DNA from: Actinocorallia sp. API 0066 | Lineage (GTDB): Bacteria > Actinomycetota > Actinomycetes > Streptosporangiales > Streptosporangiaceae | DNA length: 64,000 nucleotides | Reading direction: 5' to 3' | Assembly (NCBI RefSeq): GCF_020991275.1 | Contig: NZ_JAJLQY010000005.1 | Coordinates: forward strand, 248,001-312,000 | Shown: positions 1-64,000 of the stretch, piece by piece | Layout: each line of letters begins with the position of its first letter | How positions within the stretch are numbered: the stretch's first letter is position 1 | Notes under the pieces: generated by a model | The model's input: the letters and a program-made list of their open reading frames with translations, nothing else | What the model was told of the DNA's origin: nothing | The model's database searches: none | Translations under genes and position numbers: made by a program

Positions 1-1133
1 TGCGCCTCCTGCGCGTTCTTCACCTTGCCCGTGTAGACGCGCGGCTTGTCCGGCACGTACTGCGCGCCGTACAGGGCGCTCGCCTGGTTGCGCGCGGCGG
101 CGATGGCCGTCTGGGACAGCGTGATGCTGTCCGTACGCATGTAGGTGATGTAACCGTTCTCATAGAGCCGCTGCGCGATCTGCATCGCGTACTTGGGCGA
201 GAACCCCAGCTTGCGGCTCGCCTCCTGCTGCATCGTGGTGGTGCGGAAGGGCGCGTACGGCTTACGCGTGTACGGCTTCTGCTCGACGGAGGTGACCTTG
301 AAGGGACGTCCCTCCAGGCGGGCCGCAAGGCCGCGCGCCGTCTCCTCGTCCAGCTGGCGGGCGTTGCCCTTCACCTTGCCCAGCGAGGTGAAATCACGGC
401 CCTGGGCGACCCGCGTGCCATCGATAGAGACGAGCTTGGCCGTGAAGAGATTCGGCTCCTCGTCCCTGCCCGTCCCGAGATCGGCGGAGATGTCCCAGTA
501 GTCGGCGGGCACAAACGCGATGCGCTCCCGCTCCCGCTCCACCACCAGGCGCGTCGCCACCGACTGGACCCGGCCCGCCGAGAGCTTCGGCATGACCTTC
601 TTCCACAGGACGGGGCTCACCTCGTACCCGTAGAGGCGGTCGAGGATACGACGGGTCTCCTGCGCGTCCACAAGCTGCAGGTTCAGCTCACGCGTGTTGG
701 CTGCCGCCGCCCGGATGGCATCGGGGGTGATCTCGTTGAACACCATCCGGTGCACCGGCACCTTCGGCTTGAGGACCTCGCGCAGATGCCAGGCGATCGC
801 CTCGCCCTCGCGGTCCTCGTCCGTCGCCAGGAAGAGCTCGTCGGCCTCGCTGAGCAGCTTCCTCAGCTTCGCGACCTGCTGCTTCTTGTCCGAGTTGACG
901 ATGTAGACCGGCTCGAACTCGTGGTCGACGTTCACGCCCAGCCGCCCCCACGGCTCGGCCTTGTACTTCGCCGGCACCTCGGCCGCGTCCGCGGGAAGAT
1001 CGCGGATGTGACCGATGCTGGACTCGACCACGTAACCCTTGCCGAGGTAGCCCGCGATCGTCTTCGCCTTCGCTGGCGACTCGACGATCACCAGGCGGGT
1101 GACTCCCGACCTGCTGCCGTTACTGGCTGGCAC
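1..1133 (-). CDS. topA: DNA topoisomerase I, N-terminal part (runs off the left edge)
   Basis: Type IA topoisomerase that relaxes negative supercoils through a 5'-phosphotyrosyl intermediate. About 377 codons are visible. The TOPRIM domain starts at once (RLVIVESPAKAKTI) and shows the acidic FLATDEDREGEAIAWH segment; the later QETRRILDRLYGYEVSPVLW and KLSAGRVQSVATRLVVERE motifs are typical of TopA. Near the cut end MRTDSITLSQTA is the active-site stretch, with the Tyr in YITYMRTDS. The only usable start in the open frame is GTG at 1133; a GGAGAG lies very close upstream and an AGG slightly further off. The C-terminal domains lie outside the window. The identification is certain; the exact start is likely. 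Confidence 0.96.
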   Translation of the reverse strand, partial: MPASNGSRSGVTRLVIVESPAKAKTIAGYLGKGYVVESSIGHIRDLPADAAEVPAKYKAEPWGRLGVNVDHEFEPVYIVNSDKKQQVAKLRKLLSEADELFLATDEDREGEAIAWHLREVLKPKVPVHRMVFNEITPDAIRAAAANTRELNLQLVDAQETRRILDRLYGYEVSPVLWKKVMPKLSAGRVQSVATRLVVERERERIAFVPADYWDISADLGTGRDEEPNLFTAKLVSIDGTRVAQGRDFTSLGKVKGNARQLDEETARGLAARLEGRPFKVTSVEQKPYTRKPYAPFRTTTMQQEASRKLGFSPKYAMQIAQRLYENGYITYMRTDSITLSQTAIAAARNQASALYGAQYVPDKPRVYTGKVKNAQEA

Positions 1134-1365
1134 AGCTCTCCGACCTATCCGTGTCGCTTCAAACGCTTCGTTTCTGACGTGTCGTCGCTCATGGCGCCTT
1201 CACCCCGACGGTACCCCCGGCGACGCCCGCCCCCTGCCGTGCGGGGTTCCCGCCCACCACGCGACGATAAACCCCCGACAGGATGACACGCCTCAACGTC
1301 ATGGAAGACCAGGCTCTTCCCGAAGGGTTCATCTCGCCGCTCCCGTCTGGCATCCTTTGGTTGTG

Positions 1366-1563
1366 ATGGGGGAGTACACCTACCTGATCCTGAATCTGCC
1401 ACGAGGGACCACCCGCGAGGTCGCCCGGCAGGTGATGACCGAGCACGCCGAGTACGGGGGCTGGGAACTCCACACCGTACGCGTCCATCGTGACGGACGG
1501 CGCCGCATCCAGCTCCGCAAGAAGATCATCCGCGCCCGGAGCACCCTGCGCGAACGCGTCTGA
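1366..1563 (+). CDS. small DUF5703-type protein
   Basis: 65-residue protein with the pattern EYTYLILNLPRG...ARQVMTEHAEYGGWEL...RIQLRKKIIRAR, which matches my memory of the DUF5703 family of small actinobacterial proteins of unknown role. It is Arg-rich at the C terminus and has no signal peptide or membrane segment. ATG 1366 is preceded directly by an in-frame GTG (1363); neither has a good ribosome site, so leaderless translation is possible. It is divergent from topA across 232 nt and convergent with the chaplin-like gene. The ORF extends upstream as far as 1099, but that extension has no family resemblance and was not used. Confidence 0.75.
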   Translation: MGEYTYLILNLPRGTTREVARQVMTEHAEYGGWELHTVRVHRDGRRRIQLRKKIIRARSTLRERV

Positions 1564-1574
1564 CGCCGCGGGGG

Positions 1575-1615
1575 GCTCCGCCCGCCCCGAGCCGCGCTCC
1601 CGGGACGGGCGGAGC
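1575..1615. terminator. GC-rich stem-loop between convergent genes
   Basis: Perfect 10-bp inverted repeat (GCTCCGCCCG at 1575-1584, its complement at 1606-1615) with a 21-nt GC-rich loop. It begins 12 nt after the DUF5703-type stop and lies about 40 nt from the 3' end of the convergent chaplin-like gene. There is no U-tract, as is common in actinomycetes. It probably acts in both directions. Confidence 0.5.
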
Positions 1616-1656
1616 GCGCTAACCCGGCGGGGCGCCGACGAGGCCGCTCACCCGCG

Positions 1657-2133
1657 TCACCCGCCGAGCCCGGGGGTAGGGCTGTCCCGGTCTTCGGTGT
1701 CCTTCTTCACATGGTCGTCACCGTGGCCGCCGTGCTTTGTGTGGTCTTTGTGTTTCTTGTGCTCTTTGTGCTCGCTGTGGCGCGGGCCGCAGGAGGCCGT
1801 CGCCTGGCCCAGGACGGCGATGGCGGCGCCGCAGACCTGGAAGCCTCCCTGACCCTCGCACGACGCCGTCGCGGCCCCCAGGATCGCGATCGCGTTGCCG
1901 CAGACGACGATGCCGTCCTGGCCGTCCCGGCCGTCCGGGAGGGCGCAGGCGGCCACCGCGGTGCCCAGGATCGAGATCGCGTTGCCGCAGAGGCTCACCG
2001 GGAGGACGAGCCCCGCAGCCGGGGGTTTGGCTGCGGGGGCGGGATGCGCGGCGGCGGGGGCCGGATGCGCGAGGAGGCCAAGCGCGACGACGCAGGCGGC
2101 GAGGAGGGCCGGACGACGGCCGCGCGTACTCAA
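1657..2133 (-). CDS. secreted chaplin-like protein with three Cys-pair repeats and a His/Lys-rich tail
   Basis: 158-residue exported protein. The start is TTG 2133 with GGGAG six bases upstream. Residues 1-30 form a twin-Arg-containing, hydrophobic, Ala-rich signal peptide ending near AAAHPAPAA. Three repeats follow: LCGNAISILGTAVAACA, VCGNAIAILGAATASCE and VCGAAIAVLGQATASCG. Each has two Cys exactly 14 residues apart (49/63, 78/92, 101/115). The CGNx-hydrophobic-G pattern resembles chaplin (DUF320) domains, the amyloid-forming surface proteins of aerial hyphae, but each repeat is shorter than a classical chaplin domain. The tail (about 117-145) is rich in His, Lys, Glu and Asp and could bind metal. 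Export and repeats are clear; membership of the chaplin family is likely but not certain. Confidence 0.7.
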   Translation of the reverse strand: MSTRGRRPALLAACVVALGLLAHPAPAAAHPAPAAKPPAAGLVLPVSLCGNAISILGTAVAACALPDGRDGQDGIVVCGNAIAILGAATASCEGQGGFQVCGAAIAVLGQATASCGPRHSEHKEHKKHKDHTKHGGHGDDHVKKDTEDRDSPTPGLGG

Positions 2134-2298
2134 TGGGGCTCCCGGGGTTCGCAGGTCGCGCGGACCGCGTGTCCGGGCCGCCCCCGCCGTCCGGACACGC
2201 GCACCTCCCGCGCGTAGGGAAGGACGATCTCTCCCCTACGGAGGGTAATGCTAGCACCACGGTAAGATTAAGTCGGGGTTTTGCGGGAAGCCCGAGGG

Positions 2299-3591
2299 TT
2301 ATGCGTTGTCGAGAAAACGATCAAGCACCCGGACGCCGAACTGAAGTCCGTCGACGGGCACGCGTTCGTCGATTCCATGGAACATTCCGGAAAAGTCCAG
2401 ATCTGCCGGGAGGCGCAGCGGGGCGAACCCGTAGCAGCGCATTCCCAGGGTCGCGAACGACTTGGCGTCCGTCCCCGCGCTCAGGCAGTACGGCACCGGG
2501 ATCGCGCCCGGGTCCGCCCAGGTCAGGGCCTCCTCCATCGCGCCCACCAGATCGCCCTCATATTCCGTTTCGACCGCGATGTCATAGTGCACGAACTCGC
2601 GCTGGACCTTCTCGCCCAGGAGCGCGTCGACGGTCTCGAAGAACTCCTTCTCGTAGCCCGGCAGGAAACGGCCGTCGATCTGCGCCTCCGCGTGCTGCGG
2701 AATGACGTTGGTCTTGTAGCCCGCGTCAAGGCGCGTCGGGTTGAGGGTGCTGCGCAGCGTCGCGCCGATCATCCGCGCGAGGGTGCCCAGGTGCGGGAGG
2801 GACGCCTCGGGATCCTTCGGGTCGAACTCCACCCCGTACGCCTCGCACGCGGCCTCAAGGAACCGCCGCACGGTCGGCGTCAGCCGGATCGGGAACCTGT
2901 GCTCGCCGATCCTGGCGACGGCCTTGGCCAGCTCCGTCACCGCGTTGTCGTCGTGCACCATCGAGCCGTGCCCCGCCGTGCCGACGGCCTTGAGCCGCAT
3001 CCAGGCCAGGCCCTTCTCGGCGGTCTCGATGAGGTACAGGCGCCGGTCGCCCGGCACGGAGAGGCTGAATCCGCCGACCTCGCCGACGGCCTCGGTGCAC
3101 CCCTCGAACAGCCCGGGGTGGTTGTCCACGAGCCAGTGCGCGCCGTACTTGCCTCCGGCCTCCTCGTCGGCGAGGAACGCCAGCACCAGGTCGCGCTTCG
3201 GCCTGCGTCCCGTCCGGGCCCGGTCGAGCACCGAGGCCAGGATCATCGCGTCCATGTCCTTCATGTCGACGGCCCCGCGCCCCCACACGCACCCGTCGGC
3301 GATCTCCCCGCCGAAGGGGTCGTGCGTCCAGTCGGACGCCTGCGCGGGCACCACGTCCAGGTGCCCGTGCAGCAGCAGCGCGTCCCTGCCGGGCTCCGTC
3401 CCCTCGATCCGCGCCACCACACTGGTCCGCCTATGCGCGGATTCCAGCACCGTGGTCTTGATCCCCACCCCTTCAAGCTTCTCCGCCACGTACTCCGCGG
3501 CGACCCGCTCCCCCGGCCCGTCCACGTCCCCCGTGTTGGACGTGTCGATCCGGATCAGCTCCCGGCACAGCTCGACGACCTCGTCTTCCAT
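2299..3591 (-). CDS. M20-family zinc metallopeptidase / amidohydrolase
   Basis: 430 residues, M20 (ArgE/DapE/CPG2) fold. Metal-site motifs are seen in order: LLLHGHLDVVPAQ (His, Asp), WGRGAVDMKDMDAM (bridging Asp), FLADEEAGGKYG (catalytic Glu and zinc-binding Glu), then a dimerisation lid (VGTAGHGSM) and a late His (SGMFHGIDER). No signal peptide, so probably a cytoplasmic di- or tripeptidase or N-acyl amino acid hydrolase; the substrate cannot be read. The ORF opens at a GTG (3606), but GGGAGGGG lies just upstream of ATG 3591, so MEDEVVEL is the better start. It lies upstream of tRNA-Leu on the opposite strand. Confidence 0.9.
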   Translation of the reverse strand: MEDEVVELCRELIRIDTSNTGDVDGPGERVAAEYVAEKLEGVGIKTTVLESAHRRTSVVARIEGTEPGRDALLLHGHLDVVPAQASDWTHDPFGGEIADGCVWGRGAVDMKDMDAMILASVLDRARTGRRPKRDLVLAFLADEEAGGKYGAHWLVDNHPGLFEGCTEAVGEVGGFSLSVPGDRRLYLIETAEKGLAWMRLKAVGTAGHGSMVHDDNAVTELAKAVARIGEHRFPIRLTPTVRRFLEAACEAYGVEFDPKDPEASLPHLGTLARMIGATLRSTLNPTRLDAGYKTNVIPQHAEAQIDGRFLPGYEKEFFETVDALLGEKVQREFVHYDIAVETEYEGDLVGAMEEALTWADPGAIPVPYCLSAGTDAKSFATLGMRCYGFAPLRLPADLDFSGMFHGIDERVPVDGLQFGVRVLDRFLDNA

Positions 3592-3732
3592 CCCGACCCC
3601 TCCCACGAGACACCACGCACTCCCCCAATCCTCCCAGCTCCCCCACCCCCTCCCGCCCTCCGAATCGCCACCACCCCCAGCCTTTGATACAGTTACGTCC
3701 GCCGCCGCGCCCCGCAGGCGCGGCCCACACCA

Positions 3733-3817
3733 GTCCGGGTGGCGGAATGGCAGACGCGCTAGCTTGAGGTGCTAGTGCCCTTTACGGGGCGTGGGGGTTC
3801 AAGTCCCCCCTCGGACA
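3733..3817 (+). tRNA. tRNA-Leu (anticodon GAG)
   Basis: Complete class II tRNA. The acceptor strand GTCCGGG (3733-3739) pairs with CTCGGAC (3810-3816, one G-T) and the discriminator is A3817. The anticodon stem CTAGC/GCTAG encloses TTGAGGT, giving anticodon GAG (codon CTC). A long variable arm (around TGCCCTTTACGGGGC) and a T arm GGGGG-TTCAAGT-CCCCC follow. CCA is not encoded. The 3' 15 bases form part of the repeat that bounds the island, so integration leaves the tRNA intact. Confidence 0.97.
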
Positions 3818-3889
3818 CAAACCTTTCACCCACGTGGAGGCAGGCGCAAGCCTTGCCTCCACGAGCTATTTCTGCGGCAATTACGCCAT
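3803..3889. repeat. left attachment-type repeat with a recombinase-tail fossil
   Basis: The first 23 bases match 20342-20364 exactly; similarity continues less perfectly to about 3889 (shared islands such as CCTCCAC and TTTCTG). Read on the minus strand this copy still resembles the recombinase tail (PQK-stop-LVEAR against PQKQLVEAR in the right copy) but carries stop codons. It also contains a hairpin, GGAGGCA/TGCCTCC, just after the tRNA that could serve as its terminator. Confidence 0.7.
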
Positions 3890-3955
3890 TGGGGTCGATG
3901 ATCAGCGGCGGTACGTCACCGGTTACCGGCGTCTAACCAGTCCCGTTGCGACGAT

Positions 3956-4201
3956 GTGTTCCTGTTGTGGGAGCGCGCTGTTCCGGTCATCGGTGATAGT
4001 GGCGACTGCCCGCTTCCGTCCGCCCGGTTCGAAGTGCTGCGTCTTCTTGCACAAGGGCTTTCCGATGACGCGATCGCCAGACGTCTCCGGGTGACGACGA
4101 GTACGGTTCGGCGGCATTGTGCGGCGATACGGGAAGAGTTGGGGGTGGCGACCCGTTTCGCGGCGGGGGTCGAAGCCGCGCGGCGAGGCTGGATCGGCTG
4201 A
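3956..4201 (+). CDS. HTH-only LuxR-type protein or fragment
   Basis: 81 residues, nearly all a LuxR-type helix-turn-helix: RFEVLRLLAQGLSDDAIARRLRVTTSTVRRHCAAIREELGVATR (shown in parts: LSDDAIARRL is the first helix pair and TTSTVRRHCAAI the recognition helix). Its end (RFAAGVEAARRGWIG) is very like the end of the full-length regulator at 6352-7365 (RFAMGAAAVRRGWI), so it is probably a truncated paralogue or a free-standing DNA-binding domain. The start is uncertain: ATG 3956 has no clear ribosome site. It sits about 66 nt inside the island edge and is followed by a strong terminator, which argues that it is transcribed. Confidence 0.55.
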   Translation: MFLLWERAVPVIGDSGDCPLPSARFEVLRLLAQGLSDDAIARRLRVTTSTVRRHCAAIREELGVATRFAAGVEAARRGWIG

Positions 4202-4214
4202 AGGAGGCGAAGGC

Positions 4215-4245
4215 ACGGCGGAGCCCCTGCCAGGGGCTCCGCCGT
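4215..4245 (+). terminator. strong stem-loop after the HTH-only gene
   Basis: Perfect 14-bp stem (ACGGCGGAGCCCCT at 4215-4228, complement at 4232-4245) with a 3-nt loop, 14 nt after the stop at 4201. There is no T-run. Confidence 0.75.
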
Positions 4246-4547
4246 CGCGGCTCAGGTTGTCCGGAGCGCTACAGCCGCGCCTCAGGCAACGATGGCCGCG
4301 TGCGTCCGGCTGGTACCGATGACGGCGCAGGCCGGTCGGAGCGTCCGCCTGATCCAGGTGACACCCACTCGCATCTTTTCTGTTCCTCCCTCCGCGAGAA
4401 TCCGATCAAGATGGCGCGACACCGAACTCGCGACGGTTCGCGCCTCTCCAAGGGAAGCAGATTTCAGGACCGTTCGAACCGACATCACGCAGATGTCATA
4501 TCTACTGCCCAGTTTCTCATCGGGTGCTGAGGATCACTACTCGATGA
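4246..4547. other. gene-free stretch
   Basis: About 300 nt of lower GC between the terminator and the 3' end of the S9 peptidase gene. Short ORFs on both strands have no recognisable product and conflict with one another. Nothing else was seen. Confidence 0.5.
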
Positions 4548-6407
4548 CTAAAGTAGATGTTTCCGGAGAAACTGCCCCATTTCTCGGTACACATGAAGCT
4601 CGTTGTGCCTCTTGGTGAACCCGTGCCCCTCATCCGGGAAGACGTCATAGCGGACCTCGGTACCGCGCGCGCGCAGCCGTTCAACGATCTGGTCGGACTC
4701 GCCGCGCGGCACCCTGGGGTCCCTGGCGCCCTGGATGACGTAGAGCGGCGCGTCGATCGCGTCGGCGTGGGTGATGGGTGACCTGGCGCGCAACTGCTCG
4801 GCGTCCCGTTCCGGGTCGCCGAGGATGCGGTCGACGGCGTCACGCCAGGTGGGCGGGCACGCGGCCGCCAGCGTGACGAGGTTCGACGGGCCGCAGATCG
4901 AGACCCCGGCCGCCCACGGGTGGTCGAGGCGCGAGAGGCACGACAGGGCGGCGAAGCCTCCATACGAGGCTCCGACTACCGCGACCCTGCTTTCGTCGGC
5001 CCAAGGCGCCTGCTTCAGGTACTCCACCGTGGCGGCGAAGTCCTCAAGGTCGGGGCCGCCCCAATCACGGTAGATGAGCTTCTCGAAAGCGGTTCCGTAG
5101 CCGCTGGAGCCGGTCGCGTCCGGGCCGACGATCGCCACACCGCACGCGACGAGGTGCTGGTAGAGGCCGGACCTGGCGTAGACGGGACGCTCCTGCCCTC
5201 GCGGCCCGCCGTGAATCCACATCACCACGGGGAACGGGCCGTCCCCGCGCGGAACGTAGATCTGCGCGGAGATCCTCCGCCCGCCCTCCGAAGGGTAGGA
5301 GACGCGCTTCGCCTTGACGGGCTCGTAGACGTGGAGACGGGGCGGGCGGCTGTCCGTGAGGTATCGGAGCGTCCTCGTAGCCAAGTCGATCACCACGATC
5401 TCCGCGGGGCGAGTCGGGGTGTCCAGGTGGAGGACGACCGCCGTCCCGCCCGGCACGATCCGCATCCGGATGATGTGGCCGTCCGGGAGTTCGGGAAACT
5501 CAACCACCGAGTCTCCCCGGAGTCCGCGAAGGACGGAACGGCCGTCCTGGTTCTCCACCCACACCAGGAGACCGGCCTCGGCCGCCGCGTGCTCCACGTC
5601 CCACTCGGGCGCGCCGATCTGCTCCCACGCCCCCGTCAGCAGGGAGTAGCGCGCCAGCGACAACTGGTCCTTGGCCAACTGGTCCGTGCGGAACAGGAAG
5701 CCGGACGCGTCGTCCAGCCACCCGAGGGCCTCGACGACCCCGCCCGGCACCGAGACGGTGAGCGGTGCCGCCTCCGGGTCGGCGAGGTCGATCACGAGGG
5801 CCGAAATGTCGGTGTCCGACCTGCCGCTCCTGACGAGGAGCCGCCGCCCGTCCGGGGAGATCCCGACCGGCACGAGCATGGACCCCGGTTCGGGGATGAC
5901 GCGCCGGACGTCCCCCGAGCGCAGGTCCCGGACGGCGACGTCCTGCACGGTCGGTTCCCGGTCGTTCGTCGCGTAGACGAGAAACCCGCCGGTCGGATCG
6001 AACGGGCTGCCGACGGCCAGCACGCAGTGCCGACCCGGGCTGGCGACCAGGACCTCCGGCTCGGCCTCCGGGGCGATCCCGACACGGTAGACGCGGTGGA
6101 GCTCGTCGCCCTCCTCATCCGCGCTGAAGACCAGGAACGACCCGTCCGGCGACCACGCCACGTCCCGGACAGCCGACCTCGGCGGCGCGGAAACCCTTCT
6201 GGACGGACCTCCCGCCAACGGCTGAATCCACAGGTCGAACCCTCCTGACCGGTTCGCCGCATAGGCGACACTGCGCCCGCAAGGGGAGACGCTGAGGGCC
6301 TCCGCCTGGAATCGCTGCGCCGGTACAAAATCCTCAAAACGGGGACCGGCTTCATATCCACCCCCGGCGAACCGCCGCCGCTCCCATCGCGAACCGTGAC
6401 TCGACAT
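4548..6407 (-). CDS. S9-family (prolyl oligopeptidase-like) serine peptidase
   Basis: 619 residues. The N-terminal two thirds (about 25-370) is a beta-propeller with TolB/WD-like SPDG blades (DVAWSPDGSFLVFSAD, GISPDGRRLLVRS). The C-terminal alpha/beta-hydrolase carries the triad: Ser in VVGASYGGFA, Asp in GARDPRVP and His in DEGHGFTKR, with an oxyanion loop WIHGGPRG. No signal peptide, so probably an intracellular acylaminoacyl- or oligopeptidase. The start ATG 6407 is the only start codon in the first part of the frame and lies 56 nt inside the 3' end of the upstream LuxR gene, implying translational coupling. The enzyme may degrade or sense a peptide for the paired regulator (inference). 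Confidence 0.9.
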   Translation of the reverse strand: MSSHGSRWERRRFAGGGYEAGPRFEDFVPAQRFQAEALSVSPCGRSVAYAANRSGGFDLWIQPLAGGPSRRVSAPPRSAVRDVAWSPDGSFLVFSADEEGDELHRVYRVGIAPEAEPEVLVASPGRHCVLAVGSPFDPTGGFLVYATNDREPTVQDVAVRDLRSGDVRRVIPEPGSMLVPVGISPDGRRLLVRSGRSDTDISALVIDLADPEAAPLTVSVPGGVVEALGWLDDASGFLFRTDQLAKDQLSLARYSLLTGAWEQIGAPEWDVEHAAAEAGLLVWVENQDGRSVLRGLRGDSVVEFPELPDGHIIRMRIVPGGTAVVLHLDTPTRPAEIVVIDLATRTLRYLTDSRPPRLHVYEPVKAKRVSYPSEGGRRISAQIYVPRGDGPFPVVMWIHGGPRGQERPVYARSGLYQHLVACGVAIVGPDATGSSGYGTAFEKLIYRDWGGPDLEDFAATVEYLKQAPWADESRVAVVGASYGGFAALSCLSRLDHPWAAGVSICGPSNLVTLAAACPPTWRDAVDRILGDPERDAEQLRARSPITHADAIDAPLYVIQGARDPRVPRGESDQIVERLRARGTEVRYDVFPDEGHGFTKRHNELHVYREMGQFLRKHLL

Positions 6408-7365
6408 TCAGGCGCTCCTTCATTCTGTTGATATGACGCCGAACCGTGGAAACGTTGACGTCGAGCCGACGGGCGATGGACCCATCCTGAAGCCCGGACC
6501 CCATCATCTGGAGCACCCGCCTCTCGACCTCGGACAGGCCCGTCAGATCCGCGCCCGCCCCTTCCCCAAAAGGCACGGCCTGGGACCAGAACATCTCGAA
6601 GTACTCACGCAACCCACCGACGATCGACGGGCACTCGACCAGCAACGCCCCACCCAACCCGGTCGGCGTCAACGGCAACAACGCCGTGCTCTCATCAGCC
6701 ATCTTGAGCTTCATCCCGACGTGCGGGACCACCCGCGCCTGTTCACCCGCCTCAACCGCTGCCCGAATATTCCGCACCCCCGCCGGATGGTGGAGAAACC
6801 CGCTCTCGTAGATGGACCGGCACCGCACGCCCCCGGCGAACACCGGCAACGGCGCTATCGCCGCGGCCTCGTCCATGGGCGTCTCCTGAAGCAGGTTCTC
6901 CAGGGTCATCCACTCACTCTTGGCCACATTGATCATCGAAATCGAAAGCTCGGTGATCTCCTCCCGATCAGTCACCACCCGAACGAGACCACCGACGATC
7001 CCCGCCCCCGCGCCGATCGTCCGCGCCGCCTCCGCCAACCGCTCATGCCCCGTCATCAACGCCCGCTGGCTCGCCAACAAACGCCGCTGCAACTCCACCA
7101 AAGCCGTGTGCAACACCAGATGCGGCGCCACCGGAACCAACCGATCCGAATGCGACCACAAATGCACCATCCCCCGATCCAACAACGCCCTGACCACACC
7201 CGCCCCCAACTCCCGCTCCGCCTCACCCACCACAGGCTCATCACACGCCACCAACACGCAATAAGCCTCCAACAGATCATCCGCCACCACACCCGCGAGA
7301 ACACCCCTCGCCTCAGAAACACCCCACCGAGCCACATCACCGAGCGTAACCACAACCCACGGCAC
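6352..7365 (-). CDS. LuxR-family transcriptional regulator with TrmB-like N-terminal region
   Basis: 337 residues. The C-terminal LuxR HTH (about 270-337) reads LTGLSEVERRVLQMMGSGL then DGSIARRLDVNVSTVRRHI. The N-terminal part (about 10-95) looks like the winged-helix/TrmB region of actinobacterial regulators of the form ...LLEAYCVLVACDEPVVGEAERELG.... The centre resembles a ligand or phospholipase-D-like region (DREEITELSISMINVAKSEWM). The start is drawn at GTG 7365; several later in-frame GTGs exist and no ribosome site decides. It overlaps the S9 peptidase gene and probably regulates it. Confidence 0.82.
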   Translation of the reverse strand: MPWVVVTLGDVARWGVSEARGVLAGVVADDLLEAYCVLVACDEPVVGEAERELGAGVVRALLDRGMVHLWSHSDRLVPVAPHLVLHTALVELQRRLLASQRALMTGHERLAEAARTIGAGAGIVGGLVRVVTDREEITELSISMINVAKSEWMTLENLLQETPMDEAAAIAPLPVFAGGVRCRSIYESGFLHHPAGVRNIRAAVEAGEQARVVPHVGMKLKMADESTALLPLTPTGLGGALLVECPSIVGGLREYFEMFWSQAVPFGEGAGADLTGLSEVERRVLQMMGSGLQDGSIARRLDVNVSTVRRHINRMKERLNVESRFAMGAAAVRRGWI

Positions 7366-7452
7366 TCAAGGTCCAGACGATAAATCGCCCCACTAAAAGA
7401 ACCAAGCCCCAAACACGAAGAATAACCCGGAGGTCACTCTCGTCGCGGGGAG

Positions 7453-7482
7453 GAGGGCGTCCACCAGGAAGTGGACGCCCTC
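7453..7482 (-). terminator. stem-loop downstream of the CxxC hypothetical gene
   Basis: Perfect 12-bp stem (GAGGGCGTCCAC at 7453-7464, complement at 7471-7482) with a 6-nt loop, 31 nt beyond the stop of the minus-strand gene ending at 7513 and upstream of the LuxR gene. It isolates the two transcription units. Confidence 0.7.
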
Positions 7483-7512
7483 GCTGCTCTTGCGGGGGCA
7501 GGGCGCCGGGTG

Positions 7513-8196
7513 TCATTCGGCGCGGGAGCGCGAGCGCACCGCAGCGCCCCGGGAACCGGTGGCGATCATGCTGCCGAGATCGACGACCTCGTAGTCCACC
7601 AGCTCCACATGAAGCTGGGCCGCACGCAGCAGGCGCGTACGCGGGTCGTCATGCGCGATGGTGGCGGCCGCACTGGCCCTCAGCCCAGCCCGCGTCGGCT
7701 GGTAGAGCATGCCCGAGATCGCGGCCGGAGCGACACGCCGGGAGCGTAGCACCACATACCCCTTACGCAGGTGCGGACACAACCGCCCCGACCGCTCCAC
7801 ACACCCCGGACACACCGGCGGATGAGCCGTCATCACCGGCGCGGGCCACGGCCCCTCCTCACTCTCGTACTCCTCCCGCGAAAGCATCCACAACGCGCTC
7901 CGCCCACAGGACGTCCCGCACACCTGACAGAGCAAATCCCGCATCGCCCGACGATGCCGCAGAGAATGCACCGACTTGAACTCCGGAACCCCCACCCCCG
8001 GACTGAACCCCATCCGCGTCCACAACACCCCCGCCCCATCCCGATCCCCCGCCCTCTCATCCACATAAGCGATCCGCCCACCCCGAACCACCACCGAGAC
8101 AGACGACACCTCCTCCGACGACCACGCCGTGATGTACGGCACCACCCCCCACCGCGCCAGATTCATCCCAGCCGCAGAATGCTCCTGCATAGACAT
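7513..8196 (-). CDS. hypothetical protein with two cysteine pairs
   Basis: 227 residues, not recognised. Features seen: a first Cys pair in LLCQVCGTSCGRSALW, a second in PPVCPGCVERSGRLCPHL (zinc-ribbon-like spacing), and a helical, Ala-rich C-terminal third. No signal peptide or membrane segment. ATG 8196 is preceded by AGAAAGG; a second ATG is at 8190. The ORF extends upstream, but that part is Arg/Ser-rich and has no ribosome site. It is co-directional with the small gene 8235-8504 and divergent from the XRE regulator at 8663; small-gene/XRE pairings of this layout are common in actinomycetes, so a shared promoter region and regulatory link are plausible. Confidence 0.65.
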   Translation of the reverse strand: MSMQEHSAAGMNLARWGVVPYITAWSSEEVSSVSVVVRGGRIAYVDERAGDRDGAGVLWTRMGFSPGVGVPEFKSVHSLRHRRAMRDLLCQVCGTSCGRSALWMLSREEYESEEGPWPAPVMTAHPPVCPGCVERSGRLCPHLRKGYVVLRSRRVAPAAISGMLYQPTRAGLRASAAATIAHDDPRTRLLRAAQLHVELVDYEVVDLGSMIATGSRGAAVRSRSRAE

Positions 8197-8234
8197 ACAC
8201 CTTTCTGGAATCAAGGAAGAGTTCCCGCGATAAC

Positions 8235-8504
8235 TCACGCGGGACGTGCGGGACCGTAGGCATTGAGGCACCGGAGGACCGTGACGACCTTCACGCCCAC
8301 GGCCAGAGCGAAAGCCTCGTCCGGGTCATGCGGGCAAATGGCAGGCCCAACCACTCGGCGAACACCCGCACGACGAACGCGCGGGCCGGGCCGTCGCTCG
8401 GCGAGCATGTCGGCCACGCCCAGGCCCACCGACAGGACCTCTTGGCCGGTGGCGTGCCAGGCATGCCGTAGGACTTCCCCGTCCACCGTCATCTCGCCAG
8501 CCAT
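8235..8504 (-). CDS. small hypothetical protein
   Basis: 89 residues, not recognised: MAGEMTVDGEVLRHAWHATG...FALAVGVKVVTVLRCLNAYGPARPA. ATG 8504 is chosen because AGGAGGG lies five bases upstream; the longer ORF start at 8573 lacks a site. It is mildly hydrophobic at the end but has no clear membrane helix. It is 38 nt upstream of the CxxC hypothetical gene on the same strand and probably cotranscribed with it. Confidence 0.6.
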   Translation of the reverse strand: MAGEMTVDGEVLRHAWHATGQEVLSVGLGVADMLAERRPGPRVRRAGVRRVVGPAICPHDPDEAFALAVGVKVVTVLRCLNAYGPARPA

Positions 8505-8662
8505 ACGACCCTCCTGAGCTCGCATCCCGGCTTCGGGATGCGGCGCTTCTTCCGTGCCTCTGCGGTCACTCAAAGCGAATACCTGCGCGACGGGCCTTGT
8601 CAGGGGGAGACTGGAGGAGGTCAGAGGAGAACCCCGCAGCTACCGTCGATGAGGCGCACCTG

Positions 8663-9988
8663 ATGAGCGAGGATGCGGTGAGGCCCGGCTGGGCGGACGA
8701 GATCCGGGAACGGCGTCTTCGTCTGTGCTGGTCGCAGAAGGAGATGGCTCGGCAGCTCGAATTGGCCGCTGACGCGAAGACACGGTCGACGCTGCCGAGC
8801 CGTGAGTCGATAGTGCGGGAGATCAGGTTTCATGAAAGCGGGACACACCGGCCCGGAGCTCTCTACGCGGAGCTCTACCGGCGTGTGTGGGCGCTTCAAG
8901 GTGAGCCGTCATCAAGCGAGACGGAGATACCCGGAGACCTGCTGCTCCTCGCCTGGACTGTAGGAAGGCTCGATCAGAGGATGGACCGACGAACTCTGCT
9001 GCAACTGGCCGCGAGTACCACGGCGGGATTCGCCGCGAGTCCCGCGGAACGCCTGATGAAGGCCCTCTCAGGAGCGCACCGACCCGACGACACGGTCATC
9101 TCACACCTGGAAGCGAGAACAAGGGGACTGCACCGGCTGGAAGAGCATCTTCCCTCGGGAACGCTGTTCCCAGCGCTGGTCACCCACCTCAACGAGGTGA
9201 GCGCCCTCATGGAAAGCAGAATTTCCGAACAGGACCGGACACGTCTCGCCGTCCTCGCCGGCGAAAGCGCCGTTCTGGCCGCGTGGTTCGCCTGGGAACT
9301 GGGCGACAAGCGCACCGCCGCCGCGCATTCCAGGCTGGCCCGAGCCACCGCGAAGCACGGTGACGATCCCGCGATCGGAGCCTGCATGACGGGCTACCAC
9401 TCATACATGACCGGTGGCGACACGGCGAAAAGCGTTCGGATGCTTCAGAACGCCGTCCGGGAGCTGGGCGACGCGGACCCGGCCACCCGCGCCTGGCTTC
9501 TCGCGCGCCTCGCCGAAGAAGCCGCCGCCCTCCACGCCGACGACATCGCCCTGAACGCGATCCACGAGGCACAGGACGTCTACAGCGAGGCCGACATCGG
9601 AGCCCGCCCGTGGACCTGCTTCCTCGACCCGGGACGGTTCGCCTCGATGCGACTCACCGTTCATTCGCGTCTTCGCCGCGAGGACGACGCGCTCGCGGCG
9701 ATGGACGAGATAGGTCTCCACCTCGGCTCCGACACCGAGGTGAAGAAGCTGTGCGTCGTCAAAGCGGAGATGGCGCTCGCCCAGTACCGGATAGGCGATG
9801 TCACCGAGGCCGTGAGCTCCGCGCGGTCGGCCTTCACCGCGACGGTGAAACTGAACGCTCCGCTCGGCTGGGAACGCCTGGACAACGTGGTGACGGAACT
9901 GCGACCCGCCCGTGCGCAGGTGGCCCGAGATTTCAGGGCGGAGTACGCCTCTACGCGTCCGGAGACGACACCGCCGTCTCTTCTGTGA
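8663..9988 (+). CDS. XRE-type regulator with TPR-like C-terminal region
   Basis: 441 residues. The N-terminal region (about 5-75) is an XRE-like DNA-binding domain (IRERRLRLCWSQKEMARQL ... IVREIRFHESGTHRPGALY). The segment MDRRTLLQLAASTTAGFAAS and the long helical remainder (about 150-430, e.g. ALMESRISEQDRTRLAVLAG, AAWFAWELGDKRTAAAHSRLA) match the TPR-like sensor region of actinobacterial XRE regulators. ATG 8663 follows GAGG at suitable distance; the ORF itself opens at a TTG (8597). Its last 38 nt overlap the 3' end of cutA on the other strand. It probably controls the divergent small genes or the radical SAM cluster downstream (inference). Confidence 0.82.
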   Translation: MSEDAVRPGWADEIRERRLRLCWSQKEMARQLELAADAKTRSTLPSRESIVREIRFHESGTHRPGALYAELYRRVWALQGEPSSSETEIPGDLLLLAWTVGRLDQRMDRRTLLQLAASTTAGFAASPAERLMKALSGAHRPDDTVISHLEARTRGLHRLEEHLPSGTLFPALVTHLNEVSALMESRISEQDRTRLAVLAGESAVLAAWFAWELGDKRTAAAHSRLARATAKHGDDPAIGACMTGYHSYMTGGDTAKSVRMLQNAVRELGDADPATRAWLLARLAEEAAALHADDIALNAIHEAQDVYSEADIGARPWTCFLDPGRFASMRLTVHSRLRREDDALAAMDEIGLHLGSDTEVKKLCVVKAEMALAQYRIGDVTEAVSSARSAFTATVKLNAPLGWERLDNVVTELRPARAQVARDFRAEYASTRPETTPPSLL

Positions 9989-10286
9989 TCCAGTTCAGGT
10001 AGTCGGCCAGGCCCCCTTCGATGGGGACGGCGACGATCTCCGGAGTGTCGTAGGAGTGCGCGGACCGGACCACTTCGACGAGGTCGTCCAACCGTTCCTT
10101 GGTCGTCTTCATCAGGATGAGGAATTCCTCGTCGCGCTGGATCTCCCCCTGCCACCAGTAGGTGGAGGAGATCGGACCGCTGATCTGCGCGCATGCCGCC
10201 GTCCGGCTTTCGACAGCCGCGTCGATGATGCTCTGCGCTTCCTCACGGCTGCTCGCCGTCACATGAACCTCAAGATGCCGACTCAC
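9951..10286 (-). CDS. cutA: CutA1 divalent-ion tolerance protein
   Basis: 111 residues, the usual size for CutA1, a very stable trimeric protein of the PII-like fold linked to divalent-metal tolerance. Seen: EVHVTASSREEAQSIIDAAV, ACAQISGPISSTYWWQGEI (the conserved YWW-GEI core), EEFLILMKTT and SYDTPEIVAVPIEGG..YLNWI. Starts at GTG 10286. Its 3' end overlaps the convergent XRE gene by 38 nt. It is an ordinary housekeeping protein in an otherwise accessory region. Confidence 0.93.
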   Translation of the reverse strand: MSRHLEVHVTASSREEAQSIIDAAVESRTAACAQISGPISSTYWWQGEIQRDEEFLILMKTTKERLDDLVEVVRSAHSYDTPEIVAVPIEGGLADYLNWITEETAVSSPDA

Positions 10287-10410
10287 GCCCCAAGCCTACG
10301 CGTTCACGGACCACCTCCTCTCCTCTCCTCTTTCCTCCTCTGGGCGGACCCGTTCGTGGCGACGTTCACTTGCCGTGGCAATGTCCGCGTAGCTCGGAAC
10401 GGAGATCAGC

Positions 10411-11385
10411 ATGACGATGCTCGGTATGCCGGAAGTGCCCGCACGGAACGGGAGACTCGTGGACGGCGGGGTGGCGTTCACCGCGGGCCACCACTTCGCG
10501 CTCGATGGCGACGGGGACCCCAGGACGCTGGCCGCAAGCGCGAAGGCTCCGCTGTCGGTGATTCTCCAGGTGACGAAGCGGTGCGATTTCGACTGCACCT
10601 TCTGTAGCGAGACGGCGCACATGAAGGACCCGTCCCTGGACGAACTCGGCACGATGGCGGCGAACCTGGAAGGCGTTCACCGGGTGTTCCTGTCGGGCGG
10701 CGAACCGCTCCTACGCCGGGATCTGTTGGACGTCGTGGACGTCTTCGACGGGTTCATCATCGGTCTGCCGACGAACGCCACCCGGGGAATGGATCTGGCG
10801 CCGAAGCTGGCGGGAAAGATCGAGTTCGCGAACATCGGGTTCGACGGGCCACGCGAGATCTTCCGCCGGGTCCGCGGTGACTACGACAAGGTCCTCACGG
10901 GGGTGCGGGCATTCCATGAGGCCGGTATCCCGGTCTCTTTCTCGGCGGTCGTGCTGCGCTCTACCCTGCACGGCTTGCCTTACCTGGTGCAGATCGCCGA
11001 CGTACTGGGTGCGGGCAAGGTGAAGCTGATCCTTCCGCTCCGGAAGGGCAACGCGCTCAACCTGGCCGAACACGAGTTCATCACCGTGCCGGAGGCGACC
11101 GACCACTTCGACCGGCTGGCCGAGCTCCGCGTCACGCACGAATGGCGTCCCGCGATCCGGATGACGCCGTGGACGGCCGAGACCGAGGGCCACATGATCG
11201 TCATCGAGCCGAACGGGAACGCGAACGCCTGGCCCGTCTACGACCAGCCCGACTTGTTCCTACGGCTCGGCAACGTCCGCGAGGAGCCCATGACCGAGCT
11301 GTGGAAGCGGTACCCCTACCAGGAAAACCACTTCGCCAAGCACCTCGGGACCAGCATCCTCACCCGCGACCGAGCGGCGGCCTAA
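10411..11385 (+). CDS. radical SAM enzyme
   Basis: 324 residues. The radical SAM cluster-binding motif CDFDCTFC (CxxxCxxC) lies at about residue 56, followed by the SAM-binding strand VFLSGGEPLLRRDLL (GGEP). Further TIM-barrel elements are ANIGFDGPREIFRRVRG and VSFSAVVLRSTL. The C-terminal part (about 240-324) has no Cys-rich SPASM domain. By barrel motifs it belongs to the MoaA/PqqE-type superfamily; the substrate cannot be read. ATG 10411 has GGAG at good spacing. The stop TAA shares a base with the next ATG (11385), so the two are translationally coupled. First gene of a same-strand cluster with nuclease-like, kinase-like and NUDIX genes, suggesting nucleotide or RNA chemistry (inference). 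Confidence 0.88.
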   Translation: MTMLGMPEVPARNGRLVDGGVAFTAGHHFALDGDGDPRTLAASAKAPLSVILQVTKRCDFDCTFCSETAHMKDPSLDELGTMAANLEGVHRVFLSGGEPLLRRDLLDVVDVFDGFIIGLPTNATRGMDLAPKLAGKIEFANIGFDGPREIFRRVRGDYDKVLTGVRAFHEAGIPVSFSAVVLRSTLHGLPYLVQIADVLGAGKVKLILPLRKGNALNLAEHEFITVPEATDHFDRLAELRVTHEWRPAIRMTPWTAETEGHMIVIEPNGNANAWPVYDQPDLFLRLGNVREEPMTELWKRYPYQENHFAKHLGTSILTRDRAAA

Positions 11386-12215
11386 TGACGACCTACACGA
11401 ACATGCTCTGGCCCGACGACCCGTACGGCACCGGCCAACTCTGGCGCAAGGAACCCCGGCTCGCGGCCAGCTTCGCGGCGCTGTTCGTCGACGACGGCGA
11501 GCGCACTCTTCCCGTGGCGTCAGCGGTCGTGTACCTGCCGACGCACCGGACCCGGCCCGTGGACCCCACGGCCGGGCTGCGGTTCGGCTTCCGGGCGGTG
11601 TCGGCCGTCACCGAGGCCGACCGGTCCGCGTTGGTGCGCCTGTTCGAGCTGGACGTCGCGCGGGCGCGCCGCCTGGCCCACGTGGTGCTCGGCTTCCAGC
11701 TCACCGACACGCTGCACGTCATCGCCGATCTCGCGCCCGACGAGAACGCCAACCGCGGGACCCGGGCACTCGCTCGGGTCTGGAACGGGGGAAAGCCCGA
11801 CCCGAACATGGCGCAGATATGCGACGTCGCCGACAGGTGGCCGCGCCTGGACCTCGCCCAGATCATCGAGTCGAGCGGAATCGATCCCCGCACCGTCCAG
11901 CGCGCGTTGGAACCCCAATGCACGCTCGACGGGCTGGTCGCCTCACTCCAAGCGCCGCTGATGCCTGGCCTGGCGGTGGCGGGCGACTCGAACGACGCGG
12001 CCCTCGCCCACCAAGTCGGTGAGTGGGCCGCCGCCTGCGCGACCGACACCGCGCTCGTCACCGGCCTGGCGGGCCTTCGCCAGCGGGACGAGTACGCGTG
12101 GGACGGCATGATGAACGTCGGGCAGGCAATGGCCGACAACCTCGGCGACTGCTTCCCCACCCAGGCATTCGGGGCCTCCTTCAGCACACCACACGAGGCC
12201 CACGCCACCGTTTGA
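11385..12215 (+). CDS. hypothetical protein, possible degenerate RNase H-fold partner of the radical SAM enzyme
   Basis: 276 residues, no confident family. Start ATG overlaps the radical SAM stop by one base. VVLGFQLTDTLHVI, RLDLAQIIESSG and ACATDTALVTGLAGL line up in order with segments of the neighbouring protein at 12312-13067 (LIVGHQVSSDLAVL, RLVDVCAELRLDV, NLRHSLSAAYTAL), so it may be a diverged paralogue whose catalytic acidic residues are not conserved. No signal peptide or membrane helix. The similarity was judged by eye; a coupled accessory or substrate-binding subunit of the radical SAM enzyme is equally possible. Confidence 0.7.
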   Translation: MTTYTNMLWPDDPYGTGQLWRKEPRLAASFAALFVDDGERTLPVASAVVYLPTHRTRPVDPTAGLRFGFRAVSAVTEADRSALVRLFELDVARARRLAHVVLGFQLTDTLHVIADLAPDENANRGTRALARVWNGGKPDPNMAQICDVADRWPRLDLAQIIESSGIDPRTVQRALEPQCTLDGLVASLQAPLMPGLAVAGDSNDAALAHQVGEWAAACATDTALVTGLAGLRQRDEYAWDGMMNVGQAMADNLGDCFPTQAFGASFSTPHEAHATV

Positions 12216-12236
12216 GAGTTCGAAGAAGAGACAGCT

Positions 12237-12278
12237 CCTGTGCGCCGTGCGAGGAGCGCGGCCTAGCCGGCGCACAGG
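12237..12278 (+). terminator. stem-loop between the second and third genes of the radical SAM cluster
   Basis: Perfect 11-bp inverted repeat (12237-12247 with 12268-12278; arm CCTGTGCGCCG) around a 20-nt loop, 21 nt after the stop at 12215. A TTGACA follows at 12283-12288 with no convincing -10, so this may be a terminator or attenuator separating the cluster into two units rather than a full promoter region. Confidence 0.45.
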
Positions 12279-12311
12279 TCTCTTGACAAACCCGAACCAA
12301 CCGGGGAAACG

Positions 12312-13067
12312 ATGATCATCAAGAGCAGCGTCGGTGGCTTCACCCAGGCGCCCGCCCGTAAGGACGGTCACCTCCTGGTCGCCTCTCTCGACGTCGAGTG
12401 GACGAAGAACTACCGGATCAAGAACGGAAACGTGCCTTTCTGCTGGTCCGTCACCTGGCTTTCCGTCCCCGTGTCCGAGGCCGCAGCCGCTCCTACAGAG
12501 TTCAGCTACACCAGCGTCTACGTCGAGAACGCGCAGGAGACCCAGGACCTCATCGACACCGCCGACGCCGGAATCGCCGCCTTCGCCGAGCACGCCGACC
12601 TGATCGTCGGCCACCAGGTCTCCAGCGACCTCGCCGTCCTGCGCAACGCCAGCACCCGCCCCCTCACCGCCACCGAGGCCCTACGCGAACGCTGGCACCA
12701 GCGCCGCACCGAGACGACACCCCGCGTCATCGACTCCCGCTACGACACCGGCCACGTCCTCACCGGCACAAGCCGCCGCCTCGTCGACGTCTGCGCCGAA
12801 CTCCGCCTCGACGTCACCCAGCCCGAACTCCGCCGCAAATCCATGACCGCCCTACACCGCGACTGGCTGAACGACGCCGACACCGAAGCCCGCGAACGCA
12901 TCACCGTCCTCAACCTCCGCCACAGCCTCTCCGCCGCCTACACCGCCCTCCACGCCACCGGCCGCACCACCTGGCACAACACCCTGAACGTCAACACCGT
13001 CCTCCACACCCAACTCGCCGGCTCCCTCGCCTGGCTCGACACCCCCACCTTCCGCGACCTCCTGTGA
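12312..13067 (+). CDS. DEDD-type 3'-5' exonuclease-like (RNase H-fold) protein
   Basis: 251 residues. Exo I-like motif LLVASLDVEW (DxE) at about 22-31; Exo II-like LIVGHQVSSDLAVL (GHxxxxD) at about 97-110; a third segment, TVLNLRHSLSAAYTAL at about 197-212, resembles Exo III but has Ala where the usual Asp would sit, so activity is uncertain. ATG 12312 with GGGGA just upstream. Six nt separate it from the kinase-like gene. Probable role: nucleic-acid or nucleotide processing with its neighbours (inference). Confidence 0.68.
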   Translation: MIIKSSVGGFTQAPARKDGHLLVASLDVEWTKNYRIKNGNVPFCWSVTWLSVPVSEAAAAPTEFSYTSVYVENAQETQDLIDTADAGIAAFAEHADLIVGHQVSSDLAVLRNASTRPLTATEALRERWHQRRTETTPRVIDSRYDTGHVLTGTSRRLVDVCAELRLDVTQPELRRKSMTALHRDWLNDADTEARERITVLNLRHSLSAAYTALHATGRTTWHNTLNVNTVLHTQLAGSLAWLDTPTFRDLL

Positions 13068-13073
13068 GGCCCT

Positions 13074-13679
13074 GTGCCCATCCGAGACTGCCGCGTCATC
13101 GCCGTCGAAGGCACCCACGCCAGCGGCAAGACCACTCTCGTCCACGCCCTCACCAGCCACTACCGCGAACAAGGCGTCCACGTCGCTTGCACCGGCGAGC
13201 CCGCCCGCTTCAGCCCCTTCATGGAAGAGATCGTCCTGCACGGCAAGGGCACCTTCGACCTCGTCGCCGAACTCGACGCCTTCGGCGCCCACCTCACCAC
13301 CCAGCTCCGCGCCGCCCGCAACCAGACCCTCCTCATCACCGACAAGACACTCCTCAACGTCGCCGCCTACGCCCGCATGCTTCTACCGCCCAGCGACCAC
13401 CCCGTCATCGACGCCATGCTCCGCCTCTGCGCCTCCACCACCCACCTGTACGACGCCGTCCTCTACACCTCCGACACCTTCAGCCCCTGGCAGCCCGGCG
13501 ACCGCTTCCGCGACAAGGTCGCCGACCAACAAGCCGAACTCGACCTCACCCTACGCAGCGCCGCCGACGAGATCGACCTCCCCCTGACCCCCATCCCTCG
13601 CGGCCTGACCACCGCCGAGCGCGTCTCATGGGTTTCCGCGCGTCTGGCCCAGACGGGAGTCCAGCCCGCGCTAGCCTGA
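13074..13679 (+). CDS. P-loop kinase resembling thymidylate kinase
   Basis: 201 residues, the size of a nucleoside monophosphate kinase. Walker A VIAVEGTHASGKTTLVHAL at about 8-26; the opening VEGTHASGKTT and the later DKTLLNVAAYARML...DAVLYTSDTFSP and DRFRDKVADQQAELD are like the TMP-kinase group, though the usual DRY/DR motif is replaced (LITDKTLLN). GTG 13074 start. Substrate unknown. Eight nt precede the NUDIX gene. A kinase next to a radical SAM enzyme and a NUDIX hydrolase suggests a modified nucleotide is made or cleared (inference). Confidence 0.78.
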   Translation: MPIRDCRVIAVEGTHASGKTTLVHALTSHYREQGVHVACTGEPARFSPFMEEIVLHGKGTFDLVAELDAFGAHLTTQLRAARNQTLLITDKTLLNVAAYARMLLPPSDHPVIDAMLRLCASTTHLYDAVLYTSDTFSPWQPGDRFRDKVADQQAELDLTLRSAADEIDLPLTPIPRGLTTAERVSWVSARLAQTGVQPALA

Positions 13680-13686
13680 CGCGCCT

Positions 13687-14166
13687 ATGAGCCCCACCGC
13701 CCCGAACACCACCTACACCAGCATCGTCGACGCCCTGCTCATCCTCCTACGCGACGACCACGTCCTCCTCGCCAGACGCCAAGGCACCGGCTACGCCGAC
13801 GGCATGTGGAACCTCCCCTCCGGCAAACTCGAAGCCAACGAAACCATCACCCAAGCCGCCATCCGCGAAGCCCAAGAAGAAATCGGCGTCCACATCACCG
13901 AACCCGACCTCCGCTTCGCGCACCTCATCCACTACCGCAACCCCCACGGCCACGCCCGCATCGGCGTCTTCTTCCACGCCACCCACTGGACCGGCACCCC
14001 CCACAACGCCGAACCCCACAAATGCTCCGAGGTCACCTGGCAGCCCCTCCACAACCTGCCCTCCGACACCTACCCGTACACAGCCCAAGGACTCGCCGCT
14101 TTCACCCGCCAAACCCCCCTCAGCACCATCGGATGGGACTCCCCCCGACCCTTCCACGGCCCATAA
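13687..14166 (+). CDS. NUDIX hydrolase
   Basis: 159 residues. Complete NUDIX box at about 53-75: GKLEANETITQAAIREAQEE followed by IGV, with all catalytic Glu present (Gx5Ex7REUxEExGU). N-terminal strand ALLILLRDDHVLLARRQGTGYADGMWNLPSG is typical of 8-oxo-dGTPase-like/MutT-like enzymes. Hydrolyses a nucleoside diphosphate linked to some moiety X; the actual substrate is unknown. Last gene of the cluster; the IS element starts 90 nt downstream. Third-position C is extreme, as in the two genes before it. Confidence 0.9.
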   Translation: MSPTAPNTTYTSIVDALLILLRDDHVLLARRQGTGYADGMWNLPSGKLEANETITQAAIREAQEEIGVHITEPDLRFAHLIHYRNPHGHARIGVFFHATHWTGTPHNAEPHKCSEVTWQPLHNLPSDTYPYTAQGLAAFTRQTPLSTIGWDSPRPFHGP

Positions 14167-14255
14167 CCATTCATTTATCACCGCGGGCGCACCCGATCCC
14201 CCTTCCCGATCGAGCCTCACCCGCCCGACGGGGCTACTTTCATCCAGTCCGGAAC

Positions 14256-15184
14256 ACTGAGCCTTTTCCATCATGCGTGAGCTGAGGCTTCGCGGTTTTG
14301 GAGGACGCTGATGGCCTTGGCGAGGTGGCCGGCGCGGTGGGGGCAGCAGCGGAGTTTGGTCGGGATCTTCCAGCTCTTGAGCTGGGCGTTTGCTCGTTCA
14401 CCGGGGCTGCGGAGCTTGGCGTGGGAGCAGTTGGGCTGCTTCTGTGAGGCGGGCTTGTTCTTGCCCTTGTACGGGGTCAGGATCGCCGGGTGCGCGCCGT
14501 GGTAGCCCTTGTCGGCCAGGACGATCAGCCCACAGGCGGCGAGGGCGCGGATGATGCCCCAGTTCCGGGCGGCTTTCAGGTCGTGGATCGAGCCCGGCAC
14601 CGCGCCCGAGACCCACACGATCTGGCCGTCCGGACCAGCGATGACCTGCAGATTTACGCCGTGCTTCTTGTGTTTCCCGGAGTAGAACGGCCGGTCGGCT
14701 TTCACGCAGTCGATCGCGATGAGCGTGCCGTCCAGGATCAGATGCTCCACGCCGTCCTTCCGGGCTTTCGCGAGGGCCTGGCCGAGCTTGGGCGAGCGGG
14801 CCGACAGCCACGCCACCGCCTCGTTGACATACCGCCACGCGGTCGTCGTCCCGACCCCGAAACCCGCCCCGAGCTGCGCGAACGTCTCGCCCTTCTTCAA
14901 GTACGCGAGCGTCATCAGCGCCTGCTGCCCGGCCGTCAACACGCGGCCCTTGCTCCCCAGCTTCACCCGGTTCCGGCGCACCAGCCCGGTCAGGTAGTTC
15001 AGGGTCGAACGCGACAACGGCAGCGAAGAACGATAGAAAAGCACGCGAAGCCTCCGGTGGGGGTCGGGCGGAGGCGAGAGTCCACCCCTCCTACCAGCGG
15101 CTTTTTCACTTCCCGGCCGCGCCACACCACCCGCGATCATGCTGTGATCATCAGCCTCGAACAGGCTGATGGAAAAGGCTCAGT
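14256..15184 (-). mobile_element. IS5-type insertion sequence, intact, 929 bp
   Basis: Perfect 18-bp terminal inverted repeats (ACTGAGCCTTTTCCATCA at 14256-14273 and its complement at 15167-15184), flanked by a 4-bp direct repeat GAAC (14252-14255 and 15185-15188) that reads as the target duplication. The single transposase gene fills it; its stop codon is inside the left repeat. The perfect ends suggest recent insertion between the NUDIX gene and qatD, interrupting no recognisable gene. Confidence 0.9.
14271..15044 (-). CDS. IS5-family DDE transposase
   Basis: 257 residues from GTG 15044 (VLFYRSSLPLS), one frame. N-terminal HTH region includes KGRVLTAGQQALMTLAYLKKGETFAQLGAGFGVGTTTAWRYV (first part KGRVLTAGQQALMTLAYL, second GVGTTTAWRYVNEAV). 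The DDE catalytic core has HLILDGTLIAID (first Asp), IVLADKGYHGA (second Asp) and ERANAQLKSWKI (Glu). Matches the DDE_Tnp_4 group. The longer ORF start (15140) reaches outward with Arg-rich sequence, so GTG 15044 is preferred. It appears intact. Confidence 0.88.
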   Translation of the reverse strand: MLFYRSSLPLSRSTLNYLTGLVRRNRVKLGSKGRVLTAGQQALMTLAYLKKGETFAQLGAGFGVGTTTAWRYVNEAVAWLSARSPKLGQALAKARKDGVEHLILDGTLIAIDCVKADRPFYSGKHKKHGVNLQVIAGPDGQIVWVSGAVPGSIHDLKAARNWGIIRALAACGLIVLADKGYHGAHPAILTPYKGKNKPASQKQPNCSHAKLRSPGERANAQLKSWKIPTKLRCCPHRAGHLAKAISVLQNREASAHA

Positions 15185-15306
15185 GAACCGTCGTATCCCA
15201 CAAGAACCACCGACTGAAGTTCATCGCGCTCATCAGGCGTCAGCACCATGCACGAATCATCCCACACCTGCATCCGGCAAGAGTTAAGAACATTCAATTA
15301 CAGACA

Positions 15307-16065
15307 CTAGAAGCTGCTGAGAATTTCGCGGAGGGTTGACGGAAGCCGCGAGGTGACGCTGGCGCGGTTTGCCAGTGTGGCGAGGTTTCGGTACCACAAC
15401 TCGCGGATAGCAGACGATGGCTGGTTCAGGAGTTCGGACATACGTTGTTCGAGGAAAGCGATGTCCCCTGGTATTCGGGCACGTGTGGTGCGACGGCTGC
15501 TCGGAAAGTCGGTCTCGGGCAGCAGGCGGTCGCGTGGGATCCGTGCGAGTCGTTCGTCGGTCATGGCTGCGTTGACGGAGAAGTAGCAGCCCATGGCGGT
15601 GGCACGTTCGATGTCGTCGCGGGTACCGTTGAACCAGTGCAGTATTGCGCCGGTCTGTGGTCGGCGTATGAGTGCATCGAGTAGTTCGCTGGTGCGGCCG
15701 GTGCTGTGCAGGGACAATAGGAGCGGTTGCTCGGAGCAGATCTCAAGGATGATATCGAGTGCGGCCAGTTGCGGTGCCAGCGCGGTCTTGCGATCAAGGC
15801 CGATCTCGCCAATGATTGCGTGCTGGCCGACGGCGCGTCGGACGCTGGCTTCGGTGACGGCTGCTACCGCGGAGGCGACGCCTGGGTGGGCGCCGTAGCC
15901 CCAAAGGATCGTGGCGTCGCTGCGGCGCACGGTTGCACTGGCCTCCGCAGGACTGCGGGTCATCGCAAAGACGATGGCGCCGTTCAGCGCCCTGACCTGG
16001 GGAGCGGTGACGTCGGGTGCAATATGGGCATGGCAGTCCAGTGGAGGTAGGTCAGATAGTGACAC
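15307..16065 (-). CDS. qatD: QatD, TatD-like metal-dependent hydrolase of the Qat defence system
   Basis: 252 residues from GTG 16065, chosen because it begins just before the first TatD motif and overlaps qatC by 14 nt. TatD/amidohydrolase metal motifs in order: LDCHAHIAP, WGYGAHPG, IIGEIGLD, LLLSLHSTGR, AILHWFNG and LLPETDFPS. TatD proteins are DNases. In QatABCD, TatD-like QatD is one of four proteins required for phage resistance. Last gene of the operon; 119 gene-free nt separate it from the IS element. Confidence 0.9.
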   Translation of the reverse strand: MSLSDLPPLDCHAHIAPDVTAPQVRALNGAIVFAMTRSPAEASATVRRSDATILWGYGAHPGVASAVAAVTEASVRRAVGQHAIIGEIGLDRKTALAPQLAALDIILEICSEQPLLLSLHSTGRTSELLDALIRRPQTGAILHWFNGTRDDIERATAMGCYFSVNAAMTDERLARIPRDRLLPETDFPSSRRTTRARIPGDIAFLEQRMSELLNQPSSAIRELWYRNLATLANRASVTSRLPSTLREILSSF

Positions 16066-17323
16066 GAGCGAGCTCCTCCAGTCCTCGGTTGCAGATTGCG
16101 AGTACCGCGTCGAAATCAGTATGCGGTGGCCACAGGCCCGAAGCGATGACACGGTATTCGTCGAAGCCGACCTCAGTGGCGTAAGTCCATGCAGCAATAT
16201 CGTGGCGGCGTAGGTGCAAGAGTTCTTCGCGTTTCGGCCCAGCCAGCATGTTCGCCAAATATTCGGTCTGGTCGGTCAACTGGGCGCCAGCGAAGGCACC
16301 GCGGCGCACGAGGCAGGCGATGCACAGGCCGCAGTTTAGGTTAGGATTCCCGCCTCGCAGGCGGCCAGCATTTTGCTTGGCGCAGGACAGGGTGGTGGCC
16401 GCCAAGCGTAGATCGTCAGCTGAGCCGGGGTGCAATGCCGCAGCAACCAAGTCGCCTTTGGTCATGGTGGCGTACGGGTTGGTGATAGTCATCCGGTCCA
16501 ATGGCAGTGCGTCGAGTAGCAATTGGAACGTGTAAAAGGTCCAGGGATGAGTGGATCGGGTGGTAAGTGGACCGCCGCGCGAGGGCTCCAGAGGAGGGTT
16601 AATGCTGGTGAATCCGTTCTCCGGGACCAGAATGCGAGTTGCGCGATGGCCGGATGCCAGGACCGTGGCCATAGCCATGAACAGCAGGGAGCGTGTGCGT
16701 GGCGTCGATTCACGGCGTTTGGTGACTGGCCTGAACGCGTACCGAAGATAGGTGGTGGCCGGTTGCCGCTGCTGCAGCGCCGTCTTGATGGTGTCCTGCG
16801 CTCTTAGCACAGCGGTGGAACTGTCGCGATGCCCCAGAAAGATGGTGGTGGCTGCTTTACCGAGGTGTAGGAGGGCGCCGCACAGGGAGTCGAGCCCGCC
16901 AGAGAGCAGACTGACAGTATCGGCTGGTGTGGCAGGGACATCGAGCCGACCGTGCTCAGGAATCGGCCGTGTGGGGACGATGTCGATATGCCATGTGTCA
17001 CCGGACAGCCAGTGTAGCAAGTCCGCAAGCCGGTCCAAGATTTCTTGAGTCCAGACCTCTGGCTGCTCGATGTGGACAATGATGTGCAGGTCGCGGCGCA
17101 TTGCCAGCCGTGGCCGTGAGACGGTTCGGTCGGCCAGGTAGGCGGCAGCGACGATTCGCAAGAGATCCTTGGCCGTTGGCGCGGCCGGGCCGAGCTCGGT
17201 CATCGACCAGCTAATGTCGGTGTGTATCGCAGCCGTGCGGCCGGGCATCATGGGCCACGAGTAGATGGCTGCGTCGCTTTGAGCGCCTGATGAGCCGTCC
17301 GGTAGAAGTTCGAGGCGATTCAT
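16052..17323 (-). CDS. qatC: QatC, QueC-like ATP-pyrophosphatase of the Qat defence system
   Basis: 423 residues. PP-loop motif SGGLDS at 141-146, followed by LGKAATTIFLGHRDSS, and a C-terminal Cys cluster (NLNCGLCIACLVRRG, with an upstream Cys in LSCAKQN) that in QueC binds zinc. QueC makes preQ0, the 7-deazaguanine precursor; QatC is a defence-associated relative with a long N-terminal extension (here about 130 residues). Its ATG overlaps the qatB stop (ATGA). Confidence 0.92.
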   Translation of the reverse strand: MNRLELLPDGSSGAQSDAAIYSWPMMPGRTAAIHTDISWSMTELGPAAPTAKDLLRIVAAAYLADRTVSRPRLAMRRDLHIIVHIEQPEVWTQEILDRLADLLHWLSGDTWHIDIVPTRPIPEHGRLDVPATPADTVSLLSGGLDSLCGALLHLGKAATTIFLGHRDSSTAVLRAQDTIKTALQQRQPATTYLRYAFRPVTKRRESTPRTRSLLFMAMATVLASGHRATRILVPENGFTSINPPLEPSRGGPLTTRSTHPWTFYTFQLLLDALPLDRMTITNPYATMTKGDLVAAALHPGSADDLRLAATTLSCAKQNAGRLRGGNPNLNCGLCIACLVRRGAFAGAQLTDQTEYLANMLAGPKREELLHLRRHDIAAWTYATEVGFDEYRVIASGLWPPHTDFDAVLAICNRGLEELARVTI

Positions 17324-18108
17324 CCCCTACCTCGTATTCGGAAGACGGTGAACACCTTGTGCGCGAGCGTAGCCGCGGACGCGACGAAGGCTTGGGCAGT
17401 GAGTATTGCCTCCTGCGGTAGCTTCATCGCCCTGACGCTGGCACGCAGATATTTCTTCGCCTTCTCCTCGATTTCCTTCGCGCGCTGCGGTGTGATGGTG
17501 TCGCTGCGCCGTTGCGAGGTCAGTTCGACCAGTACCTGCTCGTAGGCAAGGTGTTGAAGGAAGAGTTCCATCTGCTGCCCCGCGGTCGGCAATTCCTTGG
17601 CTTTCTGGATCTCTACCATGGTGCGCAGCGTCGCGGCGCGCAGTGCTACGTCATCTGGGTGACTTGGCGCTCCGAGGAGGGTGTCGACGATGTATGCGCA
17701 CCTGGCCCTGGGCGTGGGCAGGCTGTCAAGATGATGCAAGTCCAGACCGAGATCGGCCAACGTCGCTCGGTTGCCCGCGCGCAGGGCAGAGGCTCCCGCG
17801 ACGGCAGCGGCGCCGCGAGCGGTCTGCCGGCCAAGGTTACGGGCACCGCCTCCCCCGGCGGAGCTGCTAGAACCCCCGCTGTCTCCTGGGCCGCGAGCCC
17901 GTTGCGGGCGCAGCGAAGCCAGCGGATACGACGAGGGTCCCGGCGTCGGTCCGGCTGTTTTTGCCAACGCCTGCATGAAGGCGTTGACAAATGTCTGCAC
18001 CTGCGCGTCTGACGGTCCTGGTCCGCCTGCGGTGGCGTTGCTGTACGCGTCGTGGGCGGTGTCCCAGGATTGGTTGCCGCTGCCGCCGTATGCGCCGGAG
18101 GTGCCCAC
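17320..18108 (-). CDS. qatB: QatB of the Qat defence system
   Basis: 262 residues from GTG 18108, sharing one base with the qatA stop. The N terminus is Gly/Ser-rich and low-complexity (MGTSGAYGGSGNQSWD; later GDSGGSSSSAGGGGAR). The C-terminal two thirds is predicted helical (MVEIQKAKELPTAGQQMELF, ITPQRAKEIEEKAKKYLRAS). QatB has no known catalytic domain; the call rests on this architecture and its position between qatA and qatC. Confidence 0.85.
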   Translation of the reverse strand: MGTSGAYGGSGNQSWDTAHDAYSNATAGGPGPSDAQVQTFVNAFMQALAKTAGPTPGPSSYPLASLRPQRARGPGDSGGSSSSAGGGGARNLGRQTARGAAAVAGASALRAGNRATLADLGLDLHHLDSLPTPRARCAYIVDTLLGAPSHPDDVALRAATLRTMVEIQKAKELPTAGQQMELFLQHLAYEQVLVELTSQRRSDTITPQRAKEIEEKAKKYLRASVRAMKLPQEAILTAQAFVASAATLAHKVFTVFRIRGRG

Positions 18109-19898
18109 TATCTCGGCGGCTCGGTCAGTTCGGCGCGCGCCGCTTCTACGACGTCGGGGTCCAGCCCTTCGGTACCGATGATCGCGCGCAGCACATCCGG
18201 GAGTACACCGAGGAGCACGACATGGTGAGGTTCCAGCCGCCTGAAGAAGGTCGGCTGGCTCAGTACCCGACTAGCCGTGTCAGCCAAGTCTGGATCCGCC
18301 TGGCTGACCGTGGACAGCGACCAAATCACCGGCTCTGGGTCTGCTAGTCGGCTCAGTTGGATACCCAGGCTCTGCACCACAACTTGTCGGTCGGCCGACT
18401 CCAGTTCCTTCAGCTCCTGCGCCGCCGCGTTCCGGGTTGCCTCGGAAGCGTCGGCGAGACCCTCGATGATCCGCATGAGAGCGCCGGTGACCGCGCCGCC
18501 GAAACGAACGTCGCTCAGCAGCGTTGCGGCGATGCTGAGGTACCGCTCGACCTGGGCTTCAAGTCCGGCAAGCGATGGATGACTTGCCGCCCATGCTTTG
18601 GTCTCTTCACGCACGTCCTGCGGTTGGTCACCGTCGTCGGAAGCCCAACGTTCCCAGTCAGCGATGAGCGCGGTGCGTTCCGCGGACGACTGTTGGCTCA
18701 GCAGGCGGAACTCCTCCAGGTACCGGATCTCCAGCAGGTAGAGCTTGAGTAGCACTTCGAGCTCTAGTTGGGCGCCGCTGGTGCGGGTGAGGTGCTCGCG
18801 GACGGCGAATGCGTTAAGGAAGCGCTTGATCGCTCGTGGGCTGCGCCACACGTCGGCGCCGAGGCCGGCTGCAATACGCGCCGCCATAACCAAGTGTTCG
18901 ACCCGTGGGCCGTCGGATTCGTTCTCACCGGCGGCAACGTATGGCGCCTTGCCCTGCAGGCGGCGCTCGTTTGCCGCGTTGACGACGTCCTGGAACGCCT
19001 GCGTGGTGAGATGTCCAGCGTTCTTACAAAGCAGGAGCGTGATGTAGGCTTCCGCTTGCTCCACTGACAAAACGGGCAGTGAGATCGGAAGCTGGATGAT
19101 TTTCTCCGTGTAGAGCTTGGCGAACCCACCCCGGGAGGCTCCCTCCAAGTGGACTCCGATCGCTTCTCGAATCAGGTCCTCGTCGGCAGCTAGCACGAAC
19201 GCCATTCGGCGCACTGACAGGAAGAGTTTGATCGCTTCGAGCGTCGCCATGATTGTCGGTGGGAGACAACGATCGAGGTCGTCGACAAGCACAACAACCT
19301 TCTCAATGCCGTCAACCTCGCCCATGAGCTGCTCAAACGCTAGCCGGAAGCCCGCCATGCCCTGGGAGCTAGCCGTGCCGGCGTCGGACTCCTCCTCCTT
19401 CGGCTGGGGAGTCAGTGCGTCGAGGAGCTCCGCGAAGTTCGGCGAGAGGGTTACGGCGCTTGACACAAGCACCCCTGCCACACGCCCCCAGGCAATGCGC
19501 CGTCGCAAATCGCCAAGACGGTTGACCAACTGCCGGCGCTTTGACGGCTCCATCTCCGCCGATGCGACGCGACTTTGCAGCTCATCGAGCACTTGGGCGA
19601 TCAGAGTGCCGCGAAGATCCTCGGCGTTCTCGAATTCCCATGGGTCAATCCGCACCACGACTACACTGCCTATACGGCCGAGCCGATTGGCGACGAGGTT
19701 CAAAGCGGTGGACTTCCCCCCGCCCCAAGCGCTGTGGATCCCCACCGTGACCGGGTCCAACCCGCCCGCGCTGACAACCCTGGCCACCACCTCGGCTACC
19801 GTGTCGAATCCCAACAGGTCATCAACCGACGGGTTGTCGTCGAACAGCGGCACAGCAAAGCCTGCCTGCGGCCCAGGGATAGTCACCGATAACTCCAT
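18108..19898 (-). CDS. qatA: QatA, KAP-family P-loop NTPase of the Qat defence system
   Basis: 596 residues from ATG 19898. Walker A in GIHSAWGGGKSTALNL (53-68), the KAP strand VVRIDPWEFEN (81-91), Walker B KVVVLVDDLDRCLPP (200-214), then KLFLSVRRMAFVLAADEDLI and SPRAIKRFLNAFAVR, all typical of KAP NTPases. No membrane segment is inserted between Walker A and B, so it is probably cytoplasmic. The ORF opens at 20132, but that stretch is unlike the family. ATG 19928 lies too close to the predicted -10. First gene of qatABCD; overlaps of 1, 4 and 14 nt show tight coupling. Confidence 0.92.
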   Translation of the reverse strand: MELSVTIPGPQAGFAVPLFDDNPSVDDLLGFDTVAEVVARVVSAGGLDPVTVGIHSAWGGGKSTALNLVANRLGRIGSVVVVRIDPWEFENAEDLRGTLIAQVLDELQSRVASAEMEPSKRRQLVNRLGDLRRRIAWGRVAGVLVSSAVTLSPNFAELLDALTPQPKEEESDAGTASSQGMAGFRLAFEQLMGEVDGIEKVVVLVDDLDRCLPPTIMATLEAIKLFLSVRRMAFVLAADEDLIREAIGVHLEGASRGGFAKLYTEKIIQLPISLPVLSVEQAEAYITLLLCKNAGHLTTQAFQDVVNAANERRLQGKAPYVAAGENESDGPRVEHLVMAARIAAGLGADVWRSPRAIKRFLNAFAVREHLTRTSGAQLELEVLLKLYLLEIRYLEEFRLLSQQSSAERTALIADWERWASDDGDQPQDVREETKAWAASHPSLAGLEAQVERYLSIAATLLSDVRFGGAVTGALMRIIEGLADASEATRNAAAQELKELESADRQVVVQSLGIQLSRLADPEPVIWSLSTVSQADPDLADTASRVLSQPTFFRRLEPHHVVLLGVLPDVLRAIIGTEGLDPDVVEAARAELTEPPR

Positions 19899-19931
19899 CG
19901 CGATCACTAAGAGCACCGACAAGAACATAAC

Positions 19932-19959
19932 AGTGTAGGGGGCGCGGTTACGACGTGAA
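19932..19959 (-). promoter_or_regulatory. candidate promoter of the qat operon
   Basis: On the minus strand TTCACG (19959-19954), 16 nt, then TACACT (19937-19932). A start about seven bases downstream would give a 5' leader of about 27 nt to the qatA ATG at 19898. No Shine-Dalgarno sequence is visible before that ATG. Confidence 0.4.
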
Positions 19960-20232
19960 GGCCGTCCTTCACAGCCAACGGGCAGCACCGGAGTGGGCCA
20001 CCCGGTATCCGTGCCGGGCACGGGCGGGCGTCCGGCTGCACCTAAGGCAGGACCATGATGAGGTGCGAGAGCGCCGAGAACCTCCTCAATAGACAGAAGA
20101 AGGCAGGGCCCACCATCACCCTTGGGCGGCATGATTCAGCGCGCACCAGCCGACCAGAACCAGCGCACGTCGGGGATCCGCGAGCGGTCGGGGTGCAGCC
20201 ATCTGGCTGGTTTCCGGTTGGGGATTCGAACC

Positions 20233-20279
20233 CGTGCGTACGGCGCCCGGCCCAGCGACAGTCGGGCACCGTATGCACG
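20233..20279. repeat. long inverted repeat beside the recombinase fossil
   Basis: 16-bp arms (20233-20248 and 20264-20279) with two G-T-type mismatches around a 15-nt loop. It sits directly beyond the recombinase stop (20283) and may be its terminator or an element-end structure. On the minus strand it is followed by a T-arm-like GGGTTCGAATCCCC. The rest of 19960-20282 contains no gene I can support. Confidence 0.55.
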
Positions 20280-20282
20280 CGA

Positions 20283-20990
20283 TCAGGCCACCCGGACGCG
20301 GTAGACCTCGCCGATGGGGTAGGTGTGGGCGGGTGGTTGTGGTCCCCCCTCGGACACAAACCTTCCGTACACGTGGGGGTCGGGTTCCGACCTGGCCTCC
20401 ACTAGTTGTTTCTGGGGCCAGTAGGTCATTTTGAGGCCCATCTCTTTGTAGAGGTCGGCTTTGTCCTCGGGCTCCGCCTTCATCACGTCGTTGATCCATT
20501 CGCTGATAGTGAGGATGTCGCCTCCGGTGTCGATGGCGGCCCGGTACTGGGCGAGCTTCCGGTCGCAGGCGGCGAGGCGTTCGGCATCGTCGGCTTGGTG
20601 TCTCGCAGGGGTCGGTGTTCGCGGTCCTCAGTGCTTCGATCGCCTCCGGAAGCTGCGATGGCCCGAAGGATGTGAGCAGCCAGTCTTCGATCTGGTCGGC
20701 GAAGGCTGCTTCCTTCAGGTAGACGACCCTGGGGTGGTCGATCTTGTTGACCAGCGCGTATTCCTCGGGGAACCGGCACCGGTAGTAGAGCTGGCGGAGG
20801 ACGGCTTCGGGCACGGTGGTGAGGCCGAGGTTGGATTGCGGGATGTGGTCGAGGAGTTCGGGGCTTTGGAGGGGCGGCTGGTGGTTTTGGAGATCGCGTG
20901 GCTCGGATGCTTTGGCGCGGCGTTCTTGGGCGGGTTCGGTGGCGCGGGCTTCGATGTAGTGGCTCGTCCCTGAACCAGGTGCGGTCGGAG
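20283..20990 (-). pseudogene. decayed chimeric serine recombinase (integrase) fossil
   Basis: C-terminal parts only of large serine recombinases; the catalytic resolvase domain is absent. From 5' to 3': a piece like a recombinase tail (SPELLDHIPQSNLGLTTVPE) running in frame straight into a zinc-ribbon end (YRCRFPEEYALVNKIDHPR) with its CxxC partner missing, then LLTSFGPSQLPEAIEALRTA. A frameshift near 20600 follows, after which the frame DDAERLAACDRKLAQYRAAI ... ADLYKEMGLKMTYWPQKQL continues to a stop at 20283. The right attachment-type repeat lies inside this last part. Junction and shift suggest fusion of two neighbouring recombinase genes by deletion, then decay. Confidence 0.75.
20342..20429. 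repeat. right attachment-type repeat
   Basis: The first 23 bases (20342-20364) equal 3803-3825 at the tRNA-Leu 3' end; a weaker match continues to about 20429. Here the repeat still encodes the recombinase C terminus on the minus strand, whereas the left copy has decayed. Confidence 0.7.
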
Positions 20991-21191
20991 CTGCTGATGA
21001 AGATCCACCGGCACAAGCGGTGGGCGACTGTTCGAATCGGAACGATGCCGTTCTCGCGCTGATGAACGCAGCGTGGCTGTAGTTCGGGCGGTTAATCGAC
21101 AATCTTCCGATGGCTGGTGGCAGGTCTCGTTGTTGTGGCGTCGATGCTGCTTTGCAGCCCTTGCGCTGCGTTTGTTGCCTAGGGTCTGTCC

Positions 21192-21623
21192 ATGCGCTTC
21201 TCCGCCCGGCTTGCGGTACCTCTGGCTGTCCTCGCGGGCGCTGGTGCCACCGCTGCGGTCATGAAAACCACTTGGCTGCCGTGGAACAAAGACCCTTGTG
21301 GGGAGGTTTATTCTGCGGCACGCGTCAAGATCGCAGAGATGAAGACTGAGGCGGGCGAGATGCGAAGGCTGGTAGATGCTGGGTCTGTGACGGGGCTTAG
21401 CAGCACGAACGCCGAAGGTCTGCTGATCCTCGACGTTGTCGCAACAGGCGGGTCGGCTCTCAGCGACTATCGAAGGCATCAGAGCCGGGGTTTGAGGAGC
21501 GCGAAGATCGCCCTCACGCTAGAGATCGGCAACCCTGCCTGCTTCAGTCCTGAAATCGTCGCGACCGCCCAGGTCAAGCCCCGCGAGGTCGAACGTCTCG
21601 AAGCCCGGCTCGGATACTCGTGA
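21192..21623 (+). CDS. small putative membrane-anchored or secreted protein
   Basis: 143 residues, not recognised. Residues 1-25 (MRFSARLAVPLAVLAGAGAT) form a signal peptide or N-terminal anchor; the rest is soluble and helical (VKIAEMKTEAGEMRRLVDAG), with two Cys (in KDPCGEV and GNPACFSPE) that could form a disulfide. ATG 21192. It stands alone between recombinase and DUF4276 remnants. Composition is natural, so I think it is a real gene, but its function is unknown. Confidence 0.6.
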   Translation: MRFSARLAVPLAVLAGAGATAAVMKTTWLPWNKDPCGEVYSAARVKIAEMKTEAGEMRRLVDAGSVTGLSSTNAEGLLILDVVATGGSALSDYRRHQSRGLRSAKIALTLEIGNPACFSPEIVATAQVKPREVERLEARLGYS

Positions 21624-21638
21624 CAGCGGCAACCTCCG

Positions 21639-21875
21639 TTGCTGGGATTCTCCGAGGCTCCCGGCATGGCGGATCGACCCACGACCGGCGGCCCCGCCGA
21701 CCGTGTCAGGGGCGTCGAACGCTTGGTGGCCGAGGCGATCGGCGGCCCGAGATTCATCCCACAGCTGGTCCTGCACGAGACGAGACCGAGGCGTGGGTCC
21801 TTGCCGATTGCGAGCGCCTGGCCGAGACAATGGGCGGCCCCTGCCCCGGCCTTATTCAGCAGGTGGTCCGGAGTT
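21639..21875 (+). pseudogene. frameshifted DUF4276-like remnant
   Basis: One frame reads ...VEAIG-like GGPRFIPQLVLHET; the adjacent frame continues ETEAWVLADCERLAETMGGP. Together they give the DUF4276 signature (IPxLxxHExEAWxxAD). A 5-nt duplication (GAGAC repeated near 21777) causes the shift. DUF4276 genes usually accompany an AAA-ATPase gene in defence loci; no such partner survives here. Upstream and downstream parts are not recognisable. Confidence 0.5.
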
Positions 21876-21978
21876 GTGAACGACTCCCCTTTCACCGCAC
21901 GTCAAGTTCTGCTGGACACCGACCGGCACACATGACCATGATGAGATTCTCGATCTAGGTCCGTCGACAGGAGCCGGT

Positions 21979-22821
21979 GTGGATTCGGGAATCGTGGTCA
22001 TCCACACGGATGGAGGATGCTCCCCCAATCCCGGGGCCGGCGGATGGGGAGCGGTGCTTCGCTACGGGAGCCATGTCCGCGAGATCTACGGAGGCGAGGC
22101 TGACACCACGAACAACCGGATGGAGCTCATGGCCGCCATCTGCGCGCTCGAATGCCTGAAAAGACCCTCCAGGGTACGGATCCACACCGACAGCCAGTAC
22201 GTCCGCCTCGGAATCACCCAGCGGCTGGCGAACTGGAAGCACAACGGCTGGCGGATCTCCACGACAAATCCTGTCAAGAACATCGACCTGTGGAAACGGT
22301 TGGAAGCCGCCACCGCGACCCACGAAGTCACCTGGGAATGGGTCAAGGGCCACTCCGGAGTACCCGACAACGAACGAGCCGACGAACTCGCCGCCCAGGG
22401 CCGGGAGGACGCGCAAGCAGAAGCACTCGTCAACACCTTCGGACCTCACGCGGCCCGCTATCGCGACGACATTCTCGGCGTCCAGTCCGAGAGCGATCCA
22501 CCCCGACCGGCCGGCACCGCTGACGCCGCCGGAGAACCCGCCCGCCCGCACACCGCGGATGAGCGGTGCGTCCACGACCTGATCGTCGGACAGTGCGTCG
22601 AAACGCAGTGCGCTCCCGTACCGAAGGGCCTCGTCGCCCGGGTCTACATCACCGCGGGCGGCCGGAGCATGCACCGGACGGCAGACTGCCCCGGCCTCCT
22701 CGACGGCCACCGCCACGCCACCTGGCGCGGCCACGACATCCACGACCCGGAACTCACGCCACTGCGTATCGCCCAGTCCAAGGGCTACGCGCCCTGCGAA
22801 CGCTGCCTGCCGAACGCCTGA
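21979..22821 (+). CDS. RNase HI with a Cys/His-rich C-terminal extension
   Basis: 280 residues from GTG 21979 (AGGAG six bases upstream). Residues 1-145 are a complete RNase [22 protein letters not shown] (catalytic Asp), [12 protein letters not shown] (Glu), RIHTDSQYV (Asp), [17 protein letters not shown] (His loop and Asp). After a linker (about 165-195), residues 195-280 contain [31 protein letters not shown] and [11 protein letters not shown], a probable zinc-binding domain that I do not recognise as a standard RNase H partner. RNase HI cleaves RNA in RNA-DNA hybrids. It lies just upstream of Wadjet, in the same direction. Confidence 0.85.
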
Positions 22822-22931
22822 CCGAGGTGTCGGACGGGCTTGGCATAAACCTCTTGAACCTCTTGGGCCAACGCGCTGAGATAGTCGAAGAGGTGCTCGA
22901 CCTGCTCCTCGGTCTCGGCGTCGTTCGTCAT
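22785..22931 (-). CDS. possible 48-residue antisense protein
   Basis: [20 protein letters not shown] is followed by [20 protein letters not shown]; acidic, helical and natural in composition, unlike the Arg/Pro-rich shadows nearby. It overlaps the 3' end of the RNase H gene by 37 nt in antisense. No strong ribosome site; not recognised. It fills part of the otherwise empty 22822-23127 gap. Confidence 0.33.
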
Positions 22932-23127
22932 GCAGACCCCAGTTGTCACGATGAGCCTCTCATGCTCGCGGTCGGCACCGTCCGCCGGCCGCCCATCACC
23001 CAACGATCTGGACGCTGGCGGACCCGTCGGACCGCCCGATCCACTTCTCGCTTATCGATGCGAGCGGCACTACGACAAGATCCGCGAACTGCGCTCGGTC
23101 CGGTCGGGTGGATGTGATGGCGGGAAC

Positions 23128-24732
23128 ATGGGGAAATTCTCACATCCGCTGCCCGGCAAGGGGATGACGTCTGATAATTGGGCTGTGGCGGAGATGGTGT
23201 TGGGGGGCGAGCGGGGGGCTCAGCCGTTCGCGCATCTGGGGACGCCTCTGGAGGGGCTTTACCGGGCGATCCTTGTGGTCTTTCTGCGGGCCAAGGACAG
23301 GTTCGTGGTGCATCTGCGGCCGGAGGACGTGGCCGCGGAGCTGGGTCGAGGCGCGGACGAGGCGCTGGTCGCCGCGTTGGAGAAACTTGTCGAGTGGGGC
23401 AACCTGCGGGCCGACGCCGACACCGGCAGGGTCACCTCGGTCGAGGACTTCCACCGCAAACGGTTTCTCTTCCAGCTCACCCCGCAGGGGCACGCGGCCG
23501 AGCAGGCCATCGCCCTGTACGAGGAGGTGGTGGGGCAGCGCGGCGCGCTCCAGTCGGTGGCGCTCGCCGACATCGCCGAGCGGCTCGCGGCGCTGGAGAA
23601 GCTGGCGGCCCAGCCCGACCCAGACCCGGCGCAGGCGCATCTGCTGCTGCTGGCGCTGGCCGAGCGCTTCACGTCACTGGCCGACAACGCCCAGGCGTTC
23701 ATGGCCTCGCTGCGCCGCGCGATCGACTTCTCCGACGGCGACGTGGAGGGTTTCATCACCTACAAGGAACGCCTCATCGACTACATCAACCGGTTCATCT
23801 CCGACCTGGCCAACTCCGGTGCCAGGATCGCCGGCCTACTCGTCCGGCTGGAGGAACTCGGCCATGAGCGCCTGCTCCTGCTGGCCGCCCGGCGGGAGGC
23901 GGCGGACGCGGTGCCCGACGGCGCCGACGCCGCGGCGGGCCTGGCGCGGGCCGAGCGCGAGGCGTTCGAGGCATGGCGCAACAGGTGGCGCGGCCTCAGC
24001 GGATGGTTCGTCTCGACGAGTGGGCACAGCTCGCAGTCCAGGCTGCTGCGCCAGTCGGCGGTCGGCGCGATCAAGCAGCTGATCGACGCGGTCGGCCTGC
24101 TCAACGAGCGCCGTTCGGGCAGGTCGGATCGCTCCGCCGACTTCCGCGCCCTCGCCCGCTGGTTCGCCGAGGCCCCCGACGACGCGAGCGCGCACCGGAT
24201 CTGGCGGGCCGCGTTCGGCCTGAACCCGGCGCGGCATCTGACCGTCACCGGCGCCACCCTCGACGCCTGGCGGGACGCCGAGCCCGATTCCACGACGCCC
24301 TGGGCCGAGGCTCCTCCGCTGCGGATCTCACCGCAGTTGCGCAAGACCGGCGCTTACGAGCGCCGAGGCAGGCAGGCGAAGATCCGGAGCCGGGCGGAGG
24401 AGAAGCGGCACCTGCGCGAGCTCGCCGACCGTGAGGCGGCCGAGACCGCCGAGGCCCGTGCGCGCCTGTGCACCGACGGTCCCGTGCCGCTCTCGGCCCT
24501 CGACGTCCTCGACCCGAAGGTCTTCCGGCTGTTCCTCGCCCTGCTGGGTGACGCGCTGTCGGCCCGTGCTCCCGGGGAGACCGAGGTCAGGACCATCACC
24601 GCGGACGGCTCCTTCGAGGTCAGGCTGTCGCCGGTCCCGGACGGCGGCGAGATCCGCGTCCGCACCGAGGACGGCGTCCTTTCCGGCCCGGAGCATCTGA
24701 TCGAGATCACGGATCTGATGGGGACGTCGTGA
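23128..24732 (+). CDS. jetA: Wadjet subunit JetA (DUF2397 / TIGR02677 type)
   Basis: 534 residues. It matches the DUF2397 family, the kleisin-like subunit in type III-like Wadjet operons: QPFAHLGTPLEGLYRAILVVF, FVVHLRPEDVAAELG, FHRKRFLFQLTPQGHAAEQA, and a helical middle (FMASLRRAIDFSDGDVEGFI). Two starts are possible, ATG 23128 and ATG 23164; neither has a decisive ribosome site. The stop overlaps the next GTG (GTGA). Wadjet complexes recognise and cleave invading circular DNA. Confidence 0.88.
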   Translation: MGKFSHPLPGKGMTSDNWAVAEMVLGGERGAQPFAHLGTPLEGLYRAILVVFLRAKDRFVVHLRPEDVAAELGRGADEALVAALEKLVEWGNLRADADTGRVTSVEDFHRKRFLFQLTPQGHAAEQAIALYEEVVGQRGALQSVALADIAERLAALEKLAAQPDPDPAQAHLLLLALAERFTSLADNAQAFMASLRRAIDFSDGDVEGFITYKERLIDYINRFISDLANSGARIAGLLVRLEELGHERLLLLAARREAADAVPDGADAAAGLARAEREAFEAWRNRWRGLSGWFVSTSGHSSQSRLLRQSAVGAIKQLIDAVGLLNERRSGRSDRSADFRALARWFAEAPDDASAHRIWRAAFGLNPARHLTVTGATLDAWRDAEPDSTTPWAEAPPLRISPQLRKTGAYERRGRQAKIRSRAEEKRHLRELADREAAETAEARARLCTDGPVPLSALDVLDPKVFRLFLALLGDALSARAPGETEVRTITADGSFEVRLSPVPDGGEIRVRTEDGVLSGPEHLIEITDLMGTS

Positions 24733-25883
24733 CGGGCGCGGAGGAGGTCGAGCTGCGCCGGGGGGCGCTGCGCGCCCTGTTGGCCAAACCGCTGCTCACC
24801 GCCGAGCATGACGCGGAGGCCCTGCTCAAGGTCCGGCGCTGCCAGCGGGAGCTGCGCGAGTGGCTCACCCGGGAGACGGGCTGGCGGCTGCACGTCGAGG
24901 CCGGGGTGGCGCGGCTGTTCAAGACGGTGTCCGCCACGTCCGACAGCACCCACCCGGCGCGCGGCCGGGCGCGCGAGCCGTTCGGGCGCCGTCGCTACGT
25001 CGTGCTCTGCCTCGCGCTGTCCGTGCTGGAGCGCGCCGACGCCCAGACGACGCTCGGCCGGCTGGCCGACGAGGTGCTGACCGCGGCCGCCGAACCCGAC
25101 CTCGACTTCTCCTTCCCGTTGGAGAGCCGCGCCGAGCGGACCGACCTCGTGGCCGTCGTCCGGCTGCTCATCGACTGGGGCGTGCTGCGCCGGGTCGCGG
25201 GAGAGGAGGAGTCCTACCTGTCGGCCTCCGGTGACGTGCTCTACGACGTCCGGCGGGAGGTGCTGTCGAGGCTGCTCACGGGGACTCGCGGCCCTTCGAC
25301 CGTCGAGGCGGCGACCCTGGACGAACGGCTCTCGGCGTTGGTGGCCGTACCCCTGCCCGACACCGACGACCTCCGCAACCAGGCCCTGCGCAGAGCGCTG
25401 ACCCGCAGGCTCCTGGACGAGCCCGTCGTCTACCACACGGACCTGACCGAGGCCGAACGGGCGTACCTGACCTCCCAGCGGCACGCGATCACGCGCCGCA
25501 TCGAGCAGGCGACCGGCCTGATCGCCGAGATCAGAGCCGAGGGCGTGGCCATGGTCGACCCGCACGACGAGCTCACCGACATCCGCATGCCCGAGCAGCG
25601 CACCGACGGCCATCTGACGCTTCTGGTCGCGGAGCACCTGGCCGAGCACGGCACCGTCCCGCTGGACGCCCTGCACGCCTTCGTGCGCGCGGCCGCCCGA
25701 GCCCACCAGACGTACTGGCGCAAGGGCGTCACCGAGCCGGGCGCCGAGACCGAGCTGCTCGCCGGTGTCCTGGACCGGCTGACCGCCCTGCGCCTCGCCG
25801 AGATCCGGGGCTCCTCGGTCGCGGCGCTGCCCGCGATCTCCCGCTACGCGCTCGCCGAACCGACGGTCAAGGAACCCCGATGA
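24729..25883 (+). CDS. jetB: Wadjet subunit JetB (DUF2398 / TIGR02678 type)
   Basis: 384 residues from GTG 24729. Family-typical opening ALLAKPLLTAEHDAEAL ... REWLTRETGWRLHVEAG..RLFK, then RRYVVLCLALSVLERADAQTTLGRLADEV (in parts), and the later wing region LVAVVRLLIDWGVLRRVAGEE. It is the KITE-like partner that bridges JetA and the SMC-like JetC (known family role). It overlaps jetA and jetC by 4 nt each. Confidence 0.88.
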   Translation: MTGAEEVELRRGALRALLAKPLLTAEHDAEALLKVRRCQRELREWLTRETGWRLHVEAGVARLFKTVSATSDSTHPARGRAREPFGRRRYVVLCLALSVLERADAQTTLGRLADEVLTAAAEPDLDFSFPLESRAERTDLVAVVRLLIDWGVLRRVAGEEESYLSASGDVLYDVRREVLSRLLTGTRGPSTVEAATLDERLSALVAVPLPDTDDLRNQALRRALTRRLLDEPVVYHTDLTEAERAYLTSQRHAITRRIEQATGLIAEIRAEGVAMVDPHDELTDIRMPEQRTDGHLTLLVAEHLAEHGTVPLDALHAFVRAAARAHQTYWRKGVTEPGAETELLAGVLDRLTALRLAEIRGSSVAALPAISRYALAEPTVKEPR

Positions 25884-28800
25884 CGCTCCCGAGCCCCGAC
25901 TCCGAGCGCTGGAAGCCGCTGCGCGCCGGGCTCGTGGACATGTTCTACTACGACGCCGAGGAGTTCCACTTCCACGACGGCAGGCTGTTGCTGCGCGGCA
26001 ACAACGGCACCGGCAAGTCCAAGGTGCTCGCGTTGACGCTGCCGTTCCTGCTCGACGGAGAGCTGTCACCGCACCGCGTCGAACCCGACGGGGACCGGCA
26101 GAAGCGGATGGAGTGGAACCTTCTGCTCGGCGGCAGGCATCCGCATCCCGAACGGACCGGTTACACGTGGCTGGAGTTCGGCCGCCGCACCTCGGAGGGC
26201 GGCTTCGAGTACCGGACGATCGGCTGTGGCCTCAAGGCCGTCAAGGACCGCGGGATCACCAAGCACTGGTTCTTCGTCACGGGCGAGCGCGTCGGTGCGG
26301 GCGTCGCCCTGGTGTCCGGCTCGGGCGTCACCGTCACGCGGGAGAAGCTTCGCGACGCCCTTGAGGGACGGGGAACCGTCTACGACAGGGCCCTCGACTA
26401 CCGCAGGGCCGTGGACGCCGCGCTGTTCGGCCTGGGCGAGCACCGCTACGACGCGCTGGTGAACCTGTTGATCCAGATCCGTCAGCCGCAGCTGTCGAAG
26501 AAGCCGGACGAGAAGCTGCTGTCCCGTGCCCTCACCGAGGCTCTTCCGCCGCTCAGCACGGCCCTGGTCGGGACGGTCGCCGAAGCGTTCCGCGGTCTGG
26601 ACGAGGAGCGCGACGCGCTGCGCGCCCTAGAGGAGGCGAGCCAGGCCGCCAGCGGATTCCTCCGGCACTACCAGGGCTACGCGGCGATCGCCGCGAAACG
26701 CAAGGCCGGCGAACTCCGGATCGCGCACAGCCGCTACGAGCATCTCGGCCGTGATCTCATCGAGGCCGAGCAGCGCTTGGCGTCCGCCCGCCAGGACATC
26801 GCCGAGGCTGAGGAGAAGCTGAAGACCCTGGCTGACGAGCGCGTCAAGCTGGAGGCGCGCCAGACCGCCCTCAGGCAGAGCCCCGAGATGCGCGACGCGC
26901 AGCGGCTCAAGGAGACCGGAGAGGAGGCCCGGCGGCTCGTCCGATTCGCCCAGGACCGGACGAAGGACGCGACCGATCACGCCCGCCACGCCGACCGGGC
27001 CGAAGGCAAGGCCCGTGAACTGGACCGCCGGTCCGCGCGGGCCGAAGCGGACCTGTCGGCGGCGTTCTCCGCCGCGCTGGAAGCCGCGGAACTCAGCGGG
27101 TGCGCGGACCGGCATCGCGAAGCCGTCGCGGGTTGGGAGAGCGATCCGACCGCCGTCCGACGGGCCGTCGAGGACGTCGCCGCGAACCGCGAGCATGCCG
27201 TCGCGGAGTTGGAGCGCCTGTTCGCCGACGCCGCGCGAGCCCGCGCGCGCTGGGAGAACGCCCGTGGCGAGGTCGAGCGGCTCACCGGGGAACTACAGCG
27301 GGCCGCCGAGCGCATCGCGCTGGCCGAAGAGCGGGTGAGCGTCGAGATCGGGGTGCTCACCGCTGACTATCTCGCCTACCTCGCCGGACTCGTCGAGCTG
27401 CGCGTCCCCGACTCCGATGGCGTCCTCGCGGCGCTGGAGTCCTGGTCGGGCACCGCCTCCGGCGTCAATCCGGCAGCCTCCCTCGTCCACGACGCGGCCC
27501 GTGACGCCACAGCCGCCCTCGCCCGTGCCGACGGCGACCTTCAGCGTGCGCAAGCCGAGCACCGTGGCCGCGCCGACACGCTTCGCGCTGAGATCGCGCG
27601 CCTGGAATCCGGCGTCACCGCCGTCCCCCCGGTCCCCCACTTCCGGGACGGCGGCGCGCGGGACGGCAGGCCGGGGGCGCCGCTGTGGAAGGCGGTGGAG
27701 TTCGCCGAAGCACTCTCGCCCGAGCACCGGGCGGGACTTGAGGCCGCGCTGGAGGCGTCCGGGCTACTCGACGGTTGGATCACGCCGGACGGCGGGCTCC
27801 TCGACGCCGAGGACTCGTTCCTGCTGACCGGCTCCGCCATCTCCGGACCAAGCTGCGCCGACGTTCTCATGCCTTCCGCCGACCGCGCCGACCCGGCCGT
27901 CGCTCCCCTCACCGACACGGTGATCGCGGAGGTTCTGGGGCGGATCGGGCTGGGGCCTGGCGGCACCACCTGGGTGTCGGTGGACGGCACGTGGGCCAAC
28001 GGGCCGCTCGGGGGCCGTTGGCGCAAGGAGAACGCCGTATACGTCGGGCAAGGAGCCCGCGAAGCCGCCCGGCGGGAACGGCTCGCCGCCGCACGCGCCG
28101 AACTGGCCGTACTCGAAGCCGCCCTGGAAGGGCTCGCCGCCGAACGCGCGAGGCTGGCCGCGCGCCAGTCACGACTCACCGACGAGCACCGCGGGATTCC
28201 CCCGGACACGCCGCTGCGCGAGGCACACCTTCGGCTCGCCGGCGAGCACCGCGGCAAACGCGACCTCGACCAGGCCCACGCGACGGCCGCGGGCGTCGCC
28301 GAGCGGCGGCGCGGGGAGGCCGACGCCGCGCGCGTCCGTGCCACGGAGTTCGCCCTGGACGTCGGACTGCCCGAAGAACCGGCGAGCCTTCCCGCGGTGA
28401 AGACCGCGCTCGCCGACTACCGGCTCGCCCTGGCCCCGCTCTGGCCGATGATCACCGCCGTGCTCGACGCGCGCACCACCGTCAAGGAGGCCGCCGCGGA
28501 GCTGGCGGAACTGCGCGAGCGGGCGGCCGAGGCCGCCTTCGGCGCCGAGGAGGCGCGCGCCGCCGCCACCACCGCGGACGAGACCTACCGCGCGCTCGTC
28601 GAGACCGCCGGAGCCGGGGTCGAGGAACTCTTCCGCGGTCTGCGCGCCGTCGAACAGGCCATCGCCGAACGCGCCTCCTCCGAACGCGACGTCCGCGGGC
28701 TCCAGGAGAAAGCCCTGCTCGCCCGGGGCACGGCCGAGGGCAGCCGGGAAACCCTCCAGGGTCAGATCCGGCAGGCCGTCGAGACCCGGGACCGGGCCGT

Positions 28801-29965
28801 CACCGCCTTCCGAGCCTTCGCCGGCACCGGAATTCTCGCCCTCGCCCTGCCGGGAGCCGAGATCCCCGATGCCGCCGAGCCCTGGTCGCCGACCGCCGCC
28901 GTCCAGCTCGCGCGGGCGACCAACGCCGCGCTGGAGTCCGTCGCCGACGACGACGGGCCCTGGGACCGCGCCCAGAAACGGGTAGCCGAGGAGCACAAGA
29001 TCCTCTCCGACACGATGTCGCGGCACGGCCACTCGGTCGGCCTGACCCTGCGCGACGGGATCATGCTCGTTGACGTCGTGTTCCACGGCAGGACCCGCGA
29101 CATCCCCGAACTCGCCGCCGCCCTCGCGGAGGAGAAGGACCACCGGGCCACGCTGCTGTCGGCCAGGGAACGCGAGATCCTGGAGAACCACCTCCTCAAC
29201 GAGGTCGCCGGGACGCTCCATGAACTGATCCTCGCCGGTGAGGAGGAGGTCGCCGCGATGAACGGCGAACTCAACGCCCGTCCCACCTCCACCGGCATGA
29301 CCTTGCGGCTGATCTGGCGTCCCGCGAAGAAGGCTCCCGAAGGGCTCGACCGGGTGCGCGCGAAGCTCCGCCAGACGATCGACGCCTGGACCGAGGAGGA
29401 CCGTACCTCCGTCGGCGCCTTCCTCCAGGACCAGATCGCCCGGGAGCACACGGAGAACCCGTCGGCGGGCTGGACCGAACAGCTCACCCGGGCCCTGGAC
29501 TACCGGTCGTGGCACGAGTTCGCGATCCAGCGCCTCCAGGACGGACAGTGGCGCGCCGCGACCGGCCCGGCCTCCGGGGGCGAGCGGGTCCTCGCCGCGT
29601 CCGTGCCGCTCTTCGCCGCCGCCTCGGCCTACTACAAATCCGCGGGCAACCCGCACGCGCCGCGCCTCGTCGCCCTCGACGAGGCGTTCGCGGGCGTTGA
29701 CGACGACTCCCGCGCCAAATGCCTCGGGCTGCTCGCCACCTTCGACATGGACGTCGTCATGACCAGCGAACGTGAATGGGGCTGCTACCCGCAGGTGCCG
29801 GGGCTGGCCATCTGCCAGCTCTCCCGCCGCGACGGCATCGACGCCGTCCTCGTCACCCCCTGGCGGTGGGACGGCCGCGAGCGCACCCGGGCGCCGCGAC
29901 CTGACGCGTTCCGCCTCCCCGAACCGTCGGAACCGGTGGCTTCGGAGGAGACGCTCTTCTCATGA
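25880..29965 (+). CDS. jetC: Wadjet SMC-like ATPase JetC (TIGR02680 type)
   Basis: 1361 residues. Walker A RGNNGTGKSKVLAL (39-52) after the start WKPLRAGLVDMFYYDAEEF; two long coiled-coil arms (about 250-560 and 720-1080, e.g. RDLIEAEQRLASARQDIAEA); a hinge-like segment between them (FAEALSPEHRAGLEAALEAS, VNGPLGGRW-type region); ABC signature ASGGERVLAASV (about 1229) and Walker B RLVALDEAFAGVD (about 1262). It is the MukB/SMC-like loop-extruding motor of Wadjet. It overlaps both neighbours by 4 nt (ATGA). Confidence 0.92.
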   Translation: MTLPSPDSERWKPLRAGLVDMFYYDAEEFHFHDGRLLLRGNNGTGKSKVLALTLPFLLDGELSPHRVEPDGDRQKRMEWNLLLGGRHPHPERTGYTWLEFGRRTSEGGFEYRTIGCGLKAVKDRGITKHWFFVTGERVGAGVALVSGSGVTVTREKLRDALEGRGTVYDRALDYRRAVDAALFGLGEHRYDALVNLLIQIRQPQLSKKPDEKLLSRALTEALPPLSTALVGTVAEAFRGLDEERDALRALEEASQAASGFLRHYQGYAAIAAKRKAGELRIAHSRYEHLGRDLIEAEQRLASARQDIAEAEEKLKTLADERVKLEARQTALRQSPEMRDAQRLKETGEEARRLVRFAQDRTKDATDHARHADRAEGKARELDRRSARAEADLSAAFSAALEAAELSGCADRHREAVAGWESDPTAVRRAVEDVAANREHAVAELERLFADAARARARWENARGEVERLTGELQRAAERIALAEERVSVEIGVLTADYLAYLAGLVELRVPDSDGVLAALESWSGTASGVNPAASLVHDAARDATAALARADGDLQRAQAEHRGRADTLRAEIARLESGVTAVPPVPHFRDGGARDGRPGAPLWKAVEFAEALSPEHRAGLEAALEASGLLDGWITPDGGLLDAEDSFLLTGSAISGPSCADVLMPSADRADPAVAPLTDTVIAEVLGRIGLGPGGTTWVSVDGTWANGPLGGRWRKENAVYVGQGAREAARRERLAAARAELAVLEAALEGLAAERARLAARQSRLTDEHRGIPPDTPLREAHLRLAGEHRGKRDLDQAHATAAGVAERRRGEADAARVRATEFALDVGLPEEPASLPAVKTALADYRLALAPLWPMITAVLDARTTVKEAAAELAELRERAAEAAFGAEEARAAATTADETYRALVETAGAGVEELFRGLRAVEQAIAERASSERDVRGLQEKALLARGTAEGSRETLQGQIRQAVETRDRAVTAFRAFAGTGILALALPGAEIPDAAEPWSPTAAVQLARATNAALESVADDDGPWDRAQKRVAEEHKILSDTMSRHGHSVGLTLRDGIMLVDVVFHGRTRDIPELAAALAEEKDHRATLLSAREREILENHLLNEVAGTLHELILAGEEEVAAMNGELNARPTSTGMTLRLIWRPAKKAPEGLDRVRAKLRQTIDAWTEEDRTSVGAFLQDQIAREHTENPSAGWTEQLTRALDYRSWHEFAIQRLQDGQWRAATGPASGGERVLAASVPLFAAASAYYKSAGNPHAPRLVALDEAFAGVDDDSRAKCLGLLATFDMDVVMTSEREWGCYPQVPGLAICQLSRRDGIDAVLVTPWRWDGRERTRAPRPDAFRLPEPSEPVASEETLFS

Positions 29966-31227
29966 CCGGCGCGACGACGGGATCGGCCGAGGATCGGCTT
30001 CGCCGCCTGATCGGGGGTCCGGATCTCGCCTGGCTGATCGACCGGGCGCGGCGCCGCCTCGCCCGGGGCACCGCGCTGACCGGCGCCGTCACCCTGTCCG
30101 AGCCCACACAAAGCCAGCGTCGCGCGCTGGCGGCGCTGCTGGGTCGCAGACCCGCCACGGGAGCGACCCTGACCGTCGATCTCGGTGACGTCGACAAGCT
30201 GCTCCACGCCACGGGGCACGGAGGGCTCGCCGTGGCCGTCACCGTGCTCACCGGGCCTGTCGACTCCCTCGCCGAGCGGCGCCGTGCCACCGAGACCGCC
30301 TGGCGGGACGCCTACCTGCCGCTCGACACTGTCGTCGCGGACCGGCCGGAACTCCACGACTGGCGGTCGTGGCTGGACACCACCGGCCTGATCCGCCGCC
30401 TGGCCCCCGCACCGGCCGACGCGGCTCCCCTCGTCGCGCGGCTCGCCGCTGTGCTCGATCGCCTGCCCTCCCTGTCGGTGCCGCTTGGCCGCCTCGCTGC
30501 GGAGACCTGCGGGGACGCGCACGCGCTCGACGACGGGCGGCCGCTCGGCACGCTCGCGCTGTCGGCCGCCCGCGCGCTGGCCGGAGCCCCGTTCGCCGCC
30601 GAACCGTCCGCCGAGGCCCGCCGCGCGACGTGGGCGGCCGTGGGTGTGCACCTTGACGAGCTGTCTTCCACCGTCCTGGTCCTCGGACTCACAGGTGATC
30701 CCACCACCCCTCTGGGGGCTGTCTTGCACGCCCAGAAGGCCGCGGGCCAACCTTCCTGCCTCACCCTTCGTCAGCTCCGCGATCATGTCGGCCCCCTCCG
30801 GGCCGCGGCCGTGCACGTGTGTGAGAACCCCGTGGTCGTCGCCGCGGCGGCCGACGAGCTCGGCTCCGGCTGCCCGCCTCTCGTCTGCGTCGGTGGACGC
30901 CCCTCATCGGCTGTCTGGCGTCTCCTCGCGCTTCTCTCCGACGGCGGCGCGAGCTTCCGCTACCACGGCGACTTCGATTGGGGAGGGGTCTCCATCGCGA
31001 GCGCGGTCCACGCGCGTGTGCGCTTCGTCCCCTGGCGCTACTCCACCGAGGACTACCTCGCCGCCCCGTCCGGCGGCCCGCTGACCGGTCGGCCGCAGCC
31101 CACTCCCTGGTCCCCTTCTCTTGCCGCCGCGATGGCCCACCGCGCCGTCCGGATCGAGGAGGAACTCGTTCTCGACACCCTCCTCTCCGACCTCAGGGCC
31201 TACCATCACTCGACCGTGAACCCCTGA
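29962..31227 (+). CDS. jetD: Wadjet nuclease JetD (DUF2399 / TIGR02679 type)
   Basis: 421 residues. The C-terminal TOPRIM-like domain has ENPVVVAAAADELG (catalytic-Glu strand, about 288) and FRYHGDFDWGGVSIA (DxD, about 333-347). The N-terminal domain (LAWLIDRARRRLARGTALTG ...) matches the DUF3323/DUF2399 arrangement. JetD resembles topoisomerase VI A subunits and cleaves the plasmid DNA. It stops 18 nt from the convergent NTPase gene; no terminator is seen in that gap. Confidence 0.9.
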   Translation: MTGATTGSAEDRLRRLIGGPDLAWLIDRARRRLARGTALTGAVTLSEPTQSQRRALAALLGRRPATGATLTVDLGDVDKLLHATGHGGLAVAVTVLTGPVDSLAERRRATETAWRDAYLPLDTVVADRPELHDWRSWLDTTGLIRRLAPAPADAAPLVARLAAVLDRLPSLSVPLGRLAAETCGDAHALDDGRPLGTLALSAARALAGAPFAAEPSAEARRATWAAVGVHLDELSSTVLVLGLTGDPTTPLGAVLHAQKAAGQPSCLTLRQLRDHVGPLRAAAVHVCENPVVVAAAADELGSGCPPLVCVGGRPSSAVWRLLALLSDGGASFRYHGDFDWGGVSIASAVHARVRFVPWRYSTEDYLAAPSGGPLTGRPQPTPWSPSLAAAMAHRAVRIEEELVLDTLLSDLRAYHHSTVNP

Positions 31228-31244
31228 CCGAGAAGCCACGACGG

Positions 31245-33866
31245 TCACCATCCGAGTGGCGGTAACGCGGGTGGGGGTTCTTCGCCGTGGGCCGGGGGTG
31301 GGTTGGCGGCGTTGTGCGGTTGGTTGATCTTGGTGTGGAGGGAATCCCTCAGGTGCTGTGCCACGGTGAGCGGCTGGTTGAAGACGTCGGGGAGGTCTTC
31401 GGCCAGCCGACCGAAGATCGCGGTGGCCTCGTCGGCGAACCTGAGAGCGTTCTCCAGGTCGCGGCCGTACGTGTCCCGTACTCCGGCGTTGACGGCCAGG
31501 ACCATGGCGAGGCCGGGTAGGTGGGCGGGGTCGGCTTCGGCCAGGGCGCGGCGGATCTGGAGGGCTTCGCGGGCGGCCTCCAGCGCGGCATCTCCATCCC
31601 CGGCCTCCGACAGCCGGGCACTGAGGTTGTTGAGGGATCTGGCCAGGTCGGGGAGGTAGGTGGCGGGCTCTTCGTCGGCCAGGGCGCGGCGGATCTGGAC
31701 GGCCTCGCGGGTGGCCTCCAGGGCGGCGTCCGCCTCTCCTGCTTCCGACAGCCAGTTGCCGAGGTTGTGGAGGGAAAGGGCGACGTCAGGCAGGTAGACG
31801 GCAGGCTCAGCCTCAGCCAAAGCCCGCCAGATCTGGACGGCCCTACGAGCGGCCTCCAACGCGGCACCCACCTCCCCTACCCCCGACAGGCGGTTGCCGA
31901 GATTGTTGAGCGACACGGCCAGATCGGGCAGGTGGACGGCAGGCTCAGCCTCAGCCAGTACCCGATAGATCCCGACCGCCTCACGAGCTGCCTCCAACGC
32001 AGCCCGGTTATCTCCCACCTCCGACAGGCGGTTGCCGAGATTGTTGAGCGACAGGGCGAGGTTAGGCAGGTAGACGGCGGCCTCAGCTTGGACCCGGCGG
32101 ATCTGGACGGCTTCACGGGCGGCCTCCAGCGCGGCGCGCCTGTCCCCGACGGCCGAGAGGCAGTTGCTGAGATTGTTGAGGGCGACGGCCAGGTCGGGGA
32201 GGTAGGTGGTGGGGTCGTCCTCGGCCAAGGTGCGGCAGAGTTGGACGGCTTCGCGGGCGGGATTCAGGGCGGCGCGGGTTTCTCCGGTGCCTGCGAGGCT
32301 GATGCTGAGGTTGTTGAGGCGGTGGGCGCGTTGGGCTGGGGTGGCGGTGGTGGGGAGGGTGGTGAGGAGGTGGTGGTTGAGGTCTCGGGTGGGGCGGAGG
32401 AGGTCGGTGCGGTGGATGGGGATGGCGTTGTCCAGGAGGGTGGCGACGTCGTGGGGAGCGTGGGTGATGACGGTTTGGATGAGGGTGGGGGTGAGCCATG
32501 ACTGGGGGATGGTGGGGGTGGTGGCTAGGAGGGTGAAGAGGTAGGTGCGGGTGGTGGGGTGGCGGTCGGCGGAGGCGGCTAGGACGGTGAGGGCCTGGCG
32601 GGCTTGGGGTGGGGTGGTGTGGTTGTTGGTGAGGAGGTCGGTGAGGAGGTCTCGGGGGCGGGGTGAGGAAAGGTGGGCGGCTACGAGGTCTTCGGCGAAG
32701 TGGTCGGGTTTGAGGGGTGGGAGGGCCTGGGCTGGTGGGGCTGGTTCGGGGTAGAGGCGGGCGTGGGTGGAGAGGAGTTGGTCGGCGGCGGTGGGGGTGG
32801 GGGCGAGTCTTGCGTTGATCAGCCAGGAGCGGGCCTGGGCGTGGTCGGGGGCGGGGCCGAAGAGGCTGGCCAGCATGACGGTGGTGGCCAGGATCTCGGG
32901 GCCCTGCTCGGTGGTGAGCCAGTAGCGCCGCTCGTGTTGGAGGAGGTAGCGGGACAGGTCGTCGCTGTCGGGGACGGGGTCGTCGGCCTCTACGGCGCAT
33001 ACGGCGGCCAGGGCGGCCATGTGCACAGTCAGCGGCGACAGGGGGTCCGTGCCGGGCGAAGGAGTCAGTAGCCCTGCGGGGAGTGGGACCTGGCGGGGAG
33101 GCGCGTCCAGGGCTTCTTGGAACGCGTGGGCGGCTTGGTGGAAAGCCTGGTGGAGGGCGTCGGGGCGGTCGGTGAGTCCTTCGAGGGGGATCGGGTCGGC
33201 CAGGTCCACCGGCAGGGCGCCGATGGCCGCTTCCACGTCGCTCCAGAATCCTTGCTGGGGGCGGGCCAGCAGCAGGAACCGGAGCTTCCCCGCGTCCGCG
33301 CCGTCGGTGGCGGTGCGGGTGTCGTGGCGGTGGACGAGTCCGGCGATCATGCGGGTGAGGGATTCCAGGGGCCAGCGGTCGGCGTAGTCGACGACGACCA
33401 GCGCGTCGCCGTCCTGCGGTTGGTCGGCCCGGTGCGTGGCGACGCCCTGGCCGGGTGCGGACAGGTCCCGTGCCTCCAGCACCTGCCATCCGTCGTCGTG
33501 GGCGAGCGTCGCGAACCGACCGGCGAGGCGGGTCTTGCCCGCGCCGCCGGGCCCGTACAGCAGCCGCACCGAGACCGGCTCATCGTCGGCGCACCAGGAC
33601 GCCAGCTCGCCCTGGATCGTCGGGCGCTCCCAGTAGGGGACCACCATCCGCCGTGTGTCCAGCAGGAACGACGGGGAACGCTGCGACCGTGGCACCCGTC
33701 GCGGCGTTGGCACGGGCGAGAGAAGGTCGAGCCGGTATGCGGCGTCGGTGTTCTCCACCACCACGGTGACCGGGCCGGACGCCGACCCGATCTGGATGTT
33801 GGAGCCCCCGACGTCGCCCGCCCACAGCCCGCCCGGGAACCCGCGTCGGCCCCGTCCCCCGGTCAC
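31245..33866 (-). CDS. NTPase-TPR receptor with an N-terminal amyloid-like signalling motif
   Basis: 873 residues from GTG 33866, which overlaps the stop of the upstream gene (GTGA). Residues 21-35 hold GSNIQIGSASGPVTV, shared in pattern with two copies in the upstream membrane protein. NTPase: Walker A YGPGGAGKTRL (104-114), Walker B ALVVVDYADRW (155-165), with a winged-helix-like stretch following. The C-terminal half (about 520-800) is at least six TPR-type repeats (e.g. SLNNLGNRLSEVGDNRAALE). This is the NLR/STAND plan: motif, nucleotide switch, sensor repeats. A longer ORF reading to 34337 was rejected because its extra part is an out-of-frame shadow of the membrane gene. Function as an immune receptor is inference. 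Confidence 0.8.
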   Translation of the reverse strand: MTGGRGRRGFPGGLWAGDVGGSNIQIGSASGPVTVVVENTDAAYRLDLLSPVPTPRRVPRSQRSPSFLLDTRRMVVPYWERPTIQGELASWCADDEPVSVRLLYGPGGAGKTRLAGRFATLAHDDGWQVLEARDLSAPGQGVATHRADQPQDGDALVVVDYADRWPLESLTRMIAGLVHRHDTRTATDGADAGKLRFLLLARPQQGFWSDVEAAIGALPVDLADPIPLEGLTDRPDALHQAFHQAAHAFQEALDAPPRQVPLPAGLLTPSPGTDPLSPLTVHMAALAAVCAVEADDPVPDSDDLSRYLLQHERRYWLTTEQGPEILATTVMLASLFGPAPDHAQARSWLINARLAPTPTAADQLLSTHARLYPEPAPPAQALPPLKPDHFAEDLVAAHLSSPRPRDLLTDLLTNNHTTPPQARQALTVLAASADRHPTTRTYLFTLLATTPTIPQSWLTPTLIQTVITHAPHDVATLLDNAIPIHRTDLLRPTRDLNHHLLTTLPTTATPAQRAHRLNNLSISLAGTGETRAALNPAREAVQLCRTLAEDDPTTYLPDLAVALNNLSNCLSAVGDRRAALEAAREAVQIRRVQAEAAVYLPNLALSLNNLGNRLSEVGDNRAALEAAREAVGIYRVLAEAEPAVHLPDLAVSLNNLGNRLSGVGEVGAALEAARRAVQIWRALAEAEPAVYLPDVALSLHNLGNWLSEAGEADAALEATREAVQIRRALADEEPATYLPDLARSLNNLSARLSEAGDGDAALEAAREALQIRRALAEADPAHLPGLAMVLAVNAGVRDTYGRDLENALRFADEATAIFGRLAEDLPDVFNQPLTVAQHLRDSLHTKINQPHNAANPPPAHGEEPPPALPPLGW
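31500..32330 (-). repeat. tandem TPR-coding repeats
   Basis: Direct repeats of about 138-141 nt, roughly six units, encoding the TPR region of the NTPase (each unit centred on LNNLGNRLSEVGD). High similarity between units at DNA level suggests recent duplication or ongoing variation in repeat number. Confidence 0.75.
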
Positions 33867-34309
33867 GCCGTCGGTCCCTCCGGCTCGATCTCCACGCCGC
33901 CGTCCACCGAACCCGCCTGCACGTTGCGGCCGCCCACGCGTCCCGCCGACTGGCCGCCGCCGTCCTCGGGGGCCTGAGCCGGGCTTCCGCCCTCCTGCGG
34001 CGGGCCGGGGACGGCTCGGGGCGGCCCTATCCGCAGGCCGCCGGTGACCGAACCGAACTGGTAGTTGTCTCCGGCCACCTCGCCCACCCGCTGCCCCGCC
34101 GACGTCGCGGAGCCGCGTCGCGCGCCGACGAACTCGACCGCCAAGAGGGTCAGGCTCACCAGGCCGACGAAGACCCCGATCACGCTCGCCCAGCGGTCGG
34201 CGTTCTCCAGCTTCACGGAGTGAAAGAACACCCCGAGACCGATAAGTCCCCCACCGACGAGCAGCCCGCCGACGGCCCACCACACACGAGATCTCCCCAT
34301 ACCCGGCAT
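33863..34309 (-). CDS. two-TM protein with two amyloid-like motifs, partner of the NTPase-TPR protein
   Basis: 148 residues. TM1 about 9-29 (WWAVGGLLVGGGLIGLGVFF), TM2 about 41-62 (ASVIGVFVGLVSLTLLAVEF), then a soluble tail with two motif copies: GDNYQFGSVTGGLRI (80-94) and GRNVQAGSVDGGVEI (127-141), separated by a Pro/Gly-rich linker. The third copy is at the N terminus of the NTPase gene that overlaps it by 4 nt. The G-x-N-x-Q-x-G-S core resembles RHIM-like and other bacterial amyloid signalling motifs. I infer a membrane effector gated through motif contact with the receptor. ATG 34309 or 34300 could be the start. Confidence 0.7.
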   Translation of the reverse strand: MPGMGRSRVWWAVGGLLVGGGLIGLGVFFHSVKLENADRWASVIGVFVGLVSLTLLAVEFVGARRGSATSAGQRVGEVAGDNYQFGSVTGGLRIGPPRAVPGPPQEGGSPAQAPEDGGGQSAGRVGGRNVQAGSVDGGVEIEPEGPTA

Positions 34310-34430
34310 TGTCGACCACGACCGCGAGATCACGCACGGAGGACGGACGACATCGCGTCCGACGCCGTCGTCAAGTTCCACCGAACTGGTGGCTTGAGCC
34401 GGGTGTTCTTCGCTGGGTTCTGGGTAACGG

Positions 34431-35588
34431 TCAGGACCAGGTGAGGGGCAGCGTGTTGAGGCCCTGGAGGCCGTAGGTGTGTTCGGTGGGGTTCGGGCGG
34501 TTGAGGGCGTAAGGGGGGAGGACGCGGTGCCATTCTTCGAGGGCGACGCGGAGTTCGAGGCGGGCCAGGTGGGCGCCCAGGCAGCGGTGGGGCCCGGCGG
34601 CGAAGGCGAGGTGGCGGTTGTGGGGACGGCGGAGGTCAACGCGGGCGGGGGCGGTGAAGGCGCGCGGGTCACGGTTCGCGGACGTCAGCGGGAGCATCAC
34701 CATGTCGCCCGCTTTCATGGGGCAGCCTGCGAACTCGGCGTCGCGGGTCACCTTACGGCCGGGCAGAACGATCGAGTAGGCGCGCGTCAGTTCTTCGACG
34801 GCCGACGGGATCAGGTCGGGGTCCGCGCGCAGCTCCTTCTGGTCGGCGGGGTGGGTGGCGAGGTGCCAGAACGCGTAGGAGAGTTGCGAGGTGACGGTGT
34901 CCAGGCCCGCCATGAACAGCAGGAGGCACATGGCGAGGAGGTCGGCCTCGGGGATGGGCGCGCCGTCGAGCGTCCAGGTGACGGCGTCGCTGATCAGGTC
35001 GTCGGCGGGGTGGGCGCGCCGGTGCGCGATCAGCTCGGCGAACATCGCGGTCACCTCGCCCATCGCCGCCATCCGCGCGGCGTTCGCCGAAGGCGGCCCG
35101 TGCAGGATGGCGCGTTCCCAGGCGAGGAAGGTGTCGAGCCGCTCGACGGGCAAGCCCATCAGCTCCAGGAAGATCACCGCCGGGAACGGGACGGCGAAGT
35201 CCGCCACGAAGTCACACCCGCCGGACGCGGCGAATCCGGCGACGAGCCCGGCGCAGTGCTCGCGGACGCGCGCCTCCCGCGCCTTGACGGCCGCCGGGGT
35301 GAAGTGCGGGCGCAGCAGCCGCCGCCACCCGGTGTGCTCGGGCGGGTCGAGCATCTCGGGGATCCAGCGGTAGCGGGGCTCGGGGTCGAGCGCGTTCACC
35401 GAGGCGCTGGAGAACAGCTCGGGATCCTGGAAGGCGGCCAGGATGTCCTCGTATCTGGTGAGCACCCAGAAGCCCTTGCCGTAGGCCGAATAGAAGGCCC
35501 TGTGCTCTTCGCGGACACCGTCCATGATCTCGGCGGTCGTGCCTACGGGTTGGGCGGCGGCGAGGAGGCTGAAGTCGAGTTCCGTCAC
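34431..35588 (-). CDS. cytochrome P450
   Basis: 385 residues, bacterial soluble P450. I-helix LLFMAGLDTVTSQLS, EELTR (ExxR), heme loop FAAGPHRCLGAHLARLE with the Cys ligand. No membrane anchor, so it needs separate ferredoxin and reductase partners (none nearby). GTG 35588 start. It is 33 nt downstream of the methyltransferase on the same strand. It may tailor the polyketide, but it is 4 kb from the core unit. Confidence 0.94.
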   Translation of the reverse strand: MTELDFSLLAAAQPVGTTAEIMDGVREEHRAFYSAYGKGFWVLTRYEDILAAFQDPELFSSASVNALDPEPRYRWIPEMLDPPEHTGWRRLLRPHFTPAAVKAREARVREHCAGLVAGFAASGGCDFVADFAVPFPAVIFLELMGLPVERLDTFLAWERAILHGPPSANAARMAAMGEVTAMFAELIAHRRAHPADDLISDAVTWTLDGAPIPEADLLAMCLLLFMAGLDTVTSQLSYAFWHLATHPADQKELRADPDLIPSAVEELTRAYSIVLPGRKVTRDAEFAGCPMKAGDMVMLPLTSANRDPRAFTAPARVDLRRPHNRHLAFAAGPHRCLGAHLARLELRVALEEWHRVLPPYALNRPNPTEHTYGLQGLNTLPLTWS

Positions 35589-35621
35589 CTTGTCACTCTC
35601 CGTGGGGTCGGTACTGACGGG

Positions 35622-36425
35622 TCAGGGTTTGACGGCGACCCCGCACAGGAACCACGCGGGCAGCCCGAGCGGCGCGCCCGCCGGTCCGGGACGCCACTCG
35701 GTGAGCGGCACCAGGCCGGGTTCGAGCAGGTCGAAGCCGTCGAAGAAGCGGGCGATGGCGGCGCGCGGCCGGAGCGTCATCGCCGCGCCCGCGCGCCGGT
35801 AGACCGCGGCGCCTGCCTCGGCCGCGTCGGGCAGTTCCGCCGCGGTGATGTGGGAGACGACGAGGTGGCTGCCGGACGGGACGGCGTCGCCGATCGCCCG
35901 GACGGCCTTCCACGGGTCCTCCTCGTCGGTCAGGCAGTGCAGGACGGCGACGAGGAGCACGGCGACGGGTTCCGTCAGGTCGAGCGTGGCTTTGTGGCGG
36001 AGGTCTGCCAGCAGGTCGGCGGGCCGCCGCAGGTCCCCGGCGAGGACGGCGGCGCCCGCGACGCCCGTCAGCAGGGCCCTCCCGTGCGCGAGGACGACGG
36101 GGTCGTTGTCGACGTACACGCATCGGCTGGCGGGGTCGGCCTCTTGGGCGACTTCGTGCACGTTGCCCTGGGTCGGCAGCCCTGCCCCCAGGTCGAGGAA
36201 CTGCGTTATGCCCGCCTCGTGGACGAGGTGGCGCACCGCCCTGCCGAGGAACGCCCGGTTCGCGCGGGCCAGCGCGGGCGTCTGCGGCGCGGCCCGCAGC
36301 ACCCGCGCGGCGGTCTCGCGGTCGACCGCGTAGTTGTCCTTGCCGCCCAGGTAGTAGTCGTACATCCGGGCGACGTTCGGCACGGTGACGTCGATGTCGA
36401 TGCCTTCGGGCACCGGCTCGTCCAT
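35622..36425 (-). CDS. SAM-dependent methyltransferase (pfam04672-like)
   Basis: 267 residues from ATG 36425 (AGGGGG at good distance; the ORF itself opens nine codons earlier). Family signature VPNVARMYDYYLGGKDNY, then TQFLDLGAGLPTQGNVHEVA (SAM site), CVYVDNDPVV and SHITAAELP. These proteins are abundant in actinomycetes, with mostly unknown substrates. It probably forms an operon with the P450. Confidence 0.88.
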   Translation of the reverse strand: MDEPVPEGIDIDVTVPNVARMYDYYLGGKDNYAVDRETAARVLRAAPQTPALARANRAFLGRAVRHLVHEAGITQFLDLGAGLPTQGNVHEVAQEADPASRCVYVDNDPVVLAHGRALLTGVAGAAVLAGDLRRPADLLADLRHKATLDLTEPVAVLLVAVLHCLTDEEDPWKAVRAIGDAVPSGSHLVVSHITAAELPDAAEAGAAVYRRAGAAMTLRPRAAIARFFDGFDLLEPGLVPLTEWRPGPAGAPLGLPAWFLCGVAVKP

Positions 36426-36605
36426 CCGCCACCCCCTCCGCCAAGATCCCATCTTTCCAGGGCGGATCGCGAGCTTCCACCTTTGAGAGTTTCCACCCCC
36501 TCCGGAACGCGGCTTTTGGACGTCCGGACGGCATTACCGACGCCCTGGCCGGACATCGGGCGCTCTGGGCCGTCGCCGCCGGGGCTTCGGTGGTAGGAGT
36601 GGGGG

Positions 36606-37154
36606 GTGGACGGGTTCGGGCGGCGCGAGTTCCAACTGGTTCTGTTGCGGCGGATGGGGGACTTCCAACCGGATCTTGTGCTTGAGGCGGCCCGGCGACT
36701 GGGCGCGTCGCGGACGGAGATGCGGGAGGTGAACGCCCGCTGGCAGCGTTTCGTCCGGGCGCGGAGCGCGCCGCGCGGAGTGGCGCGGCTGCGGGCCGTT
36801 CTCGGACCTCCCGAGGAGGTGGCCGAGCGGCCGCTGGGCGACGTCCACTGCCGCGCCTCCCGGTGGACGCTGCCGCTGTGGCCGGAGTTCCGTTACGAGG
36901 CGCTTGCCGGGCCCGAGGGCACACTCCTCCAGGAGTGGCTGGTCCGCCCGGAGTCGTCGCCCATCCCCGACCTCACCTCCGTCGCCGACCTGGCGCCCTG
37001 GTCGTGTGTGGTCGGCGACGTCGCCCAAGCCTTCGCCCCCGTCACCCACCTAGACGGCGAAGGCCCCAGCCGCTGGGCCGTCACCTTCACCACCCCCGAG
37101 GGAACCGCCCACACCGCCCACTTCACCTGGGGCCTCCTCCAGTCCGTCACCTGA
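36606..37154 (+). CDS. hypothetical protein
   Basis: 182 residues, not recognised. GTG 36606 with GGAG upstream. The N-terminal third is helical (REFQLVLLRRMGDFQPDLVL); the C-terminal part is beta-rich (RWAVTFTTPEGTAHTAHFTW). No signal peptide or membrane helix. Divergent from the methyltransferase and convergent with the SDR; followed by a strong terminator. Confidence 0.65.
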   Translation: MDGFGRREFQLVLLRRMGDFQPDLVLEAARRLGASRTEMREVNARWQRFVRARSAPRGVARLRAVLGPPEEVAERPLGDVHCRASRWTLPLWPEFRYEALAGPEGTLLQEWLVRPESSPIPDLTSVADLAPWSCVVGDVAQAFAPVTHLDGEGPSRWAVTFTTPEGTAHTAHFTWGLLQSVT

Positions 37155-37241
37155 CCGCCGAACCCCACACCCAGACCCGGGCGACGTCGCGGGCGGCGAC
37201 GGCGGAGTGCGCGCTTGCGCGGTGGGGGCGGCGGGCGCCGG

Positions 37242-37268
37242 GGCGCCCAGGTTTGTGACCTGGGCGCC
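37242..37268. terminator. bidirectional stem-loop between convergent genes
   Basis: Perfect 11-bp stem (GGCGCCCAGGT at 37242-37252, complement 37258-37268) with loop TTGTG, between the hypothetical gene (stop 37154) and the SDR (stop 37314). Confidence 0.75.
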
Positions 37269-37313
37269 TGGGCGGCGGCGGCTTGGTGAGCGGAGGCGGG
37301 GTGGGGGGTTGGG

Positions 37314-38237
37314 TTAGGGGACGGGGCGGGTTAGGTCGGTGAGGGCGGAGCTGGTGTTCCAGAGGTCGGCGGCGAGGTCCAGGTTGTAGGAGTCGGTGGA
37401 GGAGCGGGTCTCGGTGAAGCCCTCGAAGTAGCGGCCGCTGGTGGTCTCCAGGGCCGGGTCGAGGACGAGGCGGGCCAGGGCGCGGCCGGAGCGGCGCTGG
37501 GTGTGGATGTTGAGGGGGAGGACGGTGAGGGCCGGGAGGACAAAGCGCCAGCCGAAGCGCTGGAAGGCGCCGTAGTCGCGGGCGAGGCCGGAGCCCGGCA
37601 TCATGCCCGGGTCGAACGCGTTGACGGTGACGCCGTCGTTCGTGTCGAGGCGGCGGTCCAGCTCGTAGGCGGTGAGGACGTTGCAGAGCTTCGACGTGGT
37701 GTAGCGGATCCGGCCGTGCAGGTTGCCGCCCTCGGGGTCCACGGGGCGGGCGAGAGACTGCGCGTCGGTGTAGCGCGGCGCGGGCATGCCGGTCTTGCGC
37801 GCGGGGTCGTGCGTGTCGCTGGCGACGAAGACGATCCGGCCGGGCGGCTGGAGCAGCGACAGCATCAGGTTCGCCAGCAGGAAGTGGGCGAGGTGGTTGA
37901 CCGCGAACGTCTCCTCGAAGCCGTCGTCGGTGTACCGGACGTCGCTGACGAACTGCACACCCGCGTTGCACACGAGCGAGTGGACGGGCGGCAGTTCGCG
38001 GAGCGGCAGTTCCCGGACGAAGCGCCGGACGTCGGCGAGCGAGGCGAGGTCGAGGTCGAGCGGGACGACCCGGCCGCCGGTCTCGGCCGACAGGCGGTCG
38101 GCGGCGGCGACGGTGGCGGCGCGGTTGCGTCCGGCGATCGCCACACACCAGCCGCGCTCGGCGGCGATCACCTTGGCCGCCTGGTATCCGAGGCCGCGCG
38201 ACCCTCCGGTGATCACTACCGTGCGTTGTGCGTTCAT
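37314..38237 (-). CDS. short-chain dehydrogenase/reductase
   Basis: 307 residues. Rossmann motif VVITGGSRGLGYQAA, NADP-type AGRN, CNAGVQF (NAG motif), Ser region IVFVASDTHD and catalytic YTTSK. Resembles the protochlorophyllide-reductase/retinol-dehydrogenase group often found in clusters. ATG 38237. It is 16 nt downstream of the TetR gene, same strand, so TetR probably controls it. Confidence 0.9.
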   Translation of the reverse strand: MNAQRTVVITGGSRGLGYQAAKVIAAERGWCVAIAGRNRAATVAAADRLSAETGGRVVPLDLDLASLADVRRFVRELPLRELPPVHSLVCNAGVQFVSDVRYTDDGFEETFAVNHLAHFLLANLMLSLLQPPGRIVFVASDTHDPARKTGMPAPRYTDAQSLARPVDPEGGNLHGRIRYTTSKLCNVLTAYELDRRLDTNDGVTVNAFDPGMMPGSGLARDYGAFQRFGWRFVLPALTVLPLNIHTQRRSGRALARLVLDPALETTSGRYFEGFTETRSSTDSYNLDLAADLWNTSSALTDLTRPVP

Positions 38238-38253
38238 CTCAGCTACATCCCTC

Positions 38254-38916
38254 TCAGCGGTCCGGCTCGGGAGCCGCCCGGATCCGGGCGACCACGATCG
38301 GGGTGAGCTGTGTCAGCGCCAGCCCCAGATCGGCGAACATCTTCTTGACGTCGGTCTGTTCTGGTTCGAGGTGCAGGGCGAAGAAGCAGCCGTCGGAGTA
38401 GGCGACGGCGAAGCGGGTCAGTTCGGCGGCGGCGGGCTCGGCGACGGCGGCGGGGTGCGCGGCCGCCAGCATCTGGCCGATGGCGTCGCGGAAGTGGGCG
38501 ATGGCGCGGTGCCGCACCCGTTGGACGAGTTCGGCGGCGACGGCGTCGCCGGCGCTGTCCAGGGCGAGCATGTAGAAGAGGCGGAGGAAGGCGGGGTGCG
38601 CGGCCAGCCCGTCGGCTCCCGCGTCCAGGAGCGCGCGCACCCGTTCCTGCGGCGGCCCGGTCAGGTCGTCCCAGGTCGGCAGCCCGGCGAACCAGCGGCG
38701 GGCGCCGCGCTCCATGACGGCGGCGAGCACCCCTTCCTTGCTGCCGAAGTGCCAGTAGATCGACGGCGGCGGCAGCCCCGCGTCCCGGCAGATCGCCGAG
38801 ATGGGGGTCGCCGCGTAGCCGTGCGCGGCCATGAGCCGCTCGGAGACATCGAGGATCTTCTCGCGGGAGTCGGCACTCTTGTTCCGGCCTCCCCTAGACG
38901 TACCAGGCACACCCAT
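38254..38916 (-). CDS. TetR-family regulator
   Basis: 220 residues from ATG 38916; the ORF opens further up, but that part spans the promoter. HTH at about 15-60: SREKILDVSERLMAAHGYAA, TPISAICRDAGLPPPSIYWHF, GSKEGVLAAVM. The C-terminal ligand domain is helical. It probably represses itself and the SDR through the operator just upstream. Confidence 0.9.
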   Translation of the reverse strand: MGVPGTSRGGRNKSADSREKILDVSERLMAAHGYAATPISAICRDAGLPPPSIYWHFGSKEGVLAAVMERGARRWFAGLPTWDDLTGPPQERVRALLDAGADGLAAHPAFLRLFYMLALDSAGDAVAAELVQRVRHRAIAHFRDAIGQMLAAAHPAAVAEPAAAELTRFAVAYSDGCFFALHLEPEQTDVKKMFADLGLALTQLTPIVVARIRAAPEPDR

Positions 38917-38919
38917 GAC

Positions 38920-38935
38920 TATAGTGAGCGCTATA
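38920..38935. promoter_or_regulatory. inverted-repeat operator over the tetR promoter
   Basis: TATAG-N6-CTATA at 38920-38935, 4 nt upstream of the tetR start. On the minus strand TGACTC, 16 nt, TATAGT form a plausible -35/-10 pair; the -10 overlaps the repeat, so bound repressor would block the promoter. The AT-rich patch stands out in this GC-rich region. Confidence 0.55.
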
Positions 38936-38985
38936 TACAGAGTCACCGTTCCGTCGGGGAGGACAGATGAGAAGCCGATCACACC

Positions 38986-39699
38986 TCACTCGGTCTCCGC
39001 CGCGAACCGCTGGGCGTAGACGATCAGCTGGCTCCGGTCGCGGAGTCCGAGGTGCCGCAGGATGGCCGACAGGTGGCTTTTGACGGTTGATCTGGCGACA
39101 TTCAGCGTCTCGGCGATCTCGGCGTTCGAATATCCCATGATCACAAGGTTCAGAACGTCTCTCTGGCGTGCCGTGAGTTTCATTCCGTCGAGCTGGCCGA
39201 TCACATTCGTTGGGGCTGGAGAGGGCGTATCGAAACGCTCCACTAGCGTTCGGACAACGTAAGGCTGAAGGACCACGGTGCCCCGTGCGACGGCGAGGAC
39301 CTCGTCGACCAGCTGGGCTTTCGGCGCGTTGCGGGAAAGGACGCCGCCGGCCCCGTGCCGGAGCGCCTCGACGGCCACTTCCGGCACCCCGGCCGCGCAG
39401 ATCGCGGCGATCCGGAAACGGCTCACGACCTCGATCCCGAGCAGCCCCCGGACGACGTCGGCGCTGGTCCCGTCCAGGTTGAGCAGGACCACGTCGGGCA
39501 CCCCGAAACGGACCCCGTCCACCAGTTGCCCCGGTTCGGCCGACTGTCCGACCACCACGATTCCCGGCTCTGATTCGAGAATCGCCGCCAATCCCGCCCG
39601 GCTGAGGTCGTTAGTGTCGTGTACGAACACGCGGACCGTGCCAGCCGCCCCCGCCTTCCGACCAATGAAATCCGTTGCCGGCGTGTGGCCCACATCCAT
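38986..39699 (-). CDS. NarL/LuxR-type response-regulator-like protein
   Basis: 237 residues from ATG 39699 (AGGGGGAG just upstream). A receiver-like N-terminal domain (VRVFVHDTNDLSRAGLAAIL ... VPDVVLLNLDGTSADVV) keeps the fold, but the usual phosphorylated Asp position reads VVLLNLDG, so phosphorylation is doubtful. C-terminal LuxR HTH: KLTARQRDVLNLVIMGYSNA, EIAETLNVARSTVKSHLSAI. No kinase gene is adjacent. It is probably an atypical pathway-specific activator of the cluster. About 200 gene-free, A/T-enriched nt follow to the MFS gene. Confidence 0.87.
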   Translation of the reverse strand: MDVGHTPATDFIGRKAGAAGTVRVFVHDTNDLSRAGLAAILESEPGIVVVGQSAEPGQLVDGVRFGVPDVVLLNLDGTSADVVRGLLGIEVVSRFRIAAICAAGVPEVAVEALRHGAGGVLSRNAPKAQLVDEVLAVARGTVVLQPYVVRTLVERFDTPSPAPTNVIGQLDGMKLTARQRDVLNLVIMGYSNAEIAETLNVARSTVKSHLSAILRHLGLRDRSQLIVYAQRFAAETE

Positions 39700-39901
39700 G
39701 ACTCCCCCTGGCGAAAGGTTCATGTGAGGACCATAACATCCGCCGCCGGCACCACTATCGCGACCACGCGGACAACGTGCAGCCCCCTGGCATGACATTA
39801 ACGCAAGGTGAAAGACTAATCTGGATCGCTCCCGCGCTGACCCCGGGGAAGTTGTGAAATTGATCTCACAGCCTCCCCGGGATTATGCGAAACGAAATTA
39901 T

Positions 39902-41332
39902 TCATAATTTTCGGCGACGCAATACCCAAGCGCTCAACGGTAGCCCGAGTGCCACTATCGCGGCGGCGGCCTGAAGGGCGAACTGGTACCCGTCGACGAA
40001 CGAGTCCGGCGGCGGGGTGCCGCCGCGTTCGACGGCCGCCTGGCGCGCGGTGAGCATCGCCCCGACCACGGTGACGCCGAGCAGTGCCGACAGTTCCCGT
40101 GAGGCGTTGACCAGGCCGGACACCGCGCCCGCCCGTTCGGGCGGCAGCGCGCCGAGCACAACGGCGGTCAGCGGGATCAGCGCGAGGCCGGAGCCGACGC
40201 CGAGGAGCACGAACGCGGGCAGGAAGTCGGTGAACCCGCTGCCCTGGCCGGGCAGCGAGCCGGCGACCATGCCCGCCACGGTGAGCGCGAGCCCCGTCAC
40301 GACGGTGACGGCGGCGCCGAGCCTGCGGGTGGCGGTCTCGGCGAGGATCGCGGCGACGGCCATGCACAGGGCGAGCGGGATGAAGGCGGCCCCGGCCCGG
40401 GTCGGGGTGAAGCCGAGGATGTTCTGGAAGTACAGGGCGGTGAAGAAGTAGACGCCCATGACGCCGAAGCCCCACAGGACCATGGCGACGAGCCCGCCGC
40501 TGAACACCCGGTTCCGGAAGAGCGCTAGGTCCACCATGGGGTCGGTGGCCCGGTTCTCGATGACGACGAACGCGGCGAGGGCGAGCGCCGCGAGCGTGAA
40601 GGAGCCGAGGATCACCGGGGATCCCCACCCTCTGACGTGTGCTTCGATGAGCGCGTAGGTCAGCGGGAACAGCACGAGGATGGAAGCGGCCAGGCCGGGG
40701 ACGTCGATGCGGGTGGCGGTCGCGGCCCGTGACTCCCGCAGCGTCAGCCAGGCGATCACCATGGTCAGCAGCCCGAACGGCACGTTGATGAGGAAGACCC
40801 AGCCCCACCGGAAGTGTTCGGAGATGAACCCGCCGATCGGCGGGCCGAGTGCCAGGGCGAGCGCGCCGACCGCGCTCCACACGCCGACGGCCCGGTTGAG
40901 CTCGCGTTCGTCGCGGAACGTGTCGGTCAGCACCGCGAGGGACACCGGGATGGCGAGCGCCGCGCCGATCCCCTGGAGGACCCGTCCCGCCACGAGCGTG
41001 GTGAGGTCGCCCGCGAGCCCGGCCATGAGGGACGCCGCGGTGAACACGCCGACCCCGAGCAGGAAGAACCGCCGTCTGCCGTAGAGGTCGGCGAGCCGTC
41101 CCCCGGCGAGCATGAGCCCGCAGAACACCAGCACGTAGCTGCTGACGATCCATTCCAGCCCGGCGATGGTGACGTTGAGCTCCCGCTGGATCGACGGAAG
41201 CGCGACGTTCAGGATGTTGTTGTCCATGTACGACATGAAGGTCGCCAGGGACACCGCGGCGAGGATCCACCACCGCCGGGCGGGGGTGAGGGCGCGCGCC
41301 GCGGGTTCGGTGGCGGTGTCGGGAACGCTCAC
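39902..41332 (-). CDS. DHA2-type MFS drug exporter
   Basis: 476 residues from GTG 41332, overlapping the GMC gene by 4 nt. About 14 hydrophobic segments, the EmrB/QacA plan. Motif A GRLADLYGRRRFF, motif C-like ALGPPIGGFISEHF, and WWILAAVSLATFMSYMDNNI in TM1. Proton-driven export of the cluster's product or self-resistance is likely. The ORF extends to 42397, but only in the frame opposite the GMC gene; that extension was rejected. Confidence 0.9.
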   Translation of the reverse strand: MSVPDTATEPAARALTPARRWWILAAVSLATFMSYMDNNILNVALPSIQRELNVTIAGLEWIVSSYVLVFCGLMLAGGRLADLYGRRRFFLLGVGVFTAASLMAGLAGDLTTLVAGRVLQGIGAALAIPVSLAVLTDTFRDERELNRAVGVWSAVGALALALGPPIGGFISEHFRWGWVFLINVPFGLLTMVIAWLTLRESRAATATRIDVPGLAASILVLFPLTYALIEAHVRGWGSPVILGSFTLAALALAAFVVIENRATDPMVDLALFRNRVFSGGLVAMVLWGFGVMGVYFFTALYFQNILGFTPTRAGAAFIPLALCMAVAAILAETATRRLGAAVTVVTGLALTVAGMVAGSLPGQGSGFTDFLPAFVLLGVGSGLALIPLTAVVLGALPPERAGAVSGLVNASRELSALLGVTVVGAMLTARQAAVERGGTPPPDSFVDGYQFALQAAAAIVALGLPLSAWVLRRRKL

Positions 41333-42894
41333 GTCAGCCGCTCCGCCAGGATGCCCTGGACGCACCGGTCCGCCAGCGCCGTGACGGTCAGCGCGGGCGG
41401 CACGGAGCCGGTCGAGCCGGGGATGAGGGAGCTGTCGACGACGTACAGGCGGGGCTGTCCGACGAGTTCGCCGAACCCGTTGGTGGCCCTGCCGAGCACC
41501 GCCCCGCCGAGCGAGTGCGCGGTGATGGCGGGTGTGGAGGCGAGCGTCCACGTGCCGGGGTTGGCCGTGTTGATCCTGCCGAGCGTGCGGTCGACGGCGG
41601 TCGAGAGCGCCCTGATCCGTCCGTCGAGCGAGGGCCAGTGCAGCCCGACGCTGTCGGTCAGCCAGGAGTAGGTGAAGCGCCCGAGGGCGGGTGCGGTGAG
41701 CACGCCGAGCGCGGAGGTGGCCCGCGTCTCGGCCTGGAACGGGTACCCGACGGGGAAGCCCAGGAGGGTCACGGGTGCCTCCGGGTCCGCCCAGTCCTTG
41801 GCGAGGATGTGGCCGGGACCGCCCTGTGCGGGGTTGTTGGGCGGCATCCCGGTGCGGACGGTGATGTGGTCGCCGCCGCTCCCCCAGTGCCTGCCGACCT
41901 CGTCGTTGAGGCCGGGGAGGTCGCCGCGCGCCTTGGCCCGGACGAGGAGCCGCGCGGTGCCGAGCGAGCCCGCCGCGAGGATCACGTGCCGGGCGCGGAA
42001 CTCGGGCCTGGCGAGCACCCTGCCGTTGTCGTCGAGGCGGGCGCAGCGGACGAGGTAGCGGTCGCCGGAGGCGCTGAGCCTGTCGACCCGGTGGAGCGGC
42101 AGGACGGTGGTGTGGCCGGTGGCTTCGGCGGCGGCGAGGATCGTCCGGTCCACGCTGCGTTTGGCGCCGCTGTTCATGCCGAACATGGATTCGGCGTTGA
42201 TGGCGGCGGGCGGCGCCGTCCCGGCGATCTCCTCGCGGACCCGCTGCCAGTCCATCGCCAGTTCGGCCCGTTCGGTGGGGATGCCCGCCGCGTCGGCCTG
42301 GCGTTGGAAGTCGCGTGCGTTGGTGTAGTAGGGGCTGTTGAGGACGTCGTCGGGGATGGGCGCGGTGCCGATGAGCGCGCGGGCCCGCGGGTACCACGTC
42401 CCGGCCATCTCGGTGTGGTCGAGCAGCGGCCCGAAGGAGCGTGCGAACTGGTCCTGCGGCGGCTCGGCCATGACGGCGTAGTTGACCAGGGAGCCGCCGC
42501 CGACGCCCGCGCCCGCCAGGAGCGAGACGCCGAGTCCCGGCGCGAACTCCAGGACGCCGGTGAACAGCGAGAGCGGCCGGTCGCTGAACGGTGAGGTGAC
42601 CGACAGCCAGGCGGCCCGCCCGTCCAGGTTCCGGGGGGTGGCGAAGGTGTCGCCCGCCTCGGTGATCGTCCAGCGGCGGCCGCGTTCGAGCACCACGCTG
42701 CCGATGCCCGCCTCGGCGAGCCGGAGCGCGGCGACGGCGCCCGCGTAGCCGCTGCCGATGATGAGGACGTCGACGGGTTCGGGGGCCGCGGACGCCGGGG
42801 TGGCGGCGCCAGCGGCCAGCGCGGCGGACGCGGCCGACACCGTGCCCGCCCTGAGGATCGTCCTTCTGCTGGGGTTCTGGGTCACCCGCGTCAC
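41329..42894 (-). CDS. Tat-exported GMC-type FAD oxidoreductase (cholesterol-oxidase-like)
   Basis: 521 residues from GTG 42894 (GTGA overlap with the P450; a second GTG is at 42885). Tat signal SRRTILRAGTVSAASAALAA, then ADP-binding LIIGSGYAGAVAALRLAEAG, FAD loop GAGVGGGSLVNYAVM, C-terminal NTANPGTWTLASTP and YVVDSSLIPGSTGSVPPAL. Resembles cholesterol or choline-type oxidases acting on alcohols. Its export suggests a late step outside the cell or at the membrane. Confidence 0.88.
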   Translation of the reverse strand: MTRVTQNPSRRTILRAGTVSAASAALAAGAATPASAAPEPVDVLIIGSGYAGAVAALRLAEAGIGSVVLERGRRWTITEAGDTFATPRNLDGRAAWLSVTSPFSDRPLSLFTGVLEFAPGLGVSLLAGAGVGGGSLVNYAVMAEPPQDQFARSFGPLLDHTEMAGTWYPRARALIGTAPIPDDVLNSPYYTNARDFQRQADAAGIPTERAELAMDWQRVREEIAGTAPPAAINAESMFGMNSGAKRSVDRTILAAAEATGHTTVLPLHRVDRLSASGDRYLVRCARLDDNGRVLARPEFRARHVILAAGSLGTARLLVRAKARGDLPGLNDEVGRHWGSGGDHITVRTGMPPNNPAQGGPGHILAKDWADPEAPVTLLGFPVGYPFQAETRATSALGVLTAPALGRFTYSWLTDSVGLHWPSLDGRIRALSTAVDRTLGRINTANPGTWTLASTPAITAHSLGGAVLGRATNGFGELVGQPRLYVVDSSLIPGSTGSVPPALTVTALADRCVQGILAERLT

Positions 42895-44102
42895 CGCTGG
42901 CCGGACGACGCCGGGTGGACGACGAGGTCCATCTGGGCGATGCCGTACGAGCCCTGACGGGTACGCAGTTTCGGCGGGCTGTCGGGGTCGAGGGAGAACC
43001 GGTGCAGGTGCGGGTAGAAGGAGCGGAACGTCAGGTCGGCGAGCAGCCGGGAGAGCGCGGCGCCGGGGCAGAAGTGGGGTCCGGCGCCGAACGCCAGGTG
43101 GTCGAGTTTGTTGTCCCGGTCGAGGTCGTAGCCGCCGGGCTCGTCGAACCTGCGCGGGTCGCGGTTGGCCGAGCCGATCACGACGTGCACGAGCGCGCCC
43201 GCCGGGATGACGGTGTCGTGCAGCACGACGTCGTCGGCGGCGCGGCGCAGCAGCCACTGGGTGGGGCTGTAGAGCCGCAGGTACTCCTCGGCGAAGTCGA
43301 GGGTGCGGTCGGGTTCGGCGACGAGCCGGGCGGCCAGGGCGGGGTCGCTGAGCAGCATGTGGATGCCGCCGCCGAGCAGGTTCATGGTGGTCTCGTGCCC
43401 GGCGGCGACGAACGACCAGGCCATGGTGACGAGCTCGTCGCGCGTCATGTCGCCGATCTCGTGCTGGACGACGAGTTCACCGAGGATGTCGCCGCGGTTC
43501 TCCTTGCCCTGCCGTTCCCGGGCGAGGTCGGCCATGTAGTTGCCGAACTCGATGAGGTCCTCGAAGAAGCCGGGGACGTGCGAGGGGTCCATCCCGGCCG
43601 CGACGGCGAACGTGTCCATGACGGCGGACGACCAGCGGCGCAGGTCGTTCTTGCGGTCGAGCGGGATGCCGAGCATGTCGCCGACGACGCGCAGCGGCAG
43701 CGCGGTGGTGAAGCCCTCGACGAACTCGACGCGGTCCTGGGCGAGCAGGTCCTGGATGAGGTCGTCGATGATGCCCTGCACCCAGCTCTCCAGGGTGCGG
43801 ACGAGCCTCGCGTTGAACGAGCGGTTCGCCATCTTCCGGAGCCGGGTGTGCTCGGGCGCGTCGCGGTTCACGAGCATCGGGAGGTTGAGGTAGTCGTCCT
43901 TGCGGATGTGCGAGGAGAACAGCTTCTTGTCCTTGAGGGCCAGTTCGCAGTCCTCGTAACGGCTGAGGACGTAGAAGTCGTGGCCCTCCCAGGTGCCGTT
44001 CGGCACGTGGTGGACGGGGGCGTCGTCACGCAGCCTGGCGTAGATGTCCCACGGCCGGAGCCGGTACTCCTCGTCGGTCAGGTCGATCTTGATCGCGGGC
44101 AT
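42891..44102 (-). CDS. cytochrome P450
   Basis: 403 residues from ATG 44102 (GAGAGGA upstream). I-helix WSFVAAGHETTMNLLG, ExxR in EEYLRLYS, heme loop LAFGAGPHFCPGAALSRL with the Cys ligand; the PHF variant of the loop is intact. Lies between PKS2 and the GMC gene in one unit, so it is the best candidate for the oxidative tailoring step. Confidence 0.94.
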   Translation of the reverse strand: MPAIKIDLTDEEYRLRPWDIYARLRDDAPVHHVPNGTWEGHDFYVLSRYEDCELALKDKKLFSSHIRKDDYLNLPMLVNRDAPEHTRLRKMANRSFNARLVRTLESWVQGIIDDLIQDLLAQDRVEFVEGFTTALPLRVVGDMLGIPLDRKNDLRRWSSAVMDTFAVAAGMDPSHVPGFFEDLIEFGNYMADLARERQGKENRGDILGELVVQHEIGDMTRDELVTMAWSFVAAGHETTMNLLGGGIHMLLSDPALAARLVAEPDRTLDFAEEYLRLYSPTQWLLRRAADDVVLHDTVIPAGALVHVVIGSANRDPRRFDEPGGYDLDRDNKLDHLAFGAGPHFCPGAALSRLLADLTFRSFYPHLHRFSLDPDSPPKLRTRQGSYGIAQMDLVVHPASSGQR

Positions 44103-44121
44103 GCTGTGTCCTCTCGGGGGG

Positions 44122-48853
<4,732 letters not shown>

Positions 48854-48867
<14 letters not shown>

Positions 48868-51800
48868 AGCGATCCTCCTGTGCGAGTTCGTCTTCGAGGA
48901 GCCTCACCAGCTCCTCCTCGGAAAGCTGTTCCAGCTCGAGGGAAAGGTCGTCGGACGGTGCCGCCGCCGGGGCCGGGTCGGGCGTGCCGGGGTCGAGCAC
49001 CTCGGCCAGGAGGAAGGCGGCGAGCGCGGCGATCGTCGGGTGTTCGAACGCGAGGGTGGCGGGCAGTTTGGCGCCGAGCGCGGTCTGAAGCCGGGCGCGC
49101 AGTTCGACGCTCATGATCGAGTCGAAGCCCGCGCTGAAGAAGCCGAGTTCCCGGTCGAGCGTCGCGCCGTCCGCCGCGCCGAGCACGGCGCCGACGTGCG
49201 TCTGGAGCAGGTCTTCGAGGACGCGGCGCCGGGCCGTCGCGGTGGGCGCGCCGTCCAGCCGGGCCAGGAACGCCCGGTCCACGGCGGCCGTGTCCTGGCC
49301 GCCGTCGTCGCCGAGCAGTTCCAGCAGCGGCCTGCGCCGCTTGGCCTCCAGCACGGCGCGGAACCGGGCCCAGTCGACCGGGGCGACGGTGCGCTGGGCG
49401 GTGCCCGAGCCGAGCAGCCGGTCGAGCGCGGCGAGGCCGACGTCGTCGGGCAGCACGTGCAGGCCCATCGCCTCGAAGTAGTCGGCGTGCTGGGCGGCCA
49501 TGTCGCTGTCGGACCACCAGCCCCAGTTCACGGCCAGGCCGGGCACGTCGCGGCGGGCCTGGTCGTGTGCGAGCACGTCCTGGAAGAAGTTGGCGGCGAC
49601 GTAGGACCCGGCGAGCGCCGAGCCCCAGACCGAGGACGCCGAGGAGAACATGGTGAAGAAGTCGAGCGTCTTGGGGTCGGCGAGCGCGTCGAGCACGAGG
49701 CTGCCTTCGACCTTCGGGAGCAGGACGCCGCGCAGGCCGTCCCAGGTGAGGTCGGTGAGCGCGCACGGCACGGAGATCCCGGCCGCGTGCACCACACCGC
49801 GCAGCGCGGGCCACCCGCCCGCGCCGAGCACGGCGGCCATCGCGCGGGCGTCGGCGACGTCGGCGCTCGGGGTGTGCACGGTCACGCCCTGCTCGCGGAG
49901 CCGGGCCAGCGCGGCGAGCAGCGGGGCGTCGGACGGGCCCGCCGCCTCGGGGTCGGGCACCGGCCTGCGGCCGAGCAGCACCAGGTGCCGCGCGCCGCGT
50001 GCGGCGAGCCGTTCGGCGACGCGCAGGCCGAGCGCGCCCCGGCCGCCGGTCACCAGGTAGGCGCCGTCGGGGTCGATCGCGGCGCCGGGCCGCGCGGGCT
50101 CGGCCGCGCGGGTGAGCCTGGCCACCCGGCGTTCCCCGGCCCGGTAGGCGATCTGGTCCTCGCCGTCGGGCCCGAGCAGTTCGGCGGTGACGGCGGCGGC
50201 GTCCCGCGCGGGGTCGGCGCCGTCCGGATCGAGGTCAAGCATGCCGCCCCAGCTCTCCGGCTGCTCCAGCGCGAAGACCCGGCCGAGGCCCCAGGCCGGG
50301 GCCTGGGCGAGCGCGGCGGGTCCGGGGCCGAGCCCGGTCGCGCCTCGGGTGACGAGCCACAGCGGTGCGGGCCGCTCGGCGAGCAGGCGCGGCAGGAACG
50401 TCAGCGGGCCGCACGCGCGGGCCAGCGCCGCGTCCAGTTCCGGGCCGGGGGTGCGGACGTCGGGGGCGGCGTCCAGCGCGCCCAGGTGGACGATCCCGGC
50501 GATCCGTGGCGTCTCCGCCAAAGCCGCTGTGACCGGGGCGAGCAGGGCGTCGGGGCCGGTCGCGCCGGGGGTGCCGGAGACGACGGCGGCGCGGTGCCCG
50601 GCCGACTCCAGCGCCGCCGCGACCCGGACGGCCAGGCCGCCCTCGTCGGCGAGCAGCAGCCACGTCCCGTCGGCCGCCGCCGTACCGCGCGGCGCCGGGG
50701 CGGGCTGCCACTGGATCTCGTAGGAGTGCGCGTGGGCCTGCTCGGTGGCGGCGTCGTCGCCCGTGCCCTCCCGTCCCGTCCGGAGGGACGGGAGGGCCGG
50801 GAGCCAGAACCGCTCGCGCCGCCAGCGCCGGGGCGGGAGCCACGCCCTGCGGGCCTCCCCCGGCTGGATGGCCGCGTGGTCGAGCGGCACCCCTGCCGCG
50901 TGCAGCGCGCCCGCCGCGTCCAGGAGGGTGGTGCGCGGGTCGCGGCCGTTGCGCATCGAGCCGACGACCGTGGCGCCCTCCTCGCGGCCCGCGAGCGTGG
51001 CCGCCGCCGCGCCGCCCAGCACGGCGTGCGGGCCGATCTCCAGGACGACGGTGTGCCCGGATCCGGCGGCCGCCGTGAGGGCGTCGCGGAACCGCACGGT
51101 GCGGACCATGTTGTCGGCCCAGTAGGCGGAGTCGAAGGAGCGGGAGTGGGCCGCCTCCCCGGTGACGGTGGAGAACACGGGCAGGCAGGGAGGGTCAGGG
51201 ACGAACCCATGCAACGCGGTCATCAGGTCGTTGCGGACCGGCAGCATCAGCGGCGTGTGGAAGGCGTAGTCGCCGTTGAGCGCCGTCCAGAGCGCGCCGC
51301 GCGCGCGAGCCTGCTGTTCGAGTTCGGCCAGCGCCGCCGCCTCGCCGCCGACGACGGTGTGGGCCGGGCTGTTGACGGCGGCGACGTGCAGCCGTCCGGC
51401 GAAGGCGGGCAGCAGCTCGGCGACCTCCTCGGCGGGCAGCCCGAGCACCGCCATCGCGCCCTGGCCACGGGTGGAGCCCATCACCTCGCCGCGCCGGACC
51501 ACGATCTCCAGCGCGCGGTCCAGGTCGAAGACCTCAGCCGCGTAAGCCGCGCCGATCTCCCCGACGCTGTGGCCGAGCACCGCGTCGGGCCGCAGCCCCC
51601 AGGACCGCCACAGCGCGGTGAGCGCCGCCTGCACGGCGAAGATCGCGGGCTGCGCGAAGACGGTGTCGTCGAGCCGCGCGTCGTCGGCGGTGAGCTGCTC
51701 GTGCAGCGACCAGCCCGCCAGCTCCCGGACCCTGGCGTCGCAGTGCGCGAGCACGGGACCGGCGACGGGGTCGGACCACAGGGCGCGGCCCATGCCCGTC

Positions 51801-54800
51801 CACTGGCAGCCCTGGCCGCTGTAGACGACGACGGTGCGGACGCGGGTCTTGGCCCTGTCCCTGCGCAGGCCGTCCTTCCTGGCCCCCGCCGCAGCGGCCT
51901 CCAGCTTGGCCGCAGCCTCCTCGACGCCCGACGCCACGACAGCGGCGCGGAACGGCAGGTGCTCGCGCTCCAGCGCGGCGGTGCGGGTCAGGTCGGGCCA
52001 GACCGCGCCGGTGCGGCGCAGCGCCTCGGCGTGCGCGCTCGCGGCGGCGGCCAACTCCTGCTCGCCGGAGGCCGAAAGCAGCAGCAGTTCGGGCCGGGGC
52101 GCGGGCTCGTCACGGGCCGGGGAGGCGGGTGCCTCCGCGAGGACGAGGTGCGCGTTCGTGCCGCTGAAGCCGAACGAGCTGAGCCCGGCGATCCGGGGCC
52201 GGTCCTGCGGCCACTCCGTCAACTCGGCGGGCACCCGCACCGGGACCTCGTCCCAGCGCACGTACGGGTTGGGCTCGCGCAGGTTCAGGTGCGGCGGGAC
52301 CATCCCGTGGTGCAGCATCAGCGCTACCTTGATCAGCCCGCACACGCCGGCGGCGGCCTCCAGGTGCCCGACGTTGGTCTTGGCCGAACCGACCCACACC
52401 GGGTCCGCGCCGTCCAGCACCTCGGCCAGCGCCTGGATCTCCAGCGGGTCGCCGAGCGGGGTGCCCGTCCCGTGCGCCTCCACGTAGCCGAGCTGCGCCG
52501 GGGCCACGCCCGCGTCGGCGAGCGCCTCCCGGATCACCCGCTGCTGGGCGACGCCGTTCGGCACGGTCAGGCCCGCGCTCGCGCCGTCCTGGTTCACCGC
52601 CGAGCCGCGCAGCACCGCCCAGATCCGGTCGCCGTCGGCCTCGGCGTCGGCGAGGCGCTTCAGCACGACGACGCCGCAGCCCTCGCCGCGCGCGTAACCG
52701 TCGGCGTCCGCGTCGAACGTCTTGCACCTGCCGTCGGGAGACAGCGCGCGCATCTTGGCGAGGCTGCCTGTCGTCGTCTGGGAGAGCATCAGGTTGACGC
52801 CGCCGACGATCGCCACGTCGGACTCGCCCGAGCGCAGGCTCCGCGCGGCGAGGTGGGCGGCGACCAGGGAGGACGAGCAGGCGGTGTCCACCGCGAGGCT
52901 CGGGCCCTGCGCGCCCAGCAGGTAGCTGAGGCGTCCGGCGGCGACGCTGAAGGTGTTGCCGGTCGCGACGTGCGCGTCGAGGTCGGCGTCCGGGTCGGCG
53001 GCCAGCAGCTGCATGTAGTCGGAGGTGTTGATGCCGACGTAGACGGCGGTCCGGGTGCCCTCCACCGCGCCGGGGAGGGTGCCCGCGTCGTCCAGCGCCT
53101 CACGGGCCACCTCAAGCAGCAGGCGCTGTTGCGGGTCCATGGCTCGGGCCTCGCGCGGTGAGATGCCGAAGGCGGCGGCGTCGAAGTCGGCGACGGGGCC
53201 GGTGAGGAAGCCGCCCCGGGCGTCGTGGTCGCCGGTCGGCGTCCAGCGTTCGGGTGGTACCGGGCCGGTGCCGTCGCGGCCCTCGCTGAGCAGCCGCCAG
53301 AACGCGTCGAGGTCGTCGGCGCCGCCGGGGAACCGGCAGGCCATGCCGACGATCGCGAGGGGCGTTCCGCCGACGGCCGGGACGAGCGCGGCGGCTGGGA
53401 CGCGTGCGGCGGCGGTCGCGGCGTTGTCGTGGGCGAGGTTGGCGGCGAGCCTGGCGACGGTCGGGTGGTCGAACACGGCGGTCGTCGGGATCTCCCTGCC
53501 GAGGTCGCGTTCCAGCCGTCCGCGCAGCTCCACGACCATCGCGGAGGTCAGGCCCAGGTCGAACAGGCCGGTCTCGCCGGGCAGGTCGGCGGGGTCGCGC
53601 AGGCCGAGCAGGTCCGCGAGCGCCACCCGCAACAGCGCCTCGATCTCCGCCCGACCGACAGCGGGCGTCCCCCCGACCGGGGCACGGGTGGCCGTGACCA
53701 GTGCGGGTGCCGCCGGCGCGGGCGTCGTGGTGACGGGAGAGGGTGTCGCCGTGGTGAGTTCGGCGGGCCAGTAGGCGGTGTGCTGGAACGGGTAGGCGGG
53801 CAGGCGCGGGACGCGGCCCGTGCGGGGCGTCGCGCGGTGCCAGTCGAGGGCCGCGCCGTCGGCCCAGATCCGGGCCAGCGACTCCAGCAGCGCGCGCCGG
53901 GTCTCGCCCGAACGCGCCGACGGGACGCAGAGCGGAGGGCGGTCCGTCGCGGCGGCGACGAGCGGGAGCAGCCCGCCCCGGCCCAGCTCCACGACGATGT
54001 CGGCGCCCTGCGCCCGCAGGGTGGCCACGGCCTTGCCGAAGCGGACCGGCTCGCGGGTGTGCCGCGTCCAGTAGCCGGGCGTCGTGATCCGCTCGTCGGC
54101 GAGCTCACCGGTGTGGTCGGAGATGAGCCGTGTGCTCGGCGCGTGTAGGGCGATCTCGGAGACGGCCCGCTCCAGGGCGGGCAGCGCCGCGTCCATCTGG
54201 GCGGAGTGGAAGGCCAGCGGGACGTCCAGCCGGGTCCCGCGCACACCCCGCGCGGCGAACTCCGCGACGAGCGCGGCGACGGCCTCGACGGGCCCGGCGA
54301 CCGTCGTCTCACGGGGTCCGTTCTCGGCGGCTACCACGACCTCCCCGGACGCCACCGAAGGCAGGCCCGCGAGGTCAGCGGGCGCGCAGGAGAGCGCCGC
54401 CATCGCGCCGCCCGCCGGGAGCCCTGCCATCGCTTTGCCGCGCGCCGCGACGAGGCGCGCGCCGTCCTGGAGCGAGAACACCCCGGCGAGCGCGGCGGCC
54501 GCGTACCCGCCCAGGCTGTGGCCGACGACCAGGTCCGGTTCGACGCCCAGCGACCGCCACCACGCGCCGAGCACGACGGCCGCCGCGTACAGGGCGGGCT
54601 GCGCCGTCTCGGTGGCGGCGAGGGAGTCCGCCGCCGCCGGGTCGAGGAGCGCGGCGAGCGGGGGCGCGGTGACGGGGCCGAGCACCTCGGCCAGCGCGTC
54701 CAGCGTCTCGGTGACGGCGGGGACCTCGCCGTACAGGCCGGCGAACAGCCCGGCGACGCGCGCGCCGTGGCCCGGCACCACAAAGGCGACCTTGCGGGCG

Positions 54801-57800
54801 GGTCCCGGCGGCCTGCGGCCGCGCGCGAGGCCCCTGCGGACGCGTCCCTCGGTGAGGTCGCGGAGGCCGTCGACGAGTTCGTCGGGGGAGTCGGCGACGA
54901 CGGCGGCCCGCTCGGCCAGGTCGGCGCGGCCGACCCCGGCGGCGTGGGCGAGGGCGGGCAGGTCGGCGGGGGTGAGCGTCGCGGCGTGGTCGGCGAGCCG
55001 GGCGGCGGCCGCGCGCAACGCGGCGTCGTCAGCGGCCGCGAGCTTGACGACGACGGGCTCGGGCGCGGCCTCGGAGACGGGCTCCGGCCGCGTGGGCGGG
55101 GCGTTCTCCAGGACGGCGTGCGCGTTCGTGCCGCCGAACCCGAACGACGACACGCCGACGACACGGCGCTCGTCGGGCCAGTCCGTCAGCTCGGTCGGGA
55201 CGTGGACGGGCAGGTCCGCCCAGGCGATGTGCGGGCTCGGCGCGCTCAGGTTGAGGTGCGGCGGGATCCTGCCCTCCCGCGCGACGAGGATCGCCTTGAT
55301 CAGGCCCGCGATCCCGGCGGCTGCCTCCAGGTGGCCGATGTTCGTCTTCACCGAACCGAGCGCCAGCGGCCGCTCCCGACCCTCACCCAGGACGGACGCC
55401 AACGCCCGTACCTCGATCGGGTCGCCCAGCGGCGTCCCCGTGCCGTGCGCCTCCACGTAGCCGACCTCGCCGGGCGCCACGCCCGCGACGGACAGCGCCC
55501 GCCGGATGACGTTCCGCTGGGCGGTGCCGCTGGGCGCGGTCAGGCCGTTGCTGCGCCCGTCCTGGTTGACGGCGGTGCCCCGGACGACGGCGAGCACGTC
55601 GCCGTCCAGGTCGCGGGCGTCGGCGGCGCGGCGCAGCACGACCGCGCCGCAGCCCTCACCGCGCACGTAGCCGTCAGCGGAGGCGTCGAACGTATGACAC
55701 TCGCCGGTGGGCGACAGCATCCGGCCCTTCGACAGGGCGACATACGTGTCGGGCGCGAGAAGCAGGTTCACCCCGGCGACGACAGCCAGGTCGCACTCTC
55801 CCGACCGCAGCGCCTGCACGGCCAGGTGCAGCGCGACGAGCGACGACGAACAGGCGGTGTCCACGACGAGGCTGGGGCCTTCGAGACCGAGCGCGTACGA
55901 GACCCGGTTGGCGGCGAAGTTCACCGCCGAGCCCGTCGCCGCGTAGCCGTCGATCGGGACGCCGCCGCGCAGGCCGAGCCGCTCGTAGTCCGAGCCGCCC
56001 ATCCCGACGAACATCCCGGTCCTGCTGCCACGCAGGCTGTCCGGCGCGATCCCGGCGTGCTCCAGCGCCTCCCAGACGACCTCAAGGACAAGCCGGTGCT
56101 GCGGATCCATCCCGACCGCCTCGCGCGGCGGAATCCCGAACAGCCCGGCGTCAAAACCCCGCACGTCCGGCAGGAACCCGCCGTGCCGGGCGTACATGCG
56201 GCCGGGCGCGTCCGGGTCCGGGTCGAAGAACTCCCCCAGATCCCACCGGTCGGCGGGCACCTCGCCGATCCCCGACCGGCCCGACACCAGCAGATCCCAG
56301 AAACTGTCGGCGTCCACCACACCACCCGGCAGGCGGCACCCGACGCCGACGACCGCGACGCCGTCATCAGGCCCGGCGGCCTCGACAGGCCCGGTCCGCC
56401 CGGCAGGCTCGGGCCGCCCGGCGGGCGCCGCTTCCAAGACGTCCGGGACGTCCGGGGCGGCGAGGGCGCGGGCCGCCTCCGCCAGGGTCGGGTGATCCCA
56501 GGCGAACGTCGCGGGGACCTCGCGGCCGAGCCAGTCCGACAGGTCGGCGGCCAGCGCCACCGCGTGGACCGAGTCCAGCCCGTACGCGGTGAACGGCTCT
56601 CCGGCGTCCACCCGCTCCGGGCCGACCCCCGCGTACTTCGCGACCAGCTCGGTGACCTTGGCCTCGACACGCGACGCGGGCGCGGCGGCGCCGGGGGACG
56701 AGGACGGCGGCGGCGGGGCCGGGGTTCCGCCGCCGCCACCGCCCCCGTCGTCGGGGCCTGGGTCGTCCTCCCAGTCGGCGCCGGGCGTCGCGCTCGCGCG
56801 CGGCAGGTCGCCGGCCAGGTAGCGGGCCTTGCACGGCTTGCGCTGGATCTTGCCGCTGGACGTCACCGGGATCTTCCGCGCCCCGATGAAGACGATCTCG
56901 TGCACCTGGAGCTGGTGCGCCTCCGACACCCGGCGGCGCACCGCCTTGGCGAACCGCTCCATCGCCGCCTCGCTCGCCCCGCCGCGCGGCAGCTCCTGCA
57001 CGATCACCAGCGCCTCCGCGCCGTCGTGCTCCACCGAGAAGGCGGCGGCGCGGGTCGCGGTCAGCGCGGGGTGCGCGTCGCAGGCGGTCGCCTCGACGTC
57101 CTGGGGGTAGACGTTGCGGCCACGGAAGATCATGAGGTCGCTGGCGCGGCCCGTCACAAAGAGTTCGCCGTCGAGCATCAGGCCGAGGTCGCCGGTGCGC
57201 AGGAACGGTCCCGAGCCGTCGGCGAGCCGCGCGCCGAACGCCTCCTCGGTCGCCTCGGGGGCGTCGAAGTAGCCGACCGCGATGCTGGGGCCGCGCAGCC
57301 AGATCTCACCGACCCGGTTCGGCTCGGCGGGTTCGCCGCTCGCCGGGTCGACGATCCGCACGTCCATGTCCGGGACGATCCGGCCCGAGCCCGCGAGCGC
57401 CTGCGCCGACGCGACGTCGCGGGGCGGCAGGACGATGCCCGTCTCAAGGTCGGGCTTGGACACCAGCCGGACGGCGGGGTCGCCGCCCGCGCGTCCGCCG
57501 GAGACGACGAGGGTGCTCTCCGCCATGCCGTAGCAGGGGTAGAAGCCGCTCCGCTTGAAGCCGGTGCGGGCGAAGGCGTCGGCGAACCTGTCGAGCACGT
57601 CGGCCCGCACCGGCTCCGCGCCGTTCAGCGCGTGCGTCCAGCTCGACAGGTCGAGCCGGTCCCGGGTTTCTTCGTCCACCCGGTCCACGCACATCTGGTA
57701 GGCGAAGTTCGGGCCGGGGCTGACCGTCGCCCGGAACCGGGTGATCGCGTCGAGCCAGCGCACCGGCTCGCGGATGAACGAGGTCGGCGACATCAGGTTC

Positions 57801-58543
57801 ATGGGGAAGCCGGTGTAGAGGGGGAAGATGATCCCGCCGATCAGCCCCATGTCGTGGTAGGGCGGCAGCCAGCTCACGCCGACGCTCTCCGGCCCGAGCT
57901 CGAACCCGGCCTCGCCCGACCTGGCGTTGGCGATGAGGTTGCCGTGGGTGACCATCACGCCCTTGGGGTCGGCGGTCGACCCCGACGTGTACTGGAGGAA
58001 CGCGGTGTCGTCCGGCCCGGTGGACGGCGGGCTCCACCGCTCCTCCCGGCCGTCCAGGACGTCGTCGCCGACGAGTATCCAGGTGGCGGCGGCCACCGCC
58101 GAGGGCGGCCCGTCGGGGGTCTCGAAGCTCTCCGGCAGCCCGGTCAGGTCGGCGACGCCGCCGACGAGCACGACCTTGGCGGCCGAGTCCCGGGCGACCG
58201 CCTCGACCCTGCCGATGTGCCGGGCGGAGGTCGGCGGGTAGGCGGGGACGGGGATGAGCCCGGCGTAGAGGCAGCCGAAGAAGTAGGCGAGGTAGTCGAG
58301 GCCGGGCGGGCACAGCATGAGCACGCGGTCGCCGGGCTCCGCCTCGTCCAGGAGGGTGACGGCGGCGGCCCGCGCCCAGGCGTCCAGGCGTCCGTAGGTG
58401 AGGGGGGTCACCTCGGTGCGGCCGCTGCCGTCATAGGACAGGAAGCGGTAGCCGATCCGGTCGGGTGTCCGGGAGGCCCGGTGGCGCAGCACCTCCACGA
58501 GGGTCCGCGCCTGGTGTGGAGAGAACTTTTCATGTTCCGACAT
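48854..58543 (-). CDS. polyketide synthase 1: FAAL - ACP - KS - AT - ACP - KS - AT - KR - ACP
   Basis: 3229 residues from ATG 58543 (GAGGGG upstream). FAAL (1-590): [37 protein letters not shown]1 (about 635-715): [13 protein letters not shown]1 (about 730-1160): [17 protein letters not shown]1 (about 1260-1570): [14 protein letters not shown] and [10 protein letters not shown] (malonyl-like). ACP2: [11 protein letters not shown] (about 1671; Ser present). KS2 (about 1720-2150): [17 protein letters not shown]2 (about 2260-2560): [21 protein letters not shown] (ambiguous specificity). KR (about 2640-3010): [35 protein letters not shown] with the Trp eight residues before the Tyr, an A-type feature. 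ACP3: [12 protein letters not shown]-terminal docking tail. It starts from a free fatty acid. Confidence 0.94.
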
Positions 58544-59085
58544 TCGACGGCCCCTCGCCTTCCACAAGCCGGTCAACAGAATCGGGCGCGCCGTCCGAAA
58601 CCCGTTGGTCGGTCATCGAATTCGCCCCCGGCACCCTTTATGGAATGCCCGTTGTCGCATTCGACCTGACGGCCCGACGGGCGCAAAGCTAGTGGCGCGC
58701 GCTTCGGGCGGTCTTCCGCCGAACGGCCGAGAGGGCGATACCGACCATTGGTTGAGCCCTGCGTCTCCGGGCCTAGTACCAACAGCGGAAGCACCCTTCC
58801 GACCTGCGGCTCCGACGCGGTCGATGCGACCTGCGTCACGGCCCGCCAAGGGGTCGGAGGGCGCTTCGGAGAGGACCCTCAAGAAGTGACGTCCGCCATA
58901 GTGTCGCGGATTAAACAATCCCACCCGAGATCGCGTCGATATCTCACCCGGGCGATCCGTGATCAGCCCGGCGCCAACATCCCACCACACCCCCGAAATA
59001 TGTGTGCCCGGACCCCGGGAAGAAGGAGACCGAAACCCGATCCAGCGCAATTCTCAACGACACGCGAAACAGCGGGCCGGCGGGG
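58544..59085. other. gene-free region upstream of PKS1
   Basis: About 540 nt between PKS1 and the downstream end of the amylase gene. It must hold the PKS1 promoter, which I could not place. Small ORFs here (e.g. minus strand 58573-58839) have unnatural composition and no ribosome sites. Confidence 0.5.
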
Positions 59086-59120
59086 CCGGACGGCGGGGTT
59101 TCGCGGGACCCGCCGTCCGG
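59086..59120 (-). terminator. stem-loop after the amylase gene
   Basis: Perfect 12-bp stem (CCGGACGGCGGG at 59086-59097, complement at 59109-59120) with an 11-nt loop, 12 nt beyond the amylase stop at 59132. Confidence 0.75.
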
Positions 59121-59131
59121 AGGGCGGGGGG

Positions 59132-60922
59132 TTACAGCCGCCAGACGTGGAAGGCGGGGCCGTCGGCGGGGAGGGTGAGGGTTCCGGCGGGGTCGGGGGT
59201 GAGGGCGGTGGTGCCGTTGAGCGGCTCGGCGGGGGTCGCCAGGGGGAGGCGGACGGGCGTGTGGGCGGCGCGCGACGCCTGGACGAGGAGGCGTTCGCCC
59301 GCCAGCTCGCGGAGGAAGACGACGGTGTCGGCGCCGGCGTGCAGCCAGCGGAGGCCGCCGTGGCGGAGGGCGGCGTGGGTGTGCCGGAGACGGCCGAGGT
59401 CGCGGTGCAGGGCGAGGGCGGCGTGGTCCCAGGCGTCGGTCCCGTCCCAGGGCAGGGGGCGGCGGGCGTCCTCGCCCCAGGCGCCTTCGAGGCCGATCTC
59501 GTCGCCCGCGTACACCATCGGCGTTCCCGGCAGCGTGTACAGCAGGCCGGTGGCGACGGCGGCGAGCTCCGGCCCGCAGACGGTGCGGATCCGCGCGGTG
59601 TCGTGCGAGCTGAGGATCGACCAGGAGTGCGTGAACGACCGCCACGACATCCGGGACGCGAACGCCCGCATCGTCGCGACCGCGAGGTCGCCGCCGAGCC
59701 GTGGCACGTCGGCCGGGACGCCGAGGAACGGCAGGGTGGAGTCCGGGTCGCGCAGCCAGGACCAGACGGGCCGGGTGAAGCCCGCGTAGTTCATCGTGCC
59801 GTGCCAGCCGCCCGCGTCGAGGTCGCCCGTCGCGTCGTGCGTGTGCTCGGCGACGAGGAGGGCGTCGGCGCGTTCCCGCACGGTGGCGGCCCACATCCGG
59901 GCGGCGACCTCGCGGGTGAGGTCCTGCCCGCCGCGCCGTCCGGTCATGTTGGCGACGTCGACGCGCCAGCCGTCGAGGCCGAACCTGAGCCAGCGGGCGA
60001 CGACGGCGTCGGGCCCGTCCGTCATCAGCTCGCGCAGCCGGGCCGACGACCAGTCGAGCCGGGGCAGCGACGGCACGCCCATCCAGGCGGCGTAGCCGTG
60101 GTCCTCGTCGTCGCCGAACCAGAACATGGTCCGCTCCGGCGACTCCTTGTCGGCGCGGGCGGTGGTGAACCACGGGTGGTCGTCGCCGCAGTGGTTGGTG
60201 GTGAGGTCGCCGAGGACGCGCCAGCCCCGGTCGTGCGCGGCGTCGATGAGCGCCCGGTAGGCGGCGTCCCCGCCCAGAGCCGGGTCGATCCGGTCGAAGG
60301 CGGAGGCGTTGTAGCGGTGGTTGGAGCGGGCGGGGAAGACGGGCGTCAGCCACAGGGTGTTCGCGCCGGTCGCCGCCACGTGGTCGAGGCGGGCGCGGAC
60401 GCCGTCGAGGTCGCCGCCGAAGAACTGGCGTTCGGTCTCGGGCCCGCGGCCGACGACGGGGTCGTCCCACGCGCGGGGCAGCGCCCACGCGGGGGCGGGC
60501 CTGGCCGTGCCGCCGCGCGCGAAGCGGTCGGGGAAGATCTCGTAGACGATCGCGTCGGCCGCCCAGGAGGGCGGCGCCGGGTGGGTGCTGAGCCGGAAGT
60601 CCTGGTGGTCGGGGACGTCGTGGGCGTGCAGCCCGGCGGCGGTGAGCCACCGGTACCCGGACGCCCCCGTGAGCAGGAACCGGTAGGGCGTCACCGTGTT
60701 GTGCGCGGTGATGTCGGCACGCCACCACAGTTCGTCCCCGGTGTCCCGGTCGAGCACGGCCTCGGTGAAGTGGGGTTCGCCGTCGCGGACGGTCCTGACG
60801 TGGACGCCGTCGCGCTGGGTGGGCGGCGTCCTGACGAACACCGTGACGGTCTCGCCCGGTTCGGGGGCGAGGGTGGAGACGTGGTCGGGGGAGCCGTCGT
60901 GGTGGAACCCGTTGTCGAGCAT
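59132..60922 (-). CDS. GH13 alpha-amylase / neopullulanase-like enzyme
   Basis: 596 residues from ATG 60922 (AAAGG six bases upstream; ATG 60928, in an ATGA overlap with malG, is the alternative). N-terminal beta-sandwich (about 1-110), then the GH13 barrel: IVYEIFPDRFA, NTLWLTPVFP, VLGDLTTNHCG, nucleophile Asp in LDGWRVDVANM, acid Glu in LLVAEHTHD, and LSSHDTARIR. No signal peptide, so it degrades imported maltodextrins in the cytoplasm, consistent with the transporter genes upstream. Confidence 0.92.
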   Translation of the reverse strand: MLDNGFHHDGSPDHVSTLAPEPGETVTVFVRTPPTQRDGVHVRTVRDGEPHFTEAVLDRDTGDELWWRADITAHNTVTPYRFLLTGASGYRWLTAAGLHAHDVPDHQDFRLSTHPAPPSWAADAIVYEIFPDRFARGGTARPAPAWALPRAWDDPVVGRGPETERQFFGGDLDGVRARLDHVAATGANTLWLTPVFPARSNHRYNASAFDRIDPALGGDAAYRALIDAAHDRGWRVLGDLTTNHCGDDHPWFTTARADKESPERTMFWFGDDEDHGYAAWMGVPSLPRLDWSSARLRELMTDGPDAVVARWLRFGLDGWRVDVANMTGRRGGQDLTREVAARMWAATVRERADALLVAEHTHDATGDLDAGGWHGTMNYAGFTRPVWSWLRDPDSTLPFLGVPADVPRLGGDLAVATMRAFASRMSWRSFTHSWSILSSHDTARIRTVCGPELAAVATGLLYTLPGTPMVYAGDEIGLEGAWGEDARRPLPWDGTDAWDHAALALHRDLGRLRHTHAALRHGGLRWLHAGADTVVFLRELAGERLLVQASRAAHTPVRLPLATPAEPLNGTTALTPDPAGTLTLPADGPAFHVWRL

Positions 60923-60924
60923 GG

Positions 60925-61761
60925 TCATCCTTTCACCGAGCCCGCGGTGAGCCCGTGGACGATGTAGCGCTGGAGGAACTGGAAGAGCAGGACGGTGGGG
61001 ATCGCCGTCAGGAGCGTGCCGACCGCGAACATGCCGAAGCTGGAGTTGCGTTCGCCCGCGATGAGGCCGTAGAGGCCGACGGCGAGGGTGCGCTGTCCGT
61101 CGCCGGTGAGGAACACGCTCGCGACGAGGAACTCGTTGATCGTCGCGATGAACACCAGGAGGGCGCTGATCGCGAGGATCGGCGCGGACAGGGGCAGGAT
61201 CACCCGGGTGAACGCCTGCCGGTGGGTGCAGCCGTCGACGAGCATCGCCTCGTCCAGCTCACGCGGGATCGAGTCGAAGAACCCCTTCATCAGCCAGGTG
61301 TTCACGCCGACCTGGCCGCCGATGTAGAGCAGGACGACGCCCCACACGCTGTTCAGGCCGAAGGCGGGCCAGGTGTCGCTGATCACGCTGAAGATGACGT
61401 AGAGAGGCACGATCGCGAGGAACTGCGGGAACGCCTGGATGACGAGGAGGCCGACCAGCCCGACGCGGCGGCCGTGGAAGCGGAACCGGCTGAAGGCGTA
61501 CGCGGCGAGCGCGGAGACCGCGACGGACAGCAGCGCCGTCATCCCGGCGACCACGATCGAGTTGCGGTACCACGTCCAGAAGGAAGTGCCCGTGCTGAGG
61601 TCGCGCAGGTTGTCCAGGCCCGCGCCGTTCGGGAGCACGGTCGTCGAGTCGAGGGTGCCGAGCGGGTTGAGCGCCGCCGACAGGACGAACACGATGGGGA
61701 CGAGCGCGAACACCGTGACGAGCACGGCGAATCCGTGCCGGGCGAGCATCTCTCGGCTCAT
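60925..61761 (-). CDS. malG: maltodextrin-type ABC transporter permease MalG
   Basis: 278 residues, six TM helices. EAA loop DEAMLVDGCTHRQAFTRVIL contacts the ATPase. TM1 FAVLVTVFALVPIVFVLSAA. C-terminal PTVLLFQFLQRYIVHGLTAG is typical of MalG. ATGA overlap with malF. The ATPase (MsiK in many actinomycetes) is not in the window. Confidence 0.92.
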   Translation of the reverse strand: MSREMLARHGFAVLVTVFALVPIVFVLSAALNPLGTLDSTTVLPNGAGLDNLRDLSTGTSFWTWYRNSIVVAGMTALLSVAVSALAAYAFSRFRFHGRRVGLVGLLVIQAFPQFLAIVPLYVIFSVISDTWPAFGLNSVWGVVLLYIGGQVGVNTWLMKGFFDSIPRELDEAMLVDGCTHRQAFTRVILPLSAPILAISALLVFIATINEFLVASVFLTGDGQRTLAVGLYGLIAGERNSSFGMFAVGTLLTAIPTVLLFQFLQRYIVHGLTAGSVKG

Positions 61762-63350
61762 CGGTCCACCTCGCGGAACGCGTTGGTACGGCGGAAGCTC
61801 ACGATCGAGAGCAGCGCCACGATCAGGTACACGTAGACCGACATCGCGGCCGCCAGCCCGTAGTCGGCGCCCTGCTGCCCGAACGCCATCCGGTAGGTGT
61901 AGGTGATGAGGAGGTCGGTGGCGCCGACCGTCGGGTCGTCGGCGGGGAACGGGCCGCCGGACGTGATGAGGAAGATCCCGTTGAAGTTGTTGAAGTTGAA
62001 CGCGAACGACGACACCAGCAGCGGGGCCAGGGCGAGCATGAGCAGCGGGAGGGTGATCGCGCGGAACCGCTGCCAGGCGCCCGCGCCGTCGACCTTCGCG
62101 GCCTCCAGGTAGCTGCCGGGGATCGACTGGAGCGCGCCCGTCGCGACGAGGAACATGTACGGGAAGCCGAGCCACGTCTGCACGAGGATCACCGACAGGC
62201 GCGCGGTGAGGCCGGTGCCGAGCCAGTCGACGTCGAGGCCGAGCAGCCGGTTCACCAGGCCGAAGTCGGTGTTGAACATGTCGCGCCAGACGAGCAGCAT
62301 CGCGAACGCGGGCATCGCGTAGGGCAGCACGACGAGGGTGCGGTAGATCCGCACGCCGCGCATGAACGGGTGGTGCAGGGCGAGCGCGAGCGCGATCCCG
62401 AGCGCCGCGCTGACCACCACCACGGCGACGGCGTAGCCGAGGTTCCACGCGAACACGCCGACGACGTCGGCGCCGAGCCGGGAGTCGGTGAACACGGCGG
62501 TGAGGTTGGCGAGGCCGACGCCGACCTTCCAGCCCTGGTCGAGCGCGGTGCCGTCGGCGGCGACGAACCGGCCCTCCCCCTCGTCGGCGTGGTAGCGCCT
62601 GCCGTCGCTGACGACGCAGTCGCAGGACGCGTCGTAGCGGGATCCGGCGGTGCCCTGGTAGGCGCGGGTGAGGCCCTGGCTGCGGATGCCGCCGCCGGGC
62701 ACCGGGACGACGATCCGGGTCAGCTCGCGGCCACGGGTGGCGGCCTCGGCGGCGGTGAGGACGCGCACGCCGGGCGCCTCGACGACCCTGCCGCCCGTGT
62801 TCGTCCGCGCGCCGGGCAGCGGGCGCAGGCCGTCGGCGTCGCCGAGCCGCACGTCGCGCCTGCCGGGCTCGGTGAGCAGGAACACCAGGGCGCCGTCGCG
62901 TTCGCCGACGGTGAGCCGGAACTCGGGCGAGTCCGGGTCGCGGCGGACCGAGGACGTCTCGATCGCGGTGACGGCCTCGGCCTTGGTGCCCAGGTGGCCG
63001 TCGCCGACGTTGGTGGCGGCGAGCGACAGCGTGTAGCCGATGGGGAAGAGCTGGAACAGCACGATAAGCAGGGTCGTCGGGAACAGGTACTTGCCTGGCA
63101 GCCTCTTGGGCGACAGGTAGACGGCGAGGGCGGCTGCCGTCACGGCGACGACGCACGCGAGTCCCGCCCAGTGGCGGTCGGCCCACAGCGGCGCGGCGGT
63201 CCAGAGGCCGATCCCGGCGAGCGCGCCCGCTGTGACGACGCGCCCTGCGATCGCGCCCGGGTGCGCGGACCACTCGCGGCGCGGCGGCGGGGACGGCGGC
63301 GAGGGCCGGGGCGCGGCGGACCGCGCCCCGGCCACGGTGTCCTGCGTCAT
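61758..63350 (-). CDS. malF: maltodextrin-type ABC transporter permease MalF
   Basis: 530 residues. A Pro-rich cytoplasmic start, two N-terminal TM segments, TM LLIVLFQLFPIGYTLSLA, then a large extracytoplasmic insertion (about 110-275, the MalF P2-type domain that docks the binding protein), then six TM helices with EAA loop LEAAKVDGAGAWQRFRAITL. Overlaps malE and malG by 4 nt. Confidence 0.92.
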   Translation of the reverse strand: MTQDTVAGARSAAPRPSPPSPPPRREWSAHPGAIAGRVVTAGALAGIGLWTAAPLWADRHWAGLACVVAVTAAALAVYLSPKRLPGKYLFPTTLLIVLFQLFPIGYTLSLAATNVGDGHLGTKAEAVTAIETSSVRRDPDSPEFRLTVGERDGALVFLLTEPGRRDVRLGDADGLRPLPGARTNTGGRVVEAPGVRVLTAAEAATRGRELTRIVVPVPGGGIRSQGLTRAYQGTAGSRYDASCDCVVSDGRRYHADEGEGRFVAADGTALDQGWKVGVGLANLTAVFTDSRLGADVVGVFAWNLGYAVAVVVVSAALGIALALALHHPFMRGVRIYRTLVVLPYAMPAFAMLLVWRDMFNTDFGLVNRLLGLDVDWLGTGLTARLSVILVQTWLGFPYMFLVATGALQSIPGSYLEAAKVDGAGAWQRFRAITLPLLMLALAPLLVSSFAFNFNNFNGIFLITSGGPFPADDPTVGATDLLITYTYRMAFGQQGADYGLAAAMSVYVYLIVALLSIVSFRRTNAFREVDR

Positions 63351-64000
63351 GAGCCGAGCTGCTCCTTGATCGCGGCTCCGGCTGCGGTGACGGCCGCGGC
63401 GACCGGCTCACCCTTGATCACCGCGTGGATCAGCGTGTTGAACGGCCCCCAGATCGCGACCATCTGCGGGATCGAAGGCAGCGGCTCTGCTGTCGCCGCC
63501 GCGTCCTGGAACGCCTTGACGTCGGGGTCGGCGGCGGCCTTCTCCAGCGACTCCTTGAGCGCCGGTAGCCGGGGCTCCGCCTCGTACAGGGCGTCGGCGA
63601 CCTCGGGCGAACCGAGCGTGGTGCTCACGAACTCCTGGGCGAGCGCCTTGTTGGCGCCCTTGCTGGCGACGAAGAAGGACTGCACGCCGACGAACGACCG
63701 CGCGGGGCCCGCCCCCGCGAAGCCCGGAACCGGGGAGATCGCGTACTTCGTCCCGGCGGTCCGCACGTCCGGCAGCCGCCACGGGCCCGCCACCATGAAC
63801 GGCGTCTTGCCCGAGGTGAACGCGGCCGAGGCGTTGTCGGAGGTGGAGGAGCGGCGCAGCACGCCCGACCCCTTCTCGCCGAGCGCCGCGATCCGCTCGA
63901 ACGCCTTGATCGAGGCGGGGGTGCCGACCCCGAGGTCGGACGGGTCCGGGTCGCCCTGGGCGTCGGTGCCGAAGAGGTACCCGCCGCCGGAGGTGAACAG
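63347..64000 (-). CDS. malE: maltodextrin-binding protein MalE, C-terminal part (runs off the right edge)
   Basis: 217 residues of a solute-binding protein; the N terminus with its lipobox lies beyond the window. Typical MalE features: LFTSGGGYLFGTDA, FTSGKTPFMVAGPWRLPDV, VGVQSFFVASKGANKALAQE and IPQMVAIWGPFNTLIHAVI. It delivers sugar to MalF/MalG. Stop overlaps the malF start. Confidence 0.9.
   Translation of the reverse strand: MFTSGGGYLFGTDAQGDPDPSDLGVGTPASIKAFERIAALGEKGSGVLRRSSTSDNASAAFTSGKTPFMVAGPWRLPDVRTAGTKYAISPVPGFAGAGPARSFVGVQSFFVASKGANKALAQEFVSTTLGSPEVADALYEAEPRLPALKESLEKAAADPDVKAFQDAAATAEPLPSIPQMVAIWGPFNTLIHAVIKGEPVAAAVTAAGAAIKEQLGS

What the first reader, a model, noticed from the sequence alone, without database searches (positions are those of the whole stretch)
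10411..14166. Unassigned radical SAM / RNase H-fold / kinase / NUDIX cluster in the island
Five same-strand genes with very close spacing: radical SAM enzyme, coupled unknown protein, DEDD-like exonuclease-like protein, TMP-kinase-like protein, NUDIX hydrolase, with an XRE/TPR-like regulator just upstream across cutA. I know of no named system with this composition. Each step suggests nucleotide chemistry: release by nuclease, radical modification, phosphorylation, clearing by NUDIX. Prokaryotic viperins show that radical SAM plus nucleotide kinase can be antiviral, although this enzyme does not look like viperin. Location next to Qat in an island supports a conflict role, but a biosynthetic or tRNA role is as possible.
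Basis: inference. Interest (0 to 1): 0.78.

Follow-up and report, generated by a model that had tools for sequence, protein, structure and literature searches.

The report
Phage-carried nucleotide antimetabolite gene cassette
Five neighbouring genes in a soil actinomycete form a real, mobile gene cassette, also carried by Streptomyces phages, that most likely makes a poisonous altered nucleotide and protects its owner from it; the function is inferred, not tested.

Summary
In detail: five same-strand ORFs (10411-14166) encode a radical SAM (rSAM) enzyme, an unknown protein, an exonuclease-fold protein, a TMP-kinase-like P-loop kinase and a NUDIX hydrolase, inside an island flanked by 23-bp repeats at a tRNA-Leu. 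It is a conserved cassette: over 26 loci, rSAM 26, unknown 26, kinase 24, NUDIX 24, exonuclease-like 15. The "unknown" is a paralogue of the exonuclease-like protein that has lost its DxE motif. The rSAM model resembles viperin (tied with peptide maturases SuiB and SkfB), but by sequence it is no prokaryotic viperin. The whole cassette is in Streptomyces phage Gilgamesh and related viral contigs, in a swappable cargo slot; in relatives that slot holds other small-molecule genes, among them B12-rSAM + TMP kinase + NUDIX, and a MilA-type CMP hydroxymethylase set with rSAM-like protein, exonuclease and P-loop kinase. Best reading: a compact nucleotide-antimetabolite cluster with built-in immunity, working like the published 4'-thiothymidine cluster thmA-C (rSAM, kinase, resistance triphosphatase). 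Product, target and nuclease activity are untested; use inside the cell against phages is the main rival. Ten searches of an open-licence library showed no description of this gene set.

The parts
10411..11385 (+). Radical SAM enzyme, 324 aa; one CxxxCxxC motif and no other conserved Cys; viperin/SPASM-like C-terminal domain
   Evidence: PF04055 4e-15; Cys columns in 24 aligned rows; AF2 model and PDB comparison
11385..12215 (+). Core partner protein, 276 aa: pseudo-exonuclease paralogue without DxE, directly after the rSAM gene
   Evidence: hhalign with the exo family: probability 99, E 6e-18 local; D and E at the DxE columns in 0 of 24 rows; present in 26 of 26 loci
12312..13067 (+). Exonuclease-fold protein, 251 aa, like the 3'-5' exonuclease domain of family-B DNA polymerases; DxE kept, fourth Asp not found in place; optional member
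   Evidence: AF2 model pLDDT 79.9; pol alpha Z 14.8, rmsd 3.4, 186 aa; 15 of 26 loci
13074..13679 (+). TMP-kinase-like P-loop nucleotide kinase, 201 aa (GTG start)
   Evidence: AAA_28 5e-13, Thymidylate_kin 5e-5; PHROG thymidylate kinase 2e-11
13687..14166 (+). MutT-like NUDIX hydrolase, 159 aa, NUDIX box intact
   Evidence: PF00293 7e-20; alignment
8597..9988 (+). NsdA-family TPR regulator, probable regulator of the cassette
   Evidence: NF053720 9e-42; a relative within 3.4 kb upstream of the rSAM gene in 9 of 18 non-viral loci
3803..3825 (+). Left copy of the 23-bp repeat at the 3' end of tRNA-Leu (putative attL)
20342..20364 (+). Right copy of the 23-bp repeat (putative attR)

Best explanation
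A compact, mobile biosynthesis-and-immunity cassette for a nucleotide antimetabolite. The rSAM enzyme, working with its coupled pseudo-exonuclease partner, alters a pyrimidine-type (deoxy)nucleotide or nucleoside; the TMP-kinase-like enzyme phosphorylates precursor or product towards the active form; the NUDIX hydrolase destroys the analogue's triphosphate inside the producer; and, where present, the polymerase-proofreading-like exonuclease trims incorporated analogue from DNA 3' ends. An NsdA-type regulator often controls it. Carried by islands and by Streptomyces phages as swappable cargo, it would arm the host or lysogen against competitors. Shown: gene set, order, co-occurrence, mobility, phage slot, folds. 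Inferred: substrate, product, the job of each protein, target.
For: Co-occurrence in 26 loci. Phage-borne as a block. Slot swapping: among 13 Gilgamesh-type contigs found by their portal protein with the slot at least partly in view, 2 hold the cassette and 11 other content; identified cargo is mostly small-molecule-like: B12-rSAM + TMP kinase + NUDIX (L094), CMP-hydroxymethylase set (L084, L092), RiPP-like sets (L089, L091), TauD/UDP-glucose dehydrogenase/glycosyltransferase (L086, L087, L095). The L084 enzyme is closest to MilA of mildiomycin synthesis (9e-76, against 1e-10 for thymidylate synthase) and keeps, as does L092, both residues that PMC5175136 ties to ribose preference (Lys133, Ala176). 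Published analogue: thmA (rSAM), thmB (kinase), thmC (triphosphatase, enough for resistance) make 4'-thiothymidine (PMC12691670). A sister rSAM subfamily (34-36% identity) also sits with a TMP-kinase-like gene in 3 of 3 loci. Rather close to AbmM and BlsE (nucleoside-antibiotic rSAMs) in PDB profile search. Exonuclease dispensable, which fits immunity better than synthesis.
Against: No chemistry was tested. PDB profile and Foldseek rank the peptide maturase SkfB first, so a peptide substrate is possible. The exonuclease-like protein lacks the fourth Asp where expected, and its best fold match is the inactive domain of pol alpha. No exporter or phosphatase in the cassette. L022 lacks NUDIX (1 of 25 loci not cut by the contig end) and L015 lacks the kinase (1 of 25). 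No sequence homology was shown between these proteins and ThmA-C (their sequences were not held). Slot content of 2 of 13 contigs unidentified; PADLOC mad2/mad3 hits in 4 of 20 slot proteins could mean defence. Qat is next door in the window.
Confidence: 0.55

Rival explanations
1. Anti-phage system: the modified nucleotide is made and kept inside the cell, as viperins do, and poisons the replication of infecting phages; NUDIX and exonuclease protect the host. In prophages it would act as superinfection exclusion.
For: Viperins bound to CTP or UTP are at the top of the fold comparison (Z 22.7, rmsd 2.5-2.6); PADLOC pVip 7e-9; next to Qat in an att-flanked island; patchy distribution (9 of 35 in family f17; 5 of 297 close copies in family f1); temperate-phage carriage.
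Against: By profile a true pVip scores under ordinary rSAM proteins. SuiB and SkfB tie with viperin in Z. The phage slot's other cargo is mostly small-molecule-like, not named defence systems: 4 of 20 slot proteins hit PADLOC, through methyltransferase or ABC-type domains.
Confidence: 0.22
2. DNA hypermodification: kinase and rSAM build a modified base in phage or island DNA, as in thymidine-hypermodified phages (recalled, no call).
For: Phage carriage; rSAM plus nucleotide kinase plus nucleic-acid-type proteins; sister subfamily with a weak HhH-GPD hit (0.0015, below cut-off, 1 of 2 middle proteins scanned).
Against: No thymidylate synthase or hydroxymethylase is annotated in Gilgamesh; none in the cassette. 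The hydroxymethylase in the sibling cargo is MilA-type with ribose-preference residues. A 3'-5' exonuclease and a NUDIX are odd for it.
Confidence: 0.08
3. rSAM peptide maturase (RiPP-type) cluster in which the kinase and NUDIX serve another purpose.
For: SkfB and PqqE lead the PDB profile hits; SkfB leads Foldseek; RiPP-like sets occupy the same phage slot in L089 and L091.
Against: No auxiliary-cluster cysteines: only the CxxxCxxC columns are conserved. No precursor gene was recognised between the tightly packed genes. Kinase and NUDIX travel with it in 24 of 26 loci each.
Confidence: 0.08
4. Nucleotide sanitation or DNA repair cassette that removes damaged nucleotides.
For: NUDIX is MutT-like; exonuclease fold like proofreading domains and TREX1; an rSAM repair enzyme, spore photoproduct lyase, exists (recalled).
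Against: Exonuclease is optional while its non-catalytic paralogue is core; rare and patchy; swaps with biosynthetic cargo in phages.
Confidence: 0.05

Closest known systems
4'-thiothymidine cluster thmA-C of Photorhabdus (PMC12691670; passages and section 7 read)
   Same: rSAM + nucleoside kinase + nucleotide triphosphatase as a minimal mobile set; the triphosphatase alone gives resistance in E. coli; also no exporter.
   Different: No exonuclease-like proteins; found by its authors in gamma-proteobacteria; sequence homology to our proteins not tested (sequences not held).
Prokaryotic viperins (pVip)
   Same: rSAM of similar fold, without auxiliary cluster; PADLOC has a class of pVips 'associated with kinases'.
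   Different: Low sequence score of a real pVip against our profile; NUDIX, exonuclease-like pair and regulator.
Nucleoside-antibiotic rSAMs AbmM (albomycin) and BlsE (blasticidin S)
   Same: Among PDB profile and fold matches (8wm2 1.5e-9, 7vob 5e-7; Z 15.4 and 19.0).
   Different: Low identity (16-19%); their clusters are larger and make other products (recalled).
MilA, CMP 5-hydroxymethylase of mildiomycin (PMC5175136, passages read)
   Same: Closest solved relative of an enzyme in the sibling slot cargo L084.
   Different: Not in our cassette; evidence by slot association only.
Family-B DNA polymerase 3'-5' exonuclease domain
   Same: Fold of the exonuclease-like protein (Z up to 14.8); DxE and a further Asp kept.
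   Different: Stand-alone 251-aa protein; fourth Asp not in place; paired with a DxE-less paralogue.

Membership tests
Prokaryotic viperin (pVip) | Sequence closer to pVip than to other rSAM proteins | tested here: not met
   Cassette rSAM profile: pVip of G068 22.5 bits; own-genome rSAMs L002 45.1, L003 34.5, L004 28.4. NCBIfam best is moaA_archaeal 1e-16.
Prokaryotic viperin (pVip) | Viperin-like fold including C-terminal domain | tested here: inconclusive
   Viperins Z 22.7, rmsd 2.5-2.6 over 252-253 aa; SuiB 22.4 and SkfB 22.2 are tied.
Prokaryotic viperin (pVip) | Makes ddh-nucleotides from NTPs | not testable with these tools
   Needs enzymology.
rSAM-kinase-NTPase nucleoside antimetabolite cluster (thm type) | rSAM, nucleotide kinase and nucleotide pyrophosphatase genes together | tested here: met
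   rSAM 26, kinase 24, NUDIX 24 of 26 loci.
rSAM-kinase-NTPase nucleoside antimetabolite cluster (thm type) | Homology to ThmA, ThmB, ThmC | not tested
rSAM-kinase-NTPase nucleoside antimetabolite cluster (thm type) | Production of an analogue, and resistance by the hydrolase alone | not testable with these tools
   Needs LC-MS and MIC tests.
SPASM rSAM peptide maturase | Auxiliary-cluster cysteines in the SPASM domain | tested here: not met
   Only the three CxxxCxxC columns hold Cys in 24 of 24 rows; the next column has 4 of 24. Pfam SPASM 0.006, below cut-off.
DEDD 3'-5' exonuclease | DxE motif, second-motif Asp and third-motif Asp | tested here: inconclusive
   DxE and Asp106 in 15 of 15 rows; no Asp at the expected helix (RHSLS in the aligned rows), judged from sequence, not coordinates.
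Canonical dTMP kinase | Curated dTMP kinase model score | tested here: not met
   TIGR00041 21.7 bits against cut-off 83.25; Thymidylate_kin 23.4 against 27.
Known PADLOC defence system | PADLOC models for the cassette proteins | tested here: not met
   Five cassette proteins: only pVip 7e-9, DEDDh 0.005, weak P-loop hits and the candidate model PDC-S07 (NUDIX, 4e-16); no system of this composition.

The most novel reading that the evidence does not exclude
The coupled pseudo-exonuclease holds the 3' end of DNA for the radical SAM enzyme, so that the nucleotide is altered within the polymer; the exonuclease paralogue then frees it as a modified dNMP, which is exactly what a TMP-kinase-like enzyme can load to a diphosphate. 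The phages would thus carry a factory that turns DNA into a toxic nucleotide, with the NUDIX as antidote.
Probability: 0.08. Interest if true: 0.9.

Novelty: new variant of a known kind. Interest (0 to 1): 0.72.

Why it matters
Nucleoside antimetabolites are drugs, and few minimal clusters for them are known. This gives a short, clonable gene set with a predicted immunity gene, found in islands and phages. If right, temperate Streptomyces phages carry exchangeable nucleotide-poison clusters as cargo, and the recurrence of rSAM + nucleotide kinase + NUDIX from different parts in one slot gives a search rule for more. A survey of 2,112 actinobacterial prophage genomes reported small putative BGCs in 0.6% and none for known antiphage molecules (PMC10023795, passages); clusters of this kind may be missed by standard detectors (inference). 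The exonuclease/pseudo-exonuclease pair next to an rSAM enzyme is a new pairing to test.

Tried and rejected
Considered and set aside: (1) pVip membership, by profile score. (2) Thymidine-type DNA hypermodification: no synthase in Gilgamesh's annotation or the cassette and a MilA-type enzyme in the sibling cargo. (3) Plasmid carriage: no hit in 72,556 plasmid records for the exonuclease-like protein (E <= 1e-3) or the rSAM (E <= 1e-20). (4) PDB relatives of the exonuclease-like protein by sequence: none up to E 5. (5) PDB relatives of the L084 rSAM-like protein: none up to E 1. (6) Mid-session note that the distant rSAMs of L025-L027 stand alone was wrong: they sit with a TMP-kinase-like gene. 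(7) Note 6 says 9 of 17 loci for the regulator; the recount is 9 of 18. (8) A direct-repeat scan of 3700-3900 alone found nothing, as the second copy lies outside it. (9) Papers: searches; searches returned none; the rest gave listings, of which four papers were opened (passages, one section).

Loci dropped before counts: L016 and L021 (same contigs as L022 and L013), short duplicates L001 and L005-L012, later copies of the same viral contigs (L098/L099/L106 = L042; L101/L104 = L038; L105 = L039; L107 = L041); L019 and L037 left out of the 24-row rSAM and unknown-protein alignments; L085, L090 and L097 left out of the slot count because the slot is not in view. PADLOC and Pfam saw a chosen part of the slot genes, not all.
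Full report
Observation. Pfam names a radical SAM enzyme (4e-15), an AAA_28/TMP-kinase-like P-loop protein (5e-13; Thymidylate_kin 5e-5 under its cut-off) and a NUDIX hydrolase (7e-20); the second and third proteins have no Pfam family. The regulator upstream belongs to the NsdA family (9e-42). The island is supported by a 23-bp direct repeat at 3803-3825, the 3' end of tRNA-Leu, and 20342-20364, and by same-genus genome G001, whose homology to the window jumps from 3821 to 22214. The other two genomes of the genus lack the cassette (unknown protein; rSAM).

Conservation. Single-protein scans brought 8 loci from named genome contigs with rSAM at 56-79% identity, and 8 of 297 genomes of the family at E <= 1e-30, of which 5 at 66-100% identity and 3 at 34-36%. 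Over 26 distinct loci (window, 7 named contigs, 3 family genomes, 5 viral contigs, phage Gilgamesh and 9 genomes of another family, f17) the counts are rSAM 26, unknown 26, kinase 24, NUDIX 24, exonuclease-like 15. L019 ends at its contig edge after the second gene; otherwise L015 lacks the kinase and L022 the NUDIX. The order is constant, NUDIX is inverted but kept in L014 and L024, and the rSAM-unknown gap is -8 to +14 bases. In a draw of 394 genomes of the class, 10 matched the exonuclease-like profile and 12 the rSAM profile; all 10 are among the 12, the other two being the sister-type G068 and a truncated rSAM gene in G349. In family f17 the full rSAM is in 9 of 35 genomes, with fragments in G349 and G509. 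It is an accessory, patchy element.

The two exonuclease-like proteins. The unknown and the exonuclease-like family align over nearly their full length (hhalign probability 99, local E 6e-18; controls with kinase, NUDIX and rSAM at 0.1-0.2). The exonuclease-like protein keeps D27, E29, H101 and D106 in 15 of 15 rows; none of 24 unknown-protein rows has Asp and Glu at the DxE columns, though most keep the His and Asp of the second motif. Its AF2 model (mean pLDDT 79.9) matches family-B polymerase exonuclease domains (pol alpha Z 14.8, rmsd 3.4, 186 aa); Foldseek also lists RNase T and TREX1, with only one match at E <= 1e-3. The fourth Asp is not where family-B or DEDDh motifs (recalled) would put it, so nuclease activity is open. 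The f17 loci and L024 have only the DxE-less protein, so that is the core partner and the other the optional one.

The rSAM. Only the CxxxCxxC cysteines are conserved (24 of 24 rows). The model (pLDDT 79.5) aligns best with viperins bound to CTP or UTP (Z 22.7, rmsd 2.5-2.6, 252-253 aa), tied with SuiB (22.4, rmsd 3.2) and SkfB (22.2, rmsd 3.6). Foldseek by E-value puts SkfB first (6e-12), then anSME and PqqE, with viperins from 1.5e-9. Profile search of the PDB gives SkfB 3e-18, viperin-like enzymes from 2.5e-12, AbmM 1.5e-9, MoaA 1.6e-7 and BlsE 5e-7. A genuine pVip from G068 scores 22.5 bits, under three rSAM proteins of the own genome. So it is a viperin-like fold without viperin membership, and peptide maturases are as near.

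Phages. The cassette is complete in Streptomyces phage Gilgamesh, genes 39-43, where the depositors named the kinase and the MutT-like protein; this is one phage, in two of 50,697 records. Gilgamesh has ParA- and ParB-like proteins, an FtsK-like translocase and two tyrosine integrases. Five IMG/VR loci carry the cassette; three are 125-128 kb contigs. The S. mashuensis copy (L017) lies beside Gilgamesh-type portal genes, and rSAMs of phages and Streptomyces interleave in the tree.

The slot. Searching by Gilgamesh's portal protein, which ignores the cassette, gave 16 viral loci. In 13 the region upstream of the gene-44 homologue is at least partly in view. Two hold the cassette (L040, L098). 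Others: L094 has a B12-binding rSAM, a TMP kinase (1e-26) and a NUDIX of our subfamily (4e-40). L084 has NUDIX, a JmjC-like protein, a thymidylate-synthase-like enzyme, NDK, an rSAM-like protein (CxxxCxxC; Pfam only 0.013), an RNase_T exonuclease (1e-17), an AAA_28 kinase (5e-11) and an aldo/keto reductase; L092 shares the run from the synthase-like gene on, but no homologue of L084's Pfam NUDIX was found there. L089 and L091 look like RiPP sets (Lant_dehydr_C with PCMT, ABC transporter; MvdD-type ATP-grasp with PCMT). L086, L087 and L095 share TauD, UDP-glucose dehydrogenase and glycosyltransferase. L093 has a DNA polymerase III alpha gene at the contig edge. L088 and L096 were not identified. 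PADLOC hit 4 of 20 slot proteins, mad2 and mad3 in L089 and mad2 in L091; I read these as shared methyltransferase and ABC domains, but defence is not excluded.

The MilA clue. The L084 synthase-like enzyme is nearest MilA (9e-76; thymidylate synthase 1e-10; T4 dCMP hydroxymethylase 7e-5). PMC5175136 attributes ribose preference to Ala176 and Lys133 (passages). In the alignment both are kept in L084, and L092 has the same DSK and RAND stretches. So at least this sibling cargo looks like nucleoside-antibiotic chemistry and not phage DNA modification.

Mechanism. PMC12691670 shows that thmA (rSAM), thmB (kinase) and thmC (triphosphatase) suffice for 4'-thiothymidine in E. coli and that thmC alone gives resistance (section 7). 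Our cassette has the same three functions. I propose: rSAM with partner alters a nucleotide, the kinase activates or primes it, the NUDIX clears the triphosphate in the producer, and the optional proofreading-like exonuclease removes incorporated analogue. A sister rSAM subfamily also lies with a TMP-kinase-like gene in 3 of 3 loci and a small middle protein, with a weak HhH-GPD hit in one of the two scanned, which supports a nucleotide substrate. Every chemical step is inferred. Intracellular anti-phage use is the chief rival.

Regulator. An NsdA-type or related TPR regulator lies within 3.4 kb upstream of the rSAM gene in 9 of 18 non-viral loci and in 0 of 6 viral ones, in either orientation. 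With 24 such genes in 7.0 Mb about 0.2 would be expected, a rough figure because the profile used on the loci was broader than the one used for the background.

Novelty. I rate it a new variant of a known kind: the functional theme is published, this gene family and its exonuclease/pseudo-exonuclease pair were not found described in searches of an open-licence library that lacks most subscription journals. [quoted passage not shown]

Noticed in passing
L084:1222-8966, L092:2396-8187: A second phage-slot set with MilA-type CMP hydroxymethylase, NDK, rSAM-like protein, RNase_T exonuclease, AAA_28 kinase and aldo/keto reductase: a probable phage-borne nucleoside cluster in its own right.
   Followed up: partly
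L094:61-2686: B12-binding rSAM, TMP kinase and NUDIX in the same phage slot.
   Followed up: partly
L025:9057-11072 (-), L026:7684-10161, L027:7790-9907: Sister rSAM subfamily in a three-gene set: TMP-kinase-like protein, small middle protein (weak HhH-GPD hit in L026), rSAM.
   Followed up: partly
window 7513-8271 (-): Homologue (32%) of Gilgamesh gene 38, the gene just upstream of the cassette in the phages; here about 2 kb upstream of it. May be a common family.
   Followed up: no
window 3803-20364: Island with S9 peptidase, HTH regulator, NsdA-family regulator, cutA, the cassette, an IS5-type transposase (14271-15140) and Qat-like genes between 23-bp repeats; I did not search for its integrase.
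   Followed up: partly
L093:818-4447 (-): A DNA polymerase III alpha gene in the phage cargo slot, possibly a resistant target copy.
   Followed up: no
L086:2297-9020, L087, L095: Near-identical TauD, UDP-glucose dehydrogenase, 461-aa and glycosyltransferase cargo in three phage contigs.
   Followed up: partly
G349:C8:89636-89956 (L068:7562-8170) and G509:C1:1841758-1841925: Truncated remnants of the cassette rSAM, signs of decay.
   Followed up: no
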